This document shows, one piece after another, positions 1 through 64,000 of a stretch of DNA of 64,000 nt. Every line of letters starts with the position of its first letter. The first letter of the stretch is position 1. Origin of the DNA: an uncultured Saprospiraceae bacterium (GTDB lineage: Bacteria; Bacteroidota; Bacteroidia; Chitinophagales; Saprospiraceae); contig CALIAU010000001.1 of the NCBI GenBank assembly GCA_938045585.1, positions 248,001 through 312,000 on the forward strand, given 5' to 3'. The notes under the pieces were generated by a model. That model ran no database searches, was not told the origin of the DNA, and worked only from the letters and a program-made list of their open reading frames with translations. A program made the translations under genes and the position numbers.

Positions 1-19
1 AAAGAAAAGTAAAGTAAAG

Positions 20-769
20 ATGAATAAATTAATGTTTGGGCTGGTGTTATGTACACTGATGCTTGCTTCTTGTGGTGACGAGAAACCATATAAGGCAGAA
101 ATTGTAATAAATGCGGTATATGATGGAGAACCACTCGTCATGTTTAATGAATTCGCATACGATGATACAGAGTTGTTTTTCTCTCGATTGGATTTCTTCA
201 TGAATTCAATCACTCTCAAAGATGCTAATGGTGCTAGCATACCACTGTCCGAAGTTGAATTTGTGGATTTCACAGAGGGAAATAAAACATTAGAAGATGC
301 GACGGAGGGAATCCGGTTTTCATTTGATATAGATAAACCTAGTGCAGATCTTGAAAGTCTCTCATTTGGAATAGGTGTAGATGCAGAGACAAATACATCT
401 AAGCCTGCGGATTATCCTTCATCCAATCCACTGAGTCAGACTGGCTATTATTGGGATGTATGGACAAGCTTTATTTTCATGAAGCTTCAGGGACAGTTTG
501 ACGAAAATGCGGATGGTGCATTCGCTTTGCAATTCCTTTTCCACACAGGAACGGATGATCAACATAGAAATTTCGACCTGCCTATTAATGTAGAGTTTGA
601 TTCAGACAATGTAGCAACTATAGAATTGGAAATAGACTATAAGAAGATGTATGAAATTGATGGAGGCTTATATAATATTAGAGAAACTCCAGTGAATCAT
701 AGCCCAATGAACCCAATTCCCATGCTGATGCTGTCTAATAATTTATCTAAGGCACTCACAGTAAAATAA
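20..769 (+). CDS. MbnP-like copper-binding lipoprotein
   Basis: This 249-residue protein starts with a lipoprotein signal peptide whose lipobox is LASC (Cys18). The body resembles the MbnP family: an N-terminal beta-rich part with the GEPLVMFNEFAYDD type opening and a Trp/Tyr-rich core GYYWDVWTSFIFMKLQG near residues 140-160, a typical MbnP signature. In characterised methanotroph MbnP, a conserved Trp is oxidised to kynurenine by the di-heme enzyme MbnH and the product binds copper. The next gene, 2 bases downstream, is a MauG/MbnH-type di-heme protein, so the two very likely form an operon and work together in the envelope. The family call is by motif recognition; copper binding and the modification are inferred. 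Confidence 0.75.
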   Translation: MNKLMFGLVLCTLMLASCGDEKPYKAEIVINAVYDGEPLVMFNEFAYDDTELFFSRLDFFMNSITLKDANGASIPLSEVEFVDFTEGNKTLEDATEGIRFSFDIDKPSADLESLSFGIGVDAETNTSKPADYPSSNPLSQTGYYWDVWTSFIFMKLQGQFDENADGAFALQFLFHTGTDDQHRNFDLPINVEFDSDNVATIELEIDYKKMYEIDGGLYNIRETPVNHSPMNPIPMLMLSNNLSKALTVK

Positions 770-771
770 GA

Positions 772-1890
772 ATGAACTTTAAGCTCTATACCATAGTATC
801 CTTATTTCTACTCACGATCTTCTTTTCTTGTGAAGATCCCGTAGAGCCTATGGACAATGGTGTGGACCTAAGTAGTATTTCTTATAAACCGGAGGTGTAT
901 ACCTTAAATCCACCCTTTGGATTTCCCTTTTTTGAAGAGCCATCAGATAATACTCTGACTGTCGACGGTGTGCAATTAGGAAGACATTTATTTTATGATC
1001 CTATCCTATCTGCGGATTCTACCATGTCTTGTAGCTCTTGCCACCTACCCTCAGGTAGCTTTACTGATAATAAAAAAGTCAGCGCAGGTATAGATGGTAT
1101 TCCTGGTACCCGTAGTTCTATGTCATTAATGAATGTAGGATATTTCTATACAGGATTGTTTTGGGATGGTCGTGTAAATAGTTTGGAGGAACAGGCACTT
1201 TTACCTGTAGAAGATCCAATAGAATTGCATAACCAATGGCCTGACGTAGAACAAAAATTAAGAATTCTTCCCCTCTACCAAGAATTGTTTAGGAAGGCGT
1301 TTGGAATAGAAAATTCGAATGAAATAAATAAAGATTTGGCTGCAAAAGCTTTGGCGCAATTTGAACGCTCACTAATTAGTACTGGCTCCAAGTATGATAG
1401 AGTCATTGCAAACCAAGATGTGTTTACAGATGAAGAATTCCTAGGCTTTGATCTCTTCTTTGATGAAAATACGGATGTACCTGATGCAGAATGTGGCCAT
1501 TGCCATGCTCCGCCCTTATTTACCTCTAGTGAGTATTTTAATAATGGAATAGATTCAGTTTCTGATATCTCTAAACTAAGTCTCCTTGAGTTTGTAGATC
1601 CCGGACTAGGTGCGGTTACAGGGGATACTTTAGATTATGGTAAATTTAGATCTCCTGGCTTAAGAAATATTGAATTTACAGCACCATATATGCATGATGG
1701 ACGTTTTTCTACCCTAGAAGAAGTAGTTGCTCACTATAATTCAGGAGGCCACCCGGCTAGAAACCTGGATCAAAATATTACACCTTTAAATTTAAATCAG
1801 GAAGAAATGGACGCCTTAGTTGCCTTTTTAAAGACCCTGTCTGAGCCCGAGTTCTTAAGTAAAGAAGAACATTCAAACCCGTTTAATTAA
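772..1890 (+). CDS. MauG/MbnH-type di-heme cytochrome c peroxidase family protein
   Basis: This is a 372-residue lipoprotein (lipobox FFSC, Cys20) with two haem c motifs, CSSCH near residue 86 and CGHCH near residue 242, plus the family segments GRHLFYDP, LMNVGYFYTGLFWDGR and FRSPGLRNIEFTAPYMHDGR. This arrangement is that of bacterial di-heme cytochrome c peroxidases and the related MauG/MbnH oxidases that modify a protein partner. The gene follows the MbnP-like gene by 2 bases, which favours an MbnH-like role (oxidising a Trp in the partner) over hydrogen peroxide scavenging. Length is usual for the family. It acts on the periplasmic or outer-membrane side. Confidence 0.85.
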   Translation: MNFKLYTIVSLFLLTIFFSCEDPVEPMDNGVDLSSISYKPEVYTLNPPFGFPFFEEPSDNTLTVDGVQLGRHLFYDPILSADSTMSCSSCHLPSGSFTDNKKVSAGIDGIPGTRSSMSLMNVGYFYTGLFWDGRVNSLEEQALLPVEDPIELHNQWPDVEQKLRILPLYQELFRKAFGIENSNEINKDLAAKALAQFERSLISTGSKYDRVIANQDVFTDEEFLGFDLFFDENTDVPDAECGHCHAPPLFTSSEYFNNGIDSVSDISKLSLLEFVDPGLGAVTGDTLDYGKFRSPGLRNIEFTAPYMHDGRFSTLEEVVAHYNSGGHPARNLDQNITPLNLNQEEMDALVAFLKTLSEPEFLSKEEHSNPFN

Positions 1891-2200
1891 GGGGAAATCC
1901 TTCAAAAGCTCACCTAATAGCCTAAAATTATTGATATCTACTTGATAAAAATGGAGTTCTCAGCTTCGTTTTATTCATTCGACCATTCTTTTATAAATAA
2001 ATCGGAAATTTTATTCTCTCCCAGGACAATTAAAATATTTATATGTTTATAAAATTTGGGTCAATTAATGTGGTTCATGTTTGTTAATAGCATGAATATC
2101 AATGATTTATGGTATATATACTATCATATTATAAATAATAATATATAACAATGTCAAGTTATTGTATTTTTTTTGGGCGGATTTCGCCCTTATACTTGTA

Positions 2201-2469
2201 TTATGAATTAACCAAAAACCCGATAAAAGAATCGGTTGAGTTAAATTCAGATATGTTCATGGGATTATACTTGTTAAGGAAGCGTTGCAACAATGCAGCC
2301 TTTCCTTGACAAGCTTTTAAACAAGAACATTACAAATTTGAGATTGAGTTTTTAAATATACATATAGTGGATTGAGCACTCCACTCTGTAAAAAGTGCTC
2401 TCCTAACAAGGATATGTTCATGGGATTATAAAAAGAGGTCACAAATCGATAGTGGCCTCTTTCTTTTTG
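2201..2469 (+). ncRNA. Candidate structured non-coding RNA with terminator
   Basis: The roughly 630-base gap between two convergent genes contains a chain of stems: CCGAT/ATCGG (2220-2235), a 12-bp stem CTTGTTAAGGAA/TTCCTTGACAAG with one G-T pair (2270-2313), GAGCACT/AGTGCTC (2374-2400) and a rho-independent terminator (2431-2469). A competing stem AGTGG/CCACT (2366-2385) overlaps the third hairpin. The 20-base sequence GATATGTTCATGGGATTATA occurs twice, at 2250-2269 and 2411-2430. A TATACTTG box at 2191-2198 resembles the Bacteroidota -7 box. No ORF fits. I do not recognise a known family; 6S-like or species-specific sRNA are options. Exact ends are guesses. Confidence 0.45.
2431..2469. terminator. 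Rho-independent terminator, bidirectional
   Basis: The stem AAAGAGGTCAC/GTGGCCTCTTT (2432-2462) is followed by a T-rich run on the plus strand, and by CTCTTTTT on the minus strand. It can end both the candidate RNA on the plus strand and the convergent zinc-ribbon gene on the minus strand. Confidence 0.75.
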
Positions 2470-2520
2470 TACACTTCTTTTATCAACTTGCTAATTCCAA
2501 AACTTCTCGCTTTCAACAAG

Positions 2521-3264
2521 CTACTTTGCAACCTCACCTCGTACATTTTCATCATCAATATCCAGAAATCGTTCTATTTCCTGCTCTAGGTACAATTGTG
2601 TCTCTTTATTGAGGCCCTTGATCAACTTTATATTTTTGCCATTTTTTAGAATAGCATGTAAGCCATAGGCATAGTTTGCAACTCCATTTGTTGTGCTAGA
2701 TACATAGCGAGAGACAAATAATTGTTTGACGTCACGCGTAGATATTTCCACGTCTTTGCTAAACCAACTTAGGGGCTTTTGTGTAATGCTTATCCTATCA
2801 TCAGTTATGTAGATGTCTGTATAATTGATGAACATTTTCATAGTATTATATAGCAAACCCAAACCCACCATGAGATGAGCAGCCATAGGAAGCAGTCCGC
2901 CAAAATTTCCAGAAGCAATCATAGTAATCGCAAAGGGGAGTAGCATAACATTCCAAGCAACAGTAAAAAATGTCATAAAGTTAAAGCCGCCACCAGACTT
3001 TGACCATTTGACCTGAATGTCCAAACTGGATGGTGTATTTATAATTTCTGTACCCTCTGGAATTATCATTTCTGGCCTTCCACGCACGGCACTAAAAAAC
3101 GTATCGTCTTCAAGAAACATGACATTTTGACAATTACTACATTTGGCTAGAGTACTATTAATGTTAACCTCATCACCACTAATAGGGTGTCCACAATTGG
3201 TACAGTCCAGCTCTAGGGTCTTTAGTTTATGTTTCTTCTTGTACAAATCTTGAGATTCCTTCAT
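2521..3264 (-). CDS. Zinc-ribbon membrane protein of unknown function
   Basis: The protein has 247 residues. Near the N-terminus a CTNCGHPI and a CSNCQ pair (Cys positions about 21-45) form a probable zinc ribbon. Two hydrophobic segments follow (about residues 98-120 and 125-145), then a soluble C-terminal domain of PH-like or bacterial membrane-flanked character (YITDDRISI..., FVSRYV). I do not recognise a named family. It is divergent from the alkane monooxygenase gene with only 45 bases between start codons, so both must share this short promoter region. Confidence 0.6.
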   Translation of the reverse strand: MKESQDLYKKKHKLKTLELDCTNCGHPISGDEVNINSTLAKCSNCQNVMFLEDDTFFSAVRGRPEMIIPEGTEIINTPSSLDIQVKWSKSGGGFNFMTFFTVAWNVMLLPFAITMIASGNFGGLLPMAAHLMVGLGLLYNTMKMFINYTDIYITDDRISITQKPLSWFSKDVEISTRDVKQLFVSRYVSSTTNGVANYAYGLHAILKNGKNIKLIKGLNKETQLYLEQEIERFLDIDDENVRGEVAK

Positions 3265-3309
3265 GCTATTAAATTACAATTCTTTAACTTTAAGTAAAGC
3301 CGATGGCTG

Positions 3310-4353
3310 ATGGAATTTAAAGATTCAAAATATTTATGTGCATTTCTATTACCGACAATCTTTTTCCTGACCTGTAATATGGGGGGATATTGGAATTGGG
3401 CGGTTCCTGTTTTTGCATTTGGTTTTATCCCTATATTAGAAATGTTCCTTCCACAAGATAAGTCTAACTTCACACCAGAGGAGGAGGCAAATAGAAATGC
3501 ATCAAAGCTCTTTGATTTCTTATTGTATCTAAATTTACCCATTATATATATGGTGGCTGCCGTAGCCCTATATCTAATTGCAAGGGTGCCATTAACAACA
3601 GGAGAGGCTGCTGGCTTGGTTGTTTCTGCAGGCTTGATTCTTAGTTCTAACGGAATCAATGTTGCGCACGAAATTGGTCACCGTCCCTCTTTTTTTGATC
3701 AAACAATATCTAGGTTAATCTTATTGCCCTGCCTGTATATGCACTTTAATATTGAACATAATTTAGGGCATCACAAAAACGTAGCTACACCTGAAGATCC
3801 TGCAAGCGCACAATTGGGAGAAAACTTTTATGGCTTTTTACCCAAAACACTATTCGGTGGCTTTATGAGCGCATGGAGAATTGAAAAGAAAATACTTAAT
3901 AAGAAACAACTAGGAACCTGGTCTATACAAAATCGAATGCTCCAATTCATCTTAGTGCAAACGATCTATTTAGCTATAATTTTTGGAGTATGGGGGCTTA
4001 AGCTTATGCTATATGCAGTCGCGATTGGACTAATATCCTCAATCATGCTTGAGGCAATTAATTATGTAGAACACTATGGTCTTCAAAGAAAGAAGCTTCC
4101 AAATGGCAAGTATGAACCTGTACAAAGTCACCACTCTTGGAATTCTGATCACACCCTAGGTCGCATTATGTTATACGAACTTACGCGGCATTCAGATCAT
4201 CATTTTAAATCGACCAGAAAATTTCAGATCTTACGAACACACAAAGAAAGCCCTGAATTACCCTTAGGATATCCGGGGTCTATACTGTTATCTATGTTCC
4301 CACCTCTTTGGTTTATGGTTATGAATCCACGTGTAAAGAAAGTGATGAACTAA
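3310..4353 (+). CDS. alkB: AlkB-type membrane alkane 1-monooxygenase
   Basis: The protein (347 residues) is an integral-membrane non-haem di-iron hydroxylase that oxidises the terminal carbon of medium-chain alkanes or related lipids. All diagnostic histidine boxes are present: HEIGH (about residue 122), EHNLGHH (about 152), the family-specific NYVEHYG (about 255) and LTRHSDHH (about 295). Hydrophobic stretches in the first 110 residues and around 210-250 give the expected membrane helices. No rubredoxin gene lies in the window, so its electron donor must be encoded elsewhere. An OmpP1/FadL-type porin gene lies just downstream on the other strand, which fits hydrophobic substrate uptake but may be chance. 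Confidence 0.9.
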   Translation: MEFKDSKYLCAFLLPTIFFLTCNMGGYWNWAVPVFAFGFIPILEMFLPQDKSNFTPEEEANRNASKLFDFLLYLNLPIIYMVAAVALYLIARVPLTTGEAAGLVVSAGLILSSNGINVAHEIGHRPSFFDQTISRLILLPCLYMHFNIEHNLGHHKNVATPEDPASAQLGENFYGFLPKTLFGGFMSAWRIEKKILNKKQLGTWSIQNRMLQFILVQTIYLAIIFGVWGLKLMLYAVAIGLISSIMLEAINYVEHYGLQRKKLPNGKYEPVQSHHSWNSDHTLGRIMLYELTRHSDHHFKSTRKFQILRTHKESPELPLGYPGSILLSMFPPLWFMVMNPRVKKVMN

Positions 4354-4432
4354 GCCAATTAATATGAGTAGGTGTGCTATGAATCCTTAAAGTTGTACTT
4401 AAACTATGTAAGCATGGATTTGTTTTGCATGA

Positions 4433-4460
4433 GCCTGGCTGCTTACGCACGTAGGCAGGC
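4433..4460. repeat. Palindromic repeat, degenerate copy
   Basis: The sequence begins GCCTGGCTGC and ends GTAGGCAGGC and forms an imperfect palindrome related to the perfect copy at 56490-56517 and to three copies at 9005-9124. It lies in the 250-base gap after alkB, followed by other short palindromes (GAGCAATGCAATTGCTC, AGGGGCATGCCCCT). It is not inside a gene. Confidence 0.6.
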
Positions 4461-4605
4461 AACATGAAAGGGAGCAATGCAATTGCTCGTCCAAAGGAGC
4501 GAATAGCGAGTTTGGAATACTGCGACCCTTTTCTGAAAGAAAAGGGGCATGCCCCTATATATAATAAAATAGTTCTAGTGTCTAGCGTCTATAGTCTTGG
4601 TCCAC

Positions 4606-6078
4606 TTAAATCTTATACCCAAACGTCAATAAAAACTTATTAAACGACTTGTCAAGTAATACATTCTGAGGTACCCCAAAGGAAGAATCGACTAAGTAAG
4701 GCGAATACCCTTCCGTACTAGTGCTCAGTCTATAGGCTACATCTATAAAGAATCTATTTGCTCTAAAACCTAAACCAGTAGAATATATCTTATTGAAGGT
4801 GTTATTTTCATCTACCGCAAATGGAGATCCCTCTAAAATTAAGCCTGCACGTAGACGCAGTTTTTTTATAGCTACCTCGCCTCCAAAGGAATAGTTAAGT
4901 GCCTTGTCTAACTGAAACTCAAGTTCTTCATTCACTGCACGTTCTCCTGGAAAATCTGTATCGAATCCAAAGCTTGCAGAACTATAATCCTTGTAGTCTA
5001 CAGAAGCGGAAAGAAAGCCATTAATATCATTTACGCTAAACAGGTAAGAGAGTCCAGCATTTGCTTTCCACGGCGTTCTGAGGCTGTAAGTAAAGGTGCC
5101 GTTTGGAGAAGATTCATTCCGAGAAAAGGTTTGGTCCTCAAAGGTGTAAGAATAACCTACTACCGTATTAAAGTCCTCTGTTATAGAATAGAATGTAGGT
5201 GATTCTACAGATAGACCTAATCGTATTTTTCTATTTGGGTGTATAATCGTTCCTAACTTTAAATTTATACCTGTTCCTCCTACCGCAAGACTTTCTTGGA
5301 AACGTAATCCATTGAATACTGGGATATCATCTGCATTGTCTAATTCTTGGTAGTTTTTATTTTCTTCATAGGCCAAGAAAGGTACACCTATGCCTACACC
5401 TATTGAAAACTTCTCCTTGATATTACCAGCCCATCCAAAAACTAGTTCATATATACCTCCGTCGCGTTCTACTTCTTGCTGTTTAGCTATGATATCCGTA
5501 GGTTCTATATCTCTTAAATAATCACCATAGTTAGGGTCATAATCATAAATGACCTCCGCATCAAAAGCTGGCCCCAGTTCAAAATCATCTAATTGTTCAG
5601 GGGGAAGATCTAAGCTTTGCGCGTACCAACGATCGGTGATGCTTCCCTGTGTTGCACCGGAAAAGCTAAACTGTTCATCGAACTCTGCAATTCTATTTAT
5701 CCCGATAGCAAAATTGGAAGTTTTCAATGAGGATGCAGGATTCCTTCGTCCGGCATGCACAAAACCTATGTTATCCACATAGAACTTAGTATTAGATCTA
5801 GTTTGCGCTGGAACGCCTTCTAGAGTTGCCTCATCCGTTCCAAAGAATAGGGAAGGTGTAACAGTAAACTCTGATTTGCGATACGTGGCTAGGCCAGCTG
5901 GATTTATACTCAATACCGAGAAATCTGCCCCTAGAGATGAGTAGGCTCCTCCTACGCTTACAGTTCTTGCAGTACCGCTGACTAAGGTTTGGGAATAGCG
6001 AAGTGCATCAGAAAAATTCTGAGCGTGCAGTCCATAGAAACTTAGAAATAGTAATATGCTCGTAATCTTTATCTTCAT
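4606..6078 (-). CDS. OmpP1/FadL-family outer membrane transporter
   Basis: The 490-residue protein has a signal peptide (to about residue 19, LHAQ) followed by NFSDALRYSQ and the Bacteroidota FadL-like signature GTARTVSVGGAYSSLGADFS then SINPAGLA. The rest alternates beta-strands ending in an aromatic C-terminus (LTFGYKI), as in a 14-strand outer membrane barrel. Family members move long-chain fatty acids or hydrocarbons across the outer membrane. It is transcribed away from the secreted Arg/Ser-rich gene across a terminator and is convergent with alkB, so a shared role with AlkB is possible but unproven. Confidence 0.85.
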   Translation of the reverse strand: MKIKITSILLFLSFYGLHAQNFSDALRYSQTLVSGTARTVSVGGAYSSLGADFSVLSINPAGLATYRKSEFTVTPSLFFGTDEATLEGVPAQTRSNTKFYVDNIGFVHAGRRNPASSLKTSNFAIGINRIAEFDEQFSFSGATQGSITDRWYAQSLDLPPEQLDDFELGPAFDAEVIYDYDPNYGDYLRDIEPTDIIAKQQEVERDGGIYELVFGWAGNIKEKFSIGVGIGVPFLAYEENKNYQELDNADDIPVFNGLRFQESLAVGGTGINLKLGTIIHPNRKIRLGLSVESPTFYSITEDFNTVVGYSYTFEDQTFSRNESSPNGTFTYSLRTPWKANAGLSYLFSVNDINGFLSASVDYKDYSSASFGFDTDFPGERAVNEELEFQLDKALNYSFGGEVAIKKLRLRAGLILEGSPFAVDENNTFNKIYSTGLGFRANRFFIDVAYRLSTSTEGYSPYLVDSSFGVPQNVLLDKSFNKFLLTFGYKI

Positions 6079-6125
6079 GGAATGTTGATTTATTGCTTAA
6101 TTGGTGGGTAAAAATAGCTTTAAAA

Positions 6126-6153
6126 AAAAGGGTGGAAAAATTTTCCCACCCTT
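6126..6153 (-). terminator. Terminator after the Arg/Ser-rich protein gene
   Basis: A near-perfect palindrome with stem AAAGGGTGG/CCACCCTTT is followed on the minus strand by a run of T. It lies downstream of the gene ending at 6220 and upstream of the OmpP1 gene start at 6078, so it separates the two transcripts. Confidence 0.8.
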
Positions 6154-6219
6154 TCTATATCGCGTTATTCGTTGGGGATAAACCGTAATTTAAATCCTAA
6201 CGATATGTGTATCTGTTTT

Positions 6220-7191
6220 CTATCCTCTTCCGCCTCTTCTTGCTCCAGAAGATCTACTTGAGCTTCTGCTACTTCCTCCTGATCTCGCTGAACTTCTTGA
6301 AGAAGATCCGCTTCTTGAGAATGAAGATCTGTTAGAACTTCTGCTGCTTGATCTTGCGCTAGAGTTGTTAGAACTTCTGCTGCCTGATCTTGCACTTGAT
6401 CTATTTGTTGATCTCGCTGAACTTCTTGTGCTCTGTCTTCTAGAGTCACCATTGTAAGTATCAGAGCTTCTTGTATTGCTACGTGTTGTAGTCGTTCTGT
6501 TTCTTCTGCTCTGTCTATCAGAATTTCTGATAGTTCTAGGTCCAGTTCTTGCTGTGCCTGTTGATCTTACTCCTCTTGTAGAACTTGATGCAGCTCCGTA
6601 AGAACGTCTTCCAAAGTTTGCATTTGCTCTTGCTGCCTGTGCAGAGTTAGCGAAAGCACCTCCTCCAGAATTATAACCTGGGCTACATGGATTTCCTAAT
6701 CCGCTGTTGTAGCTGTAGAAATTATAGCTGTTGTATGAGCTGTATGGATTTCCAAAGTTTCCTACATTTCCATAGAATCCAGCACCATATGGATTGAATC
6801 CAATTCTTCTCGTTCTATATGGGTTAGCCCATCTTGTGTTACCAAAAGTTAAGTACACTACTGTTCTTGGGTTGTAGTAAGAATCTGCATACCAGTTTCT
6901 TGTATTGTACCCATTTGCGTAGTAGTAGTTAGAATAGTAAGGATTGTAAAAACCTGAAAATGCAGGTCTTGAAAATCTTCTTATTCTTGAAGAGTAATAG
7001 TAATCCTCATAATCATCATAATCATACTCAGAGTCGTCATAATCGTACGAATCTTCATCATAATCATAATCATCATAAGCTAATTCAGCTGCATCCTCAT
7101 CAGGATTATAATACAGGTCATCAAATTGAGCTGTTGCTAGCTGAACGGATCCAAAAAGGATTGCGATAAGTGCTAAAATATTTGTTTTCAT
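6220..7191 (-). CDS. Secreted low-complexity protein, Asp/Tyr-rich then Arg/Ser-rich
   Basis: The 323-residue product has a signal peptide (to about residue 21, ATAQ). Residues 25-65 are extremely acidic and Tyr-rich (DDYDYDEDSYDYDD pattern). Residues 70-190 are rich in Tyr, Asn, Gly and Phe. Residues 190-323 are an Arg/Ser-dominated tail (repeated RSS, ARS, SSR) ending in GARRGGRG. The opposed charges suggest self-association or binding of polyanions or cell-wall material outside the cytoplasm; this is inference. I recognise no family domain. A reading frame overlapping its 3' half is a shadow of the repeats. Confidence 0.7.
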   Translation of the reverse strand: MKTNILALIAILFGSVQLATAQFDDLYYNPDEDAAELAYDDYDYDEDSYDYDDSEYDYDDYEDYYYSSRIRRFSRPAFSGFYNPYYSNYYYANGYNTRNWYADSYYNPRTVVYLTFGNTRWANPYRTRRIGFNPYGAGFYGNVGNFGNPYSSYNSYNFYSYNSGLGNPCSPGYNSGGGAFANSAQAARANANFGRRSYGAASSSTRGVRSTGTARTGPRTIRNSDRQSRRNRTTTTRSNTRSSDTYNGDSRRQSTRSSARSTNRSSARSGSRSSNNSSARSSSRSSNRSSFSRSGSSSRSSARSGGSSRSSSRSSGARRGGRG

Positions 7192-7224
7192 GTTATTACG
7201 ATTTATAGTAATTAATTCGACTCT

Positions 7225-7253
7225 CTTGCTTACTATGCAATTTATTACTTTTG
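7225..7253 (+). promoter_or_regulatory. Probable sigma-A promoter upstream of proS
   Basis: CTTG (7225-7228) and TACTTTTG (7246-7253, matching TAnnTTTG) are separated by 17 bases, close to the Bacteroidota -33/-7 arrangement. It points towards proS, whose start is about 160 bases further on, so a leader would be present. Confidence 0.45.
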
Positions 7254-7417
7254 CATAAACTTTACCGTTAAAACTCTATTAAAGTCGGGATTAATCGGCG
7301 TTAAAAAAAATTAAAGTCCATTTCATTAAATAAACTACCATTATGACGCTAGAAATGACTGTAAAGTTCGAGTTTCAAAGCTTATTATTGTTTTTTTAAC
7401 AAATTTCACAGATTATT

Positions 7418-8884
7418 ATGGCGAAAGAGATCACAAGTAGAGAAGAAAATTATTCCCAATGGTACAATGATATCATAAAAAAGGCCGGATTAGCCGATAA
7501 TTCAGCCGTCAGGGGCTGTATGGTCATAAAACCCTATGGTTTTGCCATTTGGGAGAATATGAAGGCAGAATTAGACAGAATGTTCAAGGAAACAGGGCAT
7601 GTCAATGCTTATTTCCCACTTTTTATACCCAAAAGCTTCCTGAGCAAGGAGGCAGACCATGTAGAAGGATTTGCAAAGGAATGCGCTGTGGTTACTCACC
7701 ACAGATTGATGAATAATCCAGATGGCAGTGGAGTAGTGGTAGATCCTAGCTCAAAATTAGAAGAAGAGCTCATAGTACGACCTACATCTGAAACTATTAT
7801 TTGGAATACCTATAAAGATTGGATTAAGTCCTATAGAGACCTTCCCCTCCTTATCAACCAATGGGCAAACGTCGTGCGGTGGGAGATGCGGACCAGACCA
7901 TTTTTAAGAACTACCGAATTTCTTTGGCAAGAGGGGCACACAGCACATGCCACGAAGGATGAAGCCATAGCAGAATCAAGACTTATCCATGATGTTTATG
8001 CAAAATTTGCAGAGGAATATATGGCTATGCCGGTAATCCAGGGTAGTAAGTCTGAGAACGAACGGTTTGCTGGAGCAGTAGAGACCTATACCATAGAAGC
8101 CTTAATGCAGGATGGGAAGGCGCTTCAGGCAGGGACATCACACTTTCTTGGACAAAACTTTGCCAAGGCTTTCGATGTGAAATTTTCTAATGATAAGAAT
8201 ACAGAAGAGCATGTATGGGCAACATCATGGGGAGTATCCACGCGTTTAGTGGGCGGACTCATTATGACCCATTCGGATGATGAAGGTTTGGTACTACCTC
8301 CTAAATTAGCTCCATATCAGGTGGTGATTGTGCCTATTCCTAAACCCCTGCCAGAGCTCATGGAAACTATTGACAAATTCGAACAAGAATTGAAGGATGC
8401 TGGCATACGCGTGCTCGTGGACAGAGACGAGAAAAAGAGACCAGGCTTTAAGTTTGCAGAATACGAGATGAAAGGAATCCCTATCCGTTTTGGCATAGGA
8501 CCTAGAGACTTGGAGAAGGGGCAGATTGAGGTAGCACGAAGGGATACGAAAGAAAAGTCAGCAGTAGCTATGGAAGGTATCATAGCACATGCGAAACAAC
8601 TGCTCGAAGAAATCCAGAATAATCTTTTTGAACGTGCTAAGAATTTTAGATCGGAACATTACTCTTCAGCAGAAACTTTCGATGAGTTTAAAGAGATATT
8701 GGAGAAGAAAGGTGGGTTTATAGAAGCGCATTGGGATGGCACCGTTGAAACAGAATTGAAGATTAAAGAACAGACGAAGGCAACGATTCGATGCATTCCA
8801 TTGGATGCTAAGCAAGAAGAAGGCAAGTGTATCTTAACAGGTGCACCATCCAAACAGAAAGTCATTTTCGCAAAGTCCTACTAA
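7418..8884 (+). CDS. proS: Prolyl-tRNA synthetase, short archaeal/eukaryote type
   Basis: The 488-residue enzyme charges tRNA-Pro with proline. It opens with [14 protein letters not shown], then [15 protein letters not shown] (motif 1 region), [33 protein letters not shown] (motif 2) and [17 protein letters not shown] (motif 3), followed by the anticodon-binding domain (VVIVPIPKP...) and the extra C-terminal zinc-binding-like domain typical of this type. It lacks the long editing insertion of E. coli type ProRS. This short form is standard in Bacteroidota. A terminator follows directly. The window also carries a tRNA-Pro(UGG) gene at 30 kb. Confidence 0.97.
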
Positions 8885-8900
8885 GACCATTGTATGAAAT

Positions 8901-8948
8901 AAAAGCTTATCAAGAAGGTGTAATTGCCATTTTGATAGGCTTTTTTTA
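8901..8948 (+). terminator. proS terminator
   Basis: The stem AAGCTTATCAA/TTGATAGGCTT (8903-8942) is followed by seven T, 17 bases after the proS stop codon. Confidence 0.85.
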
Positions 8949-8960
8949 TTCTATTTTTTT

Positions 8961-9136
8961 TGGGCGTGCCCCATTTCATGGGTCGGGCTATTCAGGGGTT
9001 CCGTCCTGCCTGCGTGACTTGTCAGGCAGGCCCCACAATTCTTGCGGCGACAGCCTACTGCCTGCCTGCGTGCGCAAACAGGCAGGCTCCCTTACTACCT
9101 GCCTTCCAAGGAACGCAGGCAGGTCCCTCACGCAGT
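8961..9136. repeat. Composite GC-rich intergenic repeat with three palindromes
   Basis: This stretch is much richer in GC than its surroundings. It begins GGGCGTGCCCCATTTCATGG, continues GTCGGGCTATTCAGGGGTTC and ends near CCCTCACGCAG, a layout I recognise as a recurrent Bacteroidota intergenic element (established only from memory). Inside are three versions of one palindrome: 9005-9030, 9059-9087 and 9097-9124, all built on CCTGCCTGC/GCAGGCAGG. The related copy at 56490-56517 is a perfect palindrome. Open frames crossing it are shadows. Function is unknown; REP-like element or structured RNA are possibilities. Confidence 0.65.
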
Positions 9137-9219
9137 AGATAAAATCTAAAATGGAAACAATTAACAGAAACTTCGCCATGGGGTCATGACTTCTTGAATA
9201 ATTATGCGTAAACAAAAAA

Positions 9220-9250
9220 GAGACTTCCCACTACAGAAGTCTCAGTTCTT
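9220..9250. terminator. Possible bidirectional terminator hairpin
   Basis: The stem GAGACTTC/GAAGTCTC (9220-9243) has A-rich sequence on the left and a short T-rich run on the right. Neither neighbour clearly needs it, except the repeat element upstream. Confidence 0.5.
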
Positions 9251-9535
9251 TTGGTCACTATCATCTCAGGTTAACGTTCTGAAAGCGCCTAAAAGAGGAT
9301 CTTAATCAGAAAACGTTCTTAATATATAAAAAACTTATATATGATCTATTAAAATATAATGAAAGAATACGTACTCTTATTAGAGCTTTTTTTTTGATGT
9401 ATGATCTACTGAGCAAAATAGTTCAGAACATGCCGCTCTTACATTTGGTCCCTTCATCCCCACGCGCAACAGGGTGCGCTCTCCCTTTATCTCTCCGTCT
9501 TCATCTAATGTTCAGCTTCTAAGCATCTAGCGTCT

Positions 9536-9571
9536 AATAAAAAAACAGCCACAACAAAGGTTATGACTGTT
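9536..9571 (-). terminator. tRNA-Ser terminator
   Basis: On the minus strand the stem AACAGTCA/TGGCTGTT is followed by seven T. It lies 5 bases beyond the 3' end of tRNA-Ser. Confidence 0.8.
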
Positions 9572-9575
9572 CAAG

Positions 9576-9664
9576 CGGTGAGAGGGGGATTCGAACCCCC
9601 GGACCCCGTTTCCAAGATCGCCAGTTTAGCAAACTGGTGGTTTCAGCCACTCACCCACCTCACC
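9576..9664 (-). tRNA. tRNA-Ser (anticodon GCU)
   Basis: The minus strand folds as a class II tRNA: acceptor GGTGAGG paired with TCTCACC, discriminator G, D-arm GGGTGAGTGGCTGAAA, anticodon stem CCAGT/ACTGG with loop TTGCTAA (anticodon GCT), a long variable arm and T-arm GGGGGTTCGAATCCCCC. CCA is not encoded. It resembles E. coli tRNA-Ser(GCU), which reads AGC and AGU. Confidence 0.96.
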
Positions 9665-9701
9665 GTAGGTTTTACTGAATTTCCCTAATGATAAGGGATT
9701 G

Positions 9702-9709
9702 CAAATATA
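9702..9709 (-). promoter_or_regulatory. tRNA-Ser promoter -7 box
   Basis: TATATTTG on the minus strand fits the Bacteroidota -7 consensus TAnnTTTG exactly and lies about 38 bases upstream of the tRNA 5' end. The same octamer precedes tRNA-Pro at 30100. No clear -33 TTTG is visible. Confidence 0.65.
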
Positions 9710-9802
9710 ATATGCTACAGGATATTACGGCTTATTTTAGGAAAAAATATCGAAAAGGATAGGCAAGTCTTTGTAGGTGTGATTGGATAGGAACAAAAAA
9801 AT

Positions 9803-9840
9803 AAGCAGATAATTTTGGACAAATTATCTGCTTACTGTTT
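9803..9840. terminator. Strong bidirectional terminator hairpin
   Basis: A perfect 13-bp stem AAGCAGATAATTT/AAATTATCTGCTT (9803-9833) with a 5-base loop is flanked by A-runs on the left and TGTTTTT on the right. It would end minus-strand transcription arriving from around 9842-10026. Confidence 0.75.
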
Positions 9841-9841
9841 T

Positions 9842-10026
9842 TCAGAGCTTGGTTGATTTGTTGTCTTCCGTTTGCATGATGAAGAAGCGTTCAAACTTTA
9901 TGTTATGCTTATTCTCATCAGGACGATGGAATGTGCATCTTTTTGATCATGCTAAACATACGCTCTGTTAAACCTCAATCGATGCAGAATTCTTAGTTCT
10001 GCAACAATATGGTCAGGTGGATTCAT
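9842..10026 (-). pseudogene. Possible degenerate gene remnant
   Basis: On the minus strand three short frames read like pieces of one protein: MNPPDHIVAELRILHRLRF from the ATG at 10026, then LTERMFSMIKKMHIPSS in a second frame, then RPDENKHNIKFERFFIMQT running to a stop at 9842-9844. Two frameshifts would join them, and the strong terminator at 9803-9833 sits just beyond. I recognise no family, and chance cannot be excluded. The rest of 10027-10390 is very AT-rich and shows no gene. Confidence 0.25.
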
Positions 10027-10321
10027 ATAAATGATTTAGTTTATAAATAAAAACCTAACAATTCTTAAGTTACATAAATTCTATATAAATACAAATATGT
10101 AGTATATAATTCTTTAAAAATTATTCAGTGTAGAAGAATATAGTGCAAAACTAAACTATATCAGTATTTAATTGAACGCCAAATAGGAAAAGTGCATGCA
10201 ATTCGAATCTAGGATGTTTACCATTTTGATTTTTCTGGCATATATGGGTAACAAATCGATTGATTGTTGATATATAGTTATAAATAAGTAAATAGTTTTT
10301 TCATACAGTCTATATTGAATT

Positions 10322-10356
10322 AAATGCCTGCGCTAAAGAGTGTTAGGCATTTTCTT
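10322..10356 (+). terminator. Hairpin with T-run
   Basis: AAATGCCT/AGGCATTT (10322-10352) followed by TCTT forms a terminator-like hairpin between the gene-poor stretch and the 3' end of the haem c/monooxygenase-like gene. It may serve the minus-strand gene less well because its minus-side T-run is weak. Confidence 0.5.
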
Positions 10357-10389
10357 ATGTAAATAGGGAGTGTAAGGAAATTTTGAATC

Positions 10390-11874
10390 TTAAAAAATAA
10401 CAAACCACCAACTATCCACAACACCATTTGAAGATTCCAGAGATATGCAGTATCTACCAGGTTTGGAAGGAAGCTCAGCTGTTCGTAATGCATGCATACC
10501 TAATGGATACTTTTTTGCAGTTAGTTCTTTTTTATCCAAAGATTCTAGATCGTGAAGAATAAGTGTAAAAGTATCAGCATTACTGATATGAAAAGATATT
10601 TCATTTATAGACATTTCCGTACTTACAAAAGGCTTAACTATATAACCATCACTTGATTCCGATTGATCAAACTCAAAGTAACAAGCAAAGTTCTCGTCAA
10701 ACATATGAGGTCCAGCTATCATAGTGTGGGGTGGATCAGAAGGATTGTATGGATTATCTGAAGTATTGTCAAAATTAGCAGTGGTGTAAATCTTTGTGCC
10801 TTTTGGTAGTGTTAAAGCATCTTGAAAAACATACTTCTCTCTCCAGTGAAAATCCCAATCATCTATAGAAAGAATAGAGATTGAAGATCTATCTGGTAAG
10901 ACGGCGAATACTTCCCAGCTCCTACATAATAAATGTGCTAAGGGAGTTACAGATCGTAAACGTACATCGATTGGTAATTGAAATGTTGAGGATACTCTCT
11001 TTTGAATCCCGCTATCTATTAAAAAGCTATCTGCCAATAAAGCCGTATGAATCAAAGGTACATTTTGTAAGGTAGGTCCTTCATTATCTGAAAAAGTGAG
11101 ATGTATGCAGCTACTATCCTTTTCAATAGTTCCAAAAGGGCCGTAATGAATATGCAATAGCAACTCGGATTCTGCAGGTAAGAAAAGCTGTTCATCTTTT
11201 TTGAGTTGGATATTTTTAGTATGTGGCATCCAACTAAACCAATTGGGGAAGGAAGAGGTGAATCCCAAACTGCCGTAAGCAAAAAATCCATAGCGAGGGT
11301 CCCATTGATCCATCTTAGTAGAAAACCCTAGTGGTGCTATTGAAATGTTTGCCGATCGTACTATCTCCTTATTTCCAGGCTCAAAGTAAACATTATCAAT
11401 ATACTTGTCTTCCATCAGATTTGTTGGCATAGGGAATACTTGATATTGATCATAGTAGATTCCATAATGCGCAAAGGATTCTGACATACAAACAGTATGG
11501 TCGTAGTTGGTTGTATAAGCTTGCGTTTCAGTTTCGGCGGGGTTAGTAGAAATTCCCTTCACAAGTCCGCCCTCTATCCATTGCGCAATAAGTTTTCGCT
11601 CATCATTTGAAATAGATCGTTCATTTGCATAAGAGACATTATCATAATTTGCTTTAAATGGAGGCATTAATTTTGTGTCTATGACGAATCTTATCATGCT
11701 TGCATAACTTGATACTTGATCGTAATTAGTCAATGCCATAGGTCCTATATCTCCATCTTGATGACAATTCTGACAATGCTTCTTAATGATAGGAGCGATA
11801 TCTTTATAATAGCTTACTTGACTAGCAAGATGCGTAGGAATGGATAAAATAAAATATAACAGAAACCATCTCAT
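10390..11874 (-). CDS. Cytochrome c / copper type II monooxygenase-like protein
   Basis: I start this gene at 11874 (MRWFLLYFIL, a clean signal peptide), which overlaps the upstream stop as ATGA; a start at 11892 is also open but disrupts the signal. The 494-residue protein has one haem c motif CQNCH near residue 35, followed by a KLMPPF methionine typical of the haem lobe. The larger C-terminal part resembles ascorbate-dependent copper monooxygenases: LLLHIHYGPFG carries the His-x-His copper motif and LPKGTKIYTTANFDNTSDNP is a family block. Near the end, where relatives have EMMIGYF, this protein has ENFACYF, so the methionine ligand may be missing. It is translationally coupled to the redoxin gene, as in planctomycete fusions of the same domains. 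Confidence 0.7.
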   Translation of the reverse strand: MRWFLLYFILSIPTHLASQVSYYKDIAPIIKKHCQNCHQDGDIGPMALTNYDQVSSYASMIRFVIDTKLMPPFKANYDNVSYANERSISNDERKLIAQWIEGGLVKGISTNPAETETQAYTTNYDHTVCMSESFAHYGIYYDQYQVFPMPTNLMEDKYIDNVYFEPGNKEIVRSANISIAPLGFSTKMDQWDPRYGFFAYGSLGFTSSFPNWFSWMPHTKNIQLKKDEQLFLPAESELLLHIHYGPFGTIEKDSSCIHLTFSDNEGPTLQNVPLIHTALLADSFLIDSGIQKRVSSTFQLPIDVRLRSVTPLAHLLCRSWEVFAVLPDRSSISILSIDDWDFHWREKYVFQDALTLPKGTKIYTTANFDNTSDNPYNPSDPPHTMIAGPHMFDENFACYFEFDQSESSDGYIVKPFVSTEMSINEISFHISNADTFTLILHDLESLDKKELTAKKYPLGMHALRTAELPSKPGRYCISLESSNGVVDSWWFVIF

Positions 11875-12374
11875 CTCTTCGTAATGTAACATCCTATGGG
11901 CTCAGGCCAAGGTTTGGGTACGACTTGCTTAGCAAGCACTTTTTGAATGGCAATTTCTAAATCTTCGGTGACTTTTCCATGCCTCATCCTTCCTGGAGCG
12001 GCATAGGAATTATTGATCCGACCTTGATATGCTAGTTCGTCATGTTCGTCAACTAATACTACTTCAGGTGTAACAGTAGCATTATATCTGTCAGTGATGA
12101 CTCGATCATGGTCTATTTCAATAGTAAAAAGCGATAGGTCATATTTCTTTTTGAATAATGAAGCTCTTTTAATATTGCTTATTCTCTGTGGAAATACTGC
12201 AACGAATTTTACATCTTCAGAATATTGTGTAGATAAGCGTTTTAAGGTTTTTCCAAGGTAGTTACATACAGGGCACTCTTCAGCCATGAAGACGTATGCA
12301 GTATATTCACTTTGACTATGTAGCATGCTACCACCAGAATATAAAATCATGAAAATTAATAGGAGATTTTTCAT
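11871..12374 (-). CDS. Redoxin-family protein, partner of the monooxygenase-like protein
   Basis: The 167-residue secreted protein has a signal peptide (to about residue 20) and a thioredoxin fold with an active-site-like ECPVCNY motif (CPVC) near residue 34. The block TVTPEVVLVDEHDELAYQG, then GRINNSY and the tail VVPKPWPEPIGCYI match the redoxin domain found in large haem c-copper monooxygenase fusion proteins of Planctomycetes and Acidobacteria. Here the two parts are separate genes overlapping by ATGA. A role in thiol or copper handling for the partner is inferred. Confidence 0.75.
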   Translation of the reverse strand: MKNLLLIFMILYSGGSMLHSQSEYTAYVFMAEECPVCNYLGKTLKRLSTQYSEDVKFVAVFPQRISNIKRASLFKKKYDLSLFTIEIDHDRVITDRYNATVTPEVVLVDEHDELAYQGRINNSYAAPGRMRHGKVTEDLEIAIQKVLAKQVVPKPWPEPIGCYITKR

Positions 12375-12524
12375 TGTAACAAAATTAGAATTCTCAATTT
12401 AGAAAAACATCATAATCATTCTGAAACGTATCAATAATCAACTGAATCTATATATTCAGTTTTTAAATTCAATGATTGAGTCTAATTAAGGCTATTTATT
12501 TTAGATATATACTTAATTTTCTCT

Positions 12525-13058
12525 ATGAAATTATTTTTTACATTATCATTTTTACTACTCCAAGGTCTTTGTATTGGACAAATCTACGGGACTATTGAAG
12601 GGCAAGTAAATTTTATTTCGAAAGCCCCTCTAGAAATTATCACTGCATCCTCTAATCAAATGCAAGGATTAATTGATCTTGATAAAAAGGTTTTTGCTTT
12701 TAAAATATATATCAAGTCGTTCAATGGATTTAATAGTCCTCTTCAACAAATTCACTTCTATGAGAATTATATGGAGGCGAATGACTTTCCTATTGCAACC
12801 TTTAAAGGTAAAATACTAGAACCTATTCAACACGGAAAGGGATTGTACAGAGCAAAAGGAATTCTTGAAATACATGGTCAGTCTGTTGAAAGAATTATAG
12901 GGGTGGAAATGATTATTGATAATAAACAAATAAAATATGCGGCTACATTTTTAATTCCGCTCGAAGATCATGATATCCAGTTGCCACGTATTGTTTCTCA
13001 AAAAATAGCCGAGTCTATAGAAGTATCTGTCGATGGGGAAATGCAGTTAAAAGAATGA
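12525..13058 (+). CDS. YceI-family lipocalin-like protein (first of two)
   Basis: The 177-residue protein has a signal peptide (to about residue 18, CIGQ) and the YceI fold: an early GQVNFISKAP strand, FAFKIYIKSFNGF, FYENYMEANDFPIATFKGK (matching the family block NxHFxSxxYPxATF) and LEIHGQS. YceI proteins bind isoprenoid-type lipids in the periplasm; several Bacteroidota copies sit in electron-transfer loci. It overlaps the start of the sensor kinase by 4 bases, suggesting co-transcription. A second YceI gene lies at 28387. Confidence 0.85.
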   Translation: MKLFFTLSFLLLQGLCIGQIYGTIEGQVNFISKAPLEIITASSNQMQGLIDLDKKVFAFKIYIKSFNGFNSPLQQIHFYENYMEANDFPIATFKGKILEPIQHGKGLYRAKGILEIHGQSVERIIGVEMIIDNKQIKYAATFLIPLEDHDIQLPRIVSQKIAESIEVSVDGEMQLKE

Positions 13059-15832
13059 GGAAAATAGTTATCATATATATTCTTTTGCCATTATCCCTAT
13101 GGGCTCAGATGCCCTCATGGCGTCCAGTTAATTTAGAACCAGAGATTGATATAAAAAATATGGAGGCAGATTCATTGGGGTTTTTGTGGTTGAATGATGC
13201 CCATAATCTGTATCGATTTGATGGTACAGAAGTTATTTCTAAGTTCAAACTTATAGAAGAACAGATTACTTCTTTTGTCTATCAAACGGATAATTTTTTA
13301 ATTGGAACTTCGCGGGGAAGAGTACTAAAAATAGATCCATATTCTAACAAGCAACTTATCTTGCAAGATACTATATTTGGAGAAGCCGTTACGGATATTT
13401 ACTATATCAATAGGACACAATTCGTTACAGTTTCTTATGGCTCAGGAATTCGAATAGTACATGATGACAAAGTAAGAAAGCTGGATATAGAAAATGGCTT
13501 AATAAGTAATGAGGTATATGATATCATTTATCATAATAAACTCTTATACATCGCTACGGATCAAGGAATTCAAGTATTAGATTTTCAAAGAGAAAATCCT
13601 TTTCTTCGGACTATTGGAATCAAGGAGGGCTTGTCTGACCTTGTTGTAACCCACCTAATATCTTTCGACAATAAATTATGGTACACAGACTATAATGGAA
13701 ATCTTGGGAGTATTGATGATGCTAACTTAGTACATAATTTTCCATTCACCAACAAGGCAAAGGTCAATGCACTTATTACACAGGATCAAGCTATCTACCT
13801 TGCTACAGATCGTGGTCTCACTAAATTTATAAACGGGCAGTTCCATTCTCAATACCCAATCAATGGATTTGAGAAAATCAGTGTTGCCCAGAAGGATGAA
13901 GAAGGAAATCTCTGGCTTGTCACTGCGGAAGGGGGCTTACAAAAGGGAAGTCTTTATTTTCAAAAACTAAATACAAATTTTAATGAAATAAGAGCATTTA
14001 CTAAAGTAAATGATAAGTTTATAATTGGGAACCAAGACGGTTTGTATGAATTCTGGCATGGTAAATCCGTGAAAATCAATGAAGAAAATATTACGCATCT
14101 GATCCTAGTGGATAAATACATTTTAGTGGGTACGTTTTCACAGGGGGTTATGATCTACGACACAGAGCTAAACCTTATAGACCAAGTAAAAGACTGGCAA
14201 GGTTTTAAAAACCAATCCGTATTGCATTTGTACTTTGATGGTGACCATTTGTATGTATCTTCATTGTCAGGTGTTATGGAATTCACATTTTCTAATGGCC
14301 GTTTAACTCCTAGCAAATCATTTAATGATTTTATAAGCCCAGGTTACATTTATTCTATCTCTCAAGCCGGAGGGAAGATGTATTTTGGCACGGATCGTAA
14401 AGGACTAATCGTTTGGGATAGAAAAACCAATAAAGTAAAAAACTATAAGAAATTTGATTCAAATGAAAAAATAGGATCGGTCTTCGCTATTTCTCAAGAC
14501 AAAGAAGGTAAAATATGGTTTACTTCAGATGAAAAAGGTCTTGGTTTTCTTGAAAACGACGCACCTATTGTTCTCAAGAACCAGATAAATACAGCTGACC
14601 AATATACTTCCTTGGTAGCTACAGGAAATGGTAATCTGCTTGCTGTAAGAGGAGCAACTGTAGACTTGATAGACCCAGCTAGTTTTCATATCATGTACTT
14701 CGATAAAGAACTGGACATTTTAGAAAAACCCTCTTACCTCAATGCGGTACATCAAGAAAATGAGGACACATATTTTGTACACGGTCATGATATTTATAAA
14801 TATACTGCCCATTCGTCTGTAAAGATTCATCCAGAGGTAATTATAGACGAAGTATTGGTTAATTTGAATCCAGTTTTGGAGGAGATCTGCTTTTCTCAGA
14901 ATGAAAACAATATCGAATTTAATTATAATGGTAGTTGGCTAACCGACCCTTCAAAACTCTCGTACCAATACATTTTGGAGGGACATGATACTGACTGGAG
15001 AACAACCAGGGATAAGTCTATTTCTTTTAGAAACTTAAATCCAGGGGAATATACATTTAGATTACGAGCATCCGAAAATGGTCAGTTTGATAACGAACCT
15101 GAAGACAGCTATGCTTTTGAAATTAAGAAACACTTTTATAATCTGTGGTGGGTAAGAAGTGTAGGGCTACTTATAGTAGGTTTTTTTGCTTGGCAAATGA
15201 TAAAAGCTAGGGAAGATCGGAAAAAAGAAAAGCTGGCACTTGAAAAGCTAAATATTGAGAATCAATTTATCAATTTAAAAAACCAACTCAATCCACACTT
15301 CCTGTTTAATGCATTCAATACATTGATTGGCATGATTGAAGAAAACAATGACCGTAGTGTAGCTTTTGTAGAACGGATGACTGACTTTTATCGTAATATG
15401 CTTGAATTTGGAAAATTTAATTTAATTACTCTCGATCAGGAGAAGAAAATGCTTAGTCAATATATCGATATTCTAAAGGCTAGATTTAATGGTCAGCTCG
15501 ACATACGATTGGATATTACAGATCAGCCTAATCAATATGAGTTGCCACCTATGACACTTCAGTTATTACTAGAAAATGCAGTCAAACATAATGTTGTTAG
15601 TACAAAAAATCCATTACGAATCAACATTTTGCAAAACAAGAGTAAAATTACGGTTCGGAATCAAAAGACCGCATTGGTGCAGAATGTTAAGAGCAGTAAA
15701 ATAGGATTACAGAATATAAAGCGCAGGTTTGAATTAATGAACATAAAGGCCCCTGAAATAAAGGATATGAATGACAGCTTTGAAGTCATAGTATATTTAA
15801 AAGAAAAGAAATATGAAAGCTCTAATTCTTGA
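13055..15832 (+). CDS. LytS-type sensor histidine kinase with beta-propeller sensor
   Basis: The 925-residue kinase has a signal peptide (to about residue 17, LWAQ), a periplasmic propeller of two-component-regulator repeats (about 25-590, with DKEGKIWFTSDEKGLGF-type blades), a Y_Y_Y domain (about 610-690), one membrane helix (LLIVGFFAW, about 700-715) and a His_kinase domain with the phospho-acceptor region NQLNPHFLFNAFNTL. The ATP-binding part ends with LLLENAVKHN and IGLQNIKRRF. This is the hybrid-like architecture common in Bacteroidetes but without fused receiver. Its partner LytTR regulator overlaps by 20 bases downstream. Confidence 0.93.
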   Translation: MRKIVIIYILLPLSLWAQMPSWRPVNLEPEIDIKNMEADSLGFLWLNDAHNLYRFDGTEVISKFKLIEEQITSFVYQTDNFLIGTSRGRVLKIDPYSNKQLILQDTIFGEAVTDIYYINRTQFVTVSYGSGIRIVHDDKVRKLDIENGLISNEVYDIIYHNKLLYIATDQGIQVLDFQRENPFLRTIGIKEGLSDLVVTHLISFDNKLWYTDYNGNLGSIDDANLVHNFPFTNKAKVNALITQDQAIYLATDRGLTKFINGQFHSQYPINGFEKISVAQKDEEGNLWLVTAEGGLQKGSLYFQKLNTNFNEIRAFTKVNDKFIIGNQDGLYEFWHGKSVKINEENITHLILVDKYILVGTFSQGVMIYDTELNLIDQVKDWQGFKNQSVLHLYFDGDHLYVSSLSGVMEFTFSNGRLTPSKSFNDFISPGYIYSISQAGGKMYFGTDRKGLIVWDRKTNKVKNYKKFDSNEKIGSVFAISQDKEGKIWFTSDEKGLGFLENDAPIVLKNQINTADQYTSLVATGNGNLLAVRGATVDLIDPASFHIMYFDKELDILEKPSYLNAVHQENEDTYFVHGHDIYKYTAHSSVKIHPEVIIDEVLVNLNPVLEEICFSQNENNIEFNYNGSWLTDPSKLSYQYILEGHDTDWRTTRDKSISFRNLNPGEYTFRLRASENGQFDNEPEDSYAFEIKKHFYNLWWVRSVGLLIVGFFAWQMIKAREDRKKEKLALEKLNIENQFINLKNQLNPHFLFNAFNTLIGMIEENNDRSVAFVERMTDFYRNMLEFGKFNLITLDQEKKMLSQYIDILKARFNGQLDIRLDITDQPNQYELPPMTLQLLLENAVKHNVVSTKNPLRINILQNKSKITVRNQKTALVQNVKSSKIGLQNIKRRFELMNIKAPEIKDMNDSFEVIVYLKEKKYESSNS

Positions 15833-16535
15833 AGACGAACAGTTAGCGTCCAATAGGCTGAAGAGGATGCTTAGTGAAGTAGCTTCAGATATTAAAGTAG
15901 TAGCAACTTTTGAAACTGTGGAAGATACTGTTGCATATTTAATGCACAATTTTGATATCGACATTCTATTCTTAGATATTCATGTAGCCGATGGTAATAG
16001 TTTTGAACTATTTAAAATTATAGAAGTAAAAAGCAACGTGATATTCACAACAGCTTATGACCAATATGCCATTGAAGCATTTAGGAAAAATGCTACTGAT
16101 TACCTTCTTAAACCACTAAAAAAAGAACAACTCATAGAAGCAATAGCAAAAGCTAAACCCATATCACAACAGCTATTGCATGATATTTCTCCAGGGTATA
16201 AAAAGAGGATTGTTATTCAATTCATGTCCAAATTACACAGTATCAAAACGGAAGAAATTGCTTATATATTTTCTAAGCATAAGGTGTCTTACTTTTATAC
16301 GTCTGATGGTCAACGCTATCCATCTGACTATAAGTTGCAAGATTTAGAAGATCTTCTGGATCCACAATATTTTTTTAGAGCCAACCGTCAATTTATTATT
16401 CACATTGATGCTGTGAGTAGCATAACAAAGCATCAAGCATCCAGAGTTAAAATTTTAATGGAGCCTCCTATAGCAGAAGATATAGTGATAAGCACTGATA
16501 AAACCCCTTTGTTTAAAAAATGGTTAGATAGATAG
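15813..16535 (+). CDS. LytTR response regulator
   Basis: The 240-residue regulator has a receiver domain (MKALILEDEQLA acidic pocket, phospho-acceptor Asp in LFLDIHVADG, TTAYDQYAIEAF, and Lys in YLLKPLKKEQL) and a C-terminal LytTR DNA-binding domain (about 140-240; YFFRANRQFIIHIDAV). It overlaps the kinase gene by 20 bases. The giant cupredoxin gene follows immediately, so it is a natural candidate target. Confidence 0.95.
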   Translation: MKALILEDEQLASNRLKRMLSEVASDIKVVATFETVEDTVAYLMHNFDIDILFLDIHVADGNSFELFKIIEVKSNVIFTTAYDQYAIEAFRKNATDYLLKPLKKEQLIEAIAKAKPISQQLLHDISPGYKKRIVIQFMSKLHSIKTEEIAYIFSKHKVSYFYTSDGQRYPSDYKLQDLEDLLDPQYFFRANRQFIIHIDAVSSITKHQASRVKILMEPPIAEDIVISTDKTPLFKKWLDR

Positions 16536-16649
16536 ATTCAGTTTGAAAATGAAGTGATTCAGTTAGAAATTCTCTTACTTCAGTTTTTTTATAAAAAGAA
16601 CTGGATACTTGTTTTTATTTTGAAGTTTGTAAACATATACAGCAACTTC

Positions 16650-19600
16650 ATGAAAACAATTCTATCTACCTGCTTTTTGCTACTCTGTGCAATCTTTTTG
16701 TTCGCTCAATGTAACGCTTCGTTTACTTGGGATGATACTGATATAACAATTCAGTTCATGGATACCAGTACCTCAGATCCCGGTGATCCAATTGTGAGTT
16801 GGTTTTGGGACTTTGATGACAATGGTAATACATCAAATGAACAAAATCCTCTTTATACGTTTAGTGAAGCAGATAAATATGATGTTGTCCTTCAAATAAC
16901 AACTCAGAACGGTTGTACTTCAAGTATAGAAATTGAAATAGAAACATGTGTTCTGGCTGTTTCGCATACCATTGGCGTTTGTGATGCGAATGGTAATATC
17001 CCAGTAGAAATTACCATCAATGATCCTTGGGATGTGGCAGAAGAAGTCGATATAATTCTGGACGGTCAGTCTGTACCGGGAAGCCCATTCAATATCAGTG
17101 CAGGTAATCCCATAAATATTACAGTTGATGTACCTGGAGATGGTCTTTCTCATATTATACAATGTCAAAGTATAGAAATAGCAACTTGTGGAAAAAATAT
17201 TGAATTTGTAGTAGAGGATTGTAGTTCGGATTGTTTTTTATCTGGATTACAAGTAGCCTATCCAGCAGGCGTAACACATACAGTTGATGTGGGAGATGAT
17301 TTTTTTAGCCCAGTCTCCGTAGGAATAGTTTTAGGTGACATTGTAAATTTTGATTGGGTAGGGGATGGTCATAGTACAACCTCCGATGCTACTTCTGGAC
17401 CAGATGCTTGGAACAGCGGTGTAATAAGTATAGGCTCTAGTTTTGATGTGATTATTGATAATCCAGGAATACATCCATATTATTGCATTCCTCATGGTGG
17501 ACCTGGGGGTGTAGGCATGAGTGGTGAAATATTAGCAAACTGCCCTACAGGAAATAGCCTTGACTTAATTGTTTCTTTTAACACCACAATAGCTGATCCT
17601 GCGGGGTATAATGTGTATTATGATGGGGTAATTGTCTCGGGAAGTCCTTTTGCTTATTCAGGGACTGGTGGACAGTCACAGACGATTTCCATTGCAGGAG
17701 ATGGCTTGGTTCATCCTTTAATTGTTGAAGATGTAAATGATCCTAGCTGCACATTATCCTTGGATTATAACTCACCTGACTGTGATCAAGGTGGAGGGGA
17801 TCCTGTGTGTACGATTTCTGTTAGTCTTGGACAACCAAGTGGATGTGATGCTAATCAGGATGTAACAGTGGATGCCACTGTTAATGTTGCTAATGGAGGG
17901 AGTGGATTTAATCTTTCCATTGATGGTGGGGTACCCACTTTTTTTGCGTACAATGGGCCTTCTACTACAGTGGAAGTAAGCCTCCCTGGAGATGGTCAAA
18001 GTCATACTATCACAGTTACAGATCAGTTAGATTCAGCATGTTCTGCTAATACTCAAATCACAAGTCCTAACTGCACACTCCCTTGCAACATTAGCAATCT
18101 TGTTGTTGCAGAAGCTGGAGCGAGTGGAGGAATAACGCATACTGTAGAAGTAGAAGATTTTATATTCAATCCATCTGTAGTGAATATCACAACAGGCGAT
18201 GTAGTGGAATGGATATGGACAGGAGAGGTAGCCCATACTGCTACCTCAGATGCGACGTCTGGACCAGATAGTTGGGATAGTGGCTTACTCAATACAGGGG
18301 CTACATATACTAGCCCTATACTTAGCGAAGGAGAGCACCCATATTATTGTATTCCCCATGGTAATCCAGGAGGTGCTGGAATGGCAGGAACCATTTTCGT
18401 TTTACCACCATGTAATGTAAATGGTGAGGTAACAGTCAATGTTAATTTTGATGTGTCAAGTAATGGGACTAGTGGCTATGAAGTATTGGTAGATGGAGTA
18501 GTTGCAGGTACCTTTAGTTACGTAGGAGGTACAGCGCAAAGTGCCTCTGTAAATGTTCTGGGGGATGCGATGAGCCACACGATTCAAGTAAGAGATATTG
18601 ATGATAATGCGTGTACAGCAAGCGCAGATATAATAACTGGAGATTGTGATGGTGGAGGGACTCCTGAGTGCAATATTAGTGCTACCAGTACTGTGGCAGG
18701 AGCTTGTGATGCTAACAACCAGGTACCCGTTGATTTAGTAGTAACGGCGAGTGATCAAAGTTCAAATTTCTCTGTAGAAGTGGATGGGGTTTTTCAGGGA
18801 ACCTTTCCATATACTGGAAGCATAACAAATATAACTATCGATATAGATGGGGATGGTCAAGATCATACCATAGTACTCACAGATGGAGTAGATGCAACGT
18901 GTACAACAACAACCATTGTAAGCACTCCAAATTGCACGTTACCATGCAACATTAGCAATCTTGTTGTTGCAGAAGCTGGAGCGAGTGGAGGAATAACGCA
19001 TACTGTAGATGTAGAAGATTTTATATTCAATCCATCTGTAGTGAATATTACAACAGGCGATATAGTGGAATGGATATGGACAGGAGATGTCGCCCATACT
19101 GCTACCTCAGATGCGACGTCTGGACCAGATAGTTGGGATAGTGGCTTACTGAATACAGGGGCTACATACACTAGCCCCATACTTAGCGAAGGAGAACATC
19201 CCTACTATTGTATTCCTCACGGATCTCCTGGTGGAGTTGGAATGGCAGGAACCATTTTCGTTTTACCACCATGTAATGCAAATGGTGAGGTAACAGTCAA
19301 TGTTAATTTTGATGTGTCAAGTAGTGGGACTAGTGGCTATGAAGTATTGGTAGATGGAGCAGTGGCAGGTACCTTTAGTTACGTAGGAGGTACAGCGCAA
19401 AGTGCCTCTGTAAATGTTCTGGGGGATGCGATGAGCCACACGATTCAAGTAAGAGATATTGAAGATAATGCATGTACAGCAAGCGCAGATATAATAACTG
19501 GAGATTGTGATGGTGGAGGGACTCCTGAGTGCAATATTAGTGCTACCAGTACTGTGGCAGGAGCTTGTGATGCTAACAACCAAGTACCCGTTGATTTAGT

Positions 19601-22600
19601 AGTAACGGCGAGTGATCAAAGTGCAAATTTTTCTGTAGAAGTGGATGGGGTTTTTCAAGGATCCTTTTCATATACTGGAAGCATAACAAATATTACTATA
19701 CATGTAGATGGAAATGGTCAGGACCATACGATAGAAATTACAGATAATGTGGATGCTATGTGTACAACAACCACAGTAGTTTCTACGCAGGATTGTTTTT
19801 CAGACTGCGAAATCATTGACATAAATCTTGTTTTTGGAGAAAACACGACACACATTGTCAAAGTAGAAGATTTTGAATTCGTCCCAGACTCTATTAGTAT
19901 TGCTTTGGGAGATACTATTCTTTTTGACTGGACAGGAATTATTCCTCATACAGCGACATCTGATACAGTAAATGGGCCAGATAGCTTCGATAGTGGCTTG
20001 CAATCTCAAGGAGCTTCCTATGAACTCATCCTCACTACTGTAGGTGATCATCCATATTACTGTGTCCCGCATGGTGCCCCGGGAGGAATTGGTATGGCGG
20101 GTAATATTTTTGTTTCACCTGTTTGCGATGGGGAAGAGTCCTTAGCTACTTTATCTGTGCAATCGAGTGGGTCTAGTGGACAAGGATTTAATTTACTGCT
20201 TGATGGTAACATGTTACCTGAAAGTCCACTTGCTTATTCTCCTGCTGGAATATCTTCAAGTTCTATTACCATACCTGGCGATAGCATGAATCATGTTTTG
20301 GTAGTGTCAGATATAGAAAATCCTACTTGTGTAGATTCGATATCATTCTTAGCACCGTATTGTATTATTGATTCTTGTAATACAATGATATCTAATGTCT
20401 CTTTTGCCGACTGTGATGGAGCTACTACAATAATGACAGTTGATTTTAATTCACTTGATGGTCAAGAAGATCATAATCTTTTCTTCAATGGCAATCTTCT
20501 AAATGCTACACCAGTTACTACTGATGACCAAGGGCAAGGCACATTTTCAACTTCTATATCTGGATTAGGCGACGAAGCGGAGTTAATCATAAGTAATATA
20601 CTGTTTCCAACATGTGGAGATACTATACTCATAACTACACCTGATTGTAATGTCCCTTGTTTGATGTCAGATGTATCCATTGGGTCTAGTGCTGGAGTAC
20701 ATGTTGTAGAGGTCAGAGATTTTGACTTTTTCCCAAAAGATATAGAAATATTGATTGGTGATACAGTCCGGTTTTCATGGACTGGTGAAATTCCTCATAC
20801 AACCACTTCAGATGCTACCTCAGGAATGGATGTGTGGGATAGTGGACTATTTGGAGAAGGGCATGTTTATGATGTGATTATAAGTTCTGTTGGTGATCAT
20901 CCTTATTACTGTGTCCCACATGGCGGTCCTGGAGGAATTGGTATGGCAGGAAGTATTACCGCAATAGATACTTGCGTTGGAGACCAATGGTTAACTAATT
21001 ATACATTTTCAGTTTCTGCGGGAAGTCCATTGGGCTATAATATTTTTGTTGATGGGGAAGTATGGAATACCACGCCCATAGCATATAATGATCCTGTAGG
21101 TGTAAATACAGGAGTCATCAGTTTACCAGGAGATGAAATGAGCTACTTAGTGACTTTCCAAGATGTCGAAACGGATTTCTGCGCATTTACAACTACGGTC
21201 ACTACAGGAGCATGTGGAGCAGGATGTACAATTGAAAACTTGACAGCAAGTGTGGGTTCGAATGTTATCCATGAAATTGAAGTGCGAGATTTTGATTTTT
21301 TCCCACAAGAAGTAACCGTAAGATCTGGAGAGACGATTAGATTTATTTGGACAGGAGACATAGCACATACCTCAACATCAGACATTTTTAATGGTTCTGA
21401 CAGTTGGGATAGTGGGCTATTGTCAAATGGTGATACATTTGAAATCGTCCTTACTACACCTGGGGAGCATTTATATTATTGTATCCCACATGGTGGCCCT
21501 GGAGGTATCGGCCAGTCAGGTATTATAAATGTACTTCCTCAGTGCCAGGATGGAGACCAAGAAGTCCATATTAGTTTTGATGTTGATAATGGTAGTGATG
21601 AGGGATATAAATTATTTGTAGATGGTACATTAATAGGTGGACTTAATCCGTATAATGATCCGGACGGAGGGAATGACATTTCTTTACTTTTACCTGCGGA
21701 TGGACTCGAGCATATCGTAACTATACAAGATGATGCAAATCCTATATGTGCAGCCAGTACATTTTATCAATCTGAAGATTGTGCTACAGATTGTGAGATT
21801 GCTGGTTTGACATACGAATTGGTGAAGAACAAGCATGTTGTAGAAGTAAGAGACTTTGACTTTATGCCATTAGACGTGACGGTCGAAGTGGGCGACACAA
21901 TCTTATTTGACTGGATTGGAGAAATAGCGCATACAGTTACTTCTGATGTAACAACAGGAGCATCAGCATTTAATTCTGGGCTATTACAAGAAGGAGATCA
22001 ATGGATTTTGATTTTAGACGAAATAGGAGAACACCCGTATTATTGTATTCCCCATGGTGGTCCTGGAGGAATTGGCATGGCAGGTAATATAACTGTTACG
22101 GATGCTTGTGATGATGGAGAAGTCACTTCTCAATTTACGTTTACTACCAGTAGACTTTCTGGTACTTACGATGTTTTTGTAAATGGTGGCAATGTCATCT
22201 CAGGTGCAAGTTACAGCGGTATTCCTGAGAATAGCTTTAGTATCGAACTTCCTGCAGAAGATACTGACTTATTAATTGAAATTGAAGATCAATTAGATAG
22301 TAACTGTGCTTCATCGCTTCCTATAACAGCTATCAATTGTAACGACCCATGTTTTGAGGTAGATGCAGAATTTTCTTATGATATTGATTTTGCTACGATG
22401 GAAGTAATTTTCTCGGATATGAGTAGTGGGAATATCCTTTCTTGGTCTTGGGACTTTGGAGATGGAGGCACTAGTAGTTTGATGAATCCTATTCATAGCT
22501 ATACAGATCCCATAGTATACGAAGTGTGTCTTACTGTAATAGACGATCAAGATTGTACATCAACATTTTGTGACAAGGTCAGATTTTCAGATGAAGTTTG

Positions 22601-23354
22601 TGTTGCAGGATTTACATACCTACAAAACGATCTTGACTTTATATTTGTAAATACTTCAGATTACGAAGATCCAGAAGCAGAGATATTGTGGACTTTTGGA
22701 GATGGTGATATATCAAACGTGATAGATAGCATTGCCCATACGTTTGACTTAGGTGTCTATACAGTATGTATCCAGATAAGTTCTGATAGTTGTGTCACTA
22801 ACTATTGTGAAGAATTGGATCTAAGTGATCCTTGTTTAGCTATTTCTCCAGATTTCGTTGCGAATAACGATGGGGCTAATCTTACAGTAAATTTTGAAGA
22901 CATGACTACGGGTATGCCAGACAGTTGGTTGTGGGGGTTTGGAGATGGGAACACAAGTATAGAACAAAACCCGTCTCATTCTTTTGCCTCTTTGGGTGAA
23001 TATAATGTTTGTCTCTTTGTGCAAGAAGAAGAGAATTTGTGTAGTAAAACTATGTGTAGGAAAATATCCGTAGGTACTACAGGGGTGTATGAAATAGAAC
23101 AGTTCAAGCCTTTAAATCTATACCCTAATCCTTCATCCAATGGAAGCATTATCAGTATAGAAGGATTTGATTTAAATGATATTGGTGTGTCTGCTGAGAT
23201 CCGAATAACAGATACGAATGGACGGCTAATTCAAATGAGCAAGGAGACTTTAACAGCAACCCAAAGAGTCAACATCGACAAATGCAAGGGAGTCTATTTC
23301 ATTCGTATTCAAACTGATGATACTATATATATAGCAATGGGAATAAGGCAGTAA
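16650..23354 (+). CDS. Giant T9SS-secreted protein with seven cupredoxin modules and PKD domains
   Basis: I choose the ATG at 16650 (MKTILSTCFLLLCAIFLFAQ, a signal peptide) over an upstream ATG at 16554 that only adds an odd extension. The 2,234-residue protein has one PKD domain (about 20-95), seven plastocyanin-like modules whose YYC lies near residues 277, 563, 850, 1133, 1417, 1606 and 1794, three further PKD domains (about 1900-2140) and a T9SS type A sorting domain (LYPNPSSNGS to the end). Each cupredoxin module carries the type 1 copper ligands: His in a (G/P)HT or AHT segment, then YYC, PHG and GM. In the sixth the Met is Gln. Ig-like Cys-rich segments lie between modules. It likely sits on the cell surface, binding copper or carrying electrons; this is inferred. 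Confidence 0.9.
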   Translation: MKTILSTCFLLLCAIFLFAQCNASFTWDDTDITIQFMDTSTSDPGDPIVSWFWDFDDNGNTSNEQNPLYTFSEADKYDVVLQITTQNGCTSSIEIEIETCVLAVSHTIGVCDANGNIPVEITINDPWDVAEEVDIILDGQSVPGSPFNISAGNPINITVDVPGDGLSHIIQCQSIEIATCGKNIEFVVEDCSSDCFLSGLQVAYPAGVTHTVDVGDDFFSPVSVGIVLGDIVNFDWVGDGHSTTSDATSGPDAWNSGVISIGSSFDVIIDNPGIHPYYCIPHGGPGGVGMSGEILANCPTGNSLDLIVSFNTTIADPAGYNVYYDGVIVSGSPFAYSGTGGQSQTISIAGDGLVHPLIVEDVNDPSCTLSLDYNSPDCDQGGGDPVCTISVSLGQPSGCDANQDVTVDATVNVANGGSGFNLSIDGGVPTFFAYNGPSTTVEVSLPGDGQSHTITVTDQLDSACSANTQITSPNCTLPCNISNLVVAEAGASGGITHTVEVEDFIFNPSVVNITTGDVVEWIWTGEVAHTATSDATSGPDSWDSGLLNTGATYTSPILSEGEHPYYCIPHGNPGGAGMAGTIFVLPPCNVNGEVTVNVNFDVSSNGTSGYEVLVDGVVAGTFSYVGGTAQSASVNVLGDAMSHTIQVRDIDDNACTASADIITGDCDGGGTPECNISATSTVAGACDANNQVPVDLVVTASDQSSNFSVEVDGVFQGTFPYTGSITNITIDIDGDGQDHTIVLTDGVDATCTTTTIVSTPNCTLPCNISNLVVAEAGASGGITHTVDVEDFIFNPSVVNITTGDIVEWIWTGDVAHTATSDATSGPDSWDSGLLNTGATYTSPILSEGEHPYYCIPHGSPGGVGMAGTIFVLPPCNANGEVTVNVNFDVSSSGTSGYEVLVDGAVAGTFSYVGGTAQSASVNVLGDAMSHTIQVRDIEDNACTASADIITGDCDGGGTPECNISATSTVAGACDANNQVPVDLVVTASDQSANFSVEVDGVFQGSFSYTGSITNITIHVDGNGQDHTIEITDNVDAMCTTTTVVSTQDCFSDCEIIDINLVFGENTTHIVKVEDFEFVPDSISIALGDTILFDWTGIIPHTATSDTVNGPDSFDSGLQSQGASYELILTTVGDHPYYCVPHGAPGGIGMAGNIFVSPVCDGEESLATLSVQSSGSSGQGFNLLLDGNMLPESPLAYSPAGISSSSITIPGDSMNHVLVVSDIENPTCVDSISFLAPYCIIDSCNTMISNVSFADCDGATTIMTVDFNSLDGQEDHNLFFNGNLLNATPVTTDDQGQGTFSTSISGLGDEAELIISNILFPTCGDTILITTPDCNVPCLMSDVSIGSSAGVHVVEVRDFDFFPKDIEILIGDTVRFSWTGEIPHTTTSDATSGMDVWDSGLFGEGHVYDVIISSVGDHPYYCVPHGGPGGIGMAGSITAIDTCVGDQWLTNYTFSVSAGSPLGYNIFVDGEVWNTTPIAYNDPVGVNTGVISLPGDEMSYLVTFQDVETDFCAFTTTVTTGACGAGCTIENLTASVGSNVIHEIEVRDFDFFPQEVTVRSGETIRFIWTGDIAHTSTSDIFNGSDSWDSGLLSNGDTFEIVLTTPGEHLYYCIPHGGPGGIGQSGIINVLPQCQDGDQEVHISFDVDNGSDEGYKLFVDGTLIGGLNPYNDPDGGNDISLLLPADGLEHIVTIQDDANPICAASTFYQSEDCATDCEIAGLTYELVKNKHVVEVRDFDFMPLDVTVEVGDTILFDWIGEIAHTVTSDVTTGASAFNSGLLQEGDQWILILDEIGEHPYYCIPHGGPGGIGMAGNITVTDACDDGEVTSQFTFTTSRLSGTYDVFVNGGNVISGASYSGIPENSFSIELPAEDTDLLIEIEDQLDSNCASSLPITAINCNDPCFEVDAEFSYDIDFATMEVIFSDMSSGNILSWSWDFGDGGTSSLMNPIHSYTDPIVYEVCLTVIDDQDCTSTFCDKVRFSDEVCVAGFTYLQNDLDFIFVNTSDYEDPEAEILWTFGDGDISNVIDSIAHTFDLGVYTVCIQISSDSCVTNYCEELDLSDPCLAISPDFVANNDGANLTVNFEDMTTGMPDSWLWGFGDGNTSIEQNPSHSFASLGEYNVCLFVQEEENLCSKTMCRKISVGTTGVYEIEQFKPLNLYPNPSSNGSIISIEGFDLNDIGVSAEIRITDTNGRLIQMSKETLTATQRVNIDKCKGVYFIRIQTDDTIYIAMGIRQ
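18085..19806 (+). repeat. Intragenic 861-bp tandem duplication
   Basis: Bases 18085-18945 and 18946-19806, inside the cupredoxin gene, are near-identical over long stretches. Examples are the run from GCAACATTAGCAATCTTG onwards and the CTCCTGAGTGCAATATTAG region at 18661 and 19522. Each unit encodes one cupredoxin plus two Ig-like segments (287 residues). The high nucleotide identity marks it as the most recent of the module duplications. Confidence 0.85.
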
Positions 23355-23398
23355 AAAATTCTTTAGAAGGGTGGGATGTGTTTTAATTTTACGATTTG

Positions 23399-23441
23399 AA
23401 AAAGCGTGCATAAATCTATTTTGGTGTTCGCTTTTTCTTTT
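23399..23441 (+). terminator. Terminator after the cupredoxin gene
   Basis: AAAAAGCG and CGCTTTTT (23399-23436) pair across a 22-base loop and are followed by CTTTT. It separates the giant gene from the DUF4956 operon. Confidence 0.7.
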
Positions 23442-23600
23442 AATTAATAATTATATAAAATGATTCAGTAGGCGATACAACCTGTTCAGGGAGTCTATCC
23501 TAAGAATCAGAATTACTTTATAAGCATTCGGGTAGAAAAGCAAAAAAATAGCTGCGGAGTAAGCTAAATTTGGTGAAAATAAACATCAAAAAATGACTTC

Positions 23601-24338
23601 ATGCTAGATTATTTGTCTTTGGAAAGTAGCACAGAATTTCCAGCATTCTATACCATATTTTACACAGTCTTGCTGTCATTTGTATTGTCATCAATGATCT
23701 CTTACACCCATAGTAAGACAAGTAGATGTGTAATCACACCAGTTGAATTTTTGCAATCATTGATACTTGTATCAATTGTTTCCGCCACGGTTATGCAAGC
23801 TATAGGAGATAGCTTGGCTAGAGGATTAGGCATGCTAGGTGCATTAGCTATTATAAGATATAGAGTCACTCTCAAAACACCACGAAATATGGTGTTTACC
23901 TTCGCTGCCTTGGCAGCTGGGATTGCTTGTGGCGTATACGCCTATGTAATCGCGCTGACTGGTACAATTGGGTTTTGTGTTATTGCTTTTGTGCTTAGAT
24001 ACAGTCCTCTTTGCAAAACGAATGCATTACTTGGGTTACTAAAATTTAACTTTCCTACAGAAAGAAGTATGAAAGCAATTGAGGATATAATCGCAGGTCA
24101 TTCTGATAACTATAGAAAAGTAAGATTTCAGATTGGAAAACAACAAAGAAATAATATTCAAGAGAATCCGTCGAAAACAACAGATCCTTCCTCTCTAATG
24201 TCTGGGGCAATTTCTTTTGTATACGAAGTCAATTTTAAAGATCTAGATGCATGCAAGATGCTTCATAAAGCACTTGATGGCCAAGAAGGAATCTCTCAAT
24301 TAAAATTGAGTTTTGAAAACATAAATGAAAATGTCTAG
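23601..24338 (+). CDS. DUF4956 membrane protein
   Basis: The 245-residue protein has four predicted membrane helices (about 17-37, 50-70, 97-120, 123-145) and the DUF4956 signature GDSLARGLGMLGALAIIRYR followed by KTPRNMVFTFAALAAGIACG. A soluble C-terminal domain of about 90 residues follows. The family function is unknown; members usually sit beside VTC-type polyphosphate polymerases or CotH. Here it overlaps by 14 bases with a HlyD-like adaptor gene, followed by a TolC-like gene, so it may be the inner-membrane part of an export system. Confidence 0.85.
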   Translation: MLDYLSLESSTEFPAFYTIFYTVLLSFVLSSMISYTHSKTSRCVITPVEFLQSLILVSIVSATVMQAIGDSLARGLGMLGALAIIRYRVTLKTPRNMVFTFAALAAGIACGVYAYVIALTGTIGFCVIAFVLRYSPLCKTNALLGLLKFNFPTERSMKAIEDIIAGHSDNYRKVRFQIGKQQRNNIQENPSKTTDPSSLMSGAISFVYEVNFKDLDACKMLHKALDGQEGISQLKLSFENINENV

Positions 24339-25386
24339 TATCAAAAAAATAAATTTACTCGTATTGGTATTCTTTCTTGTGCTTTCATACTTAGTGTCCT
24401 TTAATTGCAACCACTACTCAGATGTCATGGTTTTCTATGGGTTTGCTAATAATCAAGAGGTAAACATCAACTTGGAAAATTCAGCTCAGGTTACAAGAAT
24501 TCATGTTACACCTGGTCAGGTGGTATCTGAAGGAGATGTTCTATTAGAGGTTGCAAGATCCAGCATTGCTGTTGCGCAAAGTGATATTCATCATGACATT
24601 TCTAAGCTAAAGTCTCAGTATCATATTTGGGAATCAGAACTAAAGAATTCTTTACGTGCTTTAAAAGCACAGAAAACAGAGAAAAGAAATGCGCTACAAA
24701 GTGCTATCAGTAAGCTTGAATCAGAAATGAAAATCAATGCAAAACTAATTAAGGGTATTGAAAGTATTGAACAGGTCAAAGATCATAACGGAACGAACCC
24801 AAGGCAAATACAACTTGAAGGCCTTAATGAAGAACTGCGCTTATCCATGCTTACTTATGACATTGATATAAGGAAAATAGAAAAAGAACTCTACAATCCT
24901 GAAAATCCTATCAAGATCCAAATTGCAAAACTCGGAAGCAATCTGGAGTTTATGAATGAAGAAGTGAAGAGTCTAAACATAACTGCTCCAAATGATGGAA
25001 TAGTGGGTAATATAATATGCAAAGTAGGTGAAAATATTCCTGCATTTACACCCTATATCACTATATATGAACAAGTACCTACCCATGTAAGAGCTTATGT
25101 ATTAGAAAATCTTATTCCAAACATTGATATTGGAGACTCTATCAAAGTTCAGTCCGTGAGTCATTCTGAGTTATCTATTTCGGGAGTAGTAACAGGTATG
25201 GGTTCCAGAATTATTGAAATTCCTGCCCGACTAAGAAAGAACCCTAATTATTCCACGTATGGACGAGAAATAGAAATACGCATTCCTGCAACGAATCCCT
25301 TTTTACAAAATGAAAAGGTAATTCTAAAGTCTATTAACAACCTTCACAGCACTCATGTTTCACTGGTAAATTTAAATAAAAGATGA
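24325..25386 (+). CDS. HlyD-type periplasmic adaptor protein
   Basis: The 353-residue protein has one N-terminal membrane helix (about 8-26), a biotinyl-lipoyl-like half-motif VTRIHVTPGQVVSEGDVLLE (about 50-70), a long coiled coil (about 85-200) and the second half-motif ITAPNDGIVGNIICKVGE (about 225-245), then a beta-barrel domain. This is the layout of membrane fusion proteins linking an inner-membrane pump to a TolC channel. An internal ATG at 24331 is an alternative start. No ABC or RND pump is encoded nearby. Confidence 0.85.
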   Translation: MKMSSIKKINLLVLVFFLVLSYLVSFNCNHYSDVMVFYGFANNQEVNINLENSAQVTRIHVTPGQVVSEGDVLLEVARSSIAVAQSDIHHDISKLKSQYHIWESELKNSLRALKAQKTEKRNALQSAISKLESEMKINAKLIKGIESIEQVKDHNGTNPRQIQLEGLNEELRLSMLTYDIDIRKIEKELYNPENPIKIQIAKLGSNLEFMNEEVKSLNITAPNDGIVGNIICKVGENIPAFTPYITIYEQVPTHVRAYVLENLIPNIDIGDSIKVQSVSHSELSISGVVTGMGSRIIEIPARLRKNPNYSTYGREIEIRIPATNPFLQNEKVILKSINNLHSTHVSLVNLNKR

Positions 25387-26639
25387 AACTGCAATCTGTT
25401 CTAGTTCAAATACTCTGTGTGCTATTGCTAGAATTAAACATGCTAGACGCACAATCTAATTCAGATATAAGCAAAGTGATTAATACTGCCTTTAAGGATA
25501 ATAGAGTGACTTATATTATGGACAAAAACCATCAATTGTCCACTCTCGATTACTCTGTTCCATTGGTTGATAAAATTGAAGTACGGTCAGAAACTAATGA
25601 TTTTGATCTGAGGAAACAAGATGTAACTGTAAGGCTCAGTCCTAATGCTGGCTCAAATCGTAAGGCATATCGATTATACCATGAATCTTTGAAATTCATG
25701 ACGGAAATGGAATACAATACAGAAATTATGCAAGCTTTATTTGAAAAATACAATCTTATAAAGGATTATATTTTTTCTAATGAACATCTCAAATTAGAAA
25801 AGAAAAAAAATGTGATCGCTCTTGACAAACTTAAGCTGTTGAAAAGAATGGTATCGCTTTCCACATTTGATATAGTTGATCTAATAGAAGCCGAGGATGA
25901 GCTGTACGAACTCCAACGCGTAATACAGGCTACAGAGAATACCTTGGAGGAAGTAAGTATTCAGTTAAGGCAGCTCTTACCAGATCAGCACCTTAAAATT
26001 GAGTTGGAACATATCATCTCTGTGAATAGAATTAAAGAATTAATTCATCAAAATGAATTGACAAGCAAGTTAATTCACCCAGAGATAGAAGTATTATCAT
26101 CAAAACACTATAATGTAATGATGGAGCATGACTGGGAGGCATCTAAAAATAGTTTGTCGTTAGGCTTTCTTCAAGCATCGTTTGGTTATGTGCCAGATAA
26201 ATCATTTGGTAGTAATTTTTCCATTGGATTTGGATTTGATTTTCCAATCAAAGGATCTTCTGGGTTAAAATTAAATGAAATTAAGGTCAACATACTAAAC
26301 GCGCAGAGCCAATATCTAGATAGAGTAGAAAAAATAAAGACAATAGAGCAAAATAGTAAATCACAATTATTGGGCCTTATCAGTATATATGAGTTACTGT
26401 CCTCTCAAATAGAACAGGGAAATGGAAGGCATGCCTTAAGGGAATACAGTAAGCAAGGAATTGCCTCGCCCATGGCTCTTCTAAAACTCAAAGAATTGAC
26501 AATAAACAATGAGGCATTACTAATAGAGATACAATCAGATATCCTAAGTGTATATTTAGAATATATTTACTATACAGGAGTAATTGGAAAAAAACCGTAT
26601 CAAAATTTCTTAGATGAAAAACTTACAGTGTTGGAATAG
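25383..26639 (+). CDS. TolC-like outer membrane efflux protein
   Basis: The 418-residue protein has a signal peptide (to about residue 24, LDAQ) and long helical segments in two similar halves, with RLSPNAGSNRKAYRLYHESL and YSKQGIASPMALLKLKELT at equivalent places, as in outer-membrane efflux channels. It overlaps the adaptor gene by 4 bases (ATGA). It is divergent from textbook TolC, so the call rests on layout and neighbourhood. Confidence 0.75.
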   Translation: MKLQSVLVQILCVLLLELNMLDAQSNSDISKVINTAFKDNRVTYIMDKNHQLSTLDYSVPLVDKIEVRSETNDFDLRKQDVTVRLSPNAGSNRKAYRLYHESLKFMTEMEYNTEIMQALFEKYNLIKDYIFSNEHLKLEKKKNVIALDKLKLLKRMVSLSTFDIVDLIEAEDELYELQRVIQATENTLEEVSIQLRQLLPDQHLKIELEHIISVNRIKELIHQNELTSKLIHPEIEVLSSKHYNVMMEHDWEASKNSLSLGFLQASFGYVPDKSFGSNFSIGFGFDFPIKGSSGLKLNEIKVNILNAQSQYLDRVEKIKTIEQNSKSQLLGLISIYELLSSQIEQGNGRHALREYSKQGIASPMALLKLKELTINNEALLIEIQSDILSVYLEYIYYTGVIGKKPYQNFLDEKLTVLE

Positions 26640-26824
26640 ATAGAGAATGTAGTGTTATGTCCTATTTCCACAACCGAATATAACCGCATTCAAAGTTTTA
26701 AATAATGATACTTCATATACTTCATCTGATTCAGATGGATTTTCACGCCTTTCGGTTACAATTGATTGCAATTTTATATAGGTGTTTTTAGATTTGAATT
26801 ATATTATCTGTTAAATGAAGGATA

Positions 26825-27601
26825 GTGAGAGCAACTACAAATCAAATAATTGTCTTCCTCAGTATTATGACATGGATATGTATCCATCAGTCATGTACAC
26901 ATGACCCTATAATTTTAGATGACATGGAGCCTGACCCGTTGGATACAATGACGAATCCTATAGACACCATGGTAATTGATACCATGGGAGTAGATACGAC
27001 TGACATAGGGAACCCTTGCGATTCAAATGTTATCTACTTTCAATATGATATACTTCCCATTTTACAGGGAAGTTGTGCTTTCTCAGGATGTCATGATGCT
27101 GCATCTGCTAGCGATGGGGTTATTCTAGATAATTATGACAATGTAATAAATACAGCAGATGTGAAACCCTATGATCTTAGTGACTCAGAGCTTTATAAAG
27201 TTATAACTGAAAATAACCCAGATGATGTTATGCCACCAGAGGGTAAGATGGATAATGAAAAAATAAGCCTAATAGCTCAATGGATATTGCAAGGAGCCCT
27301 TGACTTAGAGTGTGACCAAGCTGCTGTAGATTGCGATACAGATAATGTAAGTTTCAGTGGATTTGTTTCTGAAGTTTTTAATACTTCTTGTAATGGTTGC
27401 CATAGTACTTCTAACGCATTTGGAGGAGTAATACTTGATACATACATTGGTGTAAAAACGGTGGTGGATAATAACCGTTTATATGGAGCTATTAATTGGG
27501 AGCAAGACTTTGAGCGAATGCCTCAAGGGCAAGACCAGTTAGATTCTTGCACTATTGCTAAAGTAAAAATATGGATAGATGAAGGGGCTCAAAACAATTA
27601 G
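26825..27601 (+). CDS. Haem c-binding lipoprotein
   Basis: The 258-residue protein starts with GTG at 26825, because no in-frame ATG gives a full signal peptide; the lipobox is HQSC. After an Asp/Pro/Thr-rich linker come two cytochrome-like lobes. The first has CAFSGCH (CX4CH spacing) near residue 84 and the second CNGCH near residue 191. Both are followed by a GVILD and, later, a MPP or RMPQ methionine region, as in small haem lobes of planctomycete-type cytochromes. It overlaps the next haem gene by 23 bases. A role in electron transfer to or from the cupredoxin protein is inferred. Confidence 0.75.
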   Translation: MRATTNQIIVFLSIMTWICIHQSCTHDPIILDDMEPDPLDTMTNPIDTMVIDTMGVDTTDIGNPCDSNVIYFQYDILPILQGSCAFSGCHDAASASDGVILDNYDNVINTADVKPYDLSDSELYKVITENNPDDVMPPEGKMDNEKISLIAQWILQGALDLECDQAAVDCDTDNVSFSGFVSEVFNTSCNGCHSTSNAFGGVILDTYIGVKTVVDNNRLYGAINWEQDFERMPQGQDQLDSCTIAKVKIWIDEGAQNN

Positions 27602-27947
27602 CGTAATCATCGTTCTATCAATAATTTCTTATGGATGCTACTATGATAAGGAGGAAGAAATATATCCAATGATAGATTGTGTTACTTCTGATATGAGCTA
27701 CTCATCTGATATTTTGCCAATACTGATTTCAGATTGCTATGGCTGTCATAAGGCAGACGCCAATTTTGGGAATGTTACTCTCGAAGGGTATGAAGAAGTC
27801 TTGAAGTATGTGAATAATGGTTCTTTGTTAGGATCAATAAATCATGAAGGAGGATATTCTCCAATGCCAAAAAATTCTGCAAAGTTAGTAGACTGCGAAC
27901 TTGAAAAAATTGCAGCATGGATCAATGATGGGGCACCTAATAACTAA
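27579..27947 (+). CDS. Small mono-haem c lipoprotein
   Basis: The 122-residue protein has a lipobox (SYGC, Cys20) and a single CYGCH haem motif near residue 54, then GNVTLEGYEEV and YSPMPKNSAK with the likely axial Met, and a WINDGAPNN tail matching the second lobe of the upstream protein (WIDEGAQNN). It looks like a one-lobe paralogue. It overlaps the preceding gene by 23 bases, so co-expression is likely. Confidence 0.8.
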   Translation: MKGLKTISVIIVLSIISYGCYYDKEEEIYPMIDCVTSDMSYSSDILPILISDCYGCHKADANFGNVTLEGYEEVLKYVNNGSLLGSINHEGGYSPMPKNSAKLVDCELEKIAAWINDGAPNN

Positions 27948-27961
27948 TAAAATTATGTAAA

Positions 27962-28357
27962 ATGAAAAAATTACTAATTATACTTTTCTTATTCATTGTT
28001 AGTGGTGCAATTGTAGGAATTTATCTTTTTAATAAACCTGTAGAAAGTATAGAACGAATGCAATCAGACTATACGATAAATGCTTCAGAGTTATTAGTTG
28101 AATTTGAAGATGACGAATCAAAAGCAAACTCAAAATATCTTGATAAGGTAATTGAGGTGAATGGTAAGGTGGATAAAGTGGAGAATAATGAAGATAAAAC
28201 CACCATCTACTTAAACGCGGGTAACCCTATGTCAAACATTATTTTTCAATTAGAAACACCGAGTTCTGCAATACAGACTGGTGAGGTGCTCACATTTAAA
28301 GGGATATGCACTGGTTACCTAATGGATGTCGTCTTGGTAAGAGGTGTCCAACTTTAA
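27962..28357 (+). CDS. OB-fold (tRNA_anti-like) membrane-anchored protein
   Basis: The 131-residue product has an N-terminal membrane helix or uncleaved signal (about 4-24) and an OB-fold-like domain with YLDKVIEVNGKVDKVE and VLTFKGICTGYLMDVVLVRG, as in the tRNA_anti-like family. Such proteins are common neighbours of YceI and haem lipoproteins in Bacteroidota (from memory). Function unknown. It lies 14 bases after the haem lipoprotein gene. Confidence 0.7.
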   Translation: MKKLLIILFLFIVSGAIVGIYLFNKPVESIERMQSDYTINASELLVEFEDDESKANSKYLDKVIEVNGKVDKVENNEDKTTIYLNAGNPMSNIIFQLETPSSAIQTGEVLTFKGICTGYLMDVVLVRGVQL

Positions 28358-28386
28358 GATGAATTTGTAAAATAGAATTATATAAC

Positions 28387-28944
28387 ATGAAAAAAATACT
28401 ATCAAGCTTAGTTATAGTCCTTGTCCTGGTCATAAATCTGCAGGCTCAAAAATATTTTAGCAAAACTGGTGAAATATCATTTCATAGTAGTACACCTATT
28501 GAAGATATTGAAGCTATAAGTAATAGTGCTTCTACTGTTTTTGACCTAGAATCAGGAAAAATACAATGGTCAGTGTTGATAAAATCTTTCGAGTTTGAAA
28601 AAGCATTAATGCAAGAGCATTTTAATGAGAACTACATGGAGAGTAGTAAATATCCTAAAGGTTTTTTTAAAGGAATGATTAAAGATCATGAAAATATCGA
28701 TCTAACAAAAGACGGTTCCTATACTGCTCAAGTAAATGGTACCCTAGAGATTCATGGAAAATCTAAGCAAATAGAAAATACCGCTATATTCATGGTAGAA
28801 AATGGTCTTATAAGTGCAACATGTGACTTCAAAATTTTTGTAGCTGACTTCGATATAGAAATTCCATCAGTAGTTAAGCAAAATATTGCCAAGGAGTTAG
28901 AAATAAAAATAAAAACGAACTATGAACTTCTTGATAAATCTTAA
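28387..28944 (+). CDS. YceI-family lipocalin-like protein (second of two)
   Basis: The 185-residue protein has a signal peptide (to about residue 20, LQAQ) and the YceI layout: GEISFHSSTPIEDIEA, MQEHFNENYMESSKYPKGFFKG and LEIHGKSK. It resembles the first YceI gene at 12525 in length and motif order, so the pair may be paralogues flanking the locus. It overlaps the next gene by 23 bases. Confidence 0.88.
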   Translation: MKKILSSLVIVLVLVINLQAQKYFSKTGEISFHSSTPIEDIEAISNSASTVFDLESGKIQWSVLIKSFEFEKALMQEHFNENYMESSKYPKGFFKGMIKDHENIDLTKDGSYTAQVNGTLEIHGKSKQIENTAIFMVENGLISATCDFKIFVADFDIEIPSVVKQNIAKELEIKIKTNYELLDKS

Positions 28945-29821
28945 GTCAAAATGGATGTGTATACTTTTGATTTGTTTTACTATCCCGATGTGCACCTTCG
29001 CTCAGGGAGAGGAAGATGATTTATTGGCACTATTGGGTGAACAAGAAGTAACTGATTATACGTACGCCACGTTTAAAGCTAATAGAATTATTAATCTTCA
29101 CTCAGTGGAGAATACTGCAAAAGGAGTATTGGACATTAAGATTTCTCACCGTTTTGGTTTTATCAATGGAGGTTTGTATGAATTATTTGGACTAGATCAA
29201 GCTAGTATCCGCATAGGAGCGGACTATGGGATTAACGATCGATTGATGGTCGGATTTGGACGGTCTAGTTTTGAAAAAACCTATGACGGATTTGCAAAAG
29301 TTAAGCTTCTGAGACAAAGTAAAGGGGTCAAGACTATGCCTATTACTGCCTCGATTCTCGCAAGTACCGCTATAAAAACTGTAGAGTTTCAAGATCCAGA
29401 TAGGGAGAATTACTTTTCATCACGTTTGTACTATGTATTTCAGGGATTGATAGGTCGAAAGTTTAATGAGTCATTGAGTCTACAAATCTCTCCTACAATA
29501 GTGCATAGAAATCTTGTCAAAACTATTTCTGAATCAAATGACGTCTATTGCATTGCTGCAGGCGGCCGTATTAAACTCAATAAAAGAACATCGTTTAATG
29601 CAGAGTATATCTATGTACTACCTGATCAACTTGCACCTGGCTTTCGGAACAGTCTCAGTATTGGATTTGATATAGAGACAGGCGGCCATGTATTCCAACT
29701 CCACTTCAGCAATAGCACATCGATGATCGAGAAAGGGTTTATAACAGAAACCATTGGAAATTGGTTTGATGGTGATATACATTTTGGTTTTAATGTAAGT
29801 AGAGTATTTACAGTTAATTAG
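28922..29821 (+). CDS. DUF5777-type outer membrane beta-barrel
   Basis: The 299-residue protein has a signal peptide (to about residue 27, TFAQ), then strands including TYATFKANRIINLHSVE, ISHRFGFINGGLYELFGLD and RIGADYGINDRLMVGFGRS, which I recognise as the Bacteroidota DUF5777 barrel. Members occur next to YceI and cytochrome genes, as here, where the gene overlaps the YceI gene by 23 bases. It may be an outer-membrane conduit or porin for this locus; that is inference. Confidence 0.78.
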   Translation: MNFLINLKSKWMCILLICFTIPMCTFAQGEEDDLLALLGEQEVTDYTYATFKANRIINLHSVENTAKGVLDIKISHRFGFINGGLYELFGLDQASIRIGADYGINDRLMVGFGRSSFEKTYDGFAKVKLLRQSKGVKTMPITASILASTAIKTVEFQDPDRENYFSSRLYYVFQGLIGRKFNESLSLQISPTIVHRNLVKTISESNDVYCIAAGGRIKLNKRTSFNAEYIYVLPDQLAPGFRNSLSIGFDIETGGHVFQLHFSNSTSMIEKGFITETIGNWFDGDIHFGFNVSRVFTVN

Positions 29822-29955
29822 AAAATCGCTATGATTTTCGGCCCCAATGATTAATGAGAAAGGGCATGCTAGCACAACAGAAACAAAGCATTTTCTGAAT
29901 AAGGGAAATTATGCAGTCTGTTTATTAGGATTACAAGAAAGCTCAAAAACCACAA

Positions 29956-29985
29956 AAGCCTGTAAATCAGATGATTTACAGGCTT
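29956..29985. terminator. Strong bidirectional terminator (tRNA-Pro and DUF5777 operon)
   Basis: A perfect 13-bp stem AAGCCTGTAAATC/GATTTACAGGCTT with an AGAT loop. On the minus strand it is followed by TTTTGTGGTTTTT and lies just after tRNA-Pro. It also faces the DUF5777 gene on the plus strand. Confidence 0.85.
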
Positions 29986-30009
29986 ATTGACTCTTTCAAA
30001 AGAGTTGTA

Positions 30010-30085
<76 letters not shown>

Positions 30086-30099
30086 AAAAATCGAGATCG

Positions 30100-30107
30100 C
30101 AAATATA
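30100..30107 (-). promoter_or_regulatory. tRNA-Pro promoter -7 box
   Basis: TATATTTG on the minus strand (TAnnTTTG) lies 15 bases upstream of the tRNA 5' end, giving a transcription start about 8 bases before it. The identical octamer precedes tRNA-Ser. Confidence 0.7.
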
Positions 30108-30218
30108 GCACTCTTTAATACGGAAGGAAATAATATCGAAATTCTTTTTTTACAAAATTCGTGACAAATTCAAGATCTTATACAGCCTTTCAGCCCATAT
30201 TATAATTGATCAGAAAGA

Positions 30219-31103
30219 CTATTCTATCACTTTTTCTGAAATAGAAACCGCAGCTACATTAAAAAAGCCCAAAACCTCAGTACCATCAGAACTCTCTATA
30301 TTTCCATCAGTATTCACTAAGGGTTCTGCAAAAATTGTATTCAAGCCATTAAGAATCTGTCTTTGAGCTAGTGCTAAGAAGGTATATGCATCATTGCTTA
30401 TAGAATGAATTTCTACTCTTACGGATTGTCCCACCTCCCATGCCACTGGCAAGTTTTCATCACCAATTTCATTTATTCCCTCTCTGATAGGAGGGATGAA
30501 TATTACATTGTCCACCTCTGCACCCGGAGCCCGGGAAGCGTCATAGGCTATGTTTAATTCCAAAGGCTTATTTAAATAGACACCATCTTTATAAGTCTTT
30601 ATCCAATAAGTATCACCAAGTCCTACCAAGTCCCTAGAAAAAAATTGTGTATAAATTCCATCCTCAGCTATAAATTCATCCGTTCTAAATTCTTGTTGAA
30701 TACTATCAATGACTGGAACAGGTCTTAACTCGGTACTTGAGCTGTAAGTTGTTTCATTTGTTATTATCATCAAGTCAAATTCTTCTCCTATATCACCAAT
30801 TATTTCTCCAGTTGCTGGTGTCCACGTATAAACACCCTGTCCTGTATGTGTAAAATCAACTGTCTTACCGGCACTTGAAATTACCTGTACAGTTGCATCT
30901 TCAATAGCTGCCAATGAGGTACTGTCAAAATAGGGCTGTGTGTATTGCAGAATAATCGATTGTTCAGTAGAGAGATTGTTAATCCATGCATCTACAACTA
31001 CCTGGGGTTCACCCTGCTCTAGATCTACCGTTATAACATCCTGACAGGCCATCAGACTTAATAATGCAAAAGCAAAAATGAAGTATATATTTCGTGTTGT
31101 CAT
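30219..31103 (-). CDS. DUF4249 lipoprotein
   Basis: I start at 31103 (MTTRNIYFIFAFALL, lipobox LMAC), one base after the upstream TonB receptor stop; a longer open frame begins at 31151 but overlaps that gene and delays the signal peptide. The 294-residue protein has the DUF4249 opening VDLEQGEPQVVVDAWINN and later PVPVIDSI. In Bacteroidota such lipoproteins pair with TonB-dependent receptors, as here, and probably work at the outer membrane in nutrient capture or secretion. The substrate is unknown. Confidence 0.88.
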   Translation of the reverse strand: MTTRNIYFIFAFALLSLMACQDVITVDLEQGEPQVVVDAWINNLSTEQSIILQYTQPYFDSTSLAAIEDATVQVISSAGKTVDFTHTGQGVYTWTPATGEIIGDIGEEFDLMIITNETTYSSSTELRPVPVIDSIQQEFRTDEFIAEDGIYTQFFSRDLVGLGDTYWIKTYKDGVYLNKPLELNIAYDASRAPGAEVDNVIFIPPIREGINEIGDENLPVAWEVGQSVRVEIHSISNDAYTFLALAQRQILNGLNTIFAEPLVNTDGNIESSDGTEVLGFFNVAAVSISEKVIE

Positions 31104-31104
31104 C

Positions 31105-33474
31105 TTATTTAAATTTGAAGTTGTAAGAAATTGAAGGAATGTAATTGCCAATCACTGCAAGTCGATATGCATCTGTCCTAACGGGCTGACCTGGTGCCAC
31201 ACGTTCGTTCCCTTGTTGGAAATAAATTGAAAAAGGATTTCTTCTATTATAGACATTGTAAATAGAAAATACCCATTCGCCCTGCCATCTGTTTTCTGGT
31301 GACTCTTTGCCTTTCCAAGAAACAGAAAGATCAAGACGATGATAATTAGGAATCCGAATATTGTTTCTGGCCTCATTGGTATTATGCGGAATAACCAAGC
31401 CTTGTTGATTATATCGGGATGTTGGGAAATTAGTAGGCGTTCCAGTTATAAATACAAAGTTTGCACTAAAATTCCAGCTATCAGTAAGCTGTCTGAATAA
31501 TGTAGCACTCAAATTGTGTAATTGGTCAAACCTGGAAGGGAACCATTCACCTCTAGAAATACCATCTACCTGTCTCTCAGTTCGGGCGAGTGTGTAACTC
31601 ATCCATCCCGTCGTATTTCCCTTTTCTTTTTTCATTTGTAGCTCCAGCCCATATGCTCTTCCTCTCCCTTCTAATAATTCTCCTTCGAGAAATGTATTTA
31701 AAAACAAATCTGCACCATCAATGTATTCAACAATTTGATTCATCTTTTTGTAATACGCCTCCGAACTCAATTCATAGGTGTTATTGTCAAAGTTTCTAAA
31801 GTATCCTAAGGCCACTTGATCGGCAATTTGTGGTTTTATATTATTTGTACTAGGTGTCCAAACATCGACTGGGGTAGAGGCGGTTGTGTTTGAAATTAGA
31901 TGAATGTATTGTGTAGTTCTATTATAACTGGCTTTTACGGATGATTCACCCGTTAATTGATACTTTGCGGAGAACCTAGGTTCCAGATTATAATAGCTTT
32001 GGATACCCTCCCATTGGTCAAATGTTTCAAAGGATACTAGAGGTCTTCGATCTCCTGCAGGTGCATCACCATATTCATATGCTGTACCCTTTCCTGTATA
32101 GTTAAAGTGTGATAAGCGCAGACCATAGTTAAGCTTAAGTGCGTCCGTGATATCTTGTTCGTTTTCCACAAACAGAGCATTCTCTATTGCATATTTTGGA
32201 GGTAAGCTGATAACACGTTGCTCTCCCTCACTTACACCAACGGCATTTCCAGGTAAGAATTTGTATACGATAGACTGTCCTCCAAATTTGAGTAAGTTAC
32301 TAGGGTTTAAGAAATATGTAAACTCAGGTTTTATACTCCAATTTTCTATACTTGCATCCCAGTCAAATCTATTAATAGCATCATCGCCAAACTTAATCTG
32401 ATAATCATAGTCACTGTAAAATAAGGTTACATTACTAAATAGCTTGTCACTAAATAAGTGATTCCATCTAAACGAACCAGTACTGTTTCCCCAGTTAAAT
32501 CCTGCTGCTTCGCCAAACCCAAAATTGTCTCTACCAAAATAACCCGATAAGTAGAGTCGATCCGATTCGCTAATCTTATAATTTGTTTTTAATGTAAGGT
32601 CATAAAAATTTAAAACAGAATCTGAAAACTCTTCATCCAAAAACGGCGCTGCTAGCACATCTATATAAGATCGACGTCCTGCAACTATAAATGAAGATTT
32701 ATCCTCTATAATTGGTGCTTCAACAGATAGACGACTAAATATAAATCCAACTCCTCCATTCACTTCAAGCTTCTTACTGTTTCCTTCTTTCATGCGGACA
32801 TCTAGTATAGAGGAGAGTCTACCGCCATACCTTGCTGGAATACCTCCTTTGTATAATTTTACATCTTTGACAGCATCTGGATTAAATACTGAAAAGAATC
32901 CAAATAGGTGTGAAGAATTAAATATGGGTGCCTCATCCAGCAGAACTAAATTTTGATCTATGGAACCTCCTCTTACATTAAAGCCTGAGGCTCCTTCTCC
33001 AACGCTTGTTACACCGGGTAGTAATTGAATACTTCGTATGATTTCAACCTCACCAAGTAAGGAAGGCATACTTTTAATTGTTGCAATATCTAGCTTGTTT
33101 GTACTCATCTCGACCTCTGTAACGTTCCTGTCTTCTGCTTCACCAAGTACAACTACCTCCGAAAGTAGAGCAGATTCAATCTGCATTTCTACGTCCTGCC
33201 TCGTATTTTCATTTAATTCAAGCGTAAGAACCTGAGTTTCAAAACCCAGGTAGTCGTACACTATCGTATAGCTTCCTTTTTCGAGAGAGATAGAATAAAA
33301 TCCATATTCATTACTGCTTATTCCCTGTCCTGTTTCTGTGACAAAAGCGGTGGCACCGATCAGTGTTTCACCATTGCTGGCATCTTTCAAATATCCACTG
33401 AGAATATATTCTTGCGCATTCAGTGAATAGGAAAGTAGAAAGCAAATGGTTGTGAGTTGAAAGATTCTCTTCAT
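31105..33474 (-). CDS. TonB-dependent receptor with carboxypeptidase-like regulatory domain
   Basis: The 789-residue outer membrane receptor has a signal peptide (to about residue 20, LNAQ), a CarboxypepD_reg beta-sandwich (about 22-105, LSGYLKDASNGETLIGATAF), a plug domain (about 120-230, GFNVRGGSIDQNLVLLDEAP and KGGIPARYGGRLSSILDVR) and a 22-strand barrel. The DUF4249 gene follows one base downstream, the usual pairing for this subfamily. It would import a ligand using TonB energy; the ligand is not visible from sequence. Confidence 0.93.
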   Translation of the reverse strand: MKRIFQLTTICFLLSYSLNAQEYILSGYLKDASNGETLIGATAFVTETGQGISSNEYGFYSISLEKGSYTIVYDYLGFETQVLTLELNENTRQDVEMQIESALLSEVVVLGEAEDRNVTEVEMSTNKLDIATIKSMPSLLGEVEIIRSIQLLPGVTSVGEGASGFNVRGGSIDQNLVLLDEAPIFNSSHLFGFFSVFNPDAVKDVKLYKGGIPARYGGRLSSILDVRMKEGNSKKLEVNGGVGFIFSRLSVEAPIIEDKSSFIVAGRRSYIDVLAAPFLDEEFSDSVLNFYDLTLKTNYKISESDRLYLSGYFGRDNFGFGEAAGFNWGNSTGSFRWNHLFSDKLFSNVTLFYSDYDYQIKFGDDAINRFDWDASIENWSIKPEFTYFLNPSNLLKFGGQSIVYKFLPGNAVGVSEGEQRVISLPPKYAIENALFVENEQDITDALKLNYGLRLSHFNYTGKGTAYEYGDAPAGDRRPLVSFETFDQWEGIQSYYNLEPRFSAKYQLTGESSVKASYNRTTQYIHLISNTTASTPVDVWTPSTNNIKPQIADQVALGYFRNFDNNTYELSSEAYYKKMNQIVEYIDGADLFLNTFLEGELLEGRGRAYGLELQMKKEKGNTTGWMSYTLARTERQVDGISRGEWFPSRFDQLHNLSATLFRQLTDSWNFSANFVFITGTPTNFPTSRYNQQGLVIPHNTNEARNNIRIPNYHRLDLSVSWKGKESPENRWQGEWVFSIYNVYNRRNPFSIYFQQGNERVAPGQPVRTDAYRLAVIGNYIPSISYNFKFK

Positions 33475-33647
33475 TGTTGTTAATTTAGGCTAGTACACAT
33501 CCTTTTATTCCTAACTTGTTTTAAGAACGATTGTTTTACTGATTCAGATGTAACTTGAAAGTATTCTGCAAAAGTGAGAACAAATACTCCAAAAACCGCA
33601 AAACTAATCTTAAAAAAAGCATAATTTTAGACGAAATGTTTTGAACT

Positions 33648-34490
33648 ATGGATGAGCTGATACAATACTTTTCAAATATGCCAACTCTACATAGAAGTGG
33701 TCTTTTGGTTGGTGGTCTTGCATTCTTTTTTTTAGTGGAAAGTTTAGCACCGTTTTTCACAGAAAAACATAATTGGCTTAAGCATACAGGTGCTAAGTTG
33801 TTCTTTACACTTACCACTGTAATAATAAATTTTATGTTGGCCTTTGCCTTGCTAAAAAGCTCTGATTGGGCAGTGGCTAACAGTTTTGGTGCAATGCAGA
33901 TGTTTGATCTACCGCTATGGCTTAATCTAATTCTAGGACTCTTGATAATGGATTTCATTGGGGGCTGGTTAGCACATTACACCCAGCACCATGTTAAGTG
34001 GATGTGGAAGTTTCATCTTGTCCATCACTCAGACCAGCATATAGATACCTTTAGTGCGAATCGACATCATCCCGGAGAAAGTTTGATACGAGTCGTCTTT
34101 ACAATAGCAGCTACTGTGATCGCAGGTGCACCTATCTGGATGGTGTTTTTATATCAATCTATTTCACTTGCCCTATCACAGTTTAATCATTCTAACATGG
34201 CCTTCCCCTTAGCCTTAGATAAGATGTTATCTAGTGTAATTGCAACTCCACATATGCACCGTGTGCATCATCATTATAGAATGCCATATTCGGATATGAA
34301 CTATGGTAATGTCTTCTCCTTCTGGGATAGAATTTTCCAAACCTATGTGCGTGTCGATAACAGAAAATTGCGCTATGGTGTGGATACGCATATGGATCCA
34401 GAATCAAGTGAAGATATTTTAGGCTTATTAAAGATCCCTTTTAAACCCTATCGACCACATATAGAATACGAGTCCCCAGAAAAATTATAG
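33648..34490 (+). CDS. Sterol desaturase / fatty acid hydroxylase family protein
   Basis: The 280-residue integral membrane protein has hydrophobic segments in its first 110 residues and at about 155-180. Its histidine boxes are HYTQHH (about 121), HLVHHSDQH (about 132), RHHP (about 148) and HMHRVHHHY (about 205). These coordinate a di-iron centre that hydroxylates or desaturates lipids. The C-terminal NVFSFWDRIFQTYV is a family motif. It is a different family from AlkB at 3.3 kb but uses similar chemistry. Its substrate is unknown. Confidence 0.9.
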   Translation: MDELIQYFSNMPTLHRSGLLVGGLAFFFLVESLAPFFTEKHNWLKHTGAKLFFTLTTVIINFMLAFALLKSSDWAVANSFGAMQMFDLPLWLNLILGLLIMDFIGGWLAHYTQHHVKWMWKFHLVHHSDQHIDTFSANRHHPGESLIRVVFTIAATVIAGAPIWMVFLYQSISLALSQFNHSNMAFPLALDKMLSSVIATPHMHRVHHHYRMPYSDMNYGNVFSFWDRIFQTYVRVDNRKLRYGVDTHMDPESSEDILGLLKIPFKPYRPHIEYESPEKL

Positions 34491-34535
34491 ATCATATTAT
34501 CTACAATCGAGCGTTTAAGATCTCATACTCTGAAT

Positions 34536-35087
34536 CTACTTAACTACAAATCCTTGAATGTTCCAATTGATGTCGACAGTTCCAGAGGAAAAACTTCTTA
34601 GTGTTTCCCAGTCGCCAGAGAAGTTTTGAAATTTATCCCCGTTTTCATTTGCTGGACCTATATCACATCCTAAAACCTGTGCCTCTTCATCTTGTGTAAA
34701 ACGCAGTCCAATCCAAATGTCTTCAGTTCCTAAAGTAATTTCCTCGCCTAGGGTATGTTGATTCCAGGAGTTTCCATTTGAACTAAGTGTTACACTAGCC
34801 GTGTAAATTTCATCACCTGGTACACTGGAAGTACCACCACTAAATACTACGACTTCAGCACTAGTAGGTACATCTCTTAAATAGTATTCAACAGATTCTA
34901 AAGTTTCTCCTACATGGTCTGTAAAGCTACTGGCAGGGAATCTTGCAGCACCAAGGTAAGTACCAGCTTGCAATAAAGGAGAGTCACTATTTCCAGAGTC
35001 ATAGGATAAGACAAAGGCATCATCTGGTCCGCATGAAGAAAATAATAAGGCAATAAAGGCTAAAGAAAGAAGTAAAGTATTACGCAT
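34536..35087 (-). CDS. Lipoprotein of unknown function
   Basis: The 183-residue protein has a lipobox (LFSSC, Cys19). After a short linker it has a beta-rich domain with GTYLGAARFPASSF, VEYYLRDVPTSAEVVVFSGG and WIGLRFTQDE, and ends NWNIQGFVVK. These blocks recall the accessory beta-sandwich found in Bacteroidota adhesins and proteases, but I do not assign a family. It is convergent with the hydroxylase gene. Confidence 0.6.
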   Translation of the reverse strand: MRNTLLLSLAFIALLFSSCGPDDAFVLSYDSGNSDSPLLQAGTYLGAARFPASSFTDHVGETLESVEYYLRDVPTSAEVVVFSGGTSSVPGDEIYTASVTLSSNGNSWNQHTLGEEITLGTEDIWIGLRFTQDEEAQVLGCDIGPANENGDKFQNFSGDWETLRSFSSGTVDINWNIQGFVVK

Positions 35088-35192
35088 TGTATTAGTTTTT
35101 GTGAATCAAAATTAATACAATTCAGGGTAGTAACTTAGGGAAGAGCTCTACTTTAATAGAATTTTAAGATTGAATAATAATTTTTCAGGAAA

Positions 35193-35226
35193 CAAAAACA
35201 CGAACCCTCTCATTAGAAAGGGTTCG
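35193..35226 (-). terminator. Terminator after the vWA gene
   Basis: CGAACCCT/AGGGTTCG (35201-35226) is followed on the minus strand by TGTTTTTGTTT, 34 bases after the vWA stop codon. Confidence 0.75.
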
Positions 35227-35259
35227 CGTATAGAAATAAAATTGCTTTAAATACTAAGT

Positions 35260-36825
35260 TTAAATTTTAAGTAACTTACCTGAATGCGTTTCATTGTTGA
35301 TGCTTAAAATATAACTATAGGATCCCTGAGGGAGTTCGTTGTTTATTGATATAGTTTGTTTACCCTTGTTTCTATTTGTTTGTACTTCTTTAAGGACTAG
35401 CTCACCAATGGAATTGTAAATTTCAACAGTAATGTCAGATCTAGTTTCTAATGTGTAATCAATGTTAATTACATCTACAAATGGCATTGGGTAGACATTT
35501 AATGCGTTTGTGTTTACTTTTGAACCCGGCTCAATTACTTTTAGTAATACATCAGGATTATTTGGATCGTAGATATAGATTCGTTTTGGTGTTGAAGATC
35601 TTGATTCAGAATCATTTCCTAATAATCCTTCTGTACAATCGCCTTCTTCGATTTCTGTGTACGTACCTCCTGCGGCTTCAATTGGACCTAAGACTCCTTC
35701 ACAACCATGATTTTCTAATGCTACAACTGAAACTGTAGTAGCACCAGCATCTAATAGTTCCTGAACTCCATGTGCAAATTCATCATCGTAGTCACTACAA
35801 CCGGTATCTGTATAAATAATTACATGTAAACATCTATTATCTGTGTTTAAGGTTCCATCCTCTAACCAGTCAGCAGCATCCCCGGTAGCATTTCCTATGT
35901 CCGTCCCTGGTCCTGTCATAGCATCACCTAAATCTACGTTTGGATCACATTCAAAATCATTTAGCACCACTGAACCTTCTCGATCATCCTGCCAAGTGCT
36001 TATTGCAAATTCAGATGCGCAATCACCACAATCATGTTGTACTTCATCAATCACTGCTTCTATCTGACATGCTACTTCGTCTAATTGTTCCTGTGACATA
36101 GAACCAGATCTATCAACCATAAATAGATAGTCGCAACATTTACCTTCATCTTCATGACAACCTGTTGTCATAAAACAATGCACATCCGAAACTTCTGCTC
36201 CACCCTGTACTTCACATGCCTCAGGACATTCTTCATATTCAGGACAGTATACAATGAGTCGGTAACCGTACTCTCTACATGGCTCTAGATCTTCGATTTC
36301 TGTAAAGTAGTCTTCTGTAATAGCTGTAGTTGTAGAAGGACCATCTGGGTTTTTTGGCCAGTATTCAAAATAATGGGGGATTCCATCATAACCATAAGCA
36401 TATAGGTAGGCAGAAGTATTAAATGCGCCTGCTTCACCAGTTATTTCTATTGGAGAATCGCAAGGACATTCGCATAGGGTCATTATACAAAATATTTCTT
36501 CAGGGTCTAACTCTGACCACTGTCCTGGTCCACATTTTTCGATCACACAGAATTCATATTTTGTACATTCTTCTAAGTCTGAAATAGTTATGACATGGCT
36601 TGATGTAAGCCCAGTATTGTTCCAGTCAAGATCGCCCTTAACTCTCCAAAGTACAAGAAAATCACCAGAAACTCCACCCCATGGATAGATGTATACGGCG
36701 GTATTAAATACGTCATAGTCAAGGTCTGAAGGGTCATAGTCGCATTGTGCACGCATGTCTGTAGCTCCAAGTAAAAAAGCAAAAGAGAACAAAGCTACCA
36801 TCAGTAAGTTGTTTAACTTTTTCAT
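35260..36825 (-). CDS. Secreted von Willebrand A-domain protein with T9SS sorting domain
   Basis: The 521-residue protein has a signal peptide (to about residue 26, MRAQ), two fibronectin-like Cys-rich segments (about 28-215, with paired ECTKYEFCVIEKCG and EPCREYGYRLIVYC blocks), a vWA domain (about 228-385) with MIDAS motif DRSGSMS and later GTDIGNA and HVIIYTDTGC, and a T9SS type A sorting domain (NVYPMPFVDVINIDYT to SGKLLKI). The MIDAS binds a metal and a protein ligand. Its promoter carries the element shared with the sigma and subtilisin genes, so it is likely part of the same regulon. Confidence 0.88.
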   Translation of the reverse strand: MKKLNNLLMVALFSFAFLLGATDMRAQCDYDPSDLDYDVFNTAVYIYPWGGVSGDFLVLWRVKGDLDWNNTGLTSSHVITISDLEECTKYEFCVIEKCGPGQWSELDPEEIFCIMTLCECPCDSPIEITGEAGAFNTSAYLYAYGYDGIPHYFEYWPKNPDGPSTTTAITEDYFTEIEDLEPCREYGYRLIVYCPEYEECPEACEVQGGAEVSDVHCFMTTGCHEDEGKCCDYLFMVDRSGSMSQEQLDEVACQIEAVIDEVQHDCGDCASEFAISTWQDDREGSVVLNDFECDPNVDLGDAMTGPGTDIGNATGDAADWLEDGTLNTDNRCLHVIIYTDTGCSDYDDEFAHGVQELLDAGATTVSVVALENHGCEGVLGPIEAAGGTYTEIEEGDCTEGLLGNDSESRSSTPKRIYIYDPNNPDVLLKVIEPGSKVNTNALNVYPMPFVDVINIDYTLETRSDITVEIYNSIGELVLKEVQTNRNKGKQTISINNELPQGSYSYILSINNETHSGKLLKI

Positions 36826-36937
36826 TTTAATAAGTTTAAATGTTTATAAAAATTTGTTTTAAAATGTTCAGCTGACAGAACTGAATGGAAAGCGTTTACG
36901 CTTTATTGTAGTCTTTGGTAGACTGTGGAAATCATGA

Positions 36938-36978
36938 TTATCCACTTATAAAAAGCATACACGAAAGAAGAACGTGAC
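36938..36978 (-). promoter_or_regulatory. Shared promoter element upstream of the vWA gene
   Basis: On the minus strand: GTCACG (36973-36978), 14 bases, ATGCTT (36953-36958), then TAAGTGGATAA (36938-36948). The sigma-factor gene has the same three blocks in the same order (41789-41828), and the subtilisin gene has the first two in weaker form. It lies about 110 bases before the vWA start. The remaining sequence up to the CHAT gene terminator is AT-rich and holds a second GTCACG in the opposite direction (37022-37027). Confidence 0.6.
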
Positions 36979-37112
36979 AAAAAGGATGCACATTTATTTT
37001 TTTCAATAAATTTAAAAATTAGTCACGTTTTTCTATTTGGAAAGATTCTATTATTAGAAGTCTATGACAGCTAAACAATTCAAAGGAAAGGTTTGGAGAT
37101 TTCAAAAATCAA

Positions 37113-37150
37113 AACAAGATGAATCTTGAATGTTCTAGATTCGTCTTGTT
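37113..37150 (-). terminator. Terminator overlapping the end of the CHAT gene
   Basis: AACAAGATGAATCT/AGATTCGTCTTGTT forms a 14-base stem with one mismatch, covering the CHAT stop codon at 37135-37137. On the minus strand it is followed by TTGATTTTTG. Confidence 0.75.
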
Positions 37151-39927
37151 TTTTTTTGTCTACTAAAAAAGTAAAACAAAGCGGTTATTAATAAAAGGAC
37201 TAATCCTGCAATAGGAAGAAAATTTGAATTGAAGTAGAGTGAGCTGTCATCACCAACAAGTATAAGATGAGCCCAATATTTAGGATGTTTGAAAGTAGGA
37301 GAGGCATTTTTGATATAGGCTAACTTTGCCAAACGCAAAGCTTCACTTTTAGTTTTTCCGCTTTTTAACAGTGTGTAAAAATGATCCAAGATTGTTCTGG
37401 TCGAGGCATCTGTAGATTCCCATAAACTAGTTACTACACTTGCACTACCAGCATGAATAAAGCTGCGTGTTAAGCTTCTAACTCCGTCGCCAACTGCAAC
37501 AGGGCCTGCGCCTGAATTGCAGGCTGACAAGACGATTAAATTCGCAGGCAGGTTAAGGTTGTAAATTTCAGAGGCGGTTAATTCGTCTGGACCATTGTCT
37601 TTTTCAAAAATGAGCGCTGAATTATCAGGGTTATTCCTATCCAGTGTTCCGTGCAAGGCAAAATGAAATAAGCCAAACTCTTGTGAAGCTGATTTGAAGT
37701 TTTCTTTGGTTGCAGTATTGTTTGTATATAATTTGCCATCCAAGATTGATTGTGCAGAATGTGCCTCACTAATCGTATGTGTAAGTTCTGGATAGTGTAT
37801 TTTGTTTTGGCTTGAAGAATTAGAAAAGCGATCTGTTTTATAGTCGGATGCATAGACAGCTAAACGGTTATTTTTATTTGGAGTATTTTTTCCATAAAGA
37901 AAGTTAGAGCCATACTCATAGGATATTTCAAATTTATCAATCCAAAGTGAATTGTTATCAAGCGGAATACTCTCAAAGGGGATTTGTAGAAGTGCTTGAT
38001 CTGGGATAATAATTAATTTATTTTTTTTTGACTGCTGCAGAAGCTCTGTTAAATCTTTAGGTAAAAAAGACTCTACCTGTGCACCCTTGGTGAGCTTGTC
38101 ATAATAAGCGATAATGGTATCTTGATCTAATACGCTCTTGCGCAGAATTGCAGTGGTTTTAGTAAGGTAAAAGTAATGTAGCTGATTCTCATGTATATGA
38201 AATTCTAATAAGCCTTCATTAGCATTTAAGTAGGTTTGGATGTCTTGAATATTTGGTGTTTGAATGGTTTCACTCTTTTCTACCACTTTATCAATGCCTG
38301 ATTTTTTTTGAAACAAGGCAAGTTCAATTTTATGCTTAGCAAGCTTGTTAAAAGCCTCTTTACGTTCTTTTTTACTTGCAATATCTACTCTTTGATATTG
38401 CTTACTTTTCAAAGTGACAGAGTCCTGTAATCTCTTTTCCGTGTTTAAGATGTCCTTTGAAAATTCTTGCGACTTGTATTCTTCAATGTTAATACTTCTA
38501 TCTAGAAGTTGAGACTTGAGTTTTGCAACAATCGCATAGGCACGTTCCAAGTATTCTTTCTGGTCTGCATTCTCAAATAGGTATTGTGCGCTCTTGATAC
38601 CAACTTGATAAAATTGTCTTGATGAGGCAAGTATTGGGAGGTATGAATTTTCATCCCAGTTTTCTTTAAACAAACGTCTATTTAGAGTGTCATACTTTTC
38701 CACAGCCAATAGGGTAGAGGCATACAGTTCTTTATTCCTCGATTTTTCTGCCAATGCAAATAAGGTCTTTGCCTTTAAGCCTAGTTGACGAAGAAGATGA
38801 GATTCACCAATAAATTGTTTGTTTTTTATACTAGGATGTTCTAAATAGTTACTGGATAAATCATTTGCTAAAAATTGCATGCCCTCTTGGTAGGTTTTAA
38901 GTGCTTTTTCATAATTGCCTTGCAAATAGTAAATATCACCTGAGTTTTCATAGTTCCCACTTATACGGCTAAGTTCCGTAGTGGCAATATTTTCAAAGTA
39001 CGATTGTCTTACCTTTAGTAATAACTGAATTGCGTCCTCATATTTGCCCTGTTCTTTTTTAATATGTGAATGATGATTGTATAAGTTGTTGAGATCTTGT
39101 GGCCTTAGATCCTTTGCTTGTTTAGCAATGGATATTGCCTTCAGAATATATTTTTCTGCGGATGTAAAATCTCCAATAAAGCGATATTGTTTAGATATGT
39201 CATCAGAAATTCTAGCTGCTTTTATTGCTTCATCATTTTTTAGTTGTTGAGATATTTCTAATGCCTCTTTTAAAATTGAAATTGCTTCTTGGTGTAAGCC
39301 TTCTTTTTCAAGAATCATTGACTTTGCTCGCAGTAAATTTCTATAGTAAGAGTTTTTAGCACCTAGATGACTTGCTTCTGCTTTTTCAAAGTAAAAGATG
39401 GCTTTTGCGTTATCTCCTTGAAATGCGTAAAAGTTCCCAATTTCAGTAAAGTGATTGGAACTAGAGGAATGTGGATTGCTGAGTTTGTTTTCAATAGCAA
39501 TTACTTTATAATAGTATTGCTCCGCCTTTTTAGTTTCTCCTAAAAAATCTAAAGCTTGTGCAATGTTAAAATAGGTGATAGCAATGTCAGAACTCATTGA
39601 GTCTATACAGGACAACTGCTGACTCAATACTGATTTTTGAATTTCAAGAGCTCTTCTATCATCTTGTAAAACATTAAAGAAGTACGCACCGAGCTTTTTG
39701 TTGATCAAATAACTATAAGGACAATTTGTAATACTGTCCCTGTATTCTTTCTTTAAGTCTGAAATCTTACTATAAAAGAGACTGGAGTCTTTTACAGATC
39801 TTGCATACCTCGAGCTCAGCTCCTCTAGTTGTATGTTAAAACTGTTTTGTTGGGCTGACATGCCAAACAAAATGAAGAGTTGAAAAATTATAAAAAAGCA
39901 AAGGTGTTTTGTTCCATTGAAGGACAT
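37135..39927 (-). CDS. TPR-CHAT protease-like protein with C-terminal membrane anchor
   Basis: I start at 39927 (MSFNGTKHLCFFIIFQLFIL, a signal peptide); the more upstream ATG at 39963 falls inside a terminator-like hairpin. The 930-residue protein has about ten TPR repeats (about 60-380), a helical linker (about 430-560), a CHAT domain (about 600-890) and a single C-terminal membrane helix (about 900-922) with a basic tail (RQKKTRR). The caspase-type dyad is intact: His in FALHG (residue 759, codon 37651-37653) and Cys in LSACNSG (residue 803, codon 37519-37521). CHAT proteins are caspase/separase relatives; TPR-CHAT is also the protease of the type III-E CRISPR effector. Here signal peptide and anchor imply a periplasmic or surface enzyme. 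Next to a subtilisin. Confidence 0.92.
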   Translation of the reverse strand: MSFNGTKHLCFFIIFQLFILFGMSAQQNSFNIQLEELSSRYARSVKDSSLFYSKISDLKKEYRDSITNCPYSYLINKKLGAYFFNVLQDDRRALEIQKSVLSQQLSCIDSMSSDIAITYFNIAQALDFLGETKKAEQYYYKVIAIENKLSNPHSSSSNHFTEIGNFYAFQGDNAKAIFYFEKAEASHLGAKNSYYRNLLRAKSMILEKEGLHQEAISILKEALEISQQLKNDEAIKAARISDDISKQYRFIGDFTSAEKYILKAISIAKQAKDLRPQDLNNLYNHHSHIKKEQGKYEDAIQLLLKVRQSYFENIATTELSRISGNYENSGDIYYLQGNYEKALKTYQEGMQFLANDLSSNYLEHPSIKNKQFIGESHLLRQLGLKAKTLFALAEKSRNKELYASTLLAVEKYDTLNRRLFKENWDENSYLPILASSRQFYQVGIKSAQYLFENADQKEYLERAYAIVAKLKSQLLDRSINIEEYKSQEFSKDILNTEKRLQDSVTLKSKQYQRVDIASKKERKEAFNKLAKHKIELALFQKKSGIDKVVEKSETIQTPNIQDIQTYLNANEGLLEFHIHENQLHYFYLTKTTAILRKSVLDQDTIIAYYDKLTKGAQVESFLPKDLTELLQQSKKNKLIIIPDQALLQIPFESIPLDNNSLWIDKFEISYEYGSNFLYGKNTPNKNNRLAVYASDYKTDRFSNSSSQNKIHYPELTHTISEAHSAQSILDGKLYTNNTATKENFKSASQEFGLFHFALHGTLDRNNPDNSALIFEKDNGPDELTASEIYNLNLPANLIVLSACNSGAGPVAVGDGVRSLTRSFIHAGSASVVTSLWESTDASTRTILDHFYTLLKSGKTKSEALRLAKLAYIKNASPTFKHPKYWAHLILVGDDSSLYFNSNFLPIAGLVLLLITALFYFFSRQKKTRRI

Positions 39928-39938
39928 AACTAAATGTA

Positions 39939-39983
39939 AAAAAAATACCATCCAGTTTATCACAAACTGGATGGTATTTTTTT
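39939..39983. terminator. Strong hairpin between subtilisin and CHAT genes
   Basis: A perfect 14-bp stem ATACCATCCAGTTT/AAACTGGATGGTAT (39945-39977) with loop ATCAC, extended by A/T runs on both sides. It begins right after the subtilisin stop (39984) and ends 12 bases before the CHAT start. It would end or attenuate transcription into the CHAT gene. Confidence 0.8.
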
Positions 39984-41537
39984 CTAAAGTCTCATAAACT
40001 GACCAACCATCCTTTTGTTTTGTGAGAAAACGTGAATGGTATATATGCCGTTTGAAAGATGCTCTAAATCGTACTTTAGAGTATTTTCACCTGTAAAGAC
40101 TTTAAATTGTTTTGTAATGGTATGTTGCCCGAGTTGATCGTAAATAGAAAGATGTACTTCTTCATTCGAATCATGTTCAAAACGTATTTGAATGAAATTC
40201 TCATTGCTAGGGTTTGGATATAAACTCATTTCTGAACTTGAATAAGAATTTGAACGTATTTCTTCAATATTGCAATACCCTAATATACTTAAAGCACTTT
40301 CTGCATTTAAATAGCCTCCAGAAACTAACTTAGTTTCTAGCTCATTTGTACCTGTAGCACTATTTACTATTGCACATTTTATTTCATTTGCATTGAATTC
40401 AATTTGGTGTGTAGCCAGACTAGCAGCAAGACCAGTTACAATTGCAGTGGACTGTGAGGTTCCAGTTTTATGTTCCAGACCTTCGGGTGTTAAACCAGGA
40501 ATTTTATACCCAGGTGCAACTATATCTACGCTCTTTTCACCATAATTAGAAAATTCCGCTACATTATCTGTACAATCATAAGTGCCTACTGTCAATAAAT
40601 TATTAAATGTATAAGCCGCTGGCCAATTTGGTAAATTAATAGGGTCATCAATATCTTCTCCATCATTACCCGCTGCACAAACTATTAAAAGCTCATAATC
40701 ATTAAGCGTCGATTCTAATGAATGTCGCAGGGGTGATCGAAGAGCTTCTGTACTTGATTCTTTAAAGCTCCAACTGAAATTTGCAATCTGCATACCATCT
40801 AAAACCGATTCTTCAAATGCGTAAATAATTTCGGCAATATATCCTATGCCAGAATTGTCAAAAGTTTTAGACATTTTAAAATGTAAATCTGGAGGCACCA
40901 TACCCTTAATGCCTGCGTCTTTATTTGCAATATGTGCAACGCATGAAGAAATATGTGTTCCGTGTCCGTGGAAATCTTCAGCTACGGTATCATCTTCTAA
41001 GTAGTCATATTCAGAGTAGTCATAAATATTGAAATAATATTCATTGATAATACTTGGTATCGGATAGGTGAAACCTGTATCAAAAATGCCTAAATCTACT
41101 GAGTGTGTAGATGTATTTGTATAGCTTGAAATCTGTCCATAACAGTCCATTTGCAGGTCAGGTCCAGAATTTCCAGGAATGCCACTGTCAGGATTATCAT
41201 ATATTCCATCAGTTTCGTAATCAAGCCCAGCCTCTTGCACCTTTGCTCTTGATCTAGCCGTGGAGGACTCCTCATTTATATTGTATATAGTTGTATTTGT
41301 AGGAGGGTAAACGAAAGGGAAATCAATCACCTCCCATAGTCTTGTAGCAGAGATAGGAGATACCCAGATTTCAGTACAGTTTAAGTCTTCTAAAGCTTCA
41401 TCGATATCATCCTGGGTAGCGTCTTCTTCAAAAACTATCAGAAATCTGTTAGGAGAATAGCTACTTTGTGCGAGGATAAATTGTGTTGTAAGGAGAAGTG
41501 TTAGAATGAGTAGAAAAGGGTTAATTCTATTATTCAT
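39984..41537 (-). CDS. Subtilisin-like (S8) serine protease with T9SS sorting domain
   Basis: I start at 41537 (MNNRINPFLLILTLLLTTQF, a signal peptide ending ILAQ) rather than 41567. The 517-residue protease has a propeptide-like region (about 25-110, FLIVFEEDATQDDIDEALED), an S8 domain with the triad Asp153 (GIFDTGF), His192 (GHGTH) and Ser361 (GTSQST), plus the oxyanion Asn in AAGND, and a C-terminal T9SS sorting domain (YPNPSNENFIQIRF to FMRL). It is exported to the surface. It lies directly upstream of the CHAT gene across a hairpin and its promoter matches the sigma-gene element. It may process or activate the CHAT protein; that is inference. Confidence 0.93.
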   Translation of the reverse strand: MNNRINPFLLILTLLLTTQFILAQSSYSPNRFLIVFEEDATQDDIDEALEDLNCTEIWVSPISATRLWEVIDFPFVYPPTNTTIYNINEESSTARSRAKVQEAGLDYETDGIYDNPDSGIPGNSGPDLQMDCYGQISSYTNTSTHSVDLGIFDTGFTYPIPSIINEYYFNIYDYSEYDYLEDDTVAEDFHGHGTHISSCVAHIANKDAGIKGMVPPDLHFKMSKTFDNSGIGYIAEIIYAFEESVLDGMQIANFSWSFKESSTEALRSPLRHSLESTLNDYELLIVCAAGNDGEDIDDPINLPNWPAAYTFNNLLTVGTYDCTDNVAEFSNYGEKSVDIVAPGYKIPGLTPEGLEHKTGTSQSTAIVTGLAASLATHQIEFNANEIKCAIVNSATGTNELETKLVSGGYLNAESALSILGYCNIEEIRSNSYSSSEMSLYPNPSNENFIQIRFEHDSNEEVHLSIYDQLGQHTITKQFKVFTGENTLKYDLEHLSNGIYTIHVFSQNKRMVGQFMRL

Positions 41538-41574
41538 AATGGTGAGATTTTGGATTAAATAGTTCAATTATCAA

Positions 41575-41606
41575 CTCTAAAAGATTTGGTAATGAATAAA
41601 CGTGAC
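41575..41606 (-). promoter_or_regulatory. Shared promoter element upstream of the subtilisin gene
   Basis: On the minus strand GTCACG (41601-41606) is followed after 14 bases by AATCTT (41581-41586) and TTAGAG. The spacing equals that in the vWA and sigma elements; the second block is weaker. It is 38 bases from the start codon. A further weaker GTCACA lies at 41747-41752. Confidence 0.5.
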
Positions 41607-41788
41607 ACATTTCTCCTAAAAAGTACATTTATTTTTCAGAAAATGAGCAACTCGTTCCTAGAAAACGAGTTGCTTTGGATAATTGAACCTCACAGTTATG
41701 AAATAACTATATGAGAATTATCTTTAAAAGAGTACAACTTCAGGATTGTGACAAAAAATGAACAGGTAAAAAAAAATAAAATTTTTAT

Positions 41789-41828
41789 GTCACGAATTAT
41801 GAATTTCAATGCTTATGTAAGTGGATAA
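41789..41828 (+). promoter_or_regulatory. Shared promoter element upstream of the sigma-factor gene
   Basis: GTCACG (41789-41794), 14 bases, ATGCTT (41809-41814), three bases, TAAGTGGATAA (41818-41828). This matches the vWA element except for one extra base there. It lies 20 bases before the ATG at 41848, and the GTG start at 41821 would fall inside it. Self-regulation of the sigma factor is a natural reading. Confidence 0.6.
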
Positions 41829-41847
41829 GATTACGAACTTTTACAGT

Positions 41848-42405
41848 ATGGAAGACAAAAACTTTGGTTTGACTGAAGCTACATTCCAAAATATGGTAAA
41901 TGACTTAAAAAGTGGAAAAGAAGAATTGTTTGAACATATCTTTTTGAGCCAATTTGAAAAGTCTATTGCTTTTATAAAAGGAAGGTACAAAATGACACAA
42001 GGGCAGGCATATGATGCATGCATGGATAGTTTGATAGAGTTTAGGCGTTGTTTGTTACTTGACAAAATAGCCTATGGGAATCTAAATTATTTATTTACTA
42101 AAATGGCCTCACAGCGGTTTTTTAAAAATGTCAAAAAAGATAATGCGTACGATGAAATGCCAGAAAATATGGAAATAGTAGATGATGAAATGATATTGTA
42201 TTCGGATGAAAAAATAATTTTGGAAAAGGCCTGGGCTAGACTTGGGCAAAACTGTCAAGACTTGTTGAAAAAGTATTATTACCTAAATATAAAACTAAAA
42301 ATACTTGCTGAACAAGACAGTAAAAAACCAGAATCAATCAGAAAGCAAAAGCAGAGATGTTTAAATACACTTAGGATTAACTTCCAAAGCTTAATGAAAC
42401 CTTAA
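41848..42405 (+). CDS. Small sigma-70/ECF-like RNA polymerase sigma factor
   Basis: I start at the ATG 41848 (MEDKNFGLTEATFQN); the GTG at 41821 lies inside the shared promoter element. The 185-residue protein has a sigma region 2-like helix set (about 15-95, ELFEHIFLSQFEKSIAFI and TKMASQRFFKNVKKD) and a region 4-like helix-turn-helix (about 125-180, WARLGQNCQDLLKKYYYLN... ESIRKQKQRCLNTLRINF). It fits the short sigma factors that Bacteroidota place beside TPR-CHAT genes (from memory). A membrane TPR protein follows after 3 bases, a typical anti-sigma position. Confidence 0.8.
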   Translation: MEDKNFGLTEATFQNMVNDLKSGKEELFEHIFLSQFEKSIAFIKGRYKMTQGQAYDACMDSLIEFRRCLLLDKIAYGNLNYLFTKMASQRFFKNVKKDNAYDEMPENMEIVDDEMILYSDEKIILEKAWARLGQNCQDLLKKYYYLNIKLKILAEQDSKKPESIRKQKQRCLNTLRINFQSLMKP

Positions 42406-42408
42406 TCT

Positions 42409-43098
42409 ATGAAAAATTTAAAAAAACTAATTGATCCTAATTTGGATGAACAAAAATTGGATCAATATATGTCTCAAATTCTTCAGGAAAAATTTGATCA
42501 AGAACTGAAGGATAAGTATTCTAAGAAATTATCTGAAAAGTATAATCTTGACAAAGAAGCTGGGTCTGAAAGAACAATGCCAGCGACCAAAAAGAGTTGG
42601 GTACTATACGCAGTAATTGCTTTCTGTCTCAGTCTTGCTGCTTTTTTTGCAATGAAGAAACTAAGCGCTAAAAGCTCTCTGAATCCAGAAGAGTTTAAAA
42701 TGATGGCGATAACGTATGATGAACAAAATCCATTTCAAGCTAAGGTTCTTACACGTAATGTAGTTGATGAAGTGAAATTTAGAGCATTTCAAGATTTTGA
42801 AAATGAAAATTTCCTAAGTGTAGTTGAGAAATTAGAAGCCAGTCCTTCGGAAAACAAAGAAGATCTTTTTCTGTTAGCATATTCTCATTTTAAATTAGGG
42901 AACTATAAAGACGCTGAACAAATATTTATAAATATTGGGTTGCAAGATTCTGATGATAATTATCTAGCAGAGGCAAGGTTTTACAGGGTTATGAGCTTAT
43001 TTGCAGATGGCAAAAAGGAAGAAGGCATGATAGCTATGTCGTTCTTAGCAAAAGATTCATGGGAGTATACCGAATTATTAAAAGTAATAAATAGGTAG
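42409..43098 (+). CDS. Membrane TPR protein, putative anti-sigma partner
   Basis: The 229-residue protein has a charged N-terminal cytoplasmic region (about 1-60, coiled DQELKDKYSKKLSEKY), one membrane helix (about 64-82, VLYAVIAFCLSLAAFFAM) and an external part with two TPR-like repeats (about 115-220, LFLLAYSHFKLGNYKDAEQIF). It lies 3 bases after the sigma gene. This layout resembles membrane anti-sigma factors with a cytoplasmic binding tail and an outer sensing part, but no known anti-sigma domain is recognised. Confidence 0.6.
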   Translation: MKNLKKLIDPNLDEQKLDQYMSQILQEKFDQELKDKYSKKLSEKYNLDKEAGSERTMPATKKSWVLYAVIAFCLSLAAFFAMKKLSAKSSLNPEEFKMMAITYDEQNPFQAKVLTRNVVDEVKFRAFQDFENENFLSVVEKLEASPSENKEDLFLLAYSHFKLGNYKDAEQIFINIGLQDSDDNYLAEARFYRVMSLFADGKKEEGMIAMSFLAKDSWEYTELLKVINR

Positions 43099-43103
43099 AA
43101 GGC

Positions 43104-44141
43104 TTAGTTATTGAAGCAACTAACAAGTCCATCTTCGTAAATGCAGGCGCCTCTTTCTGTACCAAACCATATTTTTTTATCAGAGTCCTCTGTTATACCA
43201 AACACTTGTCCGTTTTCTTTATGTATTAGTTGAATTGAATAGTCCTGAGAGAGGAGAGGTAGAGCTTCAATTTTATATAATGACATGCTGTAGCTTCTAC
43301 TTCCTGCACTTCTACTAATCCAAATATTCCCCCTGCTATCTTGAAAAATATTACCTACAAATTCTTCTAATATTTGTTTAAATGTTACACCATCATAGAC
43401 CCATAAACCATCGTTTCCTCCTAGCCACATGTTTCCTTTGTCGTCTCTAATTATCGAACGTACATTTGTAAATGCTGTTCCGTCTTTTCTTTCAATTCTT
43501 TCAAATTCTATTCCATCAAACTTGCTAGCATATCCTCGCGCTCCTATCCAGAGAGTATTTTCTGCGTCCTCAACAATTGCATTTATGTCGTTATCACTCA
43601 AGCCATCTTCTGTTGAGTAGTTGGTGAATTCTTTTCCATCAAAACTACTCAGGCCGACTCGTGTACCAAACCAAAGCAAACCATTTCTATCCTCATAAAT
43701 ACAGCCTACATCATCATTTACTAGCCCATTCTTTTTGCTCAGGTTGGTATAGCTAAACTGATCGTATTTAAATATGCCTGCACCTATAGTACCAAACCAA
43801 AGATTCTTTTTACTATCCTCCAATAAAGAAAAAGCTCGATATCGTCTAAGTTCTTCCTTATTAGTAATATTTGTAAAGACATCCCCATTGTATTGCATTA
43901 TACCTTCCCAGCTAGCAAACCACATGTTTCCATTCTGATCTTGCATGATGTTTCGGGTGATATTATTCGGACCATTCTTAGATTCAATTTCAACAGTTTC
44001 TGAAAAGTAGAAATCTTTTTCTATCGGCTCTCTTACCTGCTTGGGTGTTTCTTGTGCAGCACTTTGCTTCTCCACTCCTTTGCATCCAATAAATATAACA
44101 GTAGAAAGAAAAAGGATTAAACAGAATTGTTTCAAATGCAT
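43104..44141 (-). CDS. Beta-propeller lipoprotein (two-component-regulator repeats)
   Basis: The 345-residue lipoprotein (lipobox FIGC, Cys20) has about seven propeller blades of the Reg_prop type, for example DQNGNMWFASWEGIMQYNG, DSKKNLWFGTIGAGIFKYD and DRNGLLWFGTRVGLSSFDG. No kinase domain is present. It is encoded 4 bases after a SusC-like receptor, so the two are probably translated together and form an outer-membrane pair. It may act as the surface ligand-binding lid, as SusD does. Confidence 0.8.
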   Translation of the reverse strand: MHLKQFCLILFLSTVIFIGCKGVEKQSAAQETPKQVREPIEKDFYFSETVEIESKNGPNNITRNIMQDQNGNMWFASWEGIMQYNGDVFTNITNKEELRRYRAFSLLEDSKKNLWFGTIGAGIFKYDQFSYTNLSKKNGLVNDDVGCIYEDRNGLLWFGTRVGLSSFDGKEFTNYSTEDGLSDNDINAIVEDAENTLWIGARGYASKFDGIEFERIERKDGTAFTNVRSIIRDDKGNMWLGGNDGLWVYDGVTFKQILEEFVGNIFQDSRGNIWISRSAGSRSYSMSLYKIEALPLLSQDYSIQLIHKENGQVFGITEDSDKKIWFGTERGACIYEDGLVSCFNN

Positions 44142-44145
44142 AGGA

Positions 44146-46926
44146 TTAGAAATTTACTTGGATTCCTAAAGTAAATGTTTTGCTAGGTAGGTAAGAGTTT
44201 CTTCTATCTATTCCGGCAACTGGACGTTTGTTTTTGTAGTAGTCTAATTCGCTATTAATAAAAATTGATGACTGTGCTTCTAGTGCAGGTTCCGGGTTGT
44301 TTCCTGTGTAGTTACTGATTGTAAATAAATTTTGTGCAGTGAGGGATATAGTAAGATCATTTTCAGTATGTCCAAAAATGTTAAGCTGTTTTGCAATACT
44401 TAGATTATCTAATTTTATAAAATTTGCTTTTTCAACATATAATGAGGAGTAACTAGAAATGGAAAGAGCTGGTACCGCTAACTCTGTGTTAACCCTGTTG
44501 TATACATCTGAAAAAATAGAATTTACTTCGTGGAGTAATCTTGTTCTATTCACAAGTAGATGCCCAAAAGCTCCTCTGAGATTTGCATAGCATTGCCACC
44601 CCTTGTAATCGATCTGCGTAAACCATCCAAGTTCTAGGCTTGGTGTACCCGTTCCAAGATTTGCAAAATCTCCATCAGGATCAAACAAAGAAGGCGCTGT
44701 TACTATAGAGCCATCTTGATTCAGGTCAGAAAATATCGGGAAGCCTTCAGGAGATACGTTGCCATTAAATTCAGGTGCGTAAATTGAGCCTACGTTTTGA
44801 TCATTTGCTAACACAACTATAGCTTCTTGAAATATACCACCTGGAGATGAAAGAACTGCTAAACTATCCGGTACATTTTGTGCCTTGGATGAGTACGTAG
44901 AAAGTTGAAGACCCATGGAAACCTTAGTGGAAGAACTTTCGATTAATTTTGCCTGCAAGGATAGATCAATACCCTTAGAGTTGAAATCATACAAATTATT
45001 AAAACGTAGCCCAGCTGTTGTAAACTCTTCACCGATGCCATCCGCAAAACTTTTTTGATACGCATCTATACTTGCTCTTAATACACCCAACCCAAAATCA
45101 AAGCCAAAGTTTAGCTCCTTTTTCTTTTCAAAGCCTAACTGTGGATTGCCATTGTGGATAGTTCTTTCCTCTGTACTTCCGTCTGCATATTGTATCGTTC
45201 TAAGTTTTCTTCGGGTCAGACCACCTTCTGAAGGAATACCTCCAGTCATGCCATAACTAATACGTGCATGTAGTAGAGGAATTGCTTCCAATTGTAAGAT
45301 GTTTTTGATATCAATTGCTGCACCAATACCTGAGAATAAACCACGAGAATTGTCATTCTGTAATTTACTTGTTGCATCAGAACGGAGGCTGGCATGTACA
45401 TAGATGTCATCTAGAAGTCTAATCTGAGCTGCAGCAAAAAAACTAAAAATATCGTCATTCCATGCATTACTAATGCTCTCAGTGCTAGTGGAATTTGCAC
45501 TTAAGTTAGCATTATTTTCAAAGCGGTCTGAGTCTAAGGCTTCTAAGCGATTGAATCCATTAATTTGCAAAAAGTTCTCTGTATATCTTCCATCATGGAA
45601 GGATGTTCCAAGCGTAAACTGTGTTTCCAATCCCTTTTTAGAATTTTTATACTGTACAAAGGCTTCATAAAGAGAAAAGTCATTATCCACATCTAGTAAG
45701 TCAGCTTGGCCCTTATTTTCTTGGATAGGACTGGATGCAAAGCCTTTAAAATTAGAAAATGGAGAATAAAACGCGCGTCTATTTTCAAAGGAGTTCTGCC
45801 GCGTATATCTAAGGTTAAATGCAATATTTGAATTGGCTTGTAAACTTAGATGTACAGAAGACAGAAAGTCTTTGTTCTTCGATTTTCGTTGATTTAAATC
45901 CACTAAGGCAACTGGATTATAGGACCTAAACAAACCCACAGTTTCAAAGTATCCACCAAACTGCTCGATGCTGAAGGGGAAAGGAGCATCTTCTGCTAGA
46001 ATTGGTGCAGTTGGGTTAAATGAAATAGCCTGCCTGAATGCTTCCGGTATACCTAGATCAGAGGTTCTTTGAGTATATGCTGTCATAAGTGTAAGTCGCA
46101 ATTTGTTGTTTAAAAATTTCCGTGCAACTTGACCTCTTACATTATAGCTAGAAAATCCAGAATTTTTTAGAATGCCATCTACGTTTCTAAGATTAGTACT
46201 TAGATTAAAATGTGTATTTAGTTTTCTCCCTTGAAGAGCTAGACCGTGTGTTTGTGAAACTGTATTTCTAAGAATTTCGTTTCTCCATACATTGGAAGAG
46301 CCAAAGTCATTTCCACCTTCAGCAATAAATTCTTCAGCAGAAAATGTTATTGTTTCCGCATCTACGATGGAAGTACCAACTTGGCCATGATAAGAAAAGG
46401 CCATAGTGTCCCTTAGGAATTTCTTGTGTTTCGTTTCAATGACAATAACACCATTTGCAGAGCGCATTCCATACATCGCTTGCGCGGAGGCATCGTTCAA
46501 AATGCTTATCGATTGTATATCATTTACATCAATAGAATGTAGGTTCGCACCAGCTACACCATCAATTATAACAAAAGGTGTATTTGATTGTGCAAACCTA
46601 TTTAACCCACGAATTCTAAATACACTCTTCTGGTTAGGGTCATTATCGCGATTGTAAGACTGAGTCCCTGCAATCAAGCCTTGGCTTAATAAAAGTGGAT
46701 CAGAAATTATTCCCTTATTGAAATTATGTGCTTCCAATGTTTGTATTGCAGCTGTTTTTATACGCGCGTTTAATTCCTGATAAGCAGTTGCAATTTGTAT
46801 ACTATCAAATGTCTGTGATGCACGTAGAGTAAGGCTATCAGAAACTTGTTCGACCTGCGCCAAAGAAATATGAAAGAACGAGAAAAAACAGAGAAATGAT
46901 ATACTTAAGCGTAAAGAAGTTGGCAT
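44146..46926 (-). CDS. SusC/RagA-like TonB-dependent receptor
   Basis: I start at 46926 (MPTSLRLSISFLCFFSFFHI, signal peptide ending SLAQ) instead of 46971. The 926-residue protein has a plug domain (FRIRGLNRFAQSNTPFVII, YGMRSANGVIVIETKHK, about 95-180) and a large barrel ending in KTFTLGIQVNF. It lacks the usual N-terminal CarboxypepD_reg domain, having instead a short helical lead. No susD gene follows; a propeller lipoprotein does. It would take up a polymer or other large ligand. Confidence 0.88.
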   Translation of the reverse strand: MPTSLRLSISFLCFFSFFHISLAQVEQVSDSLTLRASQTFDSIQIATAYQELNARIKTAAIQTLEAHNFNKGIISDPLLLSQGLIAGTQSYNRDNDPNQKSVFRIRGLNRFAQSNTPFVIIDGVAGANLHSIDVNDIQSISILNDASAQAMYGMRSANGVIVIETKHKKFLRDTMAFSYHGQVGTSIVDAETITFSAEEFIAEGGNDFGSSNVWRNEILRNTVSQTHGLALQGRKLNTHFNLSTNLRNVDGILKNSGFSSYNVRGQVARKFLNNKLRLTLMTAYTQRTSDLGIPEAFRQAISFNPTAPILAEDAPFPFSIEQFGGYFETVGLFRSYNPVALVDLNQRKSKNKDFLSSVHLSLQANSNIAFNLRYTRQNSFENRRAFYSPFSNFKGFASSPIQENKGQADLLDVDNDFSLYEAFVQYKNSKKGLETQFTLGTSFHDGRYTENFLQINGFNRLEALDSDRFENNANLSANSTSTESISNAWNDDIFSFFAAAQIRLLDDIYVHASLRSDATSKLQNDNSRGLFSGIGAAIDIKNILQLEAIPLLHARISYGMTGGIPSEGGLTRRKLRTIQYADGSTEERTIHNGNPQLGFEKKKELNFGFDFGLGVLRASIDAYQKSFADGIGEEFTTAGLRFNNLYDFNSKGIDLSLQAKLIESSSTKVSMGLQLSTYSSKAQNVPDSLAVLSSPGGIFQEAIVVLANDQNVGSIYAPEFNGNVSPEGFPIFSDLNQDGSIVTAPSLFDPDGDFANLGTGTPSLELGWFTQIDYKGWQCYANLRGAFGHLLVNRTRLLHEVNSIFSDVYNRVNTELAVPALSISSYSSLYVEKANFIKLDNLSIAKQLNIFGHTENDLTISLTAQNLFTISNYTGNNPEPALEAQSSIFINSELDYYKNKRPVAGIDRRNSYLPSKTFTLGIQVNF

Positions 46927-47208
46927 ATACTTGAAGATGATTGTTACGAATACTAGAGTCTCAATATACATAGAAAAATTCTTAAGCTAGAACTATGTCC
47001 TTGAAGTATTCCTCATCTATTATTTGCGAGTCTTACTGGATTACTGACGTGAGAAAAAAATAAGAGATCCCTGACCTAGGCAGGCCTAGGGGCGATATAC
47101 TGGCTTAAAATTGCCATTTCCCGTAAACGATTGCAGAAGATTTTAAAAAACAAGCCTTAGTGCTCAGTAGATTTTCTTAAATTCCAACATAAAGAAAAAA
47201 TATAAGAG

Positions 47209-48918
47209 ATGTATTTTAATTCAAAAGGTAAAGAAGAAGTAAGCTATGATGCGATTGTAGTAGGTTCTGGTATTAGTGGAGGATGGGCCGCAAAAGAGTT
47301 GACGGAAAAAGGTTTGAAAACCCTTGTATTGGATAGAGGAAGAGACATAAAACATGGTCAGTATCCAACAGCAAATTTAGATACCTGGGATGTTCCGAAC
47401 AATGGGAAAATGTCAGAGAAAGAAATGATGGATTATCAAAAGCAGGGGAGGACTGGGTACACAGTATCTCACTTTACCAAAGACATGTGGGTTAAGGATA
47501 CAGAACATCCGTATAGTGAAACTAAACGCTTTGATTGGATTCGAGGTTATCATGTAGGTGGAAGGTCCTTGTTATGGGGTAGACAAAGCTACAGATGGAG
47601 TGATATTGACTTTACTGCAAATGCGAAAGAAGGTATTGCTGTTGATTGGCCTATTCGTTATGCTGATATTGAGCCCTGGTACGATTATGTAGAATCCTTT
47701 GTAGGGATAAGTGGCGAAGCGCTAGGCTTAAAGCAACTTCCCGATTCTAAATTCCAACCTGCAATGGAATTAAACTGTGTGGAAAAGCATACGCAAGAAA
47801 AAATTGCAAAAGCATATAATGATAGGATACTCACTGTAGGTAGAGTTGCTCATATTACCAAGCAAGGAGGACACAATGGGAGAGGAACTTGCCAATACAG
47901 AAATAGATGTATGCGTGGTTGTCCGCATGGCGCTTATTTTTCTTCAAATTCTTCTACCCTGCCAGCAGCAGAAAAGACAGGAAATATGACGCTGCGTCCT
48001 CACTCTGTAGTGCATTCTATAATCTTTGATGATAAGACCCAAAAAGCAACCGGTGTGCGAGTCATTGACGCAGAGACAATGGAAACGCATGAGTTTTATG
48101 CAAAGATTATTTTTCTAAATGCATCTGCCCTAAATTCCGCTTGGGTGTTGATGAATTCAACCTCGGAGCGTTTCCCTGATGGTATGGGTAATGATTCTGG
48201 TGAACTTGGACATAATGTAATGGATCATCATTTTCAAATAGGAGCACGTGCGGAATACGATGGCTTCCAAGATATGTACTATAAGGGAAGAAGACCAAAT
48301 GGAATTTTTGTTCCACGGTTTAGAAATATCGATAAGGCAACTAGACAGAAGGATTTCTTGCGTGGATACGGTTACCAAGGAGGAGGAAACAGACAGTCTT
48401 GGTGGAGACCCGCGGAAGCTGCTAAGTATGGAGCTGGATTTAAAAATGAATTAGTACAACCGGGGAACTGGACCATGAGTTTGCATGGCTTTGGCGAATG
48501 TCTTCCTTATCATGAGAATAAAATGACCCTAGACCATTCCAAGAAAGATAAATGGGGATTACCTACAATCAATATGGATGTTGAGTGGAAAGAAAATGAG
48601 ATGGCAATGCGTAAGGATATGAAAATTTCCGCAGCTGAAATGTTGGAAGCTGCTGGCATGAAGAATGTAAAAGAGTTTGAAAATCCTTGTTTTCCTGGAT
48701 TGGGAATCCATGAAATGGGTACAGCCAGAATGGGGCGTGATCCTAAAACATCAGTTTTAAATAAATGGAACCAAGTGCATGCAGCAAAAAATGTTTTTGT
48801 CACGGATGGTGCGTGTATGACTTCAGCGGCGAATCAGAACCCATCCCTAACGTATATGGCATTAACTGCTCGTGCAGCGAATTACGCTGTTGACCAACTA
48901 AAAAAGAATAATCTTTAA
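47209..48918 (+). CDS. GMC-family oxidoreductase with Cys cluster (sugar dehydrogenase-like)
   Basis: The 569-residue flavoenzyme has an N-terminal FAD-binding motif (YDAIVVGSGISGGWAAKELT), the GMC active-site region near the C-terminus (GTARMGRD, TDGACMTSAANQNPSLTYMA), and a Cys-rich segment CQYRNRCMRGCPHG (about residues 226-239). The latter matches the position of the 3Fe-4S-ligating cysteines of FAD-glucose dehydrogenase. It has no signal peptide, and the next gene, 3 bases on, encodes a Tat-signal subunit 3, which in known complexes carries the catalytic subunit across the membrane. It likely oxidises a sugar or sugar alcohol in the periplasm. Confidence 0.88.
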   Translation: MYFNSKGKEEVSYDAIVVGSGISGGWAAKELTEKGLKTLVLDRGRDIKHGQYPTANLDTWDVPNNGKMSEKEMMDYQKQGRTGYTVSHFTKDMWVKDTEHPYSETKRFDWIRGYHVGGRSLLWGRQSYRWSDIDFTANAKEGIAVDWPIRYADIEPWYDYVESFVGISGEALGLKQLPDSKFQPAMELNCVEKHTQEKIAKAYNDRILTVGRVAHITKQGGHNGRGTCQYRNRCMRGCPHGAYFSSNSSTLPAAEKTGNMTLRPHSVVHSIIFDDKTQKATGVRVIDAETMETHEFYAKIIFLNASALNSAWVLMNSTSERFPDGMGNDSGELGHNVMDHHFQIGARAEYDGFQDMYYKGRRPNGIFVPRFRNIDKATRQKDFLRGYGYQGGGNRQSWWRPAEAAKYGAGFKNELVQPGNWTMSLHGFGECLPYHENKMTLDHSKKDKWGLPTINMDVEWKENEMAMRKDMKISAAEMLEAAGMKNVKEFENPCFPGLGIHEMGTARMGRDPKTSVLNKWNQVHAAKNVFVTDGACMTSAANQNPSLTYMALTARAANYAVDQLKKNNL

Positions 48919-48921
48919 AAT

Positions 48922-49491
48922 ATGGAAAGAAGAAAAGCTTTAAAGCTCTCAGCTGGTTTAATAGGAGGAGCAATAGCAATAGGAAGTTCGGCACTCATGT
49001 ATGGTTGCAAAACAGATGCTTCTGATGGATGGATGCCCACATTCTTAGATAAGGACCAATTAAATCTTATAGCAGAATTAGCAGAAACGATTATTCCTAA
49101 GACAGATACGCCAGGAGCTAAAGATGCACTTGTGCATAGATTCATTGATGGACAATTAGCTGAGCATATGACAGAAAAAGTGCAGACTATGTTTACAGAA
49201 GGCTTAATGGGAATTGAAGAGTTAGCAAAATCAATCGGAGGAAAGGGCTTCGTAGATTTAGACCAGTCTATGCGTGAGAAGGTGATGGATGCACTTGTGG
49301 AAGATGCGGAAGAACATAAAGCAGCGAATAAGGAAGGACCCGCTTCTTTTGATGCATTGGTAGATATGGTCAAGAATGCTTTTTTCAATTCTGAAGTTGC
49401 AGCTAAGCAGGTCTTGAATTATGACCCAAGTCCAGGTAAATATATTGGGTGTTATCCGCTGAAAGAAGTGGGAAGTGCTTGGGCACTTTAA
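48922..49491 (+). CDS. Gluconate 2-dehydrogenase subunit 3 family protein
   Basis: The 189-residue protein has a Tat signal (MERRKALKLSAGLIGG) with a lipobox-like MYGC, then the subunit 3 block FLDKDQLNLIAELAETIIPKTDTPGAKDALVHRF. Family members are small Tat-exported partners of FAD-dependent sugar dehydrogenases, which they help mature and export. It sits 3 bases after the GMC gene. Confidence 0.92.
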   Translation: MERRKALKLSAGLIGGAIAIGSSALMYGCKTDASDGWMPTFLDKDQLNLIAELAETIIPKTDTPGAKDALVHRFIDGQLAEHMTEKVQTMFTEGLMGIEELAKSIGGKGFVDLDQSMREKVMDALVEDAEEHKAANKEGPASFDALVDMVKNAFFNSEVAAKQVLNYDPSPGKYIGCYPLKEVGSAWAL

Positions 49492-49536
49492 AATATCTTG
49501 ATTCAGAATTATTTCAAACAATAGAAACATAAAAAG

Positions 49537-50505
49537 ATGAAACGTCGACAGTTCGTAAAGAAATCAAGTGGGCTTACCTTAGCGGTTTTAGGGGGAGCAA
49601 CTGGATTTATATCTTGTAAAGGAAATAACGCGGCAGAGGCTGCAACATCAGTTATGAAAGACACTCCAAAGAAGTGGTTTAAGCATTCACTGGCGCAATG
49701 GTCTGTACACAAAGAATTGTTTGATGGAGCCTTAGATAATTTAGATTTTGCAAAGTTTGCTGCGGACACAGGTTTTGAAGGTATCGAGTATGTGAGTCAG
49801 TTTTTCGAAGACAAAGCAACAGACAGTAGCTATTTGTCAGAAATGAATACTAGAGCAAAAGATAATAATGTAGAACAGCTTATAATTATGATCGATGGGG
49901 AAGGGGATCTTGCCTCAGAAAGTAAAAAAGAAAGAAATACAGCCGTTGAAAATCATAAGAAATGGGTAGATGCTGCTAAGACTTTAGGCTGCCATAGTAT
50001 ACGCGTGAATTTATTTGGAGAAATGTACGACAAAGCAAAATGGGTTGACTACGCAACAGAAGGATTAGGTGCATTGTCAAATGTGGCAAAACCAAGTAAC
50101 GTTAATGTAATTGTAGAAAATCATGGGTGGATTTCTTCGCATGCCCCATCCTTAGTCCAAGTAATGAAAAACATTAATATGGACAATTGTGGCACACTTC
50201 CAGATTTTGGAAACTTTTGTATGAAGCGACCAGATGGAAAGAAATGGGGACCAGAATGTTCTGAAGAATATGATAAATATAAGGGTGTAGACGAACTAAT
50301 GCCTTATGCAAAAGCAGTGAGCGCGAAGTCCTATGATTTTGGTAAAGATGGCAAAGAAACTTCTATCGATTTTGCTCGGATGCTAGACATCGTAAAAGCG
50401 CACGGATACAAGGGATACATTGGAACAGAATACGAGGGTTCTAGATTAGGCTCTAAGGAAGGTGTTATCGCAACACGAGCTCTCTTAGAAACCTTGAATG
50501 TTTAA
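49537..50505 (+). CDS. Periplasmic sugar isomerase/epimerase-like TIM barrel protein
   Basis: The 322-residue protein has a Tat/lipoprotein signal (MKRRQFVKKSSGLTLAV, Cys in FISC) and an AP endonuclease-2/xylose isomerase-like TIM barrel: SLAQWSVHKELFDG, GFEGIEYVSQFF, IRVNLFG, VIVENHGW, GTLPDFGNF and GYIGTEYEG carry the likely metal-binding Glu, His and Asp residues. It follows the GMC/subunit 3 pair and is likely co-transcribed, acting on the oxidised sugar or another sugar of the same pathway. Confidence 0.85.
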   Translation: MKRRQFVKKSSGLTLAVLGGATGFISCKGNNAAEAATSVMKDTPKKWFKHSLAQWSVHKELFDGALDNLDFAKFAADTGFEGIEYVSQFFEDKATDSSYLSEMNTRAKDNNVEQLIIMIDGEGDLASESKKERNTAVENHKKWVDAAKTLGCHSIRVNLFGEMYDKAKWVDYATEGLGALSNVAKPSNVNVIVENHGWISSHAPSLVQVMKNINMDNCGTLPDFGNFCMKRPDGKKWGPECSEEYDKYKGVDELMPYAKAVSAKSYDFGKDGKETSIDFARMLDIVKAHGYKGYIGTEYEGSRLGSKEGVIATRALLETLNV

Positions 50506-50538
50506 TTTTTCTAAATTAAATATTAGTAAACCAAACTT

Positions 50539-51156
50539 CTAATATAGTCTCTTGGCTAATAAAGCCTCTAGGTCATTTCTAAGTTTACTAGCTGTCTCAA
50601 AGTGGAGAGAGTGTATTCCGGCACTTCTAGCACCTTCTACATTATTTATATTGTCGTCAATAAATATAGTTTCATTCCCGCTTATAGAGTATCGCTTGAG
50701 CATGAGATCATAAATTTCCTTATCTGGTTTTTTCATATGTTCAACACCAGAAACAACAATTCCTTCAAATAAACCTAAGAAATCATATTTCTCCAATGCT
50801 ACAGGAAAGGTTTCTCTTGACCAATTTGTTAGAGCATAAATTCTATACTTCTTAGTCGCAATTAATTCTTTTAGATAGTCCACGGTATCTTGGATAGGAC
50901 CTCCTAGCATATCTTCCCAACGATCATAGTATGCCCGAATTAATTCTTCAAACTCTGGATATTCTTCAATCTTAGATTCAGTCGCTTCCAAAATTGATCT
51001 ACCCGCATCCTGTTGTACATTCCAAGCATGCGTGCAGACATTTTCAAAGAAAAATGCTCTTTTTTCCGGGTCAGGAATTAATTCATCAAATACATATTTA
51101 GGATTCCAGTCAATGAGGACCCCTCCTAAATCAAAAATTATATTCCTTAAATACAT
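50539..51156 (-). CDS. HAD-superfamily hydrolase
   Basis: The 205-residue cytoplasmic enzyme has the four HAD motifs: FDLGGVLIDW (nucleophile Asp), ALTNWS (Thr/Asn), the Lys in MKKPDKEIY and FIDDNINNVEGARSAG. The helical cap after motif 1 fits HAD class IA, with phosphatase or dehalogenase activity on a small metabolite. Substrate unknown. It is convergent with the isomerase gene. Confidence 0.92.
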   Translation of the reverse strand: MYLRNIIFDLGGVLIDWNPKYVFDELIPDPEKRAFFFENVCTHAWNVQQDAGRSILEATESKIEEYPEFEELIRAYYDRWEDMLGGPIQDTVDYLKELIATKKYRIYALTNWSRETFPVALEKYDFLGLFEGIVVSGVEHMKKPDKEIYDLMLKRYSISGNETIFIDDNINNVEGARSAGIHSLHFETASKLRNDLEALLAKRLY

Positions 51157-51230
51157 TGAATGAATTTGACTATAGTTAAAGTAAAAAGCAAAGTAAAAAA
51201 GAGGATTTGGCTTAGATCAGAAAGCGTTGT

Positions 51231-51590
51231 CTAATCTTCATCATCATAATGTAGCCAAAGAAATGCACTTAACAAGGCAATAACAGCAAAAGCACCACTC
51301 CAATTCAAAATAGGATCTCCTAATTTAAAATGTGTATAAAGGGCACCGCACATAAGTCCAATTAAACACATGGCAGCCATCCTTCTAAGCTTAGGAATAA
51401 ATAAGCCAATGGCGCCAGCAATTTCTAAAACGCCAGCTACTGTCTTGAACCAACTTGGAAAACCAGATTTAATGAAAACTGCTGCAGCCTGTTCGTTACC
51501 TGTTAATTTGCCGATACCGGCCAATACCATCCAAGCGCCAACAATTACAGCAAGAACAAGCGCAATAATATTTTTTGTTTTGTCCGTCAT
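51231..51590 (-). CDS. DoxX-family membrane protein
   Basis: I start at 51590 (MTDKTKNIIALVLAVIVG) rather than 51620. The 119-residue protein has four membrane helices and the family segments MVLAGIGKLTG and GVLEIAGAIGLFIPK. DoxX proteins are small membrane proteins, some linked to quinone or thiosulfate metabolism; the role here is unclear. Confidence 0.85.
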   Translation of the reverse strand: MTDKTKNIIALVLAVIVGAWMVLAGIGKLTGNEQAAAVFIKSGFPSWFKTVAGVLEIAGAIGLFIPKLRRMAAMCLIGLMCGALYTHFKLGDPILNWSGAFAVIALLSAFLWLHYDDED

Positions 51591-51779
51591 GTCTAAAATT
51601 TGAAAAGTCGCTGATGGCAAGATAGGATTTACTGTGGATTCTTTAGTCAGATGCTGGGTTGATTTTTAAAGAAAATGACGACATGATTAGAACCTAAGGA
51701 GTGAATTTTGAATAATCACAGGTATCAATGGACAGGAATAGCTTCCAACATAAGCGAACATGCCCCTTTTTTTGCAGAT

Positions 51780-52466
51780 TTAGCCCAATTTTAAGAACAT
51801 AGGTGAATGATCTGCAAGCTTTTTTTCTCTCGCATCGTGATCATAATAACAGTCAGCTACAATAGTTAATAAGGATTCATGAACATAGGAATGATCGTAT
51901 CTAAAGCCATTTCCTTGGTGAGAGTACCAAGAAAATTCTTTGGCATCTGGGTACTTATATCTAAAGGCATCAAGGTATCCCATACTTTCTAACTTAGCTA
52001 ATTGCTCTGTATACCAAAATGAATTCCCTTTTTGGTCAATGTAATTTTTACCCGTATTAAAATCTCCTGCAATGATTGCAGGAGTCTCGCCTAAATTAGC
52101 GTGGAAGAACTCAAATAAACTATGTTTCTTTTTATGTGGCAGATAGACCCCATACACATCAAAGGCTTCAAATTCTCCTTTCACAACGCAATGTGAAAAT
52201 TTTGGATCAATATCCGTATACAACACAGAATTAAACGCATGCTTACTTGCAAGTAAGACTCCGTTTAAGTCTTTACTCGCATTACTCACAGCCTGATGAA
52301 CATAATCGTATTTCATCAAATGCGCACGCAGCTGCGCTCCGTTTGCATTATTCTTAAATTCTGAAAGAATAATTATGGCAGGATTCTTACTGGTCAAATA
52401 AGATGCAATTTTCAAGGTCCTACTTCCACCTCCTTGCTGTATATTCCACGAAAGGATATTAAGCAT
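51780..52466 (-). CDS. Endonuclease/exonuclease/phosphatase-family protein
   Basis: The 228-residue protein has the EEP fold motifs: LSWNIQQGGG (catalytic Asn), ILSEFKNN (Glu metal ligand), IIAGDFNTG (Asp/Asn) and a C-terminal RYDHSYVHES with DHSPMFLKL (Asp-His pair). Relatives include AP endonucleases, DNases and phosphatases. It is the third gene of a minus-strand set after LigD and Ku with 12-base spacing, suggesting a DNA-end processing role; that is inference. Confidence 0.85.
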   Translation of the reverse strand: MLNILSWNIQQGGGSRTLKIASYLTSKNPAIIILSEFKNNANGAQLRAHLMKYDYVHQAVSNASKDLNGVLLASKHAFNSVLYTDIDPKFSHCVVKGEFEAFDVYGVYLPHKKKHSLFEFFHANLGETPAIIAGDFNTGKNYIDQKGNSFWYTEQLAKLESMGYLDAFRYKYPDAKEFSWYSHQGNGFRYDHSYVHESLLTIVADCYYDHDAREKKLADHSPMFLKLG

Positions 52467-52478
52467 GTATTCTATTTT

Positions 52479-53267
52479 CTAGGCAGTTTTTTTACCCTCC
52501 TTCGCAGCATCAATACTCGCCTTTAAGGCCGACATGATATCTACAACAGGTTTCTCTACCTCATCTTCAATTCGTACAATCTCTTTTCCTTCAATCTTGT
52601 TTTGCACTAGCTCCATTAGGGCATCTCTGTATCTGTCCTCAAAATTTACCTTGTCAAAAGTCGTCTCAAGGGACGCTACTAAAGTTTCAGCTAATTTTAA
52701 TTGCGCCTCATCTACCTCCGTCTCCACAATGTCAGGCACCTTCTCCATGCTGCGCACCTCATTGGGATACCTCAGTTTATACATAATCAATGCGTTCCCC
52801 TCAGCAGTCAACAAGACAACATCTTCCTTATCACGCAATATAATTCTACCTATACCTGCCTTGCCTGTCTTCTTAAGTGTCTGACAAAACAAACTAAAAG
52901 TCTTGGAAGCAACTTCTCCATTAGGACCTACATAATATACTGCCTCAAAGCGAGAGGGATGTACCTCTTTGATATCTACAAACGCTTCAATGTCGATCGC
53001 TCGTGTACTCTTTAGTTTTATGGATTCTAATTCGGATTTCTCAAATACCACATATTGATCTGGCTCATATTCATAGCCCTTTACAATATCGGCATGTGGT
53101 ATTGTTTCGTTACAAGTCTTACACACCTTGTTGTAACCTACACGCCCCTTGTCTTCCTTGTGTAATTGCTTAAAAGAAATAGTACTCTTGGATTCTATTG
53201 CATTGAAAATTTGAATCGGAATCGTGACCAAAGAAAATCGGATATGGCCTTTCCACATGGATCGCAT
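52479..53267 (-). CDS. ku: Ku protein for non-homologous end joining
   Basis: The 262-residue protein begins MRSMWKGHIRFSLVTIPIQI, the standard bacterial Ku opening, and has the Ku core with CKTCNETIPHADIVKGYEYE, a likely zinc-binding motif, and the FVDIKEVHPSRFE block. It forms a ring on DNA ends and recruits LigD. It follows the LigD gene by 11 bases on the same strand and is followed by the EEP nuclease gene. Confidence 0.96.
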   Translation of the reverse strand: MRSMWKGHIRFSLVTIPIQIFNAIESKSTISFKQLHKEDKGRVGYNKVCKTCNETIPHADIVKGYEYEPDQYVVFEKSELESIKLKSTRAIDIEAFVDIKEVHPSRFEAVYYVGPNGEVASKTFSLFCQTLKKTGKAGIGRIILRDKEDVVLLTAEGNALIMYKLRYPNEVRSMEKVPDIVETEVDEAQLKLAETLVASLETTFDKVNFEDRYRDALMELVQNKIEGKEIVRIEDEVEKPVVDIMSALKASIDAAKEGKKTA

Positions 53268-53278
53268 AGTTTCTTATT

Positions 53279-55588
53279 TTATTTTTTAATTAAATCATCT
53301 CTAAAACGCAAAAACACAGGTTCTCTGTATGTGTTGTTGTTTGTTAAAGAAGCATATTTTATTTCACAATAAAGTACGGCATTTAGCCATGTTGTGTCTT
53401 TCTCTTCTTCGATTTTGTCGTCTACTAGCTTGGGTCCTTCTCCTATTTCTTCAAAACGTGCCAAGATTTCGATCATTTTCTTTTCGTCAAAGCCTCCACC
53501 TACCTTACCCATATATTGGATCTTTCCTTCTTCTTGTTCTACGCCCAGGTGTATAGCGCCAAATAAATTAGATCGTGCACCCTTTCCCTTCGTATATCCT
53601 AAGATGAGACAATCCGCCGTTTCTCTGTATTTTACTTTTAGCCAAGCACGCGTTCTAGATCCAGGGGAATAACGTGCATTCTTATCCTTAGCCATAACAC
53701 CCTCTAATTGCATAGCGCGGGCAGCCTTAAATAGACCCTGTCCATCATCGATAGCCTCACTTATCCGATAACTACCGCTTCTTTTAATGCAAGCATTGAG
53801 CCAAGCTACTCTTCTATGGAAGGGAAGCTGAGTAATATTCTTACCATCCAGTTCTAAACAGTCAAAAATGTAGCACACCACGGGCAATGTCTTTGATTTG
53901 AGGAGAATTGCCTCCTTCCCCTTAGTATGCATCCTACTTATGACCTTACTAAAGACAGGTCGCCCCTCAGGATCTAAGACTACAATCTCCCCATCAAAAA
54001 TCCCTGAATGCACATCGAAGCATAGTCTAGCATCGCAAAGCTCTGGGAAGGCTGAAGTAATATCTCTGCCACTGCGGGAAATAATCTTTACACTATCCTC
54101 CTCTAGATGTATCAAGGCACGTATCCCATCCCACTTAATTTCGTAGGCAAACTGTGGTCCCGTGGGTAGCTCCTTTGACATATCTGCCAACATGGGTTTT
54201 GGATTATGATCCAGTAGTAATGCTGTAGCTGGCGATTTACGTTCTATCAACCATTGATTATCGCGTGTTCTGAAAATTAGATAATCGGTTTTAGATTTTT
54301 TCTGTATCAACGAAAATGCAATTTTATCCTTTGTCAGTTCCGTTGTAGTATATTTCCCTGTTTCATAAATCCACATACTGCCTGCACCATATTCGCCCTT
54401 TGGAATGACGCCCTCAAAGTTTAGATACTTCAAAGGATGAGGTTCGGTCTCTATCGCCATGCGTTTAATCCCTTTGCGGATAGGTAGCCCTTTAGGAATT
54501 GCCCACGATTTCAATACACCATCAATTTCTAAGCGTAGATCATAATGCAAATTACTAGCATCATGCAACTGAATCACATATCTATCGTTTGTAACTTTCT
54601 CTGCTGTAAGACCGGGCTCAGGCGTATTCTCAAAATTTCTTTTCTCTATATAATCCGCAAGCTTTTTCTCAATCTCTGGATCTACCTGAATCTCGCTAGT
54701 ATTATCATGTAACTTGGCTGCAGAACTAGCATAGTCTGCCCAAGCCGTGCGAGATTCTTCCAGATAGTCTCTATAATTTCTTAGCGTAAAATGCTGTGAA
54801 TCTTCTATCTCCTCGAGTTTTTCCCAAGACAGAGGCATCGAAATAGGAGCACTGGGTTTTCCACGTAGGCTATAAGGAGCCACCGTCGTTTGCGCCATGT
54901 GGTTTCTGTATATATCTATCAAGGTTTTGCCCTGCCGTTTTTCTTTTTGAATATTCAGCGTACAGCTTGCCTTATTCTCTTGCACAAATTTTTGAGCAAG
55001 CGTTTTGACACTGTCCACCATCTCCTCATGTGTATAGAGTGGTTCAATTGGTACCAGAATGTGTAGTCCTTTGCCACCAGATGTTTTTACGAAGGGGGTG
55101 TAATCATACTTCTCCAAAAAATCTCTCAAAGCAAATGCAATTTCTTTTACGTGCTCAAACCCCTGACTCTCTGGCGGATCCAGATCAAAAATATAATGAT
55201 CAGGATTATCCATGCTATCTATTGTCATCTGCATAGGATGTATTTCCAATGCTGCTAAATTAGCTAGCCATATGACTGTAGCCTTAGACCGTGCAACCAA
55301 GTAATTAATAGGTTCTTTGGAATGCTCGATTTTTACAGACTCTATCCACTCTGGCGTCCACTTCGGCTTTTCCTTCGCGTAAAACTTTTGCTTATGCACT
55401 CCATCCGGATATCGAATAAGCGTCAATGGCCTATCACGGATATGAAACAGAAAATCATCTGCGACCTCCATATAGTATTGCACCACCTCCGCTTTGAGTA
55501 TGCCTGGATCAGGAAATAAGACCTTATCCAGATTGCTTAATTTAAGCTTTCTGCCCTCGACCTCTGTATGTACATATTTAGATGGCAT
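53279..55588 (-). CDS. ligD: Multifunctional DNA ligase D
   Basis: The 769-residue protein combines a polymerase domain (about 1-290, HYIFDLDPP and TSGGKGLHILVP), a 3'-phosphoesterase domain (about 325-450, LHDASNLHYDLRLEIDG and LKYLNFEGVIPKGEYGAG) and an ATP-dependent ligase domain (about 460-769, active-site Lys in YEIKWDG, then FDGEIVVLD and GVMAKDKNARYSPG). The order polymerase-phosphoesterase-ligase is that of mycobacterial LigD rather than the Pseudomonas order. Together with Ku it repairs double-strand breaks by end joining. Confidence 0.96.
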   Translation of the reverse strand: MPSKYVHTEVEGRKLKLSNLDKVLFPDPGILKAEVVQYYMEVADDFLFHIRDRPLTLIRYPDGVHKQKFYAKEKPKWTPEWIESVKIEHSKEPINYLVARSKATVIWLANLAALEIHPMQMTIDSMDNPDHYIFDLDPPESQGFEHVKEIAFALRDFLEKYDYTPFVKTSGGKGLHILVPIEPLYTHEEMVDSVKTLAQKFVQENKASCTLNIQKEKRQGKTLIDIYRNHMAQTTVAPYSLRGKPSAPISMPLSWEKLEEIEDSQHFTLRNYRDYLEESRTAWADYASSAAKLHDNTSEIQVDPEIEKKLADYIEKRNFENTPEPGLTAEKVTNDRYVIQLHDASNLHYDLRLEIDGVLKSWAIPKGLPIRKGIKRMAIETEPHPLKYLNFEGVIPKGEYGAGSMWIYETGKYTTTELTKDKIAFSLIQKKSKTDYLIFRTRDNQWLIERKSPATALLLDHNPKPMLADMSKELPTGPQFAYEIKWDGIRALIHLEEDSVKIISRSGRDITSAFPELCDARLCFDVHSGIFDGEIVVLDPEGRPVFSKVISRMHTKGKEAILLKSKTLPVVCYIFDCLELDGKNITQLPFHRRVAWLNACIKRSGSYRISEAIDDGQGLFKAARAMQLEGVMAKDKNARYSPGSRTRAWLKVKYRETADCLILGYTKGKGARSNLFGAIHLGVEQEEGKIQYMGKVGGGFDEKKMIEILARFEEIGEGPKLVDDKIEEEKDTTWLNAVLYCEIKYASLTNNNTYREPVFLRFRDDLIKK

Positions 55589-55795
55589 GCGGAAATATAA
55601 TATTTATGAAATTTTTGATGTCACAAAATAACTATTAAACGATTATAAGAATGAAAATAGAACAGAGGACTGAAAAGTCTTCTAATAAAACGAATAAGAT
55701 AGAGAGATGCATTCCAAGCAAAAGTCAATGCGATACTGAAGTACAGACTATCTCTTAAAAGAATGCGCGTACGATAATCAAGAAAAAACAATAAC

Positions 55796-56335
55796 ATGAA
55801 AATTTCAAAAATTTATTTATCCTTAGTCGTTGTCGTAATGACCTGCGGTCTTGTATTTACTTCATGTGGATCAGATCAATTATCCGATGATAATGAAAAA
55901 ATCACACCAGCACATTTGTGGACTATTTTATCTGATGCTGGTTGGGAGGAAAAAGATGATTCTGGCTTAGTACAAGATGAATCTTCCCCAAGAACAAAAT
56001 CATGTAAATGGGAGGGTGCTTCTGAAGGTATTCCATGTGACGGAGGTGATTGTAGACTCCTTGAAAATTTTATGGGTCATGATGCGTGCCTAGGATGTGA
56101 AATTGATGGTGTCATAACAGGTGATTTAGCATGTACAGGTTCAAATGGTCTTGTGTATTATGTAACTCTTATGCATGAAATTGAACCTACCCTAAGTATC
56201 AATTATGGATTTATGGACCCTCTAGGTGGAAATAATATAGATGAGGGAGAAGGGACTTTACAAGAGTTAATCGAAAAAATTGAAGAAATCTCCATTACAC
56301 ATCCATCTGCGGAATTTTCATTTAGAATGTATTAA
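55796..56335 (+). CDS. Cys-rich lipoprotein of unknown function
   Basis: The 179-residue protein has a lipobox (FTSC, Cys24) and six or more further cysteines in the middle part (SCKWEG, IPCDGGDCRLLE, HDACLGCEID, ACTGSNG), probably in disulfide bonds outside the cytoplasm. The C-terminal part contains GTLQELIEKIEEISIT. I recognise no family. It is alone on the plus strand between the NHEJ operon and a repeat region. Confidence 0.65.
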   Translation: MKISKIYLSLVVVVMTCGLVFTSCGSDQLSDDNEKITPAHLWTILSDAGWEEKDDSGLVQDESSPRTKSCKWEGASEGIPCDGGDCRLLENFMGHDACLGCEIDGVITGDLACTGSNGLVYYVTLMHEIEPTLSINYGFMDPLGGNNIDEGEGTLQELIEKIEEISITHPSAEFSFRMY

Positions 56336-56385
56336 GAAAACGGATTAAGAAAATTTTAGACAACGATGCTCAATTGTTCAATTAC

Positions 56386-56590
56386 AATTAGGGCATCTCC
56401 CGTTCTCGCTACGCTCCACCGTGACCGCGCTATGCAAGACTCCGCATGCGCTTCGGTGCTGCGCACTCTGCTTACAGCAGATCCTTACTACCTGCCTGCT
56501 TGCGCACGCAGGCAGGTCGCTGATGCATTTGCTTGCACACCAAAGCAAAGCTCTGTCTTACCAGCCAACAAATTTTATTCGGAATACAGC
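56386..56590. repeat. Intergenic repeat region with perfect 28-base palindrome
   Basis: The GC-richer stretch starting GGGCATCTCCCGTTCTCGCT contains the palindrome at 56490-56517, beginning ACCTGCCTGC and ending GCAGGCAGGT. It is the cleanest copy of the palindrome family seen at 4433 and 9005-9124. The opening recalls the GGGCGTGCC start of the element at 8961. Open frames here are shadows. It lies between a lipoprotein gene and the 3' end of the NarL-type regulator gene. Confidence 0.65.
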
Positions 56591-56625
56591 TCCTAATTCG
56601 AGCAAGTCAGTATTTAATTCTGAAA

Positions 56626-57282
56626 CTAGTTTGGATCCACTAATTTATGTTCCATCGCAATGCGGACAAGACCAGCACTGTTTCTCGCATTCAACTTAGA
56701 AAGTAGGTTGCTACGGTGTGATTCTACCGTTTTTAGACTAATAAACAACTGGTTTGCTATCTCTTGTGTAGTAAATTCTTTTACGATTAATTCGAGTACC
56801 TCCTTCTCGCGACGACTAATCTTGGGAATATTCAAGTTCTTTTTGATTCCAGACGAGCGTCTAGAATTCATCAAACCCTTCATTATAGTCTGCGTAACAT
56901 CCTTACTAAAGTAAGAATGTCCCTCAGTAACCTGCTTGATAGCCTTGATGAGCTCCTCCCGACCAGTATTCTTTAAAATATAACCACTTGCACCATTGTT
57001 GAGGATTTCAGTAACATAACTTTCCTCGTTAAACATAGATATAGCTATGACCTTGGTGTTTTTGTTTTTTTCTAAGACAGCTTTGCATACCTCAATTCCA
57101 TTCATCCCAGGTAGATTGACATCCAAGAGTAAGATGTCTGCTTCTTCCTTTTCAAGGAACTTCAGTACGGAGGGTCCATCATAGCATCTTCCTACTACAT
57201 CTAAATCTTCTTCTCCCGTAAGTATGGATTCTATTCCATCTACGAACATGGCATGATCATCTGCTATGAGAATTCTTATCAT
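56626..57282 (-). CDS. NarL/FixJ-type response regulator
   Basis: I start at 57282 (MIRILIADDHAMFVDGIESI), which begins at the receiver domain; the ATG at 57306 adds an unusual eight residues. The 218-residue regulator has a receiver (DDH pocket, phospho-Asp in LLLDVNLPGMNG, Thr/Ser in AISMFN, Lys in GYILKNTG) and a LuxR-type helix-turn-helix (about 150-210, ISRREKEVLELIVKEFTTQEIANQL and KTVESHRSNLLSKL). The divergent HisKA_3-type kinase at 57853 is the natural partner. Confidence 0.94.
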   Translation of the reverse strand: MIRILIADDHAMFVDGIESILTGEEDLDVVGRCYDGPSVLKFLEKEEADILLLDVNLPGMNGIEVCKAVLEKNKNTKVIAISMFNEESYVTEILNNGASGYILKNTGREELIKAIKQVTEGHSYFSKDVTQTIMKGLMNSRRSSGIKKNLNIPKISRREKEVLELIVKEFTTQEIANQLFISLKTVESHRSNLLSKLNARNSAGLVRIAMEHKLVDPN

Positions 57283-57547
57283 TTGTAAAGCTGTGGTTGT
57301 TGGCAAGGTAAGGCGGTTTTATTAATTAATTACTATACTTAACGAAGATAAATGCATTCCTGCCCGAATACATAGGGGATTACCCTGAATCCAAAAATCG
57401 GTGTTTCCAATGACGAAAAATACTCTTAAATGAATCAACTTTGACTTATGACGTTGGTTATGCTGATAACACGGAATACTAATAATTTGAAATCATTCAT
57501 TTCAAGAAACGATAAAAATATTTGGTTGTTCGTTTTAATTGTCGTTA

Positions 57548-57614
57548 GTCTTTGTCTTTGACAAAGACAGTTTGTGAAAGATACCCTCGGGTATCGAATC
57601 AACGAGTGTTGATT
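57548..57614. ncRNA. Three-hairpin element in the divergent spacer
   Basis: Three perfect hairpins follow each other: GTCTTTGTC/GACAAAGAC (57548-57568), GATACC/GGTATC with a CTCG loop (57580-57595) and AATCAAC/GTTGATT with a GAGT loop (57597-57614). TTTGT and ACAAA flanks (57571, 57616) could close an outer stem. It lies in the 570-base spacer between the regulator and kinase genes. It could be a small RNA or a binding-site array; strand is undetermined. The rest of the spacer shows nothing else recognisable. Confidence 0.35.
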
Positions 57615-57786
57615 AACAAATGTAGAGTCGGAGAGGGTTTTCAGGATTGAATAATTGTATTGCACTTTTTCTATGTAAACCCAAATTTCCAATATTCGTT
57701 ATTATGGAAACACTTTCCTTCTCACATTTTTATAATTAGAATGAAACCTGAAAGATAAATACTCATTGGGATTGACTATTGCTAAA

Positions 57787-57825
57787 AGAAAACCTTCATA
57801 ACGATGAAGGTTTTCTTTATTTTGA
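57787..57825 (+). terminator. Terminator or attenuator before the kinase gene
   Basis: AGAAAACCTTCAT/ATGAAGGTTTTCT with a four-base loop is followed by TTATTTT, 30 bases before the kinase start. As no annotated gene ends here on the plus strand, it implies a short upstream transcript or an attenuated leader. Confidence 0.7.
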
Positions 57826-57852
57826 GGAAGTACTTATCTTGCCAACATTAGA

Positions 57853-59622
57853 ATGTACAAACTGATACTCATATTATTCTTTTACACCCCCGTCGATACC
57901 ACCACCATAGTATTAGACAGTAGCTATACTGAAAATTCTCTCAATAAAATTCTCCAGAAAGCCAGAAAGTCAAGAGATCACTACACACTCGCTAATGTCT
58001 ATTTCAAATTAGGAGAATATGAAGAGGACGAACTGAATAACAATCACAGGGCCTTTGACTACTATACACGTTCTTTAGATTACTACAAACTAATAAAAGA
58101 TACTACACAACTCAATGTTGTAAAAGAACGGATTGCCATTCAATATGTCAAATCAGGACTCTATGATGATGCTATCGATGGTTATAAAGATCTCATCCAA
58201 TATTATAAAGAAAAGGATGATGTATACCAACAAACGAAATTAGTTGGTAAAGTGAGCGATATCTACCTGGAAAAAGGAGATACAGAAAAAAAATTGGAAT
58301 ACCTCGATCTAGCAAAACGCCTCAATCGCATTCTAAAGGATACAACCTTTATGATTGAGAATATGCACCGAACGGTACTTAACTATAAGTTTTTAAATGA
58401 ATTAGATACCGCGCTCTCAATAGCCAATAGATCACTGTCCGTAAGCTTGATTGCGAATAAGCCCGAATTTGTGAGTAAAAGTCTTTTCCACATTGGAGAT
58501 ATATATGGAGAAAAACGGAATTACCTTTCTGCAGAAGCCCATCTGCAAAGAAGCTTGGAATATGCATCGAATCGTCCTTACAACGAAGACAAATTAAACA
58601 CATACAATTTGCTCCAAAATTCCTATGATAAACTAGGAGATTATAAAAAGGCCTACCTATTTGCTAGAAGATACGAGTCCTTGAAAGATAGTATCATGGA
58701 TCATGACAGGCTTATTGAAGAAAGTAAGATTGCGATTCAGTATAGAACAGAAGAAAATAAACGAGAGATTCAGAATCTAGAAAGGAAAAGTCTGGAAGCT
58801 GAAGAAAAAACTAAATCGCAAAAACGTACTGTGACACTACTTACGATAGGATTAGGCCTATTAAGTTTAGCAATCTATTATATCATTAGCTTTTACACAC
58901 AGCGTATAAAGGCCTCCAAGATTATTAACCAGCAAAAGGATCAAATCAGCAATCAAAAAATTAGAGAACTGGAAGATAATCTCAAGATATCTAGTATGCA
59001 GAGTATGATAGAAGGACAAGAAGTCGAACGGGAAAGAATAGCGAAAGATCTGCACGACTCTCTAGGAGGCTTATTATCTACCATCAAGCTCCAATTTGAT
59101 AACGTACAGTCTAAGGTAAAATCTTTAAGCAAGGTCAAAGAATATCAGAACGCAAATAAATTGATTGATGCGGCCGTGGAAGAAGTGCGTACGATCTCTA
59201 GAAATCTACAGCCTGGTGCTATGAAAGATCTAGGTCTAATCGCCTCACTAAAAGATTTGTTTAATAGAGTGGATGGCAAGCACTATCCAGAAGTAACCTT
59301 TCAATACTTTAATTTTCCAGAGAAGATAGATAATATGAAAGCCCTGTCCATCTATCGTATTATTCAAGAGTTACTCAATAACGCCATCAAACATTCCAAA
59401 GCAAAAGAAATTCTTGTGCAGTTAAGTAAGCAGGATGAAGAACTAGTAATCTTATTCGAAGATGATGGGGTAGGCTTCAACCCAGAAAAATTAGAACGAC
59501 AAGGAATGGGCTTAGAAAATATTCAGAGCCGTGTTAACTATCTAAAAGGAAACGTGCATATTGATTCACAGATCGGGAAGGGTACTACCTTTTTGATTCA
59601 TATACATAATAAAGAAAGCTAA
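57853..59622 (+). CDS. TPR sensor histidine kinase (HisKA_3 type)
   Basis: The 589-residue kinase has a short N-terminal hydrophobic signal, TPR repeats (about 35-290, LANVYFKLGEYEED and DKLGDYKKAYLFARRYE), a membrane helix (about 327-348), a coiled linker, the HisKA_3 phospho-acceptor region VERERIAKDLHDSLGGLLST (about residue 395) and an HATPase domain with ELLNNAIKHSKA, DDGVGF and GMGLENIQSRV. It pairs with the divergent NarL-type regulator at 56626. The sensory input would bind the periplasmic TPR part. Confidence 0.94.
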   Translation: MYKLILILFFYTPVDTTTIVLDSSYTENSLNKILQKARKSRDHYTLANVYFKLGEYEEDELNNNHRAFDYYTRSLDYYKLIKDTTQLNVVKERIAIQYVKSGLYDDAIDGYKDLIQYYKEKDDVYQQTKLVGKVSDIYLEKGDTEKKLEYLDLAKRLNRILKDTTFMIENMHRTVLNYKFLNELDTALSIANRSLSVSLIANKPEFVSKSLFHIGDIYGEKRNYLSAEAHLQRSLEYASNRPYNEDKLNTYNLLQNSYDKLGDYKKAYLFARRYESLKDSIMDHDRLIEESKIAIQYRTEENKREIQNLERKSLEAEEKTKSQKRTVTLLTIGLGLLSLAIYYIISFYTQRIKASKIINQQKDQISNQKIRELEDNLKISSMQSMIEGQEVERERIAKDLHDSLGGLLSTIKLQFDNVQSKVKSLSKVKEYQNANKLIDAAVEEVRTISRNLQPGAMKDLGLIASLKDLFNRVDGKHYPEVTFQYFNFPEKIDNMKALSIYRIIQELLNNAIKHSKAKEILVQLSKQDEELVILFEDDGVGFNPEKLERQGMGLENIQSRVNYLKGNVHIDSQIGKGTTFLIHIHNKES

Positions 59623-59658
59623 GCACAAATTTCTATTTTGTGTTCTTAAGCCTAGCAC

Positions 59659-60594
59659 GTGTCGTCAAAAATCATATTTAATATTCCCACACCTATCCAA
59701 GCACTTGTACATCCTTTGTATACTGATAAAGATGTGGAAGTATATATGAAAAGAGAAGACCTTATACATCCAGAAATATCTGGCAATAAGTGGCGTAAGC
59801 TAAAGTATAATATCAAGCGAGCACAAGAGGAGAAAAAGGGGATACTTACCTTCGGGGGTGCCTTCTCAAATCATATCTATGCAACGGCACAGGCCGCAAA
59901 ATATTTTGAGCTACCATCTATTGGTATTATTCGAGGATCCTATGTAGATACAAATAATCCTACTCTGCACGCAGCTACTGAGGCTGGCATGGAACTCCAA
60001 CTAGTCAGCCATGATGTCTATAAACTAAAAGAGGAGCCAAACCATCTTAGTCGTTTGCAAGAAGACTATCCTAACTATCTCATTATCCCAGAAGGGGGGA
60101 ATAATGATCTTGCCTTATTAGGAGTTGCAGAACTGGGGAAGGAAATTGTAGAAAGCGCTTTGGTACCTGATCTGATTACCGTTTCAGCAGGAACAGCAAC
60201 TACTGCAAAAGGATTATTAGCTTCGATTCCTTCAGCTAGCAGACTATGCGTCTTTAGCAGTTTAAAAGGAGAATTTTTAAGAGAAAGATTAGAAACAGAA
60301 GAGAATACAAATTGGGAATTAAATACAAGTGCGCACTTTGGGGGATATGCGCGTGTGAATGCGGAATTAATACAATTTATAAATCAATATTATAAGCAAA
60401 CAAATATTCAACTCGATCCTATTTATACAGGAAAGATGGTCTATGGATTGCATACTATATTAGAACAAAATAAGATATCCAAAGGCTCTAAAATTTTAAT
60501 AATTCATACAGGAGGATTGCAGGGTATCCAAGGTCATAATCTGAGATATAAAGACAAAGAAAACTTAATTATAAACACAAAAAAAATGGCTTAA
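59659..60594 (+). CDS. PLP-dependent ACC deaminase / D-cysteine desulfhydrase family enzyme
   Basis: The 311-residue enzyme starts with GTG at 59659, since the conserved N-terminal FNIPTPIQ block begins five residues in and no ATG precedes it. The PLP lysine is in SGNKWRKLKYN (about residue 44), followed by LTFGGAFSNHIYATA and PEGGNNDLALLG, all family motifs. It deaminates 1-aminocyclopropane-1-carboxylate or desulfhydrates D-cysteine; which one cannot be told from sequence. Confidence 0.92.
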   Translation: MSSKIIFNIPTPIQALVHPLYTDKDVEVYMKREDLIHPEISGNKWRKLKYNIKRAQEEKKGILTFGGAFSNHIYATAQAAKYFELPSIGIIRGSYVDTNNPTLHAATEAGMELQLVSHDVYKLKEEPNHLSRLQEDYPNYLIIPEGGNNDLALLGVAELGKEIVESALVPDLITVSAGTATTAKGLLASIPSASRLCVFSSLKGEFLRERLETEENTNWELNTSAHFGGYARVNAELIQFINQYYKQTNIQLDPIYTGKMVYGLHTILEQNKISKGSKILIIHTGGLQGIQGHNLRYKDKENLIINTKKMA

Positions 60595-60620
60595 CTAAAT
60601 TATAGTCAAGCCATTTTATT
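60583..60620. terminator. Bidirectional terminator between convergent genes
   Basis: AAAATGGCTTAACT/AGTCAAGCCATTTT (60583-60617) has A-runs on one side and TATTT on the other. It overlaps the last codons of the deaminase gene and faces the ftsK stop at 60638. Confidence 0.8.
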
Positions 60621-60637
60621 TCATAGATATTGTATTG

Positions 60638-63271
60638 CTATCTATTTTTCAATGCTTCCATATGGTTAAGCAATTCCTGTTCATTAAATATGTAAACCTC
60701 TCTTGGCTTACTACCCTGGGAGGGGCCGACTATATGTAATGCTTCCATCTGATCCATGATTCGTCCTGCGCGATTATAACCTAATTGACACTTTCTCTGA
60801 ATCATAGATGTGGAACCATGTTGGTTTGCTACTACTAAACGCGCAGCATCCATAAAATTCTCATCTAAATCTGATAGTTTAATACTTGCTCCTTCAGTAC
60901 CAAATTCTTCTTCCCCCTTCACTTCTGGCAAGTAAAATGGTTCTCCAAATCCTTGTTGTTCGGATATGCCATCAATGACCGCTTCCACTTCTGGTGTGTC
61001 TACAAATGCACACTGAAGTCGTACTATGTTACTTCCCACAGAAAGTAACATATCCCCTCGACCAATTAACTGGTCAGCACCTCCTGCATCTAAAATGGTT
61101 CGAGAATCAATTTTTGAAGTTACTTTAAACGCAATACGTGCAGGGAAGTTGGCCTTAATTGTTCCAGTAATAATGTTCACAGATGGTCTCTGTGTCGCTA
61201 CAATTAAATGAATTCCCACCGCTCTTGCAAGTTGGGCTAAACGTGCAACTGGTAACTCAACTTCTTTTCCAGCAGTCATAATCAAATCCGCAAACTCATC
61301 AATTACTAATACAATGAATGGCATAAACTTATGTCCATTATTTGGATTCAGATTTCTGGCAACAAATTTCTGGTTGTACTCTTTTATATTTCTAGCACGT
61401 GCCTTTTTAAGAAGATCGTAGCGTTCATCCATCTCTATACAAAGCGAATTAATGGTATTAATCGCCTTTGAAGTATCTGTAATAATAGGTTCCTCCTCAT
61501 CTGGCAAGAAAGCAAGGAAATGCTTCTCTAAACTTGCATATGGAAAGAGCTCCACTTTCTTTGGATCTATAAGTACTAACTTCACTTGCGATGGATGCTT
61601 TTTGTAAAGCAAGGACATCAGAATAGTATTGATACCTACTGACTTTCCTTGACCAGTCGCTCCTGCTATAAGGAGGTGAGGCATTTTCGCTAAATCTGCT
61701 ACAAAAACTTCATTGGATATTGTTTTACCTAATGCAATAGGTAAATCCATTTTTGCATTGACAAATTTATCACTCTGGATTACCTCATTCAACGAAACGA
61801 TTTGTTTCTTCTTATTAGGTACCTCTATACCAATAGTTCCCTTACCAGGGATTGGCGCAATAATACGTATACCCAGTGCAGATAAACTTAGGGCAATATC
61901 ATCTTCTAAGTTTTTAATCTTAGAAATTTTTACACCCGGAGCAGGCACTATTTCATATAAGGTAACTGTAGGTCCTATAGTGGCGCGTATCTTAGTAATC
62001 TCGATCTTATAGTTGAGAAGGGTTGCAATAATTTGATCCTTATTCGCTTCTAATTCCGCTCTGTCTACTTCAAATTTTTGGTCCTCATAGGTTTCTAATA
62101 ATTCCAGTTTAGGGAATGTATAGTTCTTTAAGTTAAGCTTAGGGTCAAAGGGCTCTAAGTTGTTTTTATTCTCCTCTTGAATAGATAAAGGACTGATAGG
62201 TGTCGCTTCAGGAGTTGCCGTAATATCTTCTAAATCTAACTTAGCTGAACCACTGGTTTGTAGATTTTCTTGTGGCTTTGGCTTGGTGTCCAGAGGCATG
62301 GATAGCTGATCTTCCGTTCTGTCTATGGAAGGACTGGCTTTTTGTACAGGAGGAGTAGGTATAGTTTGCCTTGGAGCTGTTGGCGCAGTAGGAGTAGATG
62401 GTGTCGGACTAAGAGTCGTCTGAATATCCATTGTTGGCTCTACGGCTTCCTTTTTGCCTTTTTTGCGATTAAAAATATTGGGCAAACTCAAGTCTAATCC
62501 CTTTCCTAGTGTGGCTTCCCCTGCATCGGTTTTTGGGTTGGCCTCTGGTGTATCTTTAGTTGATTGTCTTGGTCTTAATCCAGGACTTGGTGTAGATGGT
62601 CTTGGAGCTGCGGCAGTTGCTCCAGAACTTTCTCTTCCTGATAATTGGAATCTACTGAGATCGGGTGTCATATTTCCAATAAATGCGGGAGTAGGGATAT
62701 TGAGTACTGGATTGACGATCCACATAAATATGCTGACCATTATAAAGAATATCAATAATATCAAGCCGATACGACCAAGAAGACTAGTCAACCACATATT
62801 TGTACTCTCACCAAATGCACCTCCCCAACTAAATGAAGAGTTGTACATGAAAAACTCAAGGATCACAGAAGCCAAGGCAATACTCAAAAATACATGCTTG
62901 GTAAAGTGAAAAAATGCCTGAATGCTATTTTTTTGCACTAAATCATACGAAGCACGTATAAGAATAAGGATGAACCCAAAAGAGGGTAGACCAAAGCCCC
63001 AGTAAAAAAAGGCGTTGGATATAAGTGCTCCTAGCTTTCCTAACCAGTTTTGAACTGATATCTCGTTTTCTGTTAATAGTGCAGTGGAGAATTGCAATAC
63101 CTTATCCTGGTCCGTTTTCCACGTAAAAAAGTAGGATATGAATGCAATACATAGGTATACAGCAAATAGAAGGCTTAAAATAGATAGGATTTTGGGAATC
63201 CTTTCGTCATTAAGCTTCAAGCTGAAGCCTTGCTTCTTTTTAGAAGACTTCTTTCTTTTCTTAGTAGCCAT
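60638..63271 (-). CDS. ftsK: DNA translocase FtsK
   Basis: The 877-residue protein has a basic N-terminus (KKRKKSSKKKQ), four membrane helices (about 28-48, 83-110, 124-145, 163-186), a Pro/Thr-rich linker (about 200-380), an alpha-beta motor with Walker A GATGQGKSVG (about 535) and Walker B VLVIDEFAD, and a gamma winged-helix domain (about 815-877, STSMIQRKCQLGYNRAGRIM). It pumps chromosome ends through the division septum and activates dimer resolution. Length is usual for Bacteroidota. Confidence 0.97.
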   Translation of the reverse strand: MATKKRKKSSKKKQGFSLKLNDERIPKILSILSLLFAVYLCIAFISYFFTWKTDQDKVLQFSTALLTENEISVQNWLGKLGALISNAFFYWGFGLPSFGFILILIRASYDLVQKNSIQAFFHFTKHVFLSIALASVILEFFMYNSSFSWGGAFGESTNMWLTSLLGRIGLILLIFFIMVSIFMWIVNPVLNIPTPAFIGNMTPDLSRFQLSGRESSGATAAAPRPSTPSPGLRPRQSTKDTPEANPKTDAGEATLGKGLDLSLPNIFNRKKGKKEAVEPTMDIQTTLSPTPSTPTAPTAPRQTIPTPPVQKASPSIDRTEDQLSMPLDTKPKPQENLQTSGSAKLDLEDITATPEATPISPLSIQEENKNNLEPFDPKLNLKNYTFPKLELLETYEDQKFEVDRAELEANKDQIIATLLNYKIEITKIRATIGPTVTLYEIVPAPGVKISKIKNLEDDIALSLSALGIRIIAPIPGKGTIGIEVPNKKKQIVSLNEVIQSDKFVNAKMDLPIALGKTISNEVFVADLAKMPHLLIAGATGQGKSVGINTILMSLLYKKHPSQVKLVLIDPKKVELFPYASLEKHFLAFLPDEEEPIITDTSKAINTINSLCIEMDERYDLLKKARARNIKEYNQKFVARNLNPNNGHKFMPFIVLVIDEFADLIMTAGKEVELPVARLAQLARAVGIHLIVATQRPSVNIITGTIKANFPARIAFKVTSKIDSRTILDAGGADQLIGRGDMLLSVGSNIVRLQCAFVDTPEVEAVIDGISEQQGFGEPFYLPEVKGEEEFGTEGASIKLSDLDENFMDAARLVVANQHGSTSMIQRKCQLGYNRAGRIMDQMEALHIVGPSQGSKPREVYIFNEQELLNHMEALKNR

Positions 63272-63430
63272 AAATCGGTTTTCTCTTAGATTTCACTAAT
63301 GCTTAGAAAACAAATGTAAAAAATCTATTTTCATATTAAAACTTTTTATCATATTTTTTATACTGATTTATAGTTATTTATGTATTACAGTTTTATGTAA
63401 TATGAATAATTTTAATTAAGAGCAGTTTCA

Positions 63431-63462
63431 TTGATTTATATTGACTGCTTTCTTTAATTTCG
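63431..63462 (+). promoter_or_regulatory. Probable sigma-A promoter of the saccharopine dehydrogenase-family gene
   Basis: TTG (63431-63433) and TAATTTCG (63455-63462, one mismatch to TAnnTTTG) are 21 bases apart, close to the Bacteroidota spacing, and 24 bases before the start codon. Confidence 0.45.
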
Positions 63463-63486
63463 CCCTGCATTAAATAAAACTGAGAC

Positions 63487-64000
63487 ATGAAAGCAAATAT
63501 TATAATAGCAGGAAGTGGGGGAATTGGTAGAGCAGCGGGGCTAATTCTTGCAGAAAAGAAGGAATTTGACTGCAATATCTATTTTGGAGATAGGTACCTA
63601 GAGGCCTCACAATCTTCTGTTAAATTTGTACATGATGGCATTGAACAAAATGATATCTGCTATCCATTTTTACTCCCAGAAGACGGAATAACAGAAGAAA
63701 CAGTTGAAATCCTTAAAAAAGGTGACATTATCCTGGATTGTCTTCCTGGGTCGCAAGCACCACGTCTCGCACAAATGGCCAAAGACTACAACTTACATTA
63801 TGCCAATCTAACGGAGTATGTAAATGAAACCAATCAAGTAACTGAAATAGCTAAGGGGGCTGATACTGGCTTTATATTACAGACAGGTTTAGCACCTGGT
63901 TTTATAAATGTACTCGCAATGAAATTGCTCAATAATTTTAGCGAGGAGTTTCAAGTAGAAAAAGTGAAGAAGATAAAGATGAAGGTAGGGGCACTTTCTG
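63487..64000 (+). CDS. Saccharopine dehydrogenase-family protein, 5' part
   Basis: The gene starts at the ATG 63487 and runs off the window end; 171 residues are visible. It opens with a Rossmann motif IIIAGSGGIGRAAGLILAE and continues with ILDCLPGSQAPRLAQMA, YANLTEYVNE and LQTGLAPGFINVLAM, as in NAD(P)-binding saccharopine dehydrogenase-like enzymes of Bacteroidota. The full enzyme is usually 370-400 residues, so more than half is missing here. Confidence 0.85.
   Translation, partial: MKANIIIAGSGGIGRAAGLILAEKKEFDCNIYFGDRYLEASQSSVKFVHDGIEQNDICYPFLLPEDGITEETVEILKKGDIILDCLPGSQAPRLAQMAKDYNLHYANLTEYVNETNQVTEIAKGADTGFILQTGLAPGFINVLAMKLLNNFSEEFQVEKVKKIKMKVGALS

Follow-up and report, generated by a model that had tools for sequence, protein, structure and literature searches.

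A Type IX-Sorted String of Plastocyanin-Family Modules in a Saprospiraceae Bacterium, Proposed as a Surface Electron Relay

Introduction

What would a bacterium do with seven plastocyanin-like copper modules in one secreted chain? The gene that raises this question lies in a 64,000-nucleotide stretch of contig CALIAU010000001.1 from an uncultured Saprospiraceae bacterium (the window). Single cupredoxins are textbook electron carriers, and to our knowledge surface electron-handling structures are little known in Bacteroidota. Among the papers listed by our full-text literature search, which covered few subscription papers, none was on a tandem-cupredoxin T9SS protein, and passages of PMC12016528 and PMC11213822 do not describe one. 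An earlier note on this DNA had proposed a surface copper wire or copper store, controlled by the LytS/LytTR pair directly upstream.

Results

Protein architecture

The gene, given in Table 1 with its stop codon, encodes 2234 amino acids with no internal stop: seven plastocyanin-family (PF00127) modules followed by a T9SS type A tail. The ORF list starts this frame at GTG 16554. We consider ATG 16650 the better start because of its signal-peptide-like beginning, judged by eye. PKD domains (PF18911) match in four stretches. That the chain is T9SS-sorted, as the earlier note had it, is supported by both PF18962 and TIGR04183, the latter at 36.3 bits against an NCBIfam cut-off of 23. The same genome encodes SprA_N (PF14349, 403.7 bits), so the T9SS translocon is present, and all ten relatives scanned have a type A tail. 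The protein is strongly acidic (net charge -280, pI 4.05), which could hinder contact between chains.

Table 1. Features of the array gene and its neighbourhood (positions in the window).
Feature	Position	Strand	Basis
Heme c motif and PHM-like fold (low-confidence model), accessory cluster member	10390..11892	-	
Thioredoxin-like protein, pairs with PHM-like protein	11871..12374	-	
YceI-like protein	12525..13058	+	PF04264
Propeller/Y_Y_Y sensor histidine kinase, LytS-type His_kinase PF06580	13055..15832	+	
LytTR response regulator	15813..16535	+	best matches BtsR, LytR, both below cut-offs
Multi-cupredoxin T9SS protein gene	16650..23354	+	ORF, translation, Pfam, NCBIfam
Signal peptide, aa 1-19	16650..16706	+	by eye from sequence
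N-terminal PKD domain, aa ~22-100	16713..16949	+	PF18911; ColH match aa 32-91; limits by eye
First Ig-like spacer, aa 101-190	16950..17219	+	
Cupredoxin module 1	17223..17552	+	
Two Ig-like spacers, modules 1/2	17556..18083	+	
Cupredoxin module 2	18087..18416	+	
Two Ig-like spacers, modules 2/3	18420..18944	+	
Cupredoxin module 3, recent duplicate of module 2	18948..19277	+	92% over 300 nt
Two Ig-like spacers, modules 3/4	19281..19799	+	
Cupredoxin module 4	19800..20129	+	
Two Ig-like spacers, modules 4/5	20133..20648	+	
Cupredoxin module 5	20649..20978	+	
One Ig-like spacer, modules 5/6	20982..21218	+	
Cupredoxin module 6, axial Gln in place of Met	21219..21548	+	
One Ig-like spacer, modules 6/7	21552..21782	+	
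Cupredoxin module 7	21783..22112	+	
Last Ig-like domain	22116..22349	+	
Three C-terminal PKD domains, limits approximate (by eye)	22350..23099	+	PF18911 best stretch aa 1915-1972
T9SS type A sorting domain, aa 2157-2227	23118..23330	+	TIGR04183 36.3 bits, PF18962 34.1 bits
DUF4956, HlyD/CusB-type adaptor without HMBD, and TolC-type protein, accessory	23601..26639	+	
Lipoprotein-like cytochrome, two heme motifs (CX4CH, CXXCH)	26825..27601	+	PF07635, motifs
Small lipoprotein-like cytochrome, one CXXCH, acidic stretch after lipobox Cys	27579..27947	+	motifs
tRNA_anti-like (OB-type) protein	27962..28357	+	PF12869
Second YceI-like protein	28387..28944	+	PF04264
DUF5777 membrane beta barrel	28922..29821	+	PF19089 321 bits

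Copper ligands and their conservation

Seven copies of the motif YYC-x-PH-x5..9-G[M/Q] are present, at residues 277, 565, 852, 1136, 1419, 1609 and 1797, ending in GM six times and in GQ once (residue 1609). Its spacings of 288, 287, 284, 283, 190 and 188 residues agree with the rhythm of about 285 and then about 190 described earlier. A DNA repeat search recovered the same pattern as seven copies of a 90-nt Cys-His-Met segment, spaced by 864, 861, 852, 849, 570 and 564 nt. PF00127 matched seven stretches (E 5.3e-47, 158.7 bits, cut-off 21.2), as did the plastocyanin model TIGR02656 (195.5 bits summed over the chain, cut-off 87.85). In a scan of the organism's own genome, modules 2–7 each exceeded the Pfam cut-off alone, while module 1 was unreported. 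All seven modules carry His, Cys, His and Met/Gln in order, so the proposal of seven type 1 copper modules stands at the level of profile and ligands.

These ligands are kept across the family. Among the alignable modules of 28 ORFs from 27 regions, the first His was found in 136/136, Cys in 133/133, the second His in 133/133 and the axial ligand as Met in 130/133 or Gln in 3/133; the profile used to collect modules was built from the window's own, and badly decayed copies could be missed. None of these modules has lost its Cys or His, whereas vestigial sites should show decay in some copies; a chance or vestigial motif was rejected on the profile matches together with ligand invariance.

The same counts bear on whether the protein is an adhesive or matrix string whose copper sites are structural or vestigial. 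As is common in surface adhesins of Bacteroidota, the window protein has PKD and Ig-like domains and a T9SS tail, and Foldseek ranks Ig-string proteins high, including the grappling hook protein GhpA of Aureispira. However, the Cys and His ligands never vary across the 133 modules, whose mean column identity is 0.63, and we regard a purely adhesive role as improbable.

The loop around the outer His is also nearly invariant (Gly92 133/133, Pro94 127/133, Gly96 131/133, Gly98 133/133), as might be expected of a partner-docking patch. A conserved Cys lies near each module end (133/133 and 99/103). Axial Gln is known to lower the potential, and here it is confined to one position-specific clade (module 6 of the window, module 8 of L045 and module 7 of L109; 100/88) in which the other three ligands are kept, a pattern that fits tuning of the potential. 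The duplicate units 2 and 3 differ by a dN of 0.044 and a dS of 0.22.

Predicted fold and known cupredoxins

The earlier note had asked for a structure prediction. In a model covering modules 4–7 (pLDDT 80.3, pTM 0.32), modules 4, 5 and 6 matched cupredoxins with Z scores of 11–13, module 5 aligning to plastocyanin 1bxu over 83 residues (Z 12.7, rmsd 1.8 Å). The predicted fold of module 5 and the His-Cys-His-Met order are shared with plastocyanin, whereas the seven copies per chain, the T9SS tail and the conserved Cys near both module ends set the window protein apart. So does the ligand loop, which is C-x2-H-x4-M in plastocyanin proper and C-x2-H-x7-M/Q in 7/7 window modules, none of which has the shorter form. 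The x7 loop also occurs in L068, a cupredoxin outside the array family.

Other best structural matches to the model were the Nitrosopumilus purple cupredoxin 5fc9 (Z 12.5 at 1.6 Å), which is a single domain, and the multicopper oxidase 9cck (Z 12.2 at 36.1 Å over several domains), whose cupredoxin is C-terminal; both lack the spaced-array layout. The archaeal halocyanin model TIGR03102 matches seven stretches of the window protein. Halocyanins are extracytoplasmic electron carriers and, as far as we know, have no T9SS tail.

Spacers between the modules

Every gap between consecutive modules (109/109) holds one to three Ig-like spacers. At least one Ig-like domain always intervenes, which speaks against the wire of the earlier note, taken as a continuous copper path: unless the chain folds back on itself or meets another, hopping along it is unlikely. 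We therefore read the protein as most probably a flexible surface electron relay, in preference to a continuous wire. In OmcS-type outer-membrane cytochrome nanowires, for which surface electron transfer has been proposed, heme sits in a polymer; the window protein differs in its predicted copper in place of heme, its spacer-separated sites and its covalent chain.

Distribution of arrays

The earlier note had suggested a search for similar proteins. Of 298 genomes of the order, 9 have tandem arrays of three to ten modules, and named records hold whole or cut arrays at 21 loci, including those of the named strain Phaeodactylibacter xiamenensis (L037, L053). The window protein is not a one-off. 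In a class sample of 395 genomes, 82 gave profile matches, and among the matches listed only the window's ORF held more than one module; a phylum sample of 296 genomes had PF00127 in 103, with several matches per ORF, among those listed, solely in the window's ORF. The other 22 of the 43 named-record loci (L057–L078), the set through which phyla outside Bacteroidota were covered, are cupredoxin ORFs with a single module or two each. Two-module proteins of other make belong to the same family, some with abutting modules (G019, 1213 aa; G005, 687 aa; G020, 221 aa), and a further protein, G650 (1307 aa), contains two modules of the array-like kind. These speak against a clean separation of the arrays.

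Gene cluster and regulators

Cytochrome c genes, YceI proteins, the DUF5777 barrel and the kinase/LytTR pair recur beside arrays. In the window the LytTR gene ends 114 bases before the array gene on the same strand. The co-directional pair upstream is therefore as the earlier note described it, but control specific to the array fits less well: many genomes have the core cluster without an array, and the pair precedes cytochrome/DUF5777 genes at array-less L153 and L170. Since the pair also sits at array-less clusters, it more likely controls the cluster as a whole. Of 99 genomes of the order, 86 encode DUF5777, and a full-text search returned no paper on it.

An accessory pair, the PHM-fold and thioredoxin-like proteins, suggests that the array could serve one secreted enzyme as its dedicated electron donor or acceptor, for example this heme c/PHM-fold neighbour. 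The pair is present in the window and in 6 of 26 other array regions, and Foldseek's best 28 matches to the PHM-fold model are all PHM structures. The model has a pLDDT of 59, so this counts as support at most. A direct PDB sequence search with the protein returned no PHM, Pfam Cu2_monoox_C matches 2/6 members (best E 0.022), and, by our reading, some of the copper ligands of PHM are replaced. The pair is unseen in the remaining array regions, many of them cut, and stands at L157 with no array in view. Such an enzyme partnership seems to us improbable.

Efflux adaptors near the arrays

The main rival to a relay is an extracellular copper sponge or supply, in which the string captures outside copper to protect the cell or load cuproproteins. 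Of the 17 loci with enough 3' flank to read (L052, which ends too soon, was left out), 8 have a CusB/CzcB-type adaptor after the array, against none of the 14 DUF5777 regions that lack an array (Fisher p 0.003; 0.007 if the near-identical L036 and L037 are treated as one; kinship ignored). In seven of the eight the adaptor lies directly 3' of the array, and in L040 a CusA/CzcA-type pump (643 bits, under the 701 cut-off) stands between them. All three adaptors scanned with Pfam have a heavy-metal-binding domain, and a PHM-fold protein stands beside the array at several loci. Downstream of the array, the window itself encodes an HlyD/CusB-type adaptor (PF16576 at 32.7 bits against a cut-off of 30) and a TolC-type protein. 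This adaptor and those at the eight loci point to copper handling.

However, Pfam finds no heavy-metal-binding domain in the window's adaptor or anywhere in this 98%-complete genome, whose four CusA/CzcA matches all stay below the cut-off (best 251 bits). RND-type pumps also occur near array-less L158 and L163. Moreover, seven sites per 2234 residues make a poor store, and Met and His are few outside the modules (18 and 16 in 1464 residues). On balance, a copper store is rather unlikely.

Discussion

We lean towards a surface string of type 1 copper beads on Ig-like spacers that would serve as a dense, flexible relay or electron buffer. This relay is supported by ligand conservation, the outer-His loop, the fold match, the T9SS tail and the recurring cytochromes, YceI proteins and DUF5777 barrel; the core clusters without an array count against it. 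The string, predicted to be secreted by the type IX system to the cell surface, would carry its predicted copper sites as separate beads between the spacers. Each bead could shuttle one electron, Cu(I)/Cu(II), via its exposed His, and the string would relay or buffer electrons between the cluster's lipoprotein cytochromes and something outside the cell. From the genes we infer copper occupancy, surface location and electron transfer, as well as its partners and direction.

A more specific reading, a copper-based extracellular electron conduit, can be advanced only tentatively: a T9SS-anchored string of up to ten type 1 Cu sites that might exchange electrons with surface lipoprotein cytochromes and the DUF5777 barrel. 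The C-terminal end of a T9SS protein is the anchored one, and the penultimate axial-Gln module of one lineage is perhaps a lower-potential site near it.

With up to ten intact cupredoxins per secreted chain, regularly patterned spacers and a link to cytochromes, the arrays suggest a surface electron-handling structure, and their cluster offers a first functional handle on DUF5777. If the conduit is real, these cells would have a surface system for respiration or redox sensing in which copper beads take the place that multiheme cytochromes have in other bacteria.

Architecture of the window protein

The window protein has 2234 residues and carries seven plastocyanin-family (PF00127) stretches and seven ligand motifs, bearing out the earlier note's claim of seven copper modules. 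The spacing it described also holds, with ligand motifs 288, 287, 284, 283, 190 and 188 residues apart. The motif closes with GM in every module except module 6, which has GQ. The chain, described as T9SS-sorted, does match a T9SS type A tail. It opens with a signal peptide (recognized by eye), a PKD domain and one Ig-like domain; two Ig-like domains then lie in each of the first four gaps between modules and one in each of the last two, and after the last module comes one more Ig-like domain, with three PKD domains and the sorting tail behind it. Acidic residues number 311 and basic residues 31. An own-genome scan found no PF00127 match outside this protein, and elsewhere in the genome there is a single weak Cupredoxin_1 match, below cut-off.

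Structure prediction, which the note had proposed for one module, was run with AlphaFold2 on modules 4–7 from an 11-row alignment (pLDDT 80.3, pTM 0.32). The individual domains are predicted fairly confidently, with their relative placement undefined. In this model, module 5 aligns with plastocyanin 1bxu (VIA-align, Z 12.7, rmsd 1.8 Å, 83 aligned residues), and other matches of modules 4, 5 and 6 include plastocyanin, purple cupredoxin and amicyanin.

Features and their coordinates (L, locus; G, genome; C, contig)
Feature	Location	Strand	Remark
Array protein	window 16650-23354	+	
PorV/BamG-like outer-membrane protein	window 4606-6078	-	under both curated cut-offs
Heme c motif fused to PHM-like fold	window 10390-11892	-	low-confidence model
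Two-heme cytochrome	window 26825-27601		CX4CH heme motif (CAFSGCH type) in 25/26 rows, homologs included
YceI/lipoprotein cytochrome c/OB-type/DUF5777 cluster	window 26825-29821		recurrent in order (L123-L170)
Second DUF5777 cluster, window genome	G000:C2:79421-80158 (in L165)		cytochromes present, no array in view
Two directly adjacent modules	G019:C5:103553-104110		protein of another make, same bacterial family
Two directly adjacent modules	G005:C250:42672-43196		protein of another make, same bacterial family
Polyphosphate kinase	L109:2810-4918		array locus; adjoins DUF4956-HlyD-TolC genes
Polyphosphate kinase	L167:4830-6917		array locus; adjoins DUF4956-HlyD-TolC genes

Arrays in relatives

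The search for other tandem cupredoxin proteins found further arrays, the longest with ten modules in 3183 residues (L168); a genome from the window's genus carries an array of eight (L109). A profile search of genome contigs gave 43 loci, 21 of them with an array (L036-L056), of which 2 to 9 modules are visible. These records are labelled Phaeodactylibacter, Saprospiraceae, Lewinellaceae, Chitinophagales, Sphingobacteriales or just Bacteroidetes/Bacteroidia; P. xiamenensis (Phaeodactylibacter) is placed in Saprospirales. The module profile at 1e-15 matched 17 of 298 genomes of the window's order, and nine of the 298, the window's own included, have at least three tandem copies. No further arrays appeared among the matches listed for the class and phylum samples. 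Two-module cupredoxin proteins of another make do occur.

A profile built from the window's own spacers was run on 28 ORFs (window, L036-L056, L109, L164, L167-L169), many of them cut by contig ends. Every one of the 109 gaps between their 137 modules held an Ig-like domain (one in 30, two in 73, three in 6), counts that are not all independent, since some ORFs are pieces of a single gene or come from near-identical strains: L037 and L053 are one strain, L164 and L167 one genome and L040 and L048 one bin, and L036 is close to L037. Contig ends fall inside the array in L037/L053, L040/L048 and L164/L167, perhaps because near-identical repeats break assemblies; draft module counts are lower bounds.

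Ligands were retained throughout the aligned modules (His50 136/136, Cys88 133/133, His91 133/133) at a mean column identity of 0.63. Axial position 99 is Met in 130 of 133 and Gln in three, these being the penultimate modules of the window, L045 and L109, which form one clade. Beside these counts, an adhesin with idle copper sites seems an improbable reading.

A tree was built of 73 modules drawn from ten arrays, on few columns and with bootstrap values that had not settled; in it, module 1 of all ten forms a single clade (100/99). The second module and most extra copies behind it form another (20 rows, 100/99): m2-m3 of the window and L169, m2-m4 of L109, m2-m5 of L045, m2-m6 of L168, and m2 of L036, L042, L049 and L051; L044 m2-m3 fall outside it. 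Array length therefore varies mainly with the copy number of the second unit; module 1 and all the copper sites are conserved.

Gene neighbourhood

The recurrent order in array loci, complete or cut, is YceI, kinase, LytTR, array, two-heme cytochrome, one-heme cytochrome, OB-type protein, YceI, DUF5777. Kinase and LytTR homologs are each labelled in 12 of 26 non-window regions, many of them cut; other genes separate the pair from the array in L054, and one of the two genes is oriented away in L050 and L052. L153 and L170 show the cluster genes without an array, as L158 does for part of them. Within the order, DUF5777 is present in 86 of 99 genomes, whereas the array is found in nine of 298, which makes it look like an addition to a widespread cluster. 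Our full-text literature search found no paper on DUF5777.

By eye, 22 of 25 one-heme cytochrome rows have YYD and mostly acidic residues after the lipobox Cys. Surface-exported lipoproteins of Bacteroidota carry a similar acidic signal, by which these cytochromes would sit outside the cell.

Among the 17 loci in which the 3' flank is readable, 8 have a CusB/CzcB-type adaptor downstream of the array, immediately so in L036, L037, L039, L042, L050, L051 and L168 and behind a CusA/CzcA-type pump in L040; no such adaptor was seen in L038, L041, L044, L049, L055, L109, L164, L169 or the window. The 14 array-less DUF5777 regions all lack one (p 0.003, or 0.007 with L036/L037 merged, kinship ignored), though RND pumps lie near two of them. 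A heavy-metal-binding domain is present in each of the three adaptors that were scanned with Pfam. The window's own adaptor is a different HlyD/CusB-type without this domain, which has zero matches in the window genome. A copper sponge or supply appears unlikely as the array's role, though less so than the adhesin.

Upstream of the window array, on the opposite strand, lies a predicted PHM-fold heme protein. In a comparison by eye with the copper-binding residues of PHM, all six members compared seem to have replacements at the HH pair of CuH; a CuM His and the Met look replaced in the window protein, and L038 and L164 keep both. That the array is the dedicated partner of a secreted enzyme strikes us as very unlikely.

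Proposed function

The cupredoxin domain itself is already known; for the array, its spacer grammar, secretion and cluster, the full-text literature search found no description. Conduction along the chain is doubtful because Ig-like spacers lie between the modules. Bolder, and less likely, would be an extracellular conduit made of copper beads. The most likely reading, which we favor by a little, is a surface electron relay, in which separate putative type 1 copper beads on a surface string would pass electrons on.
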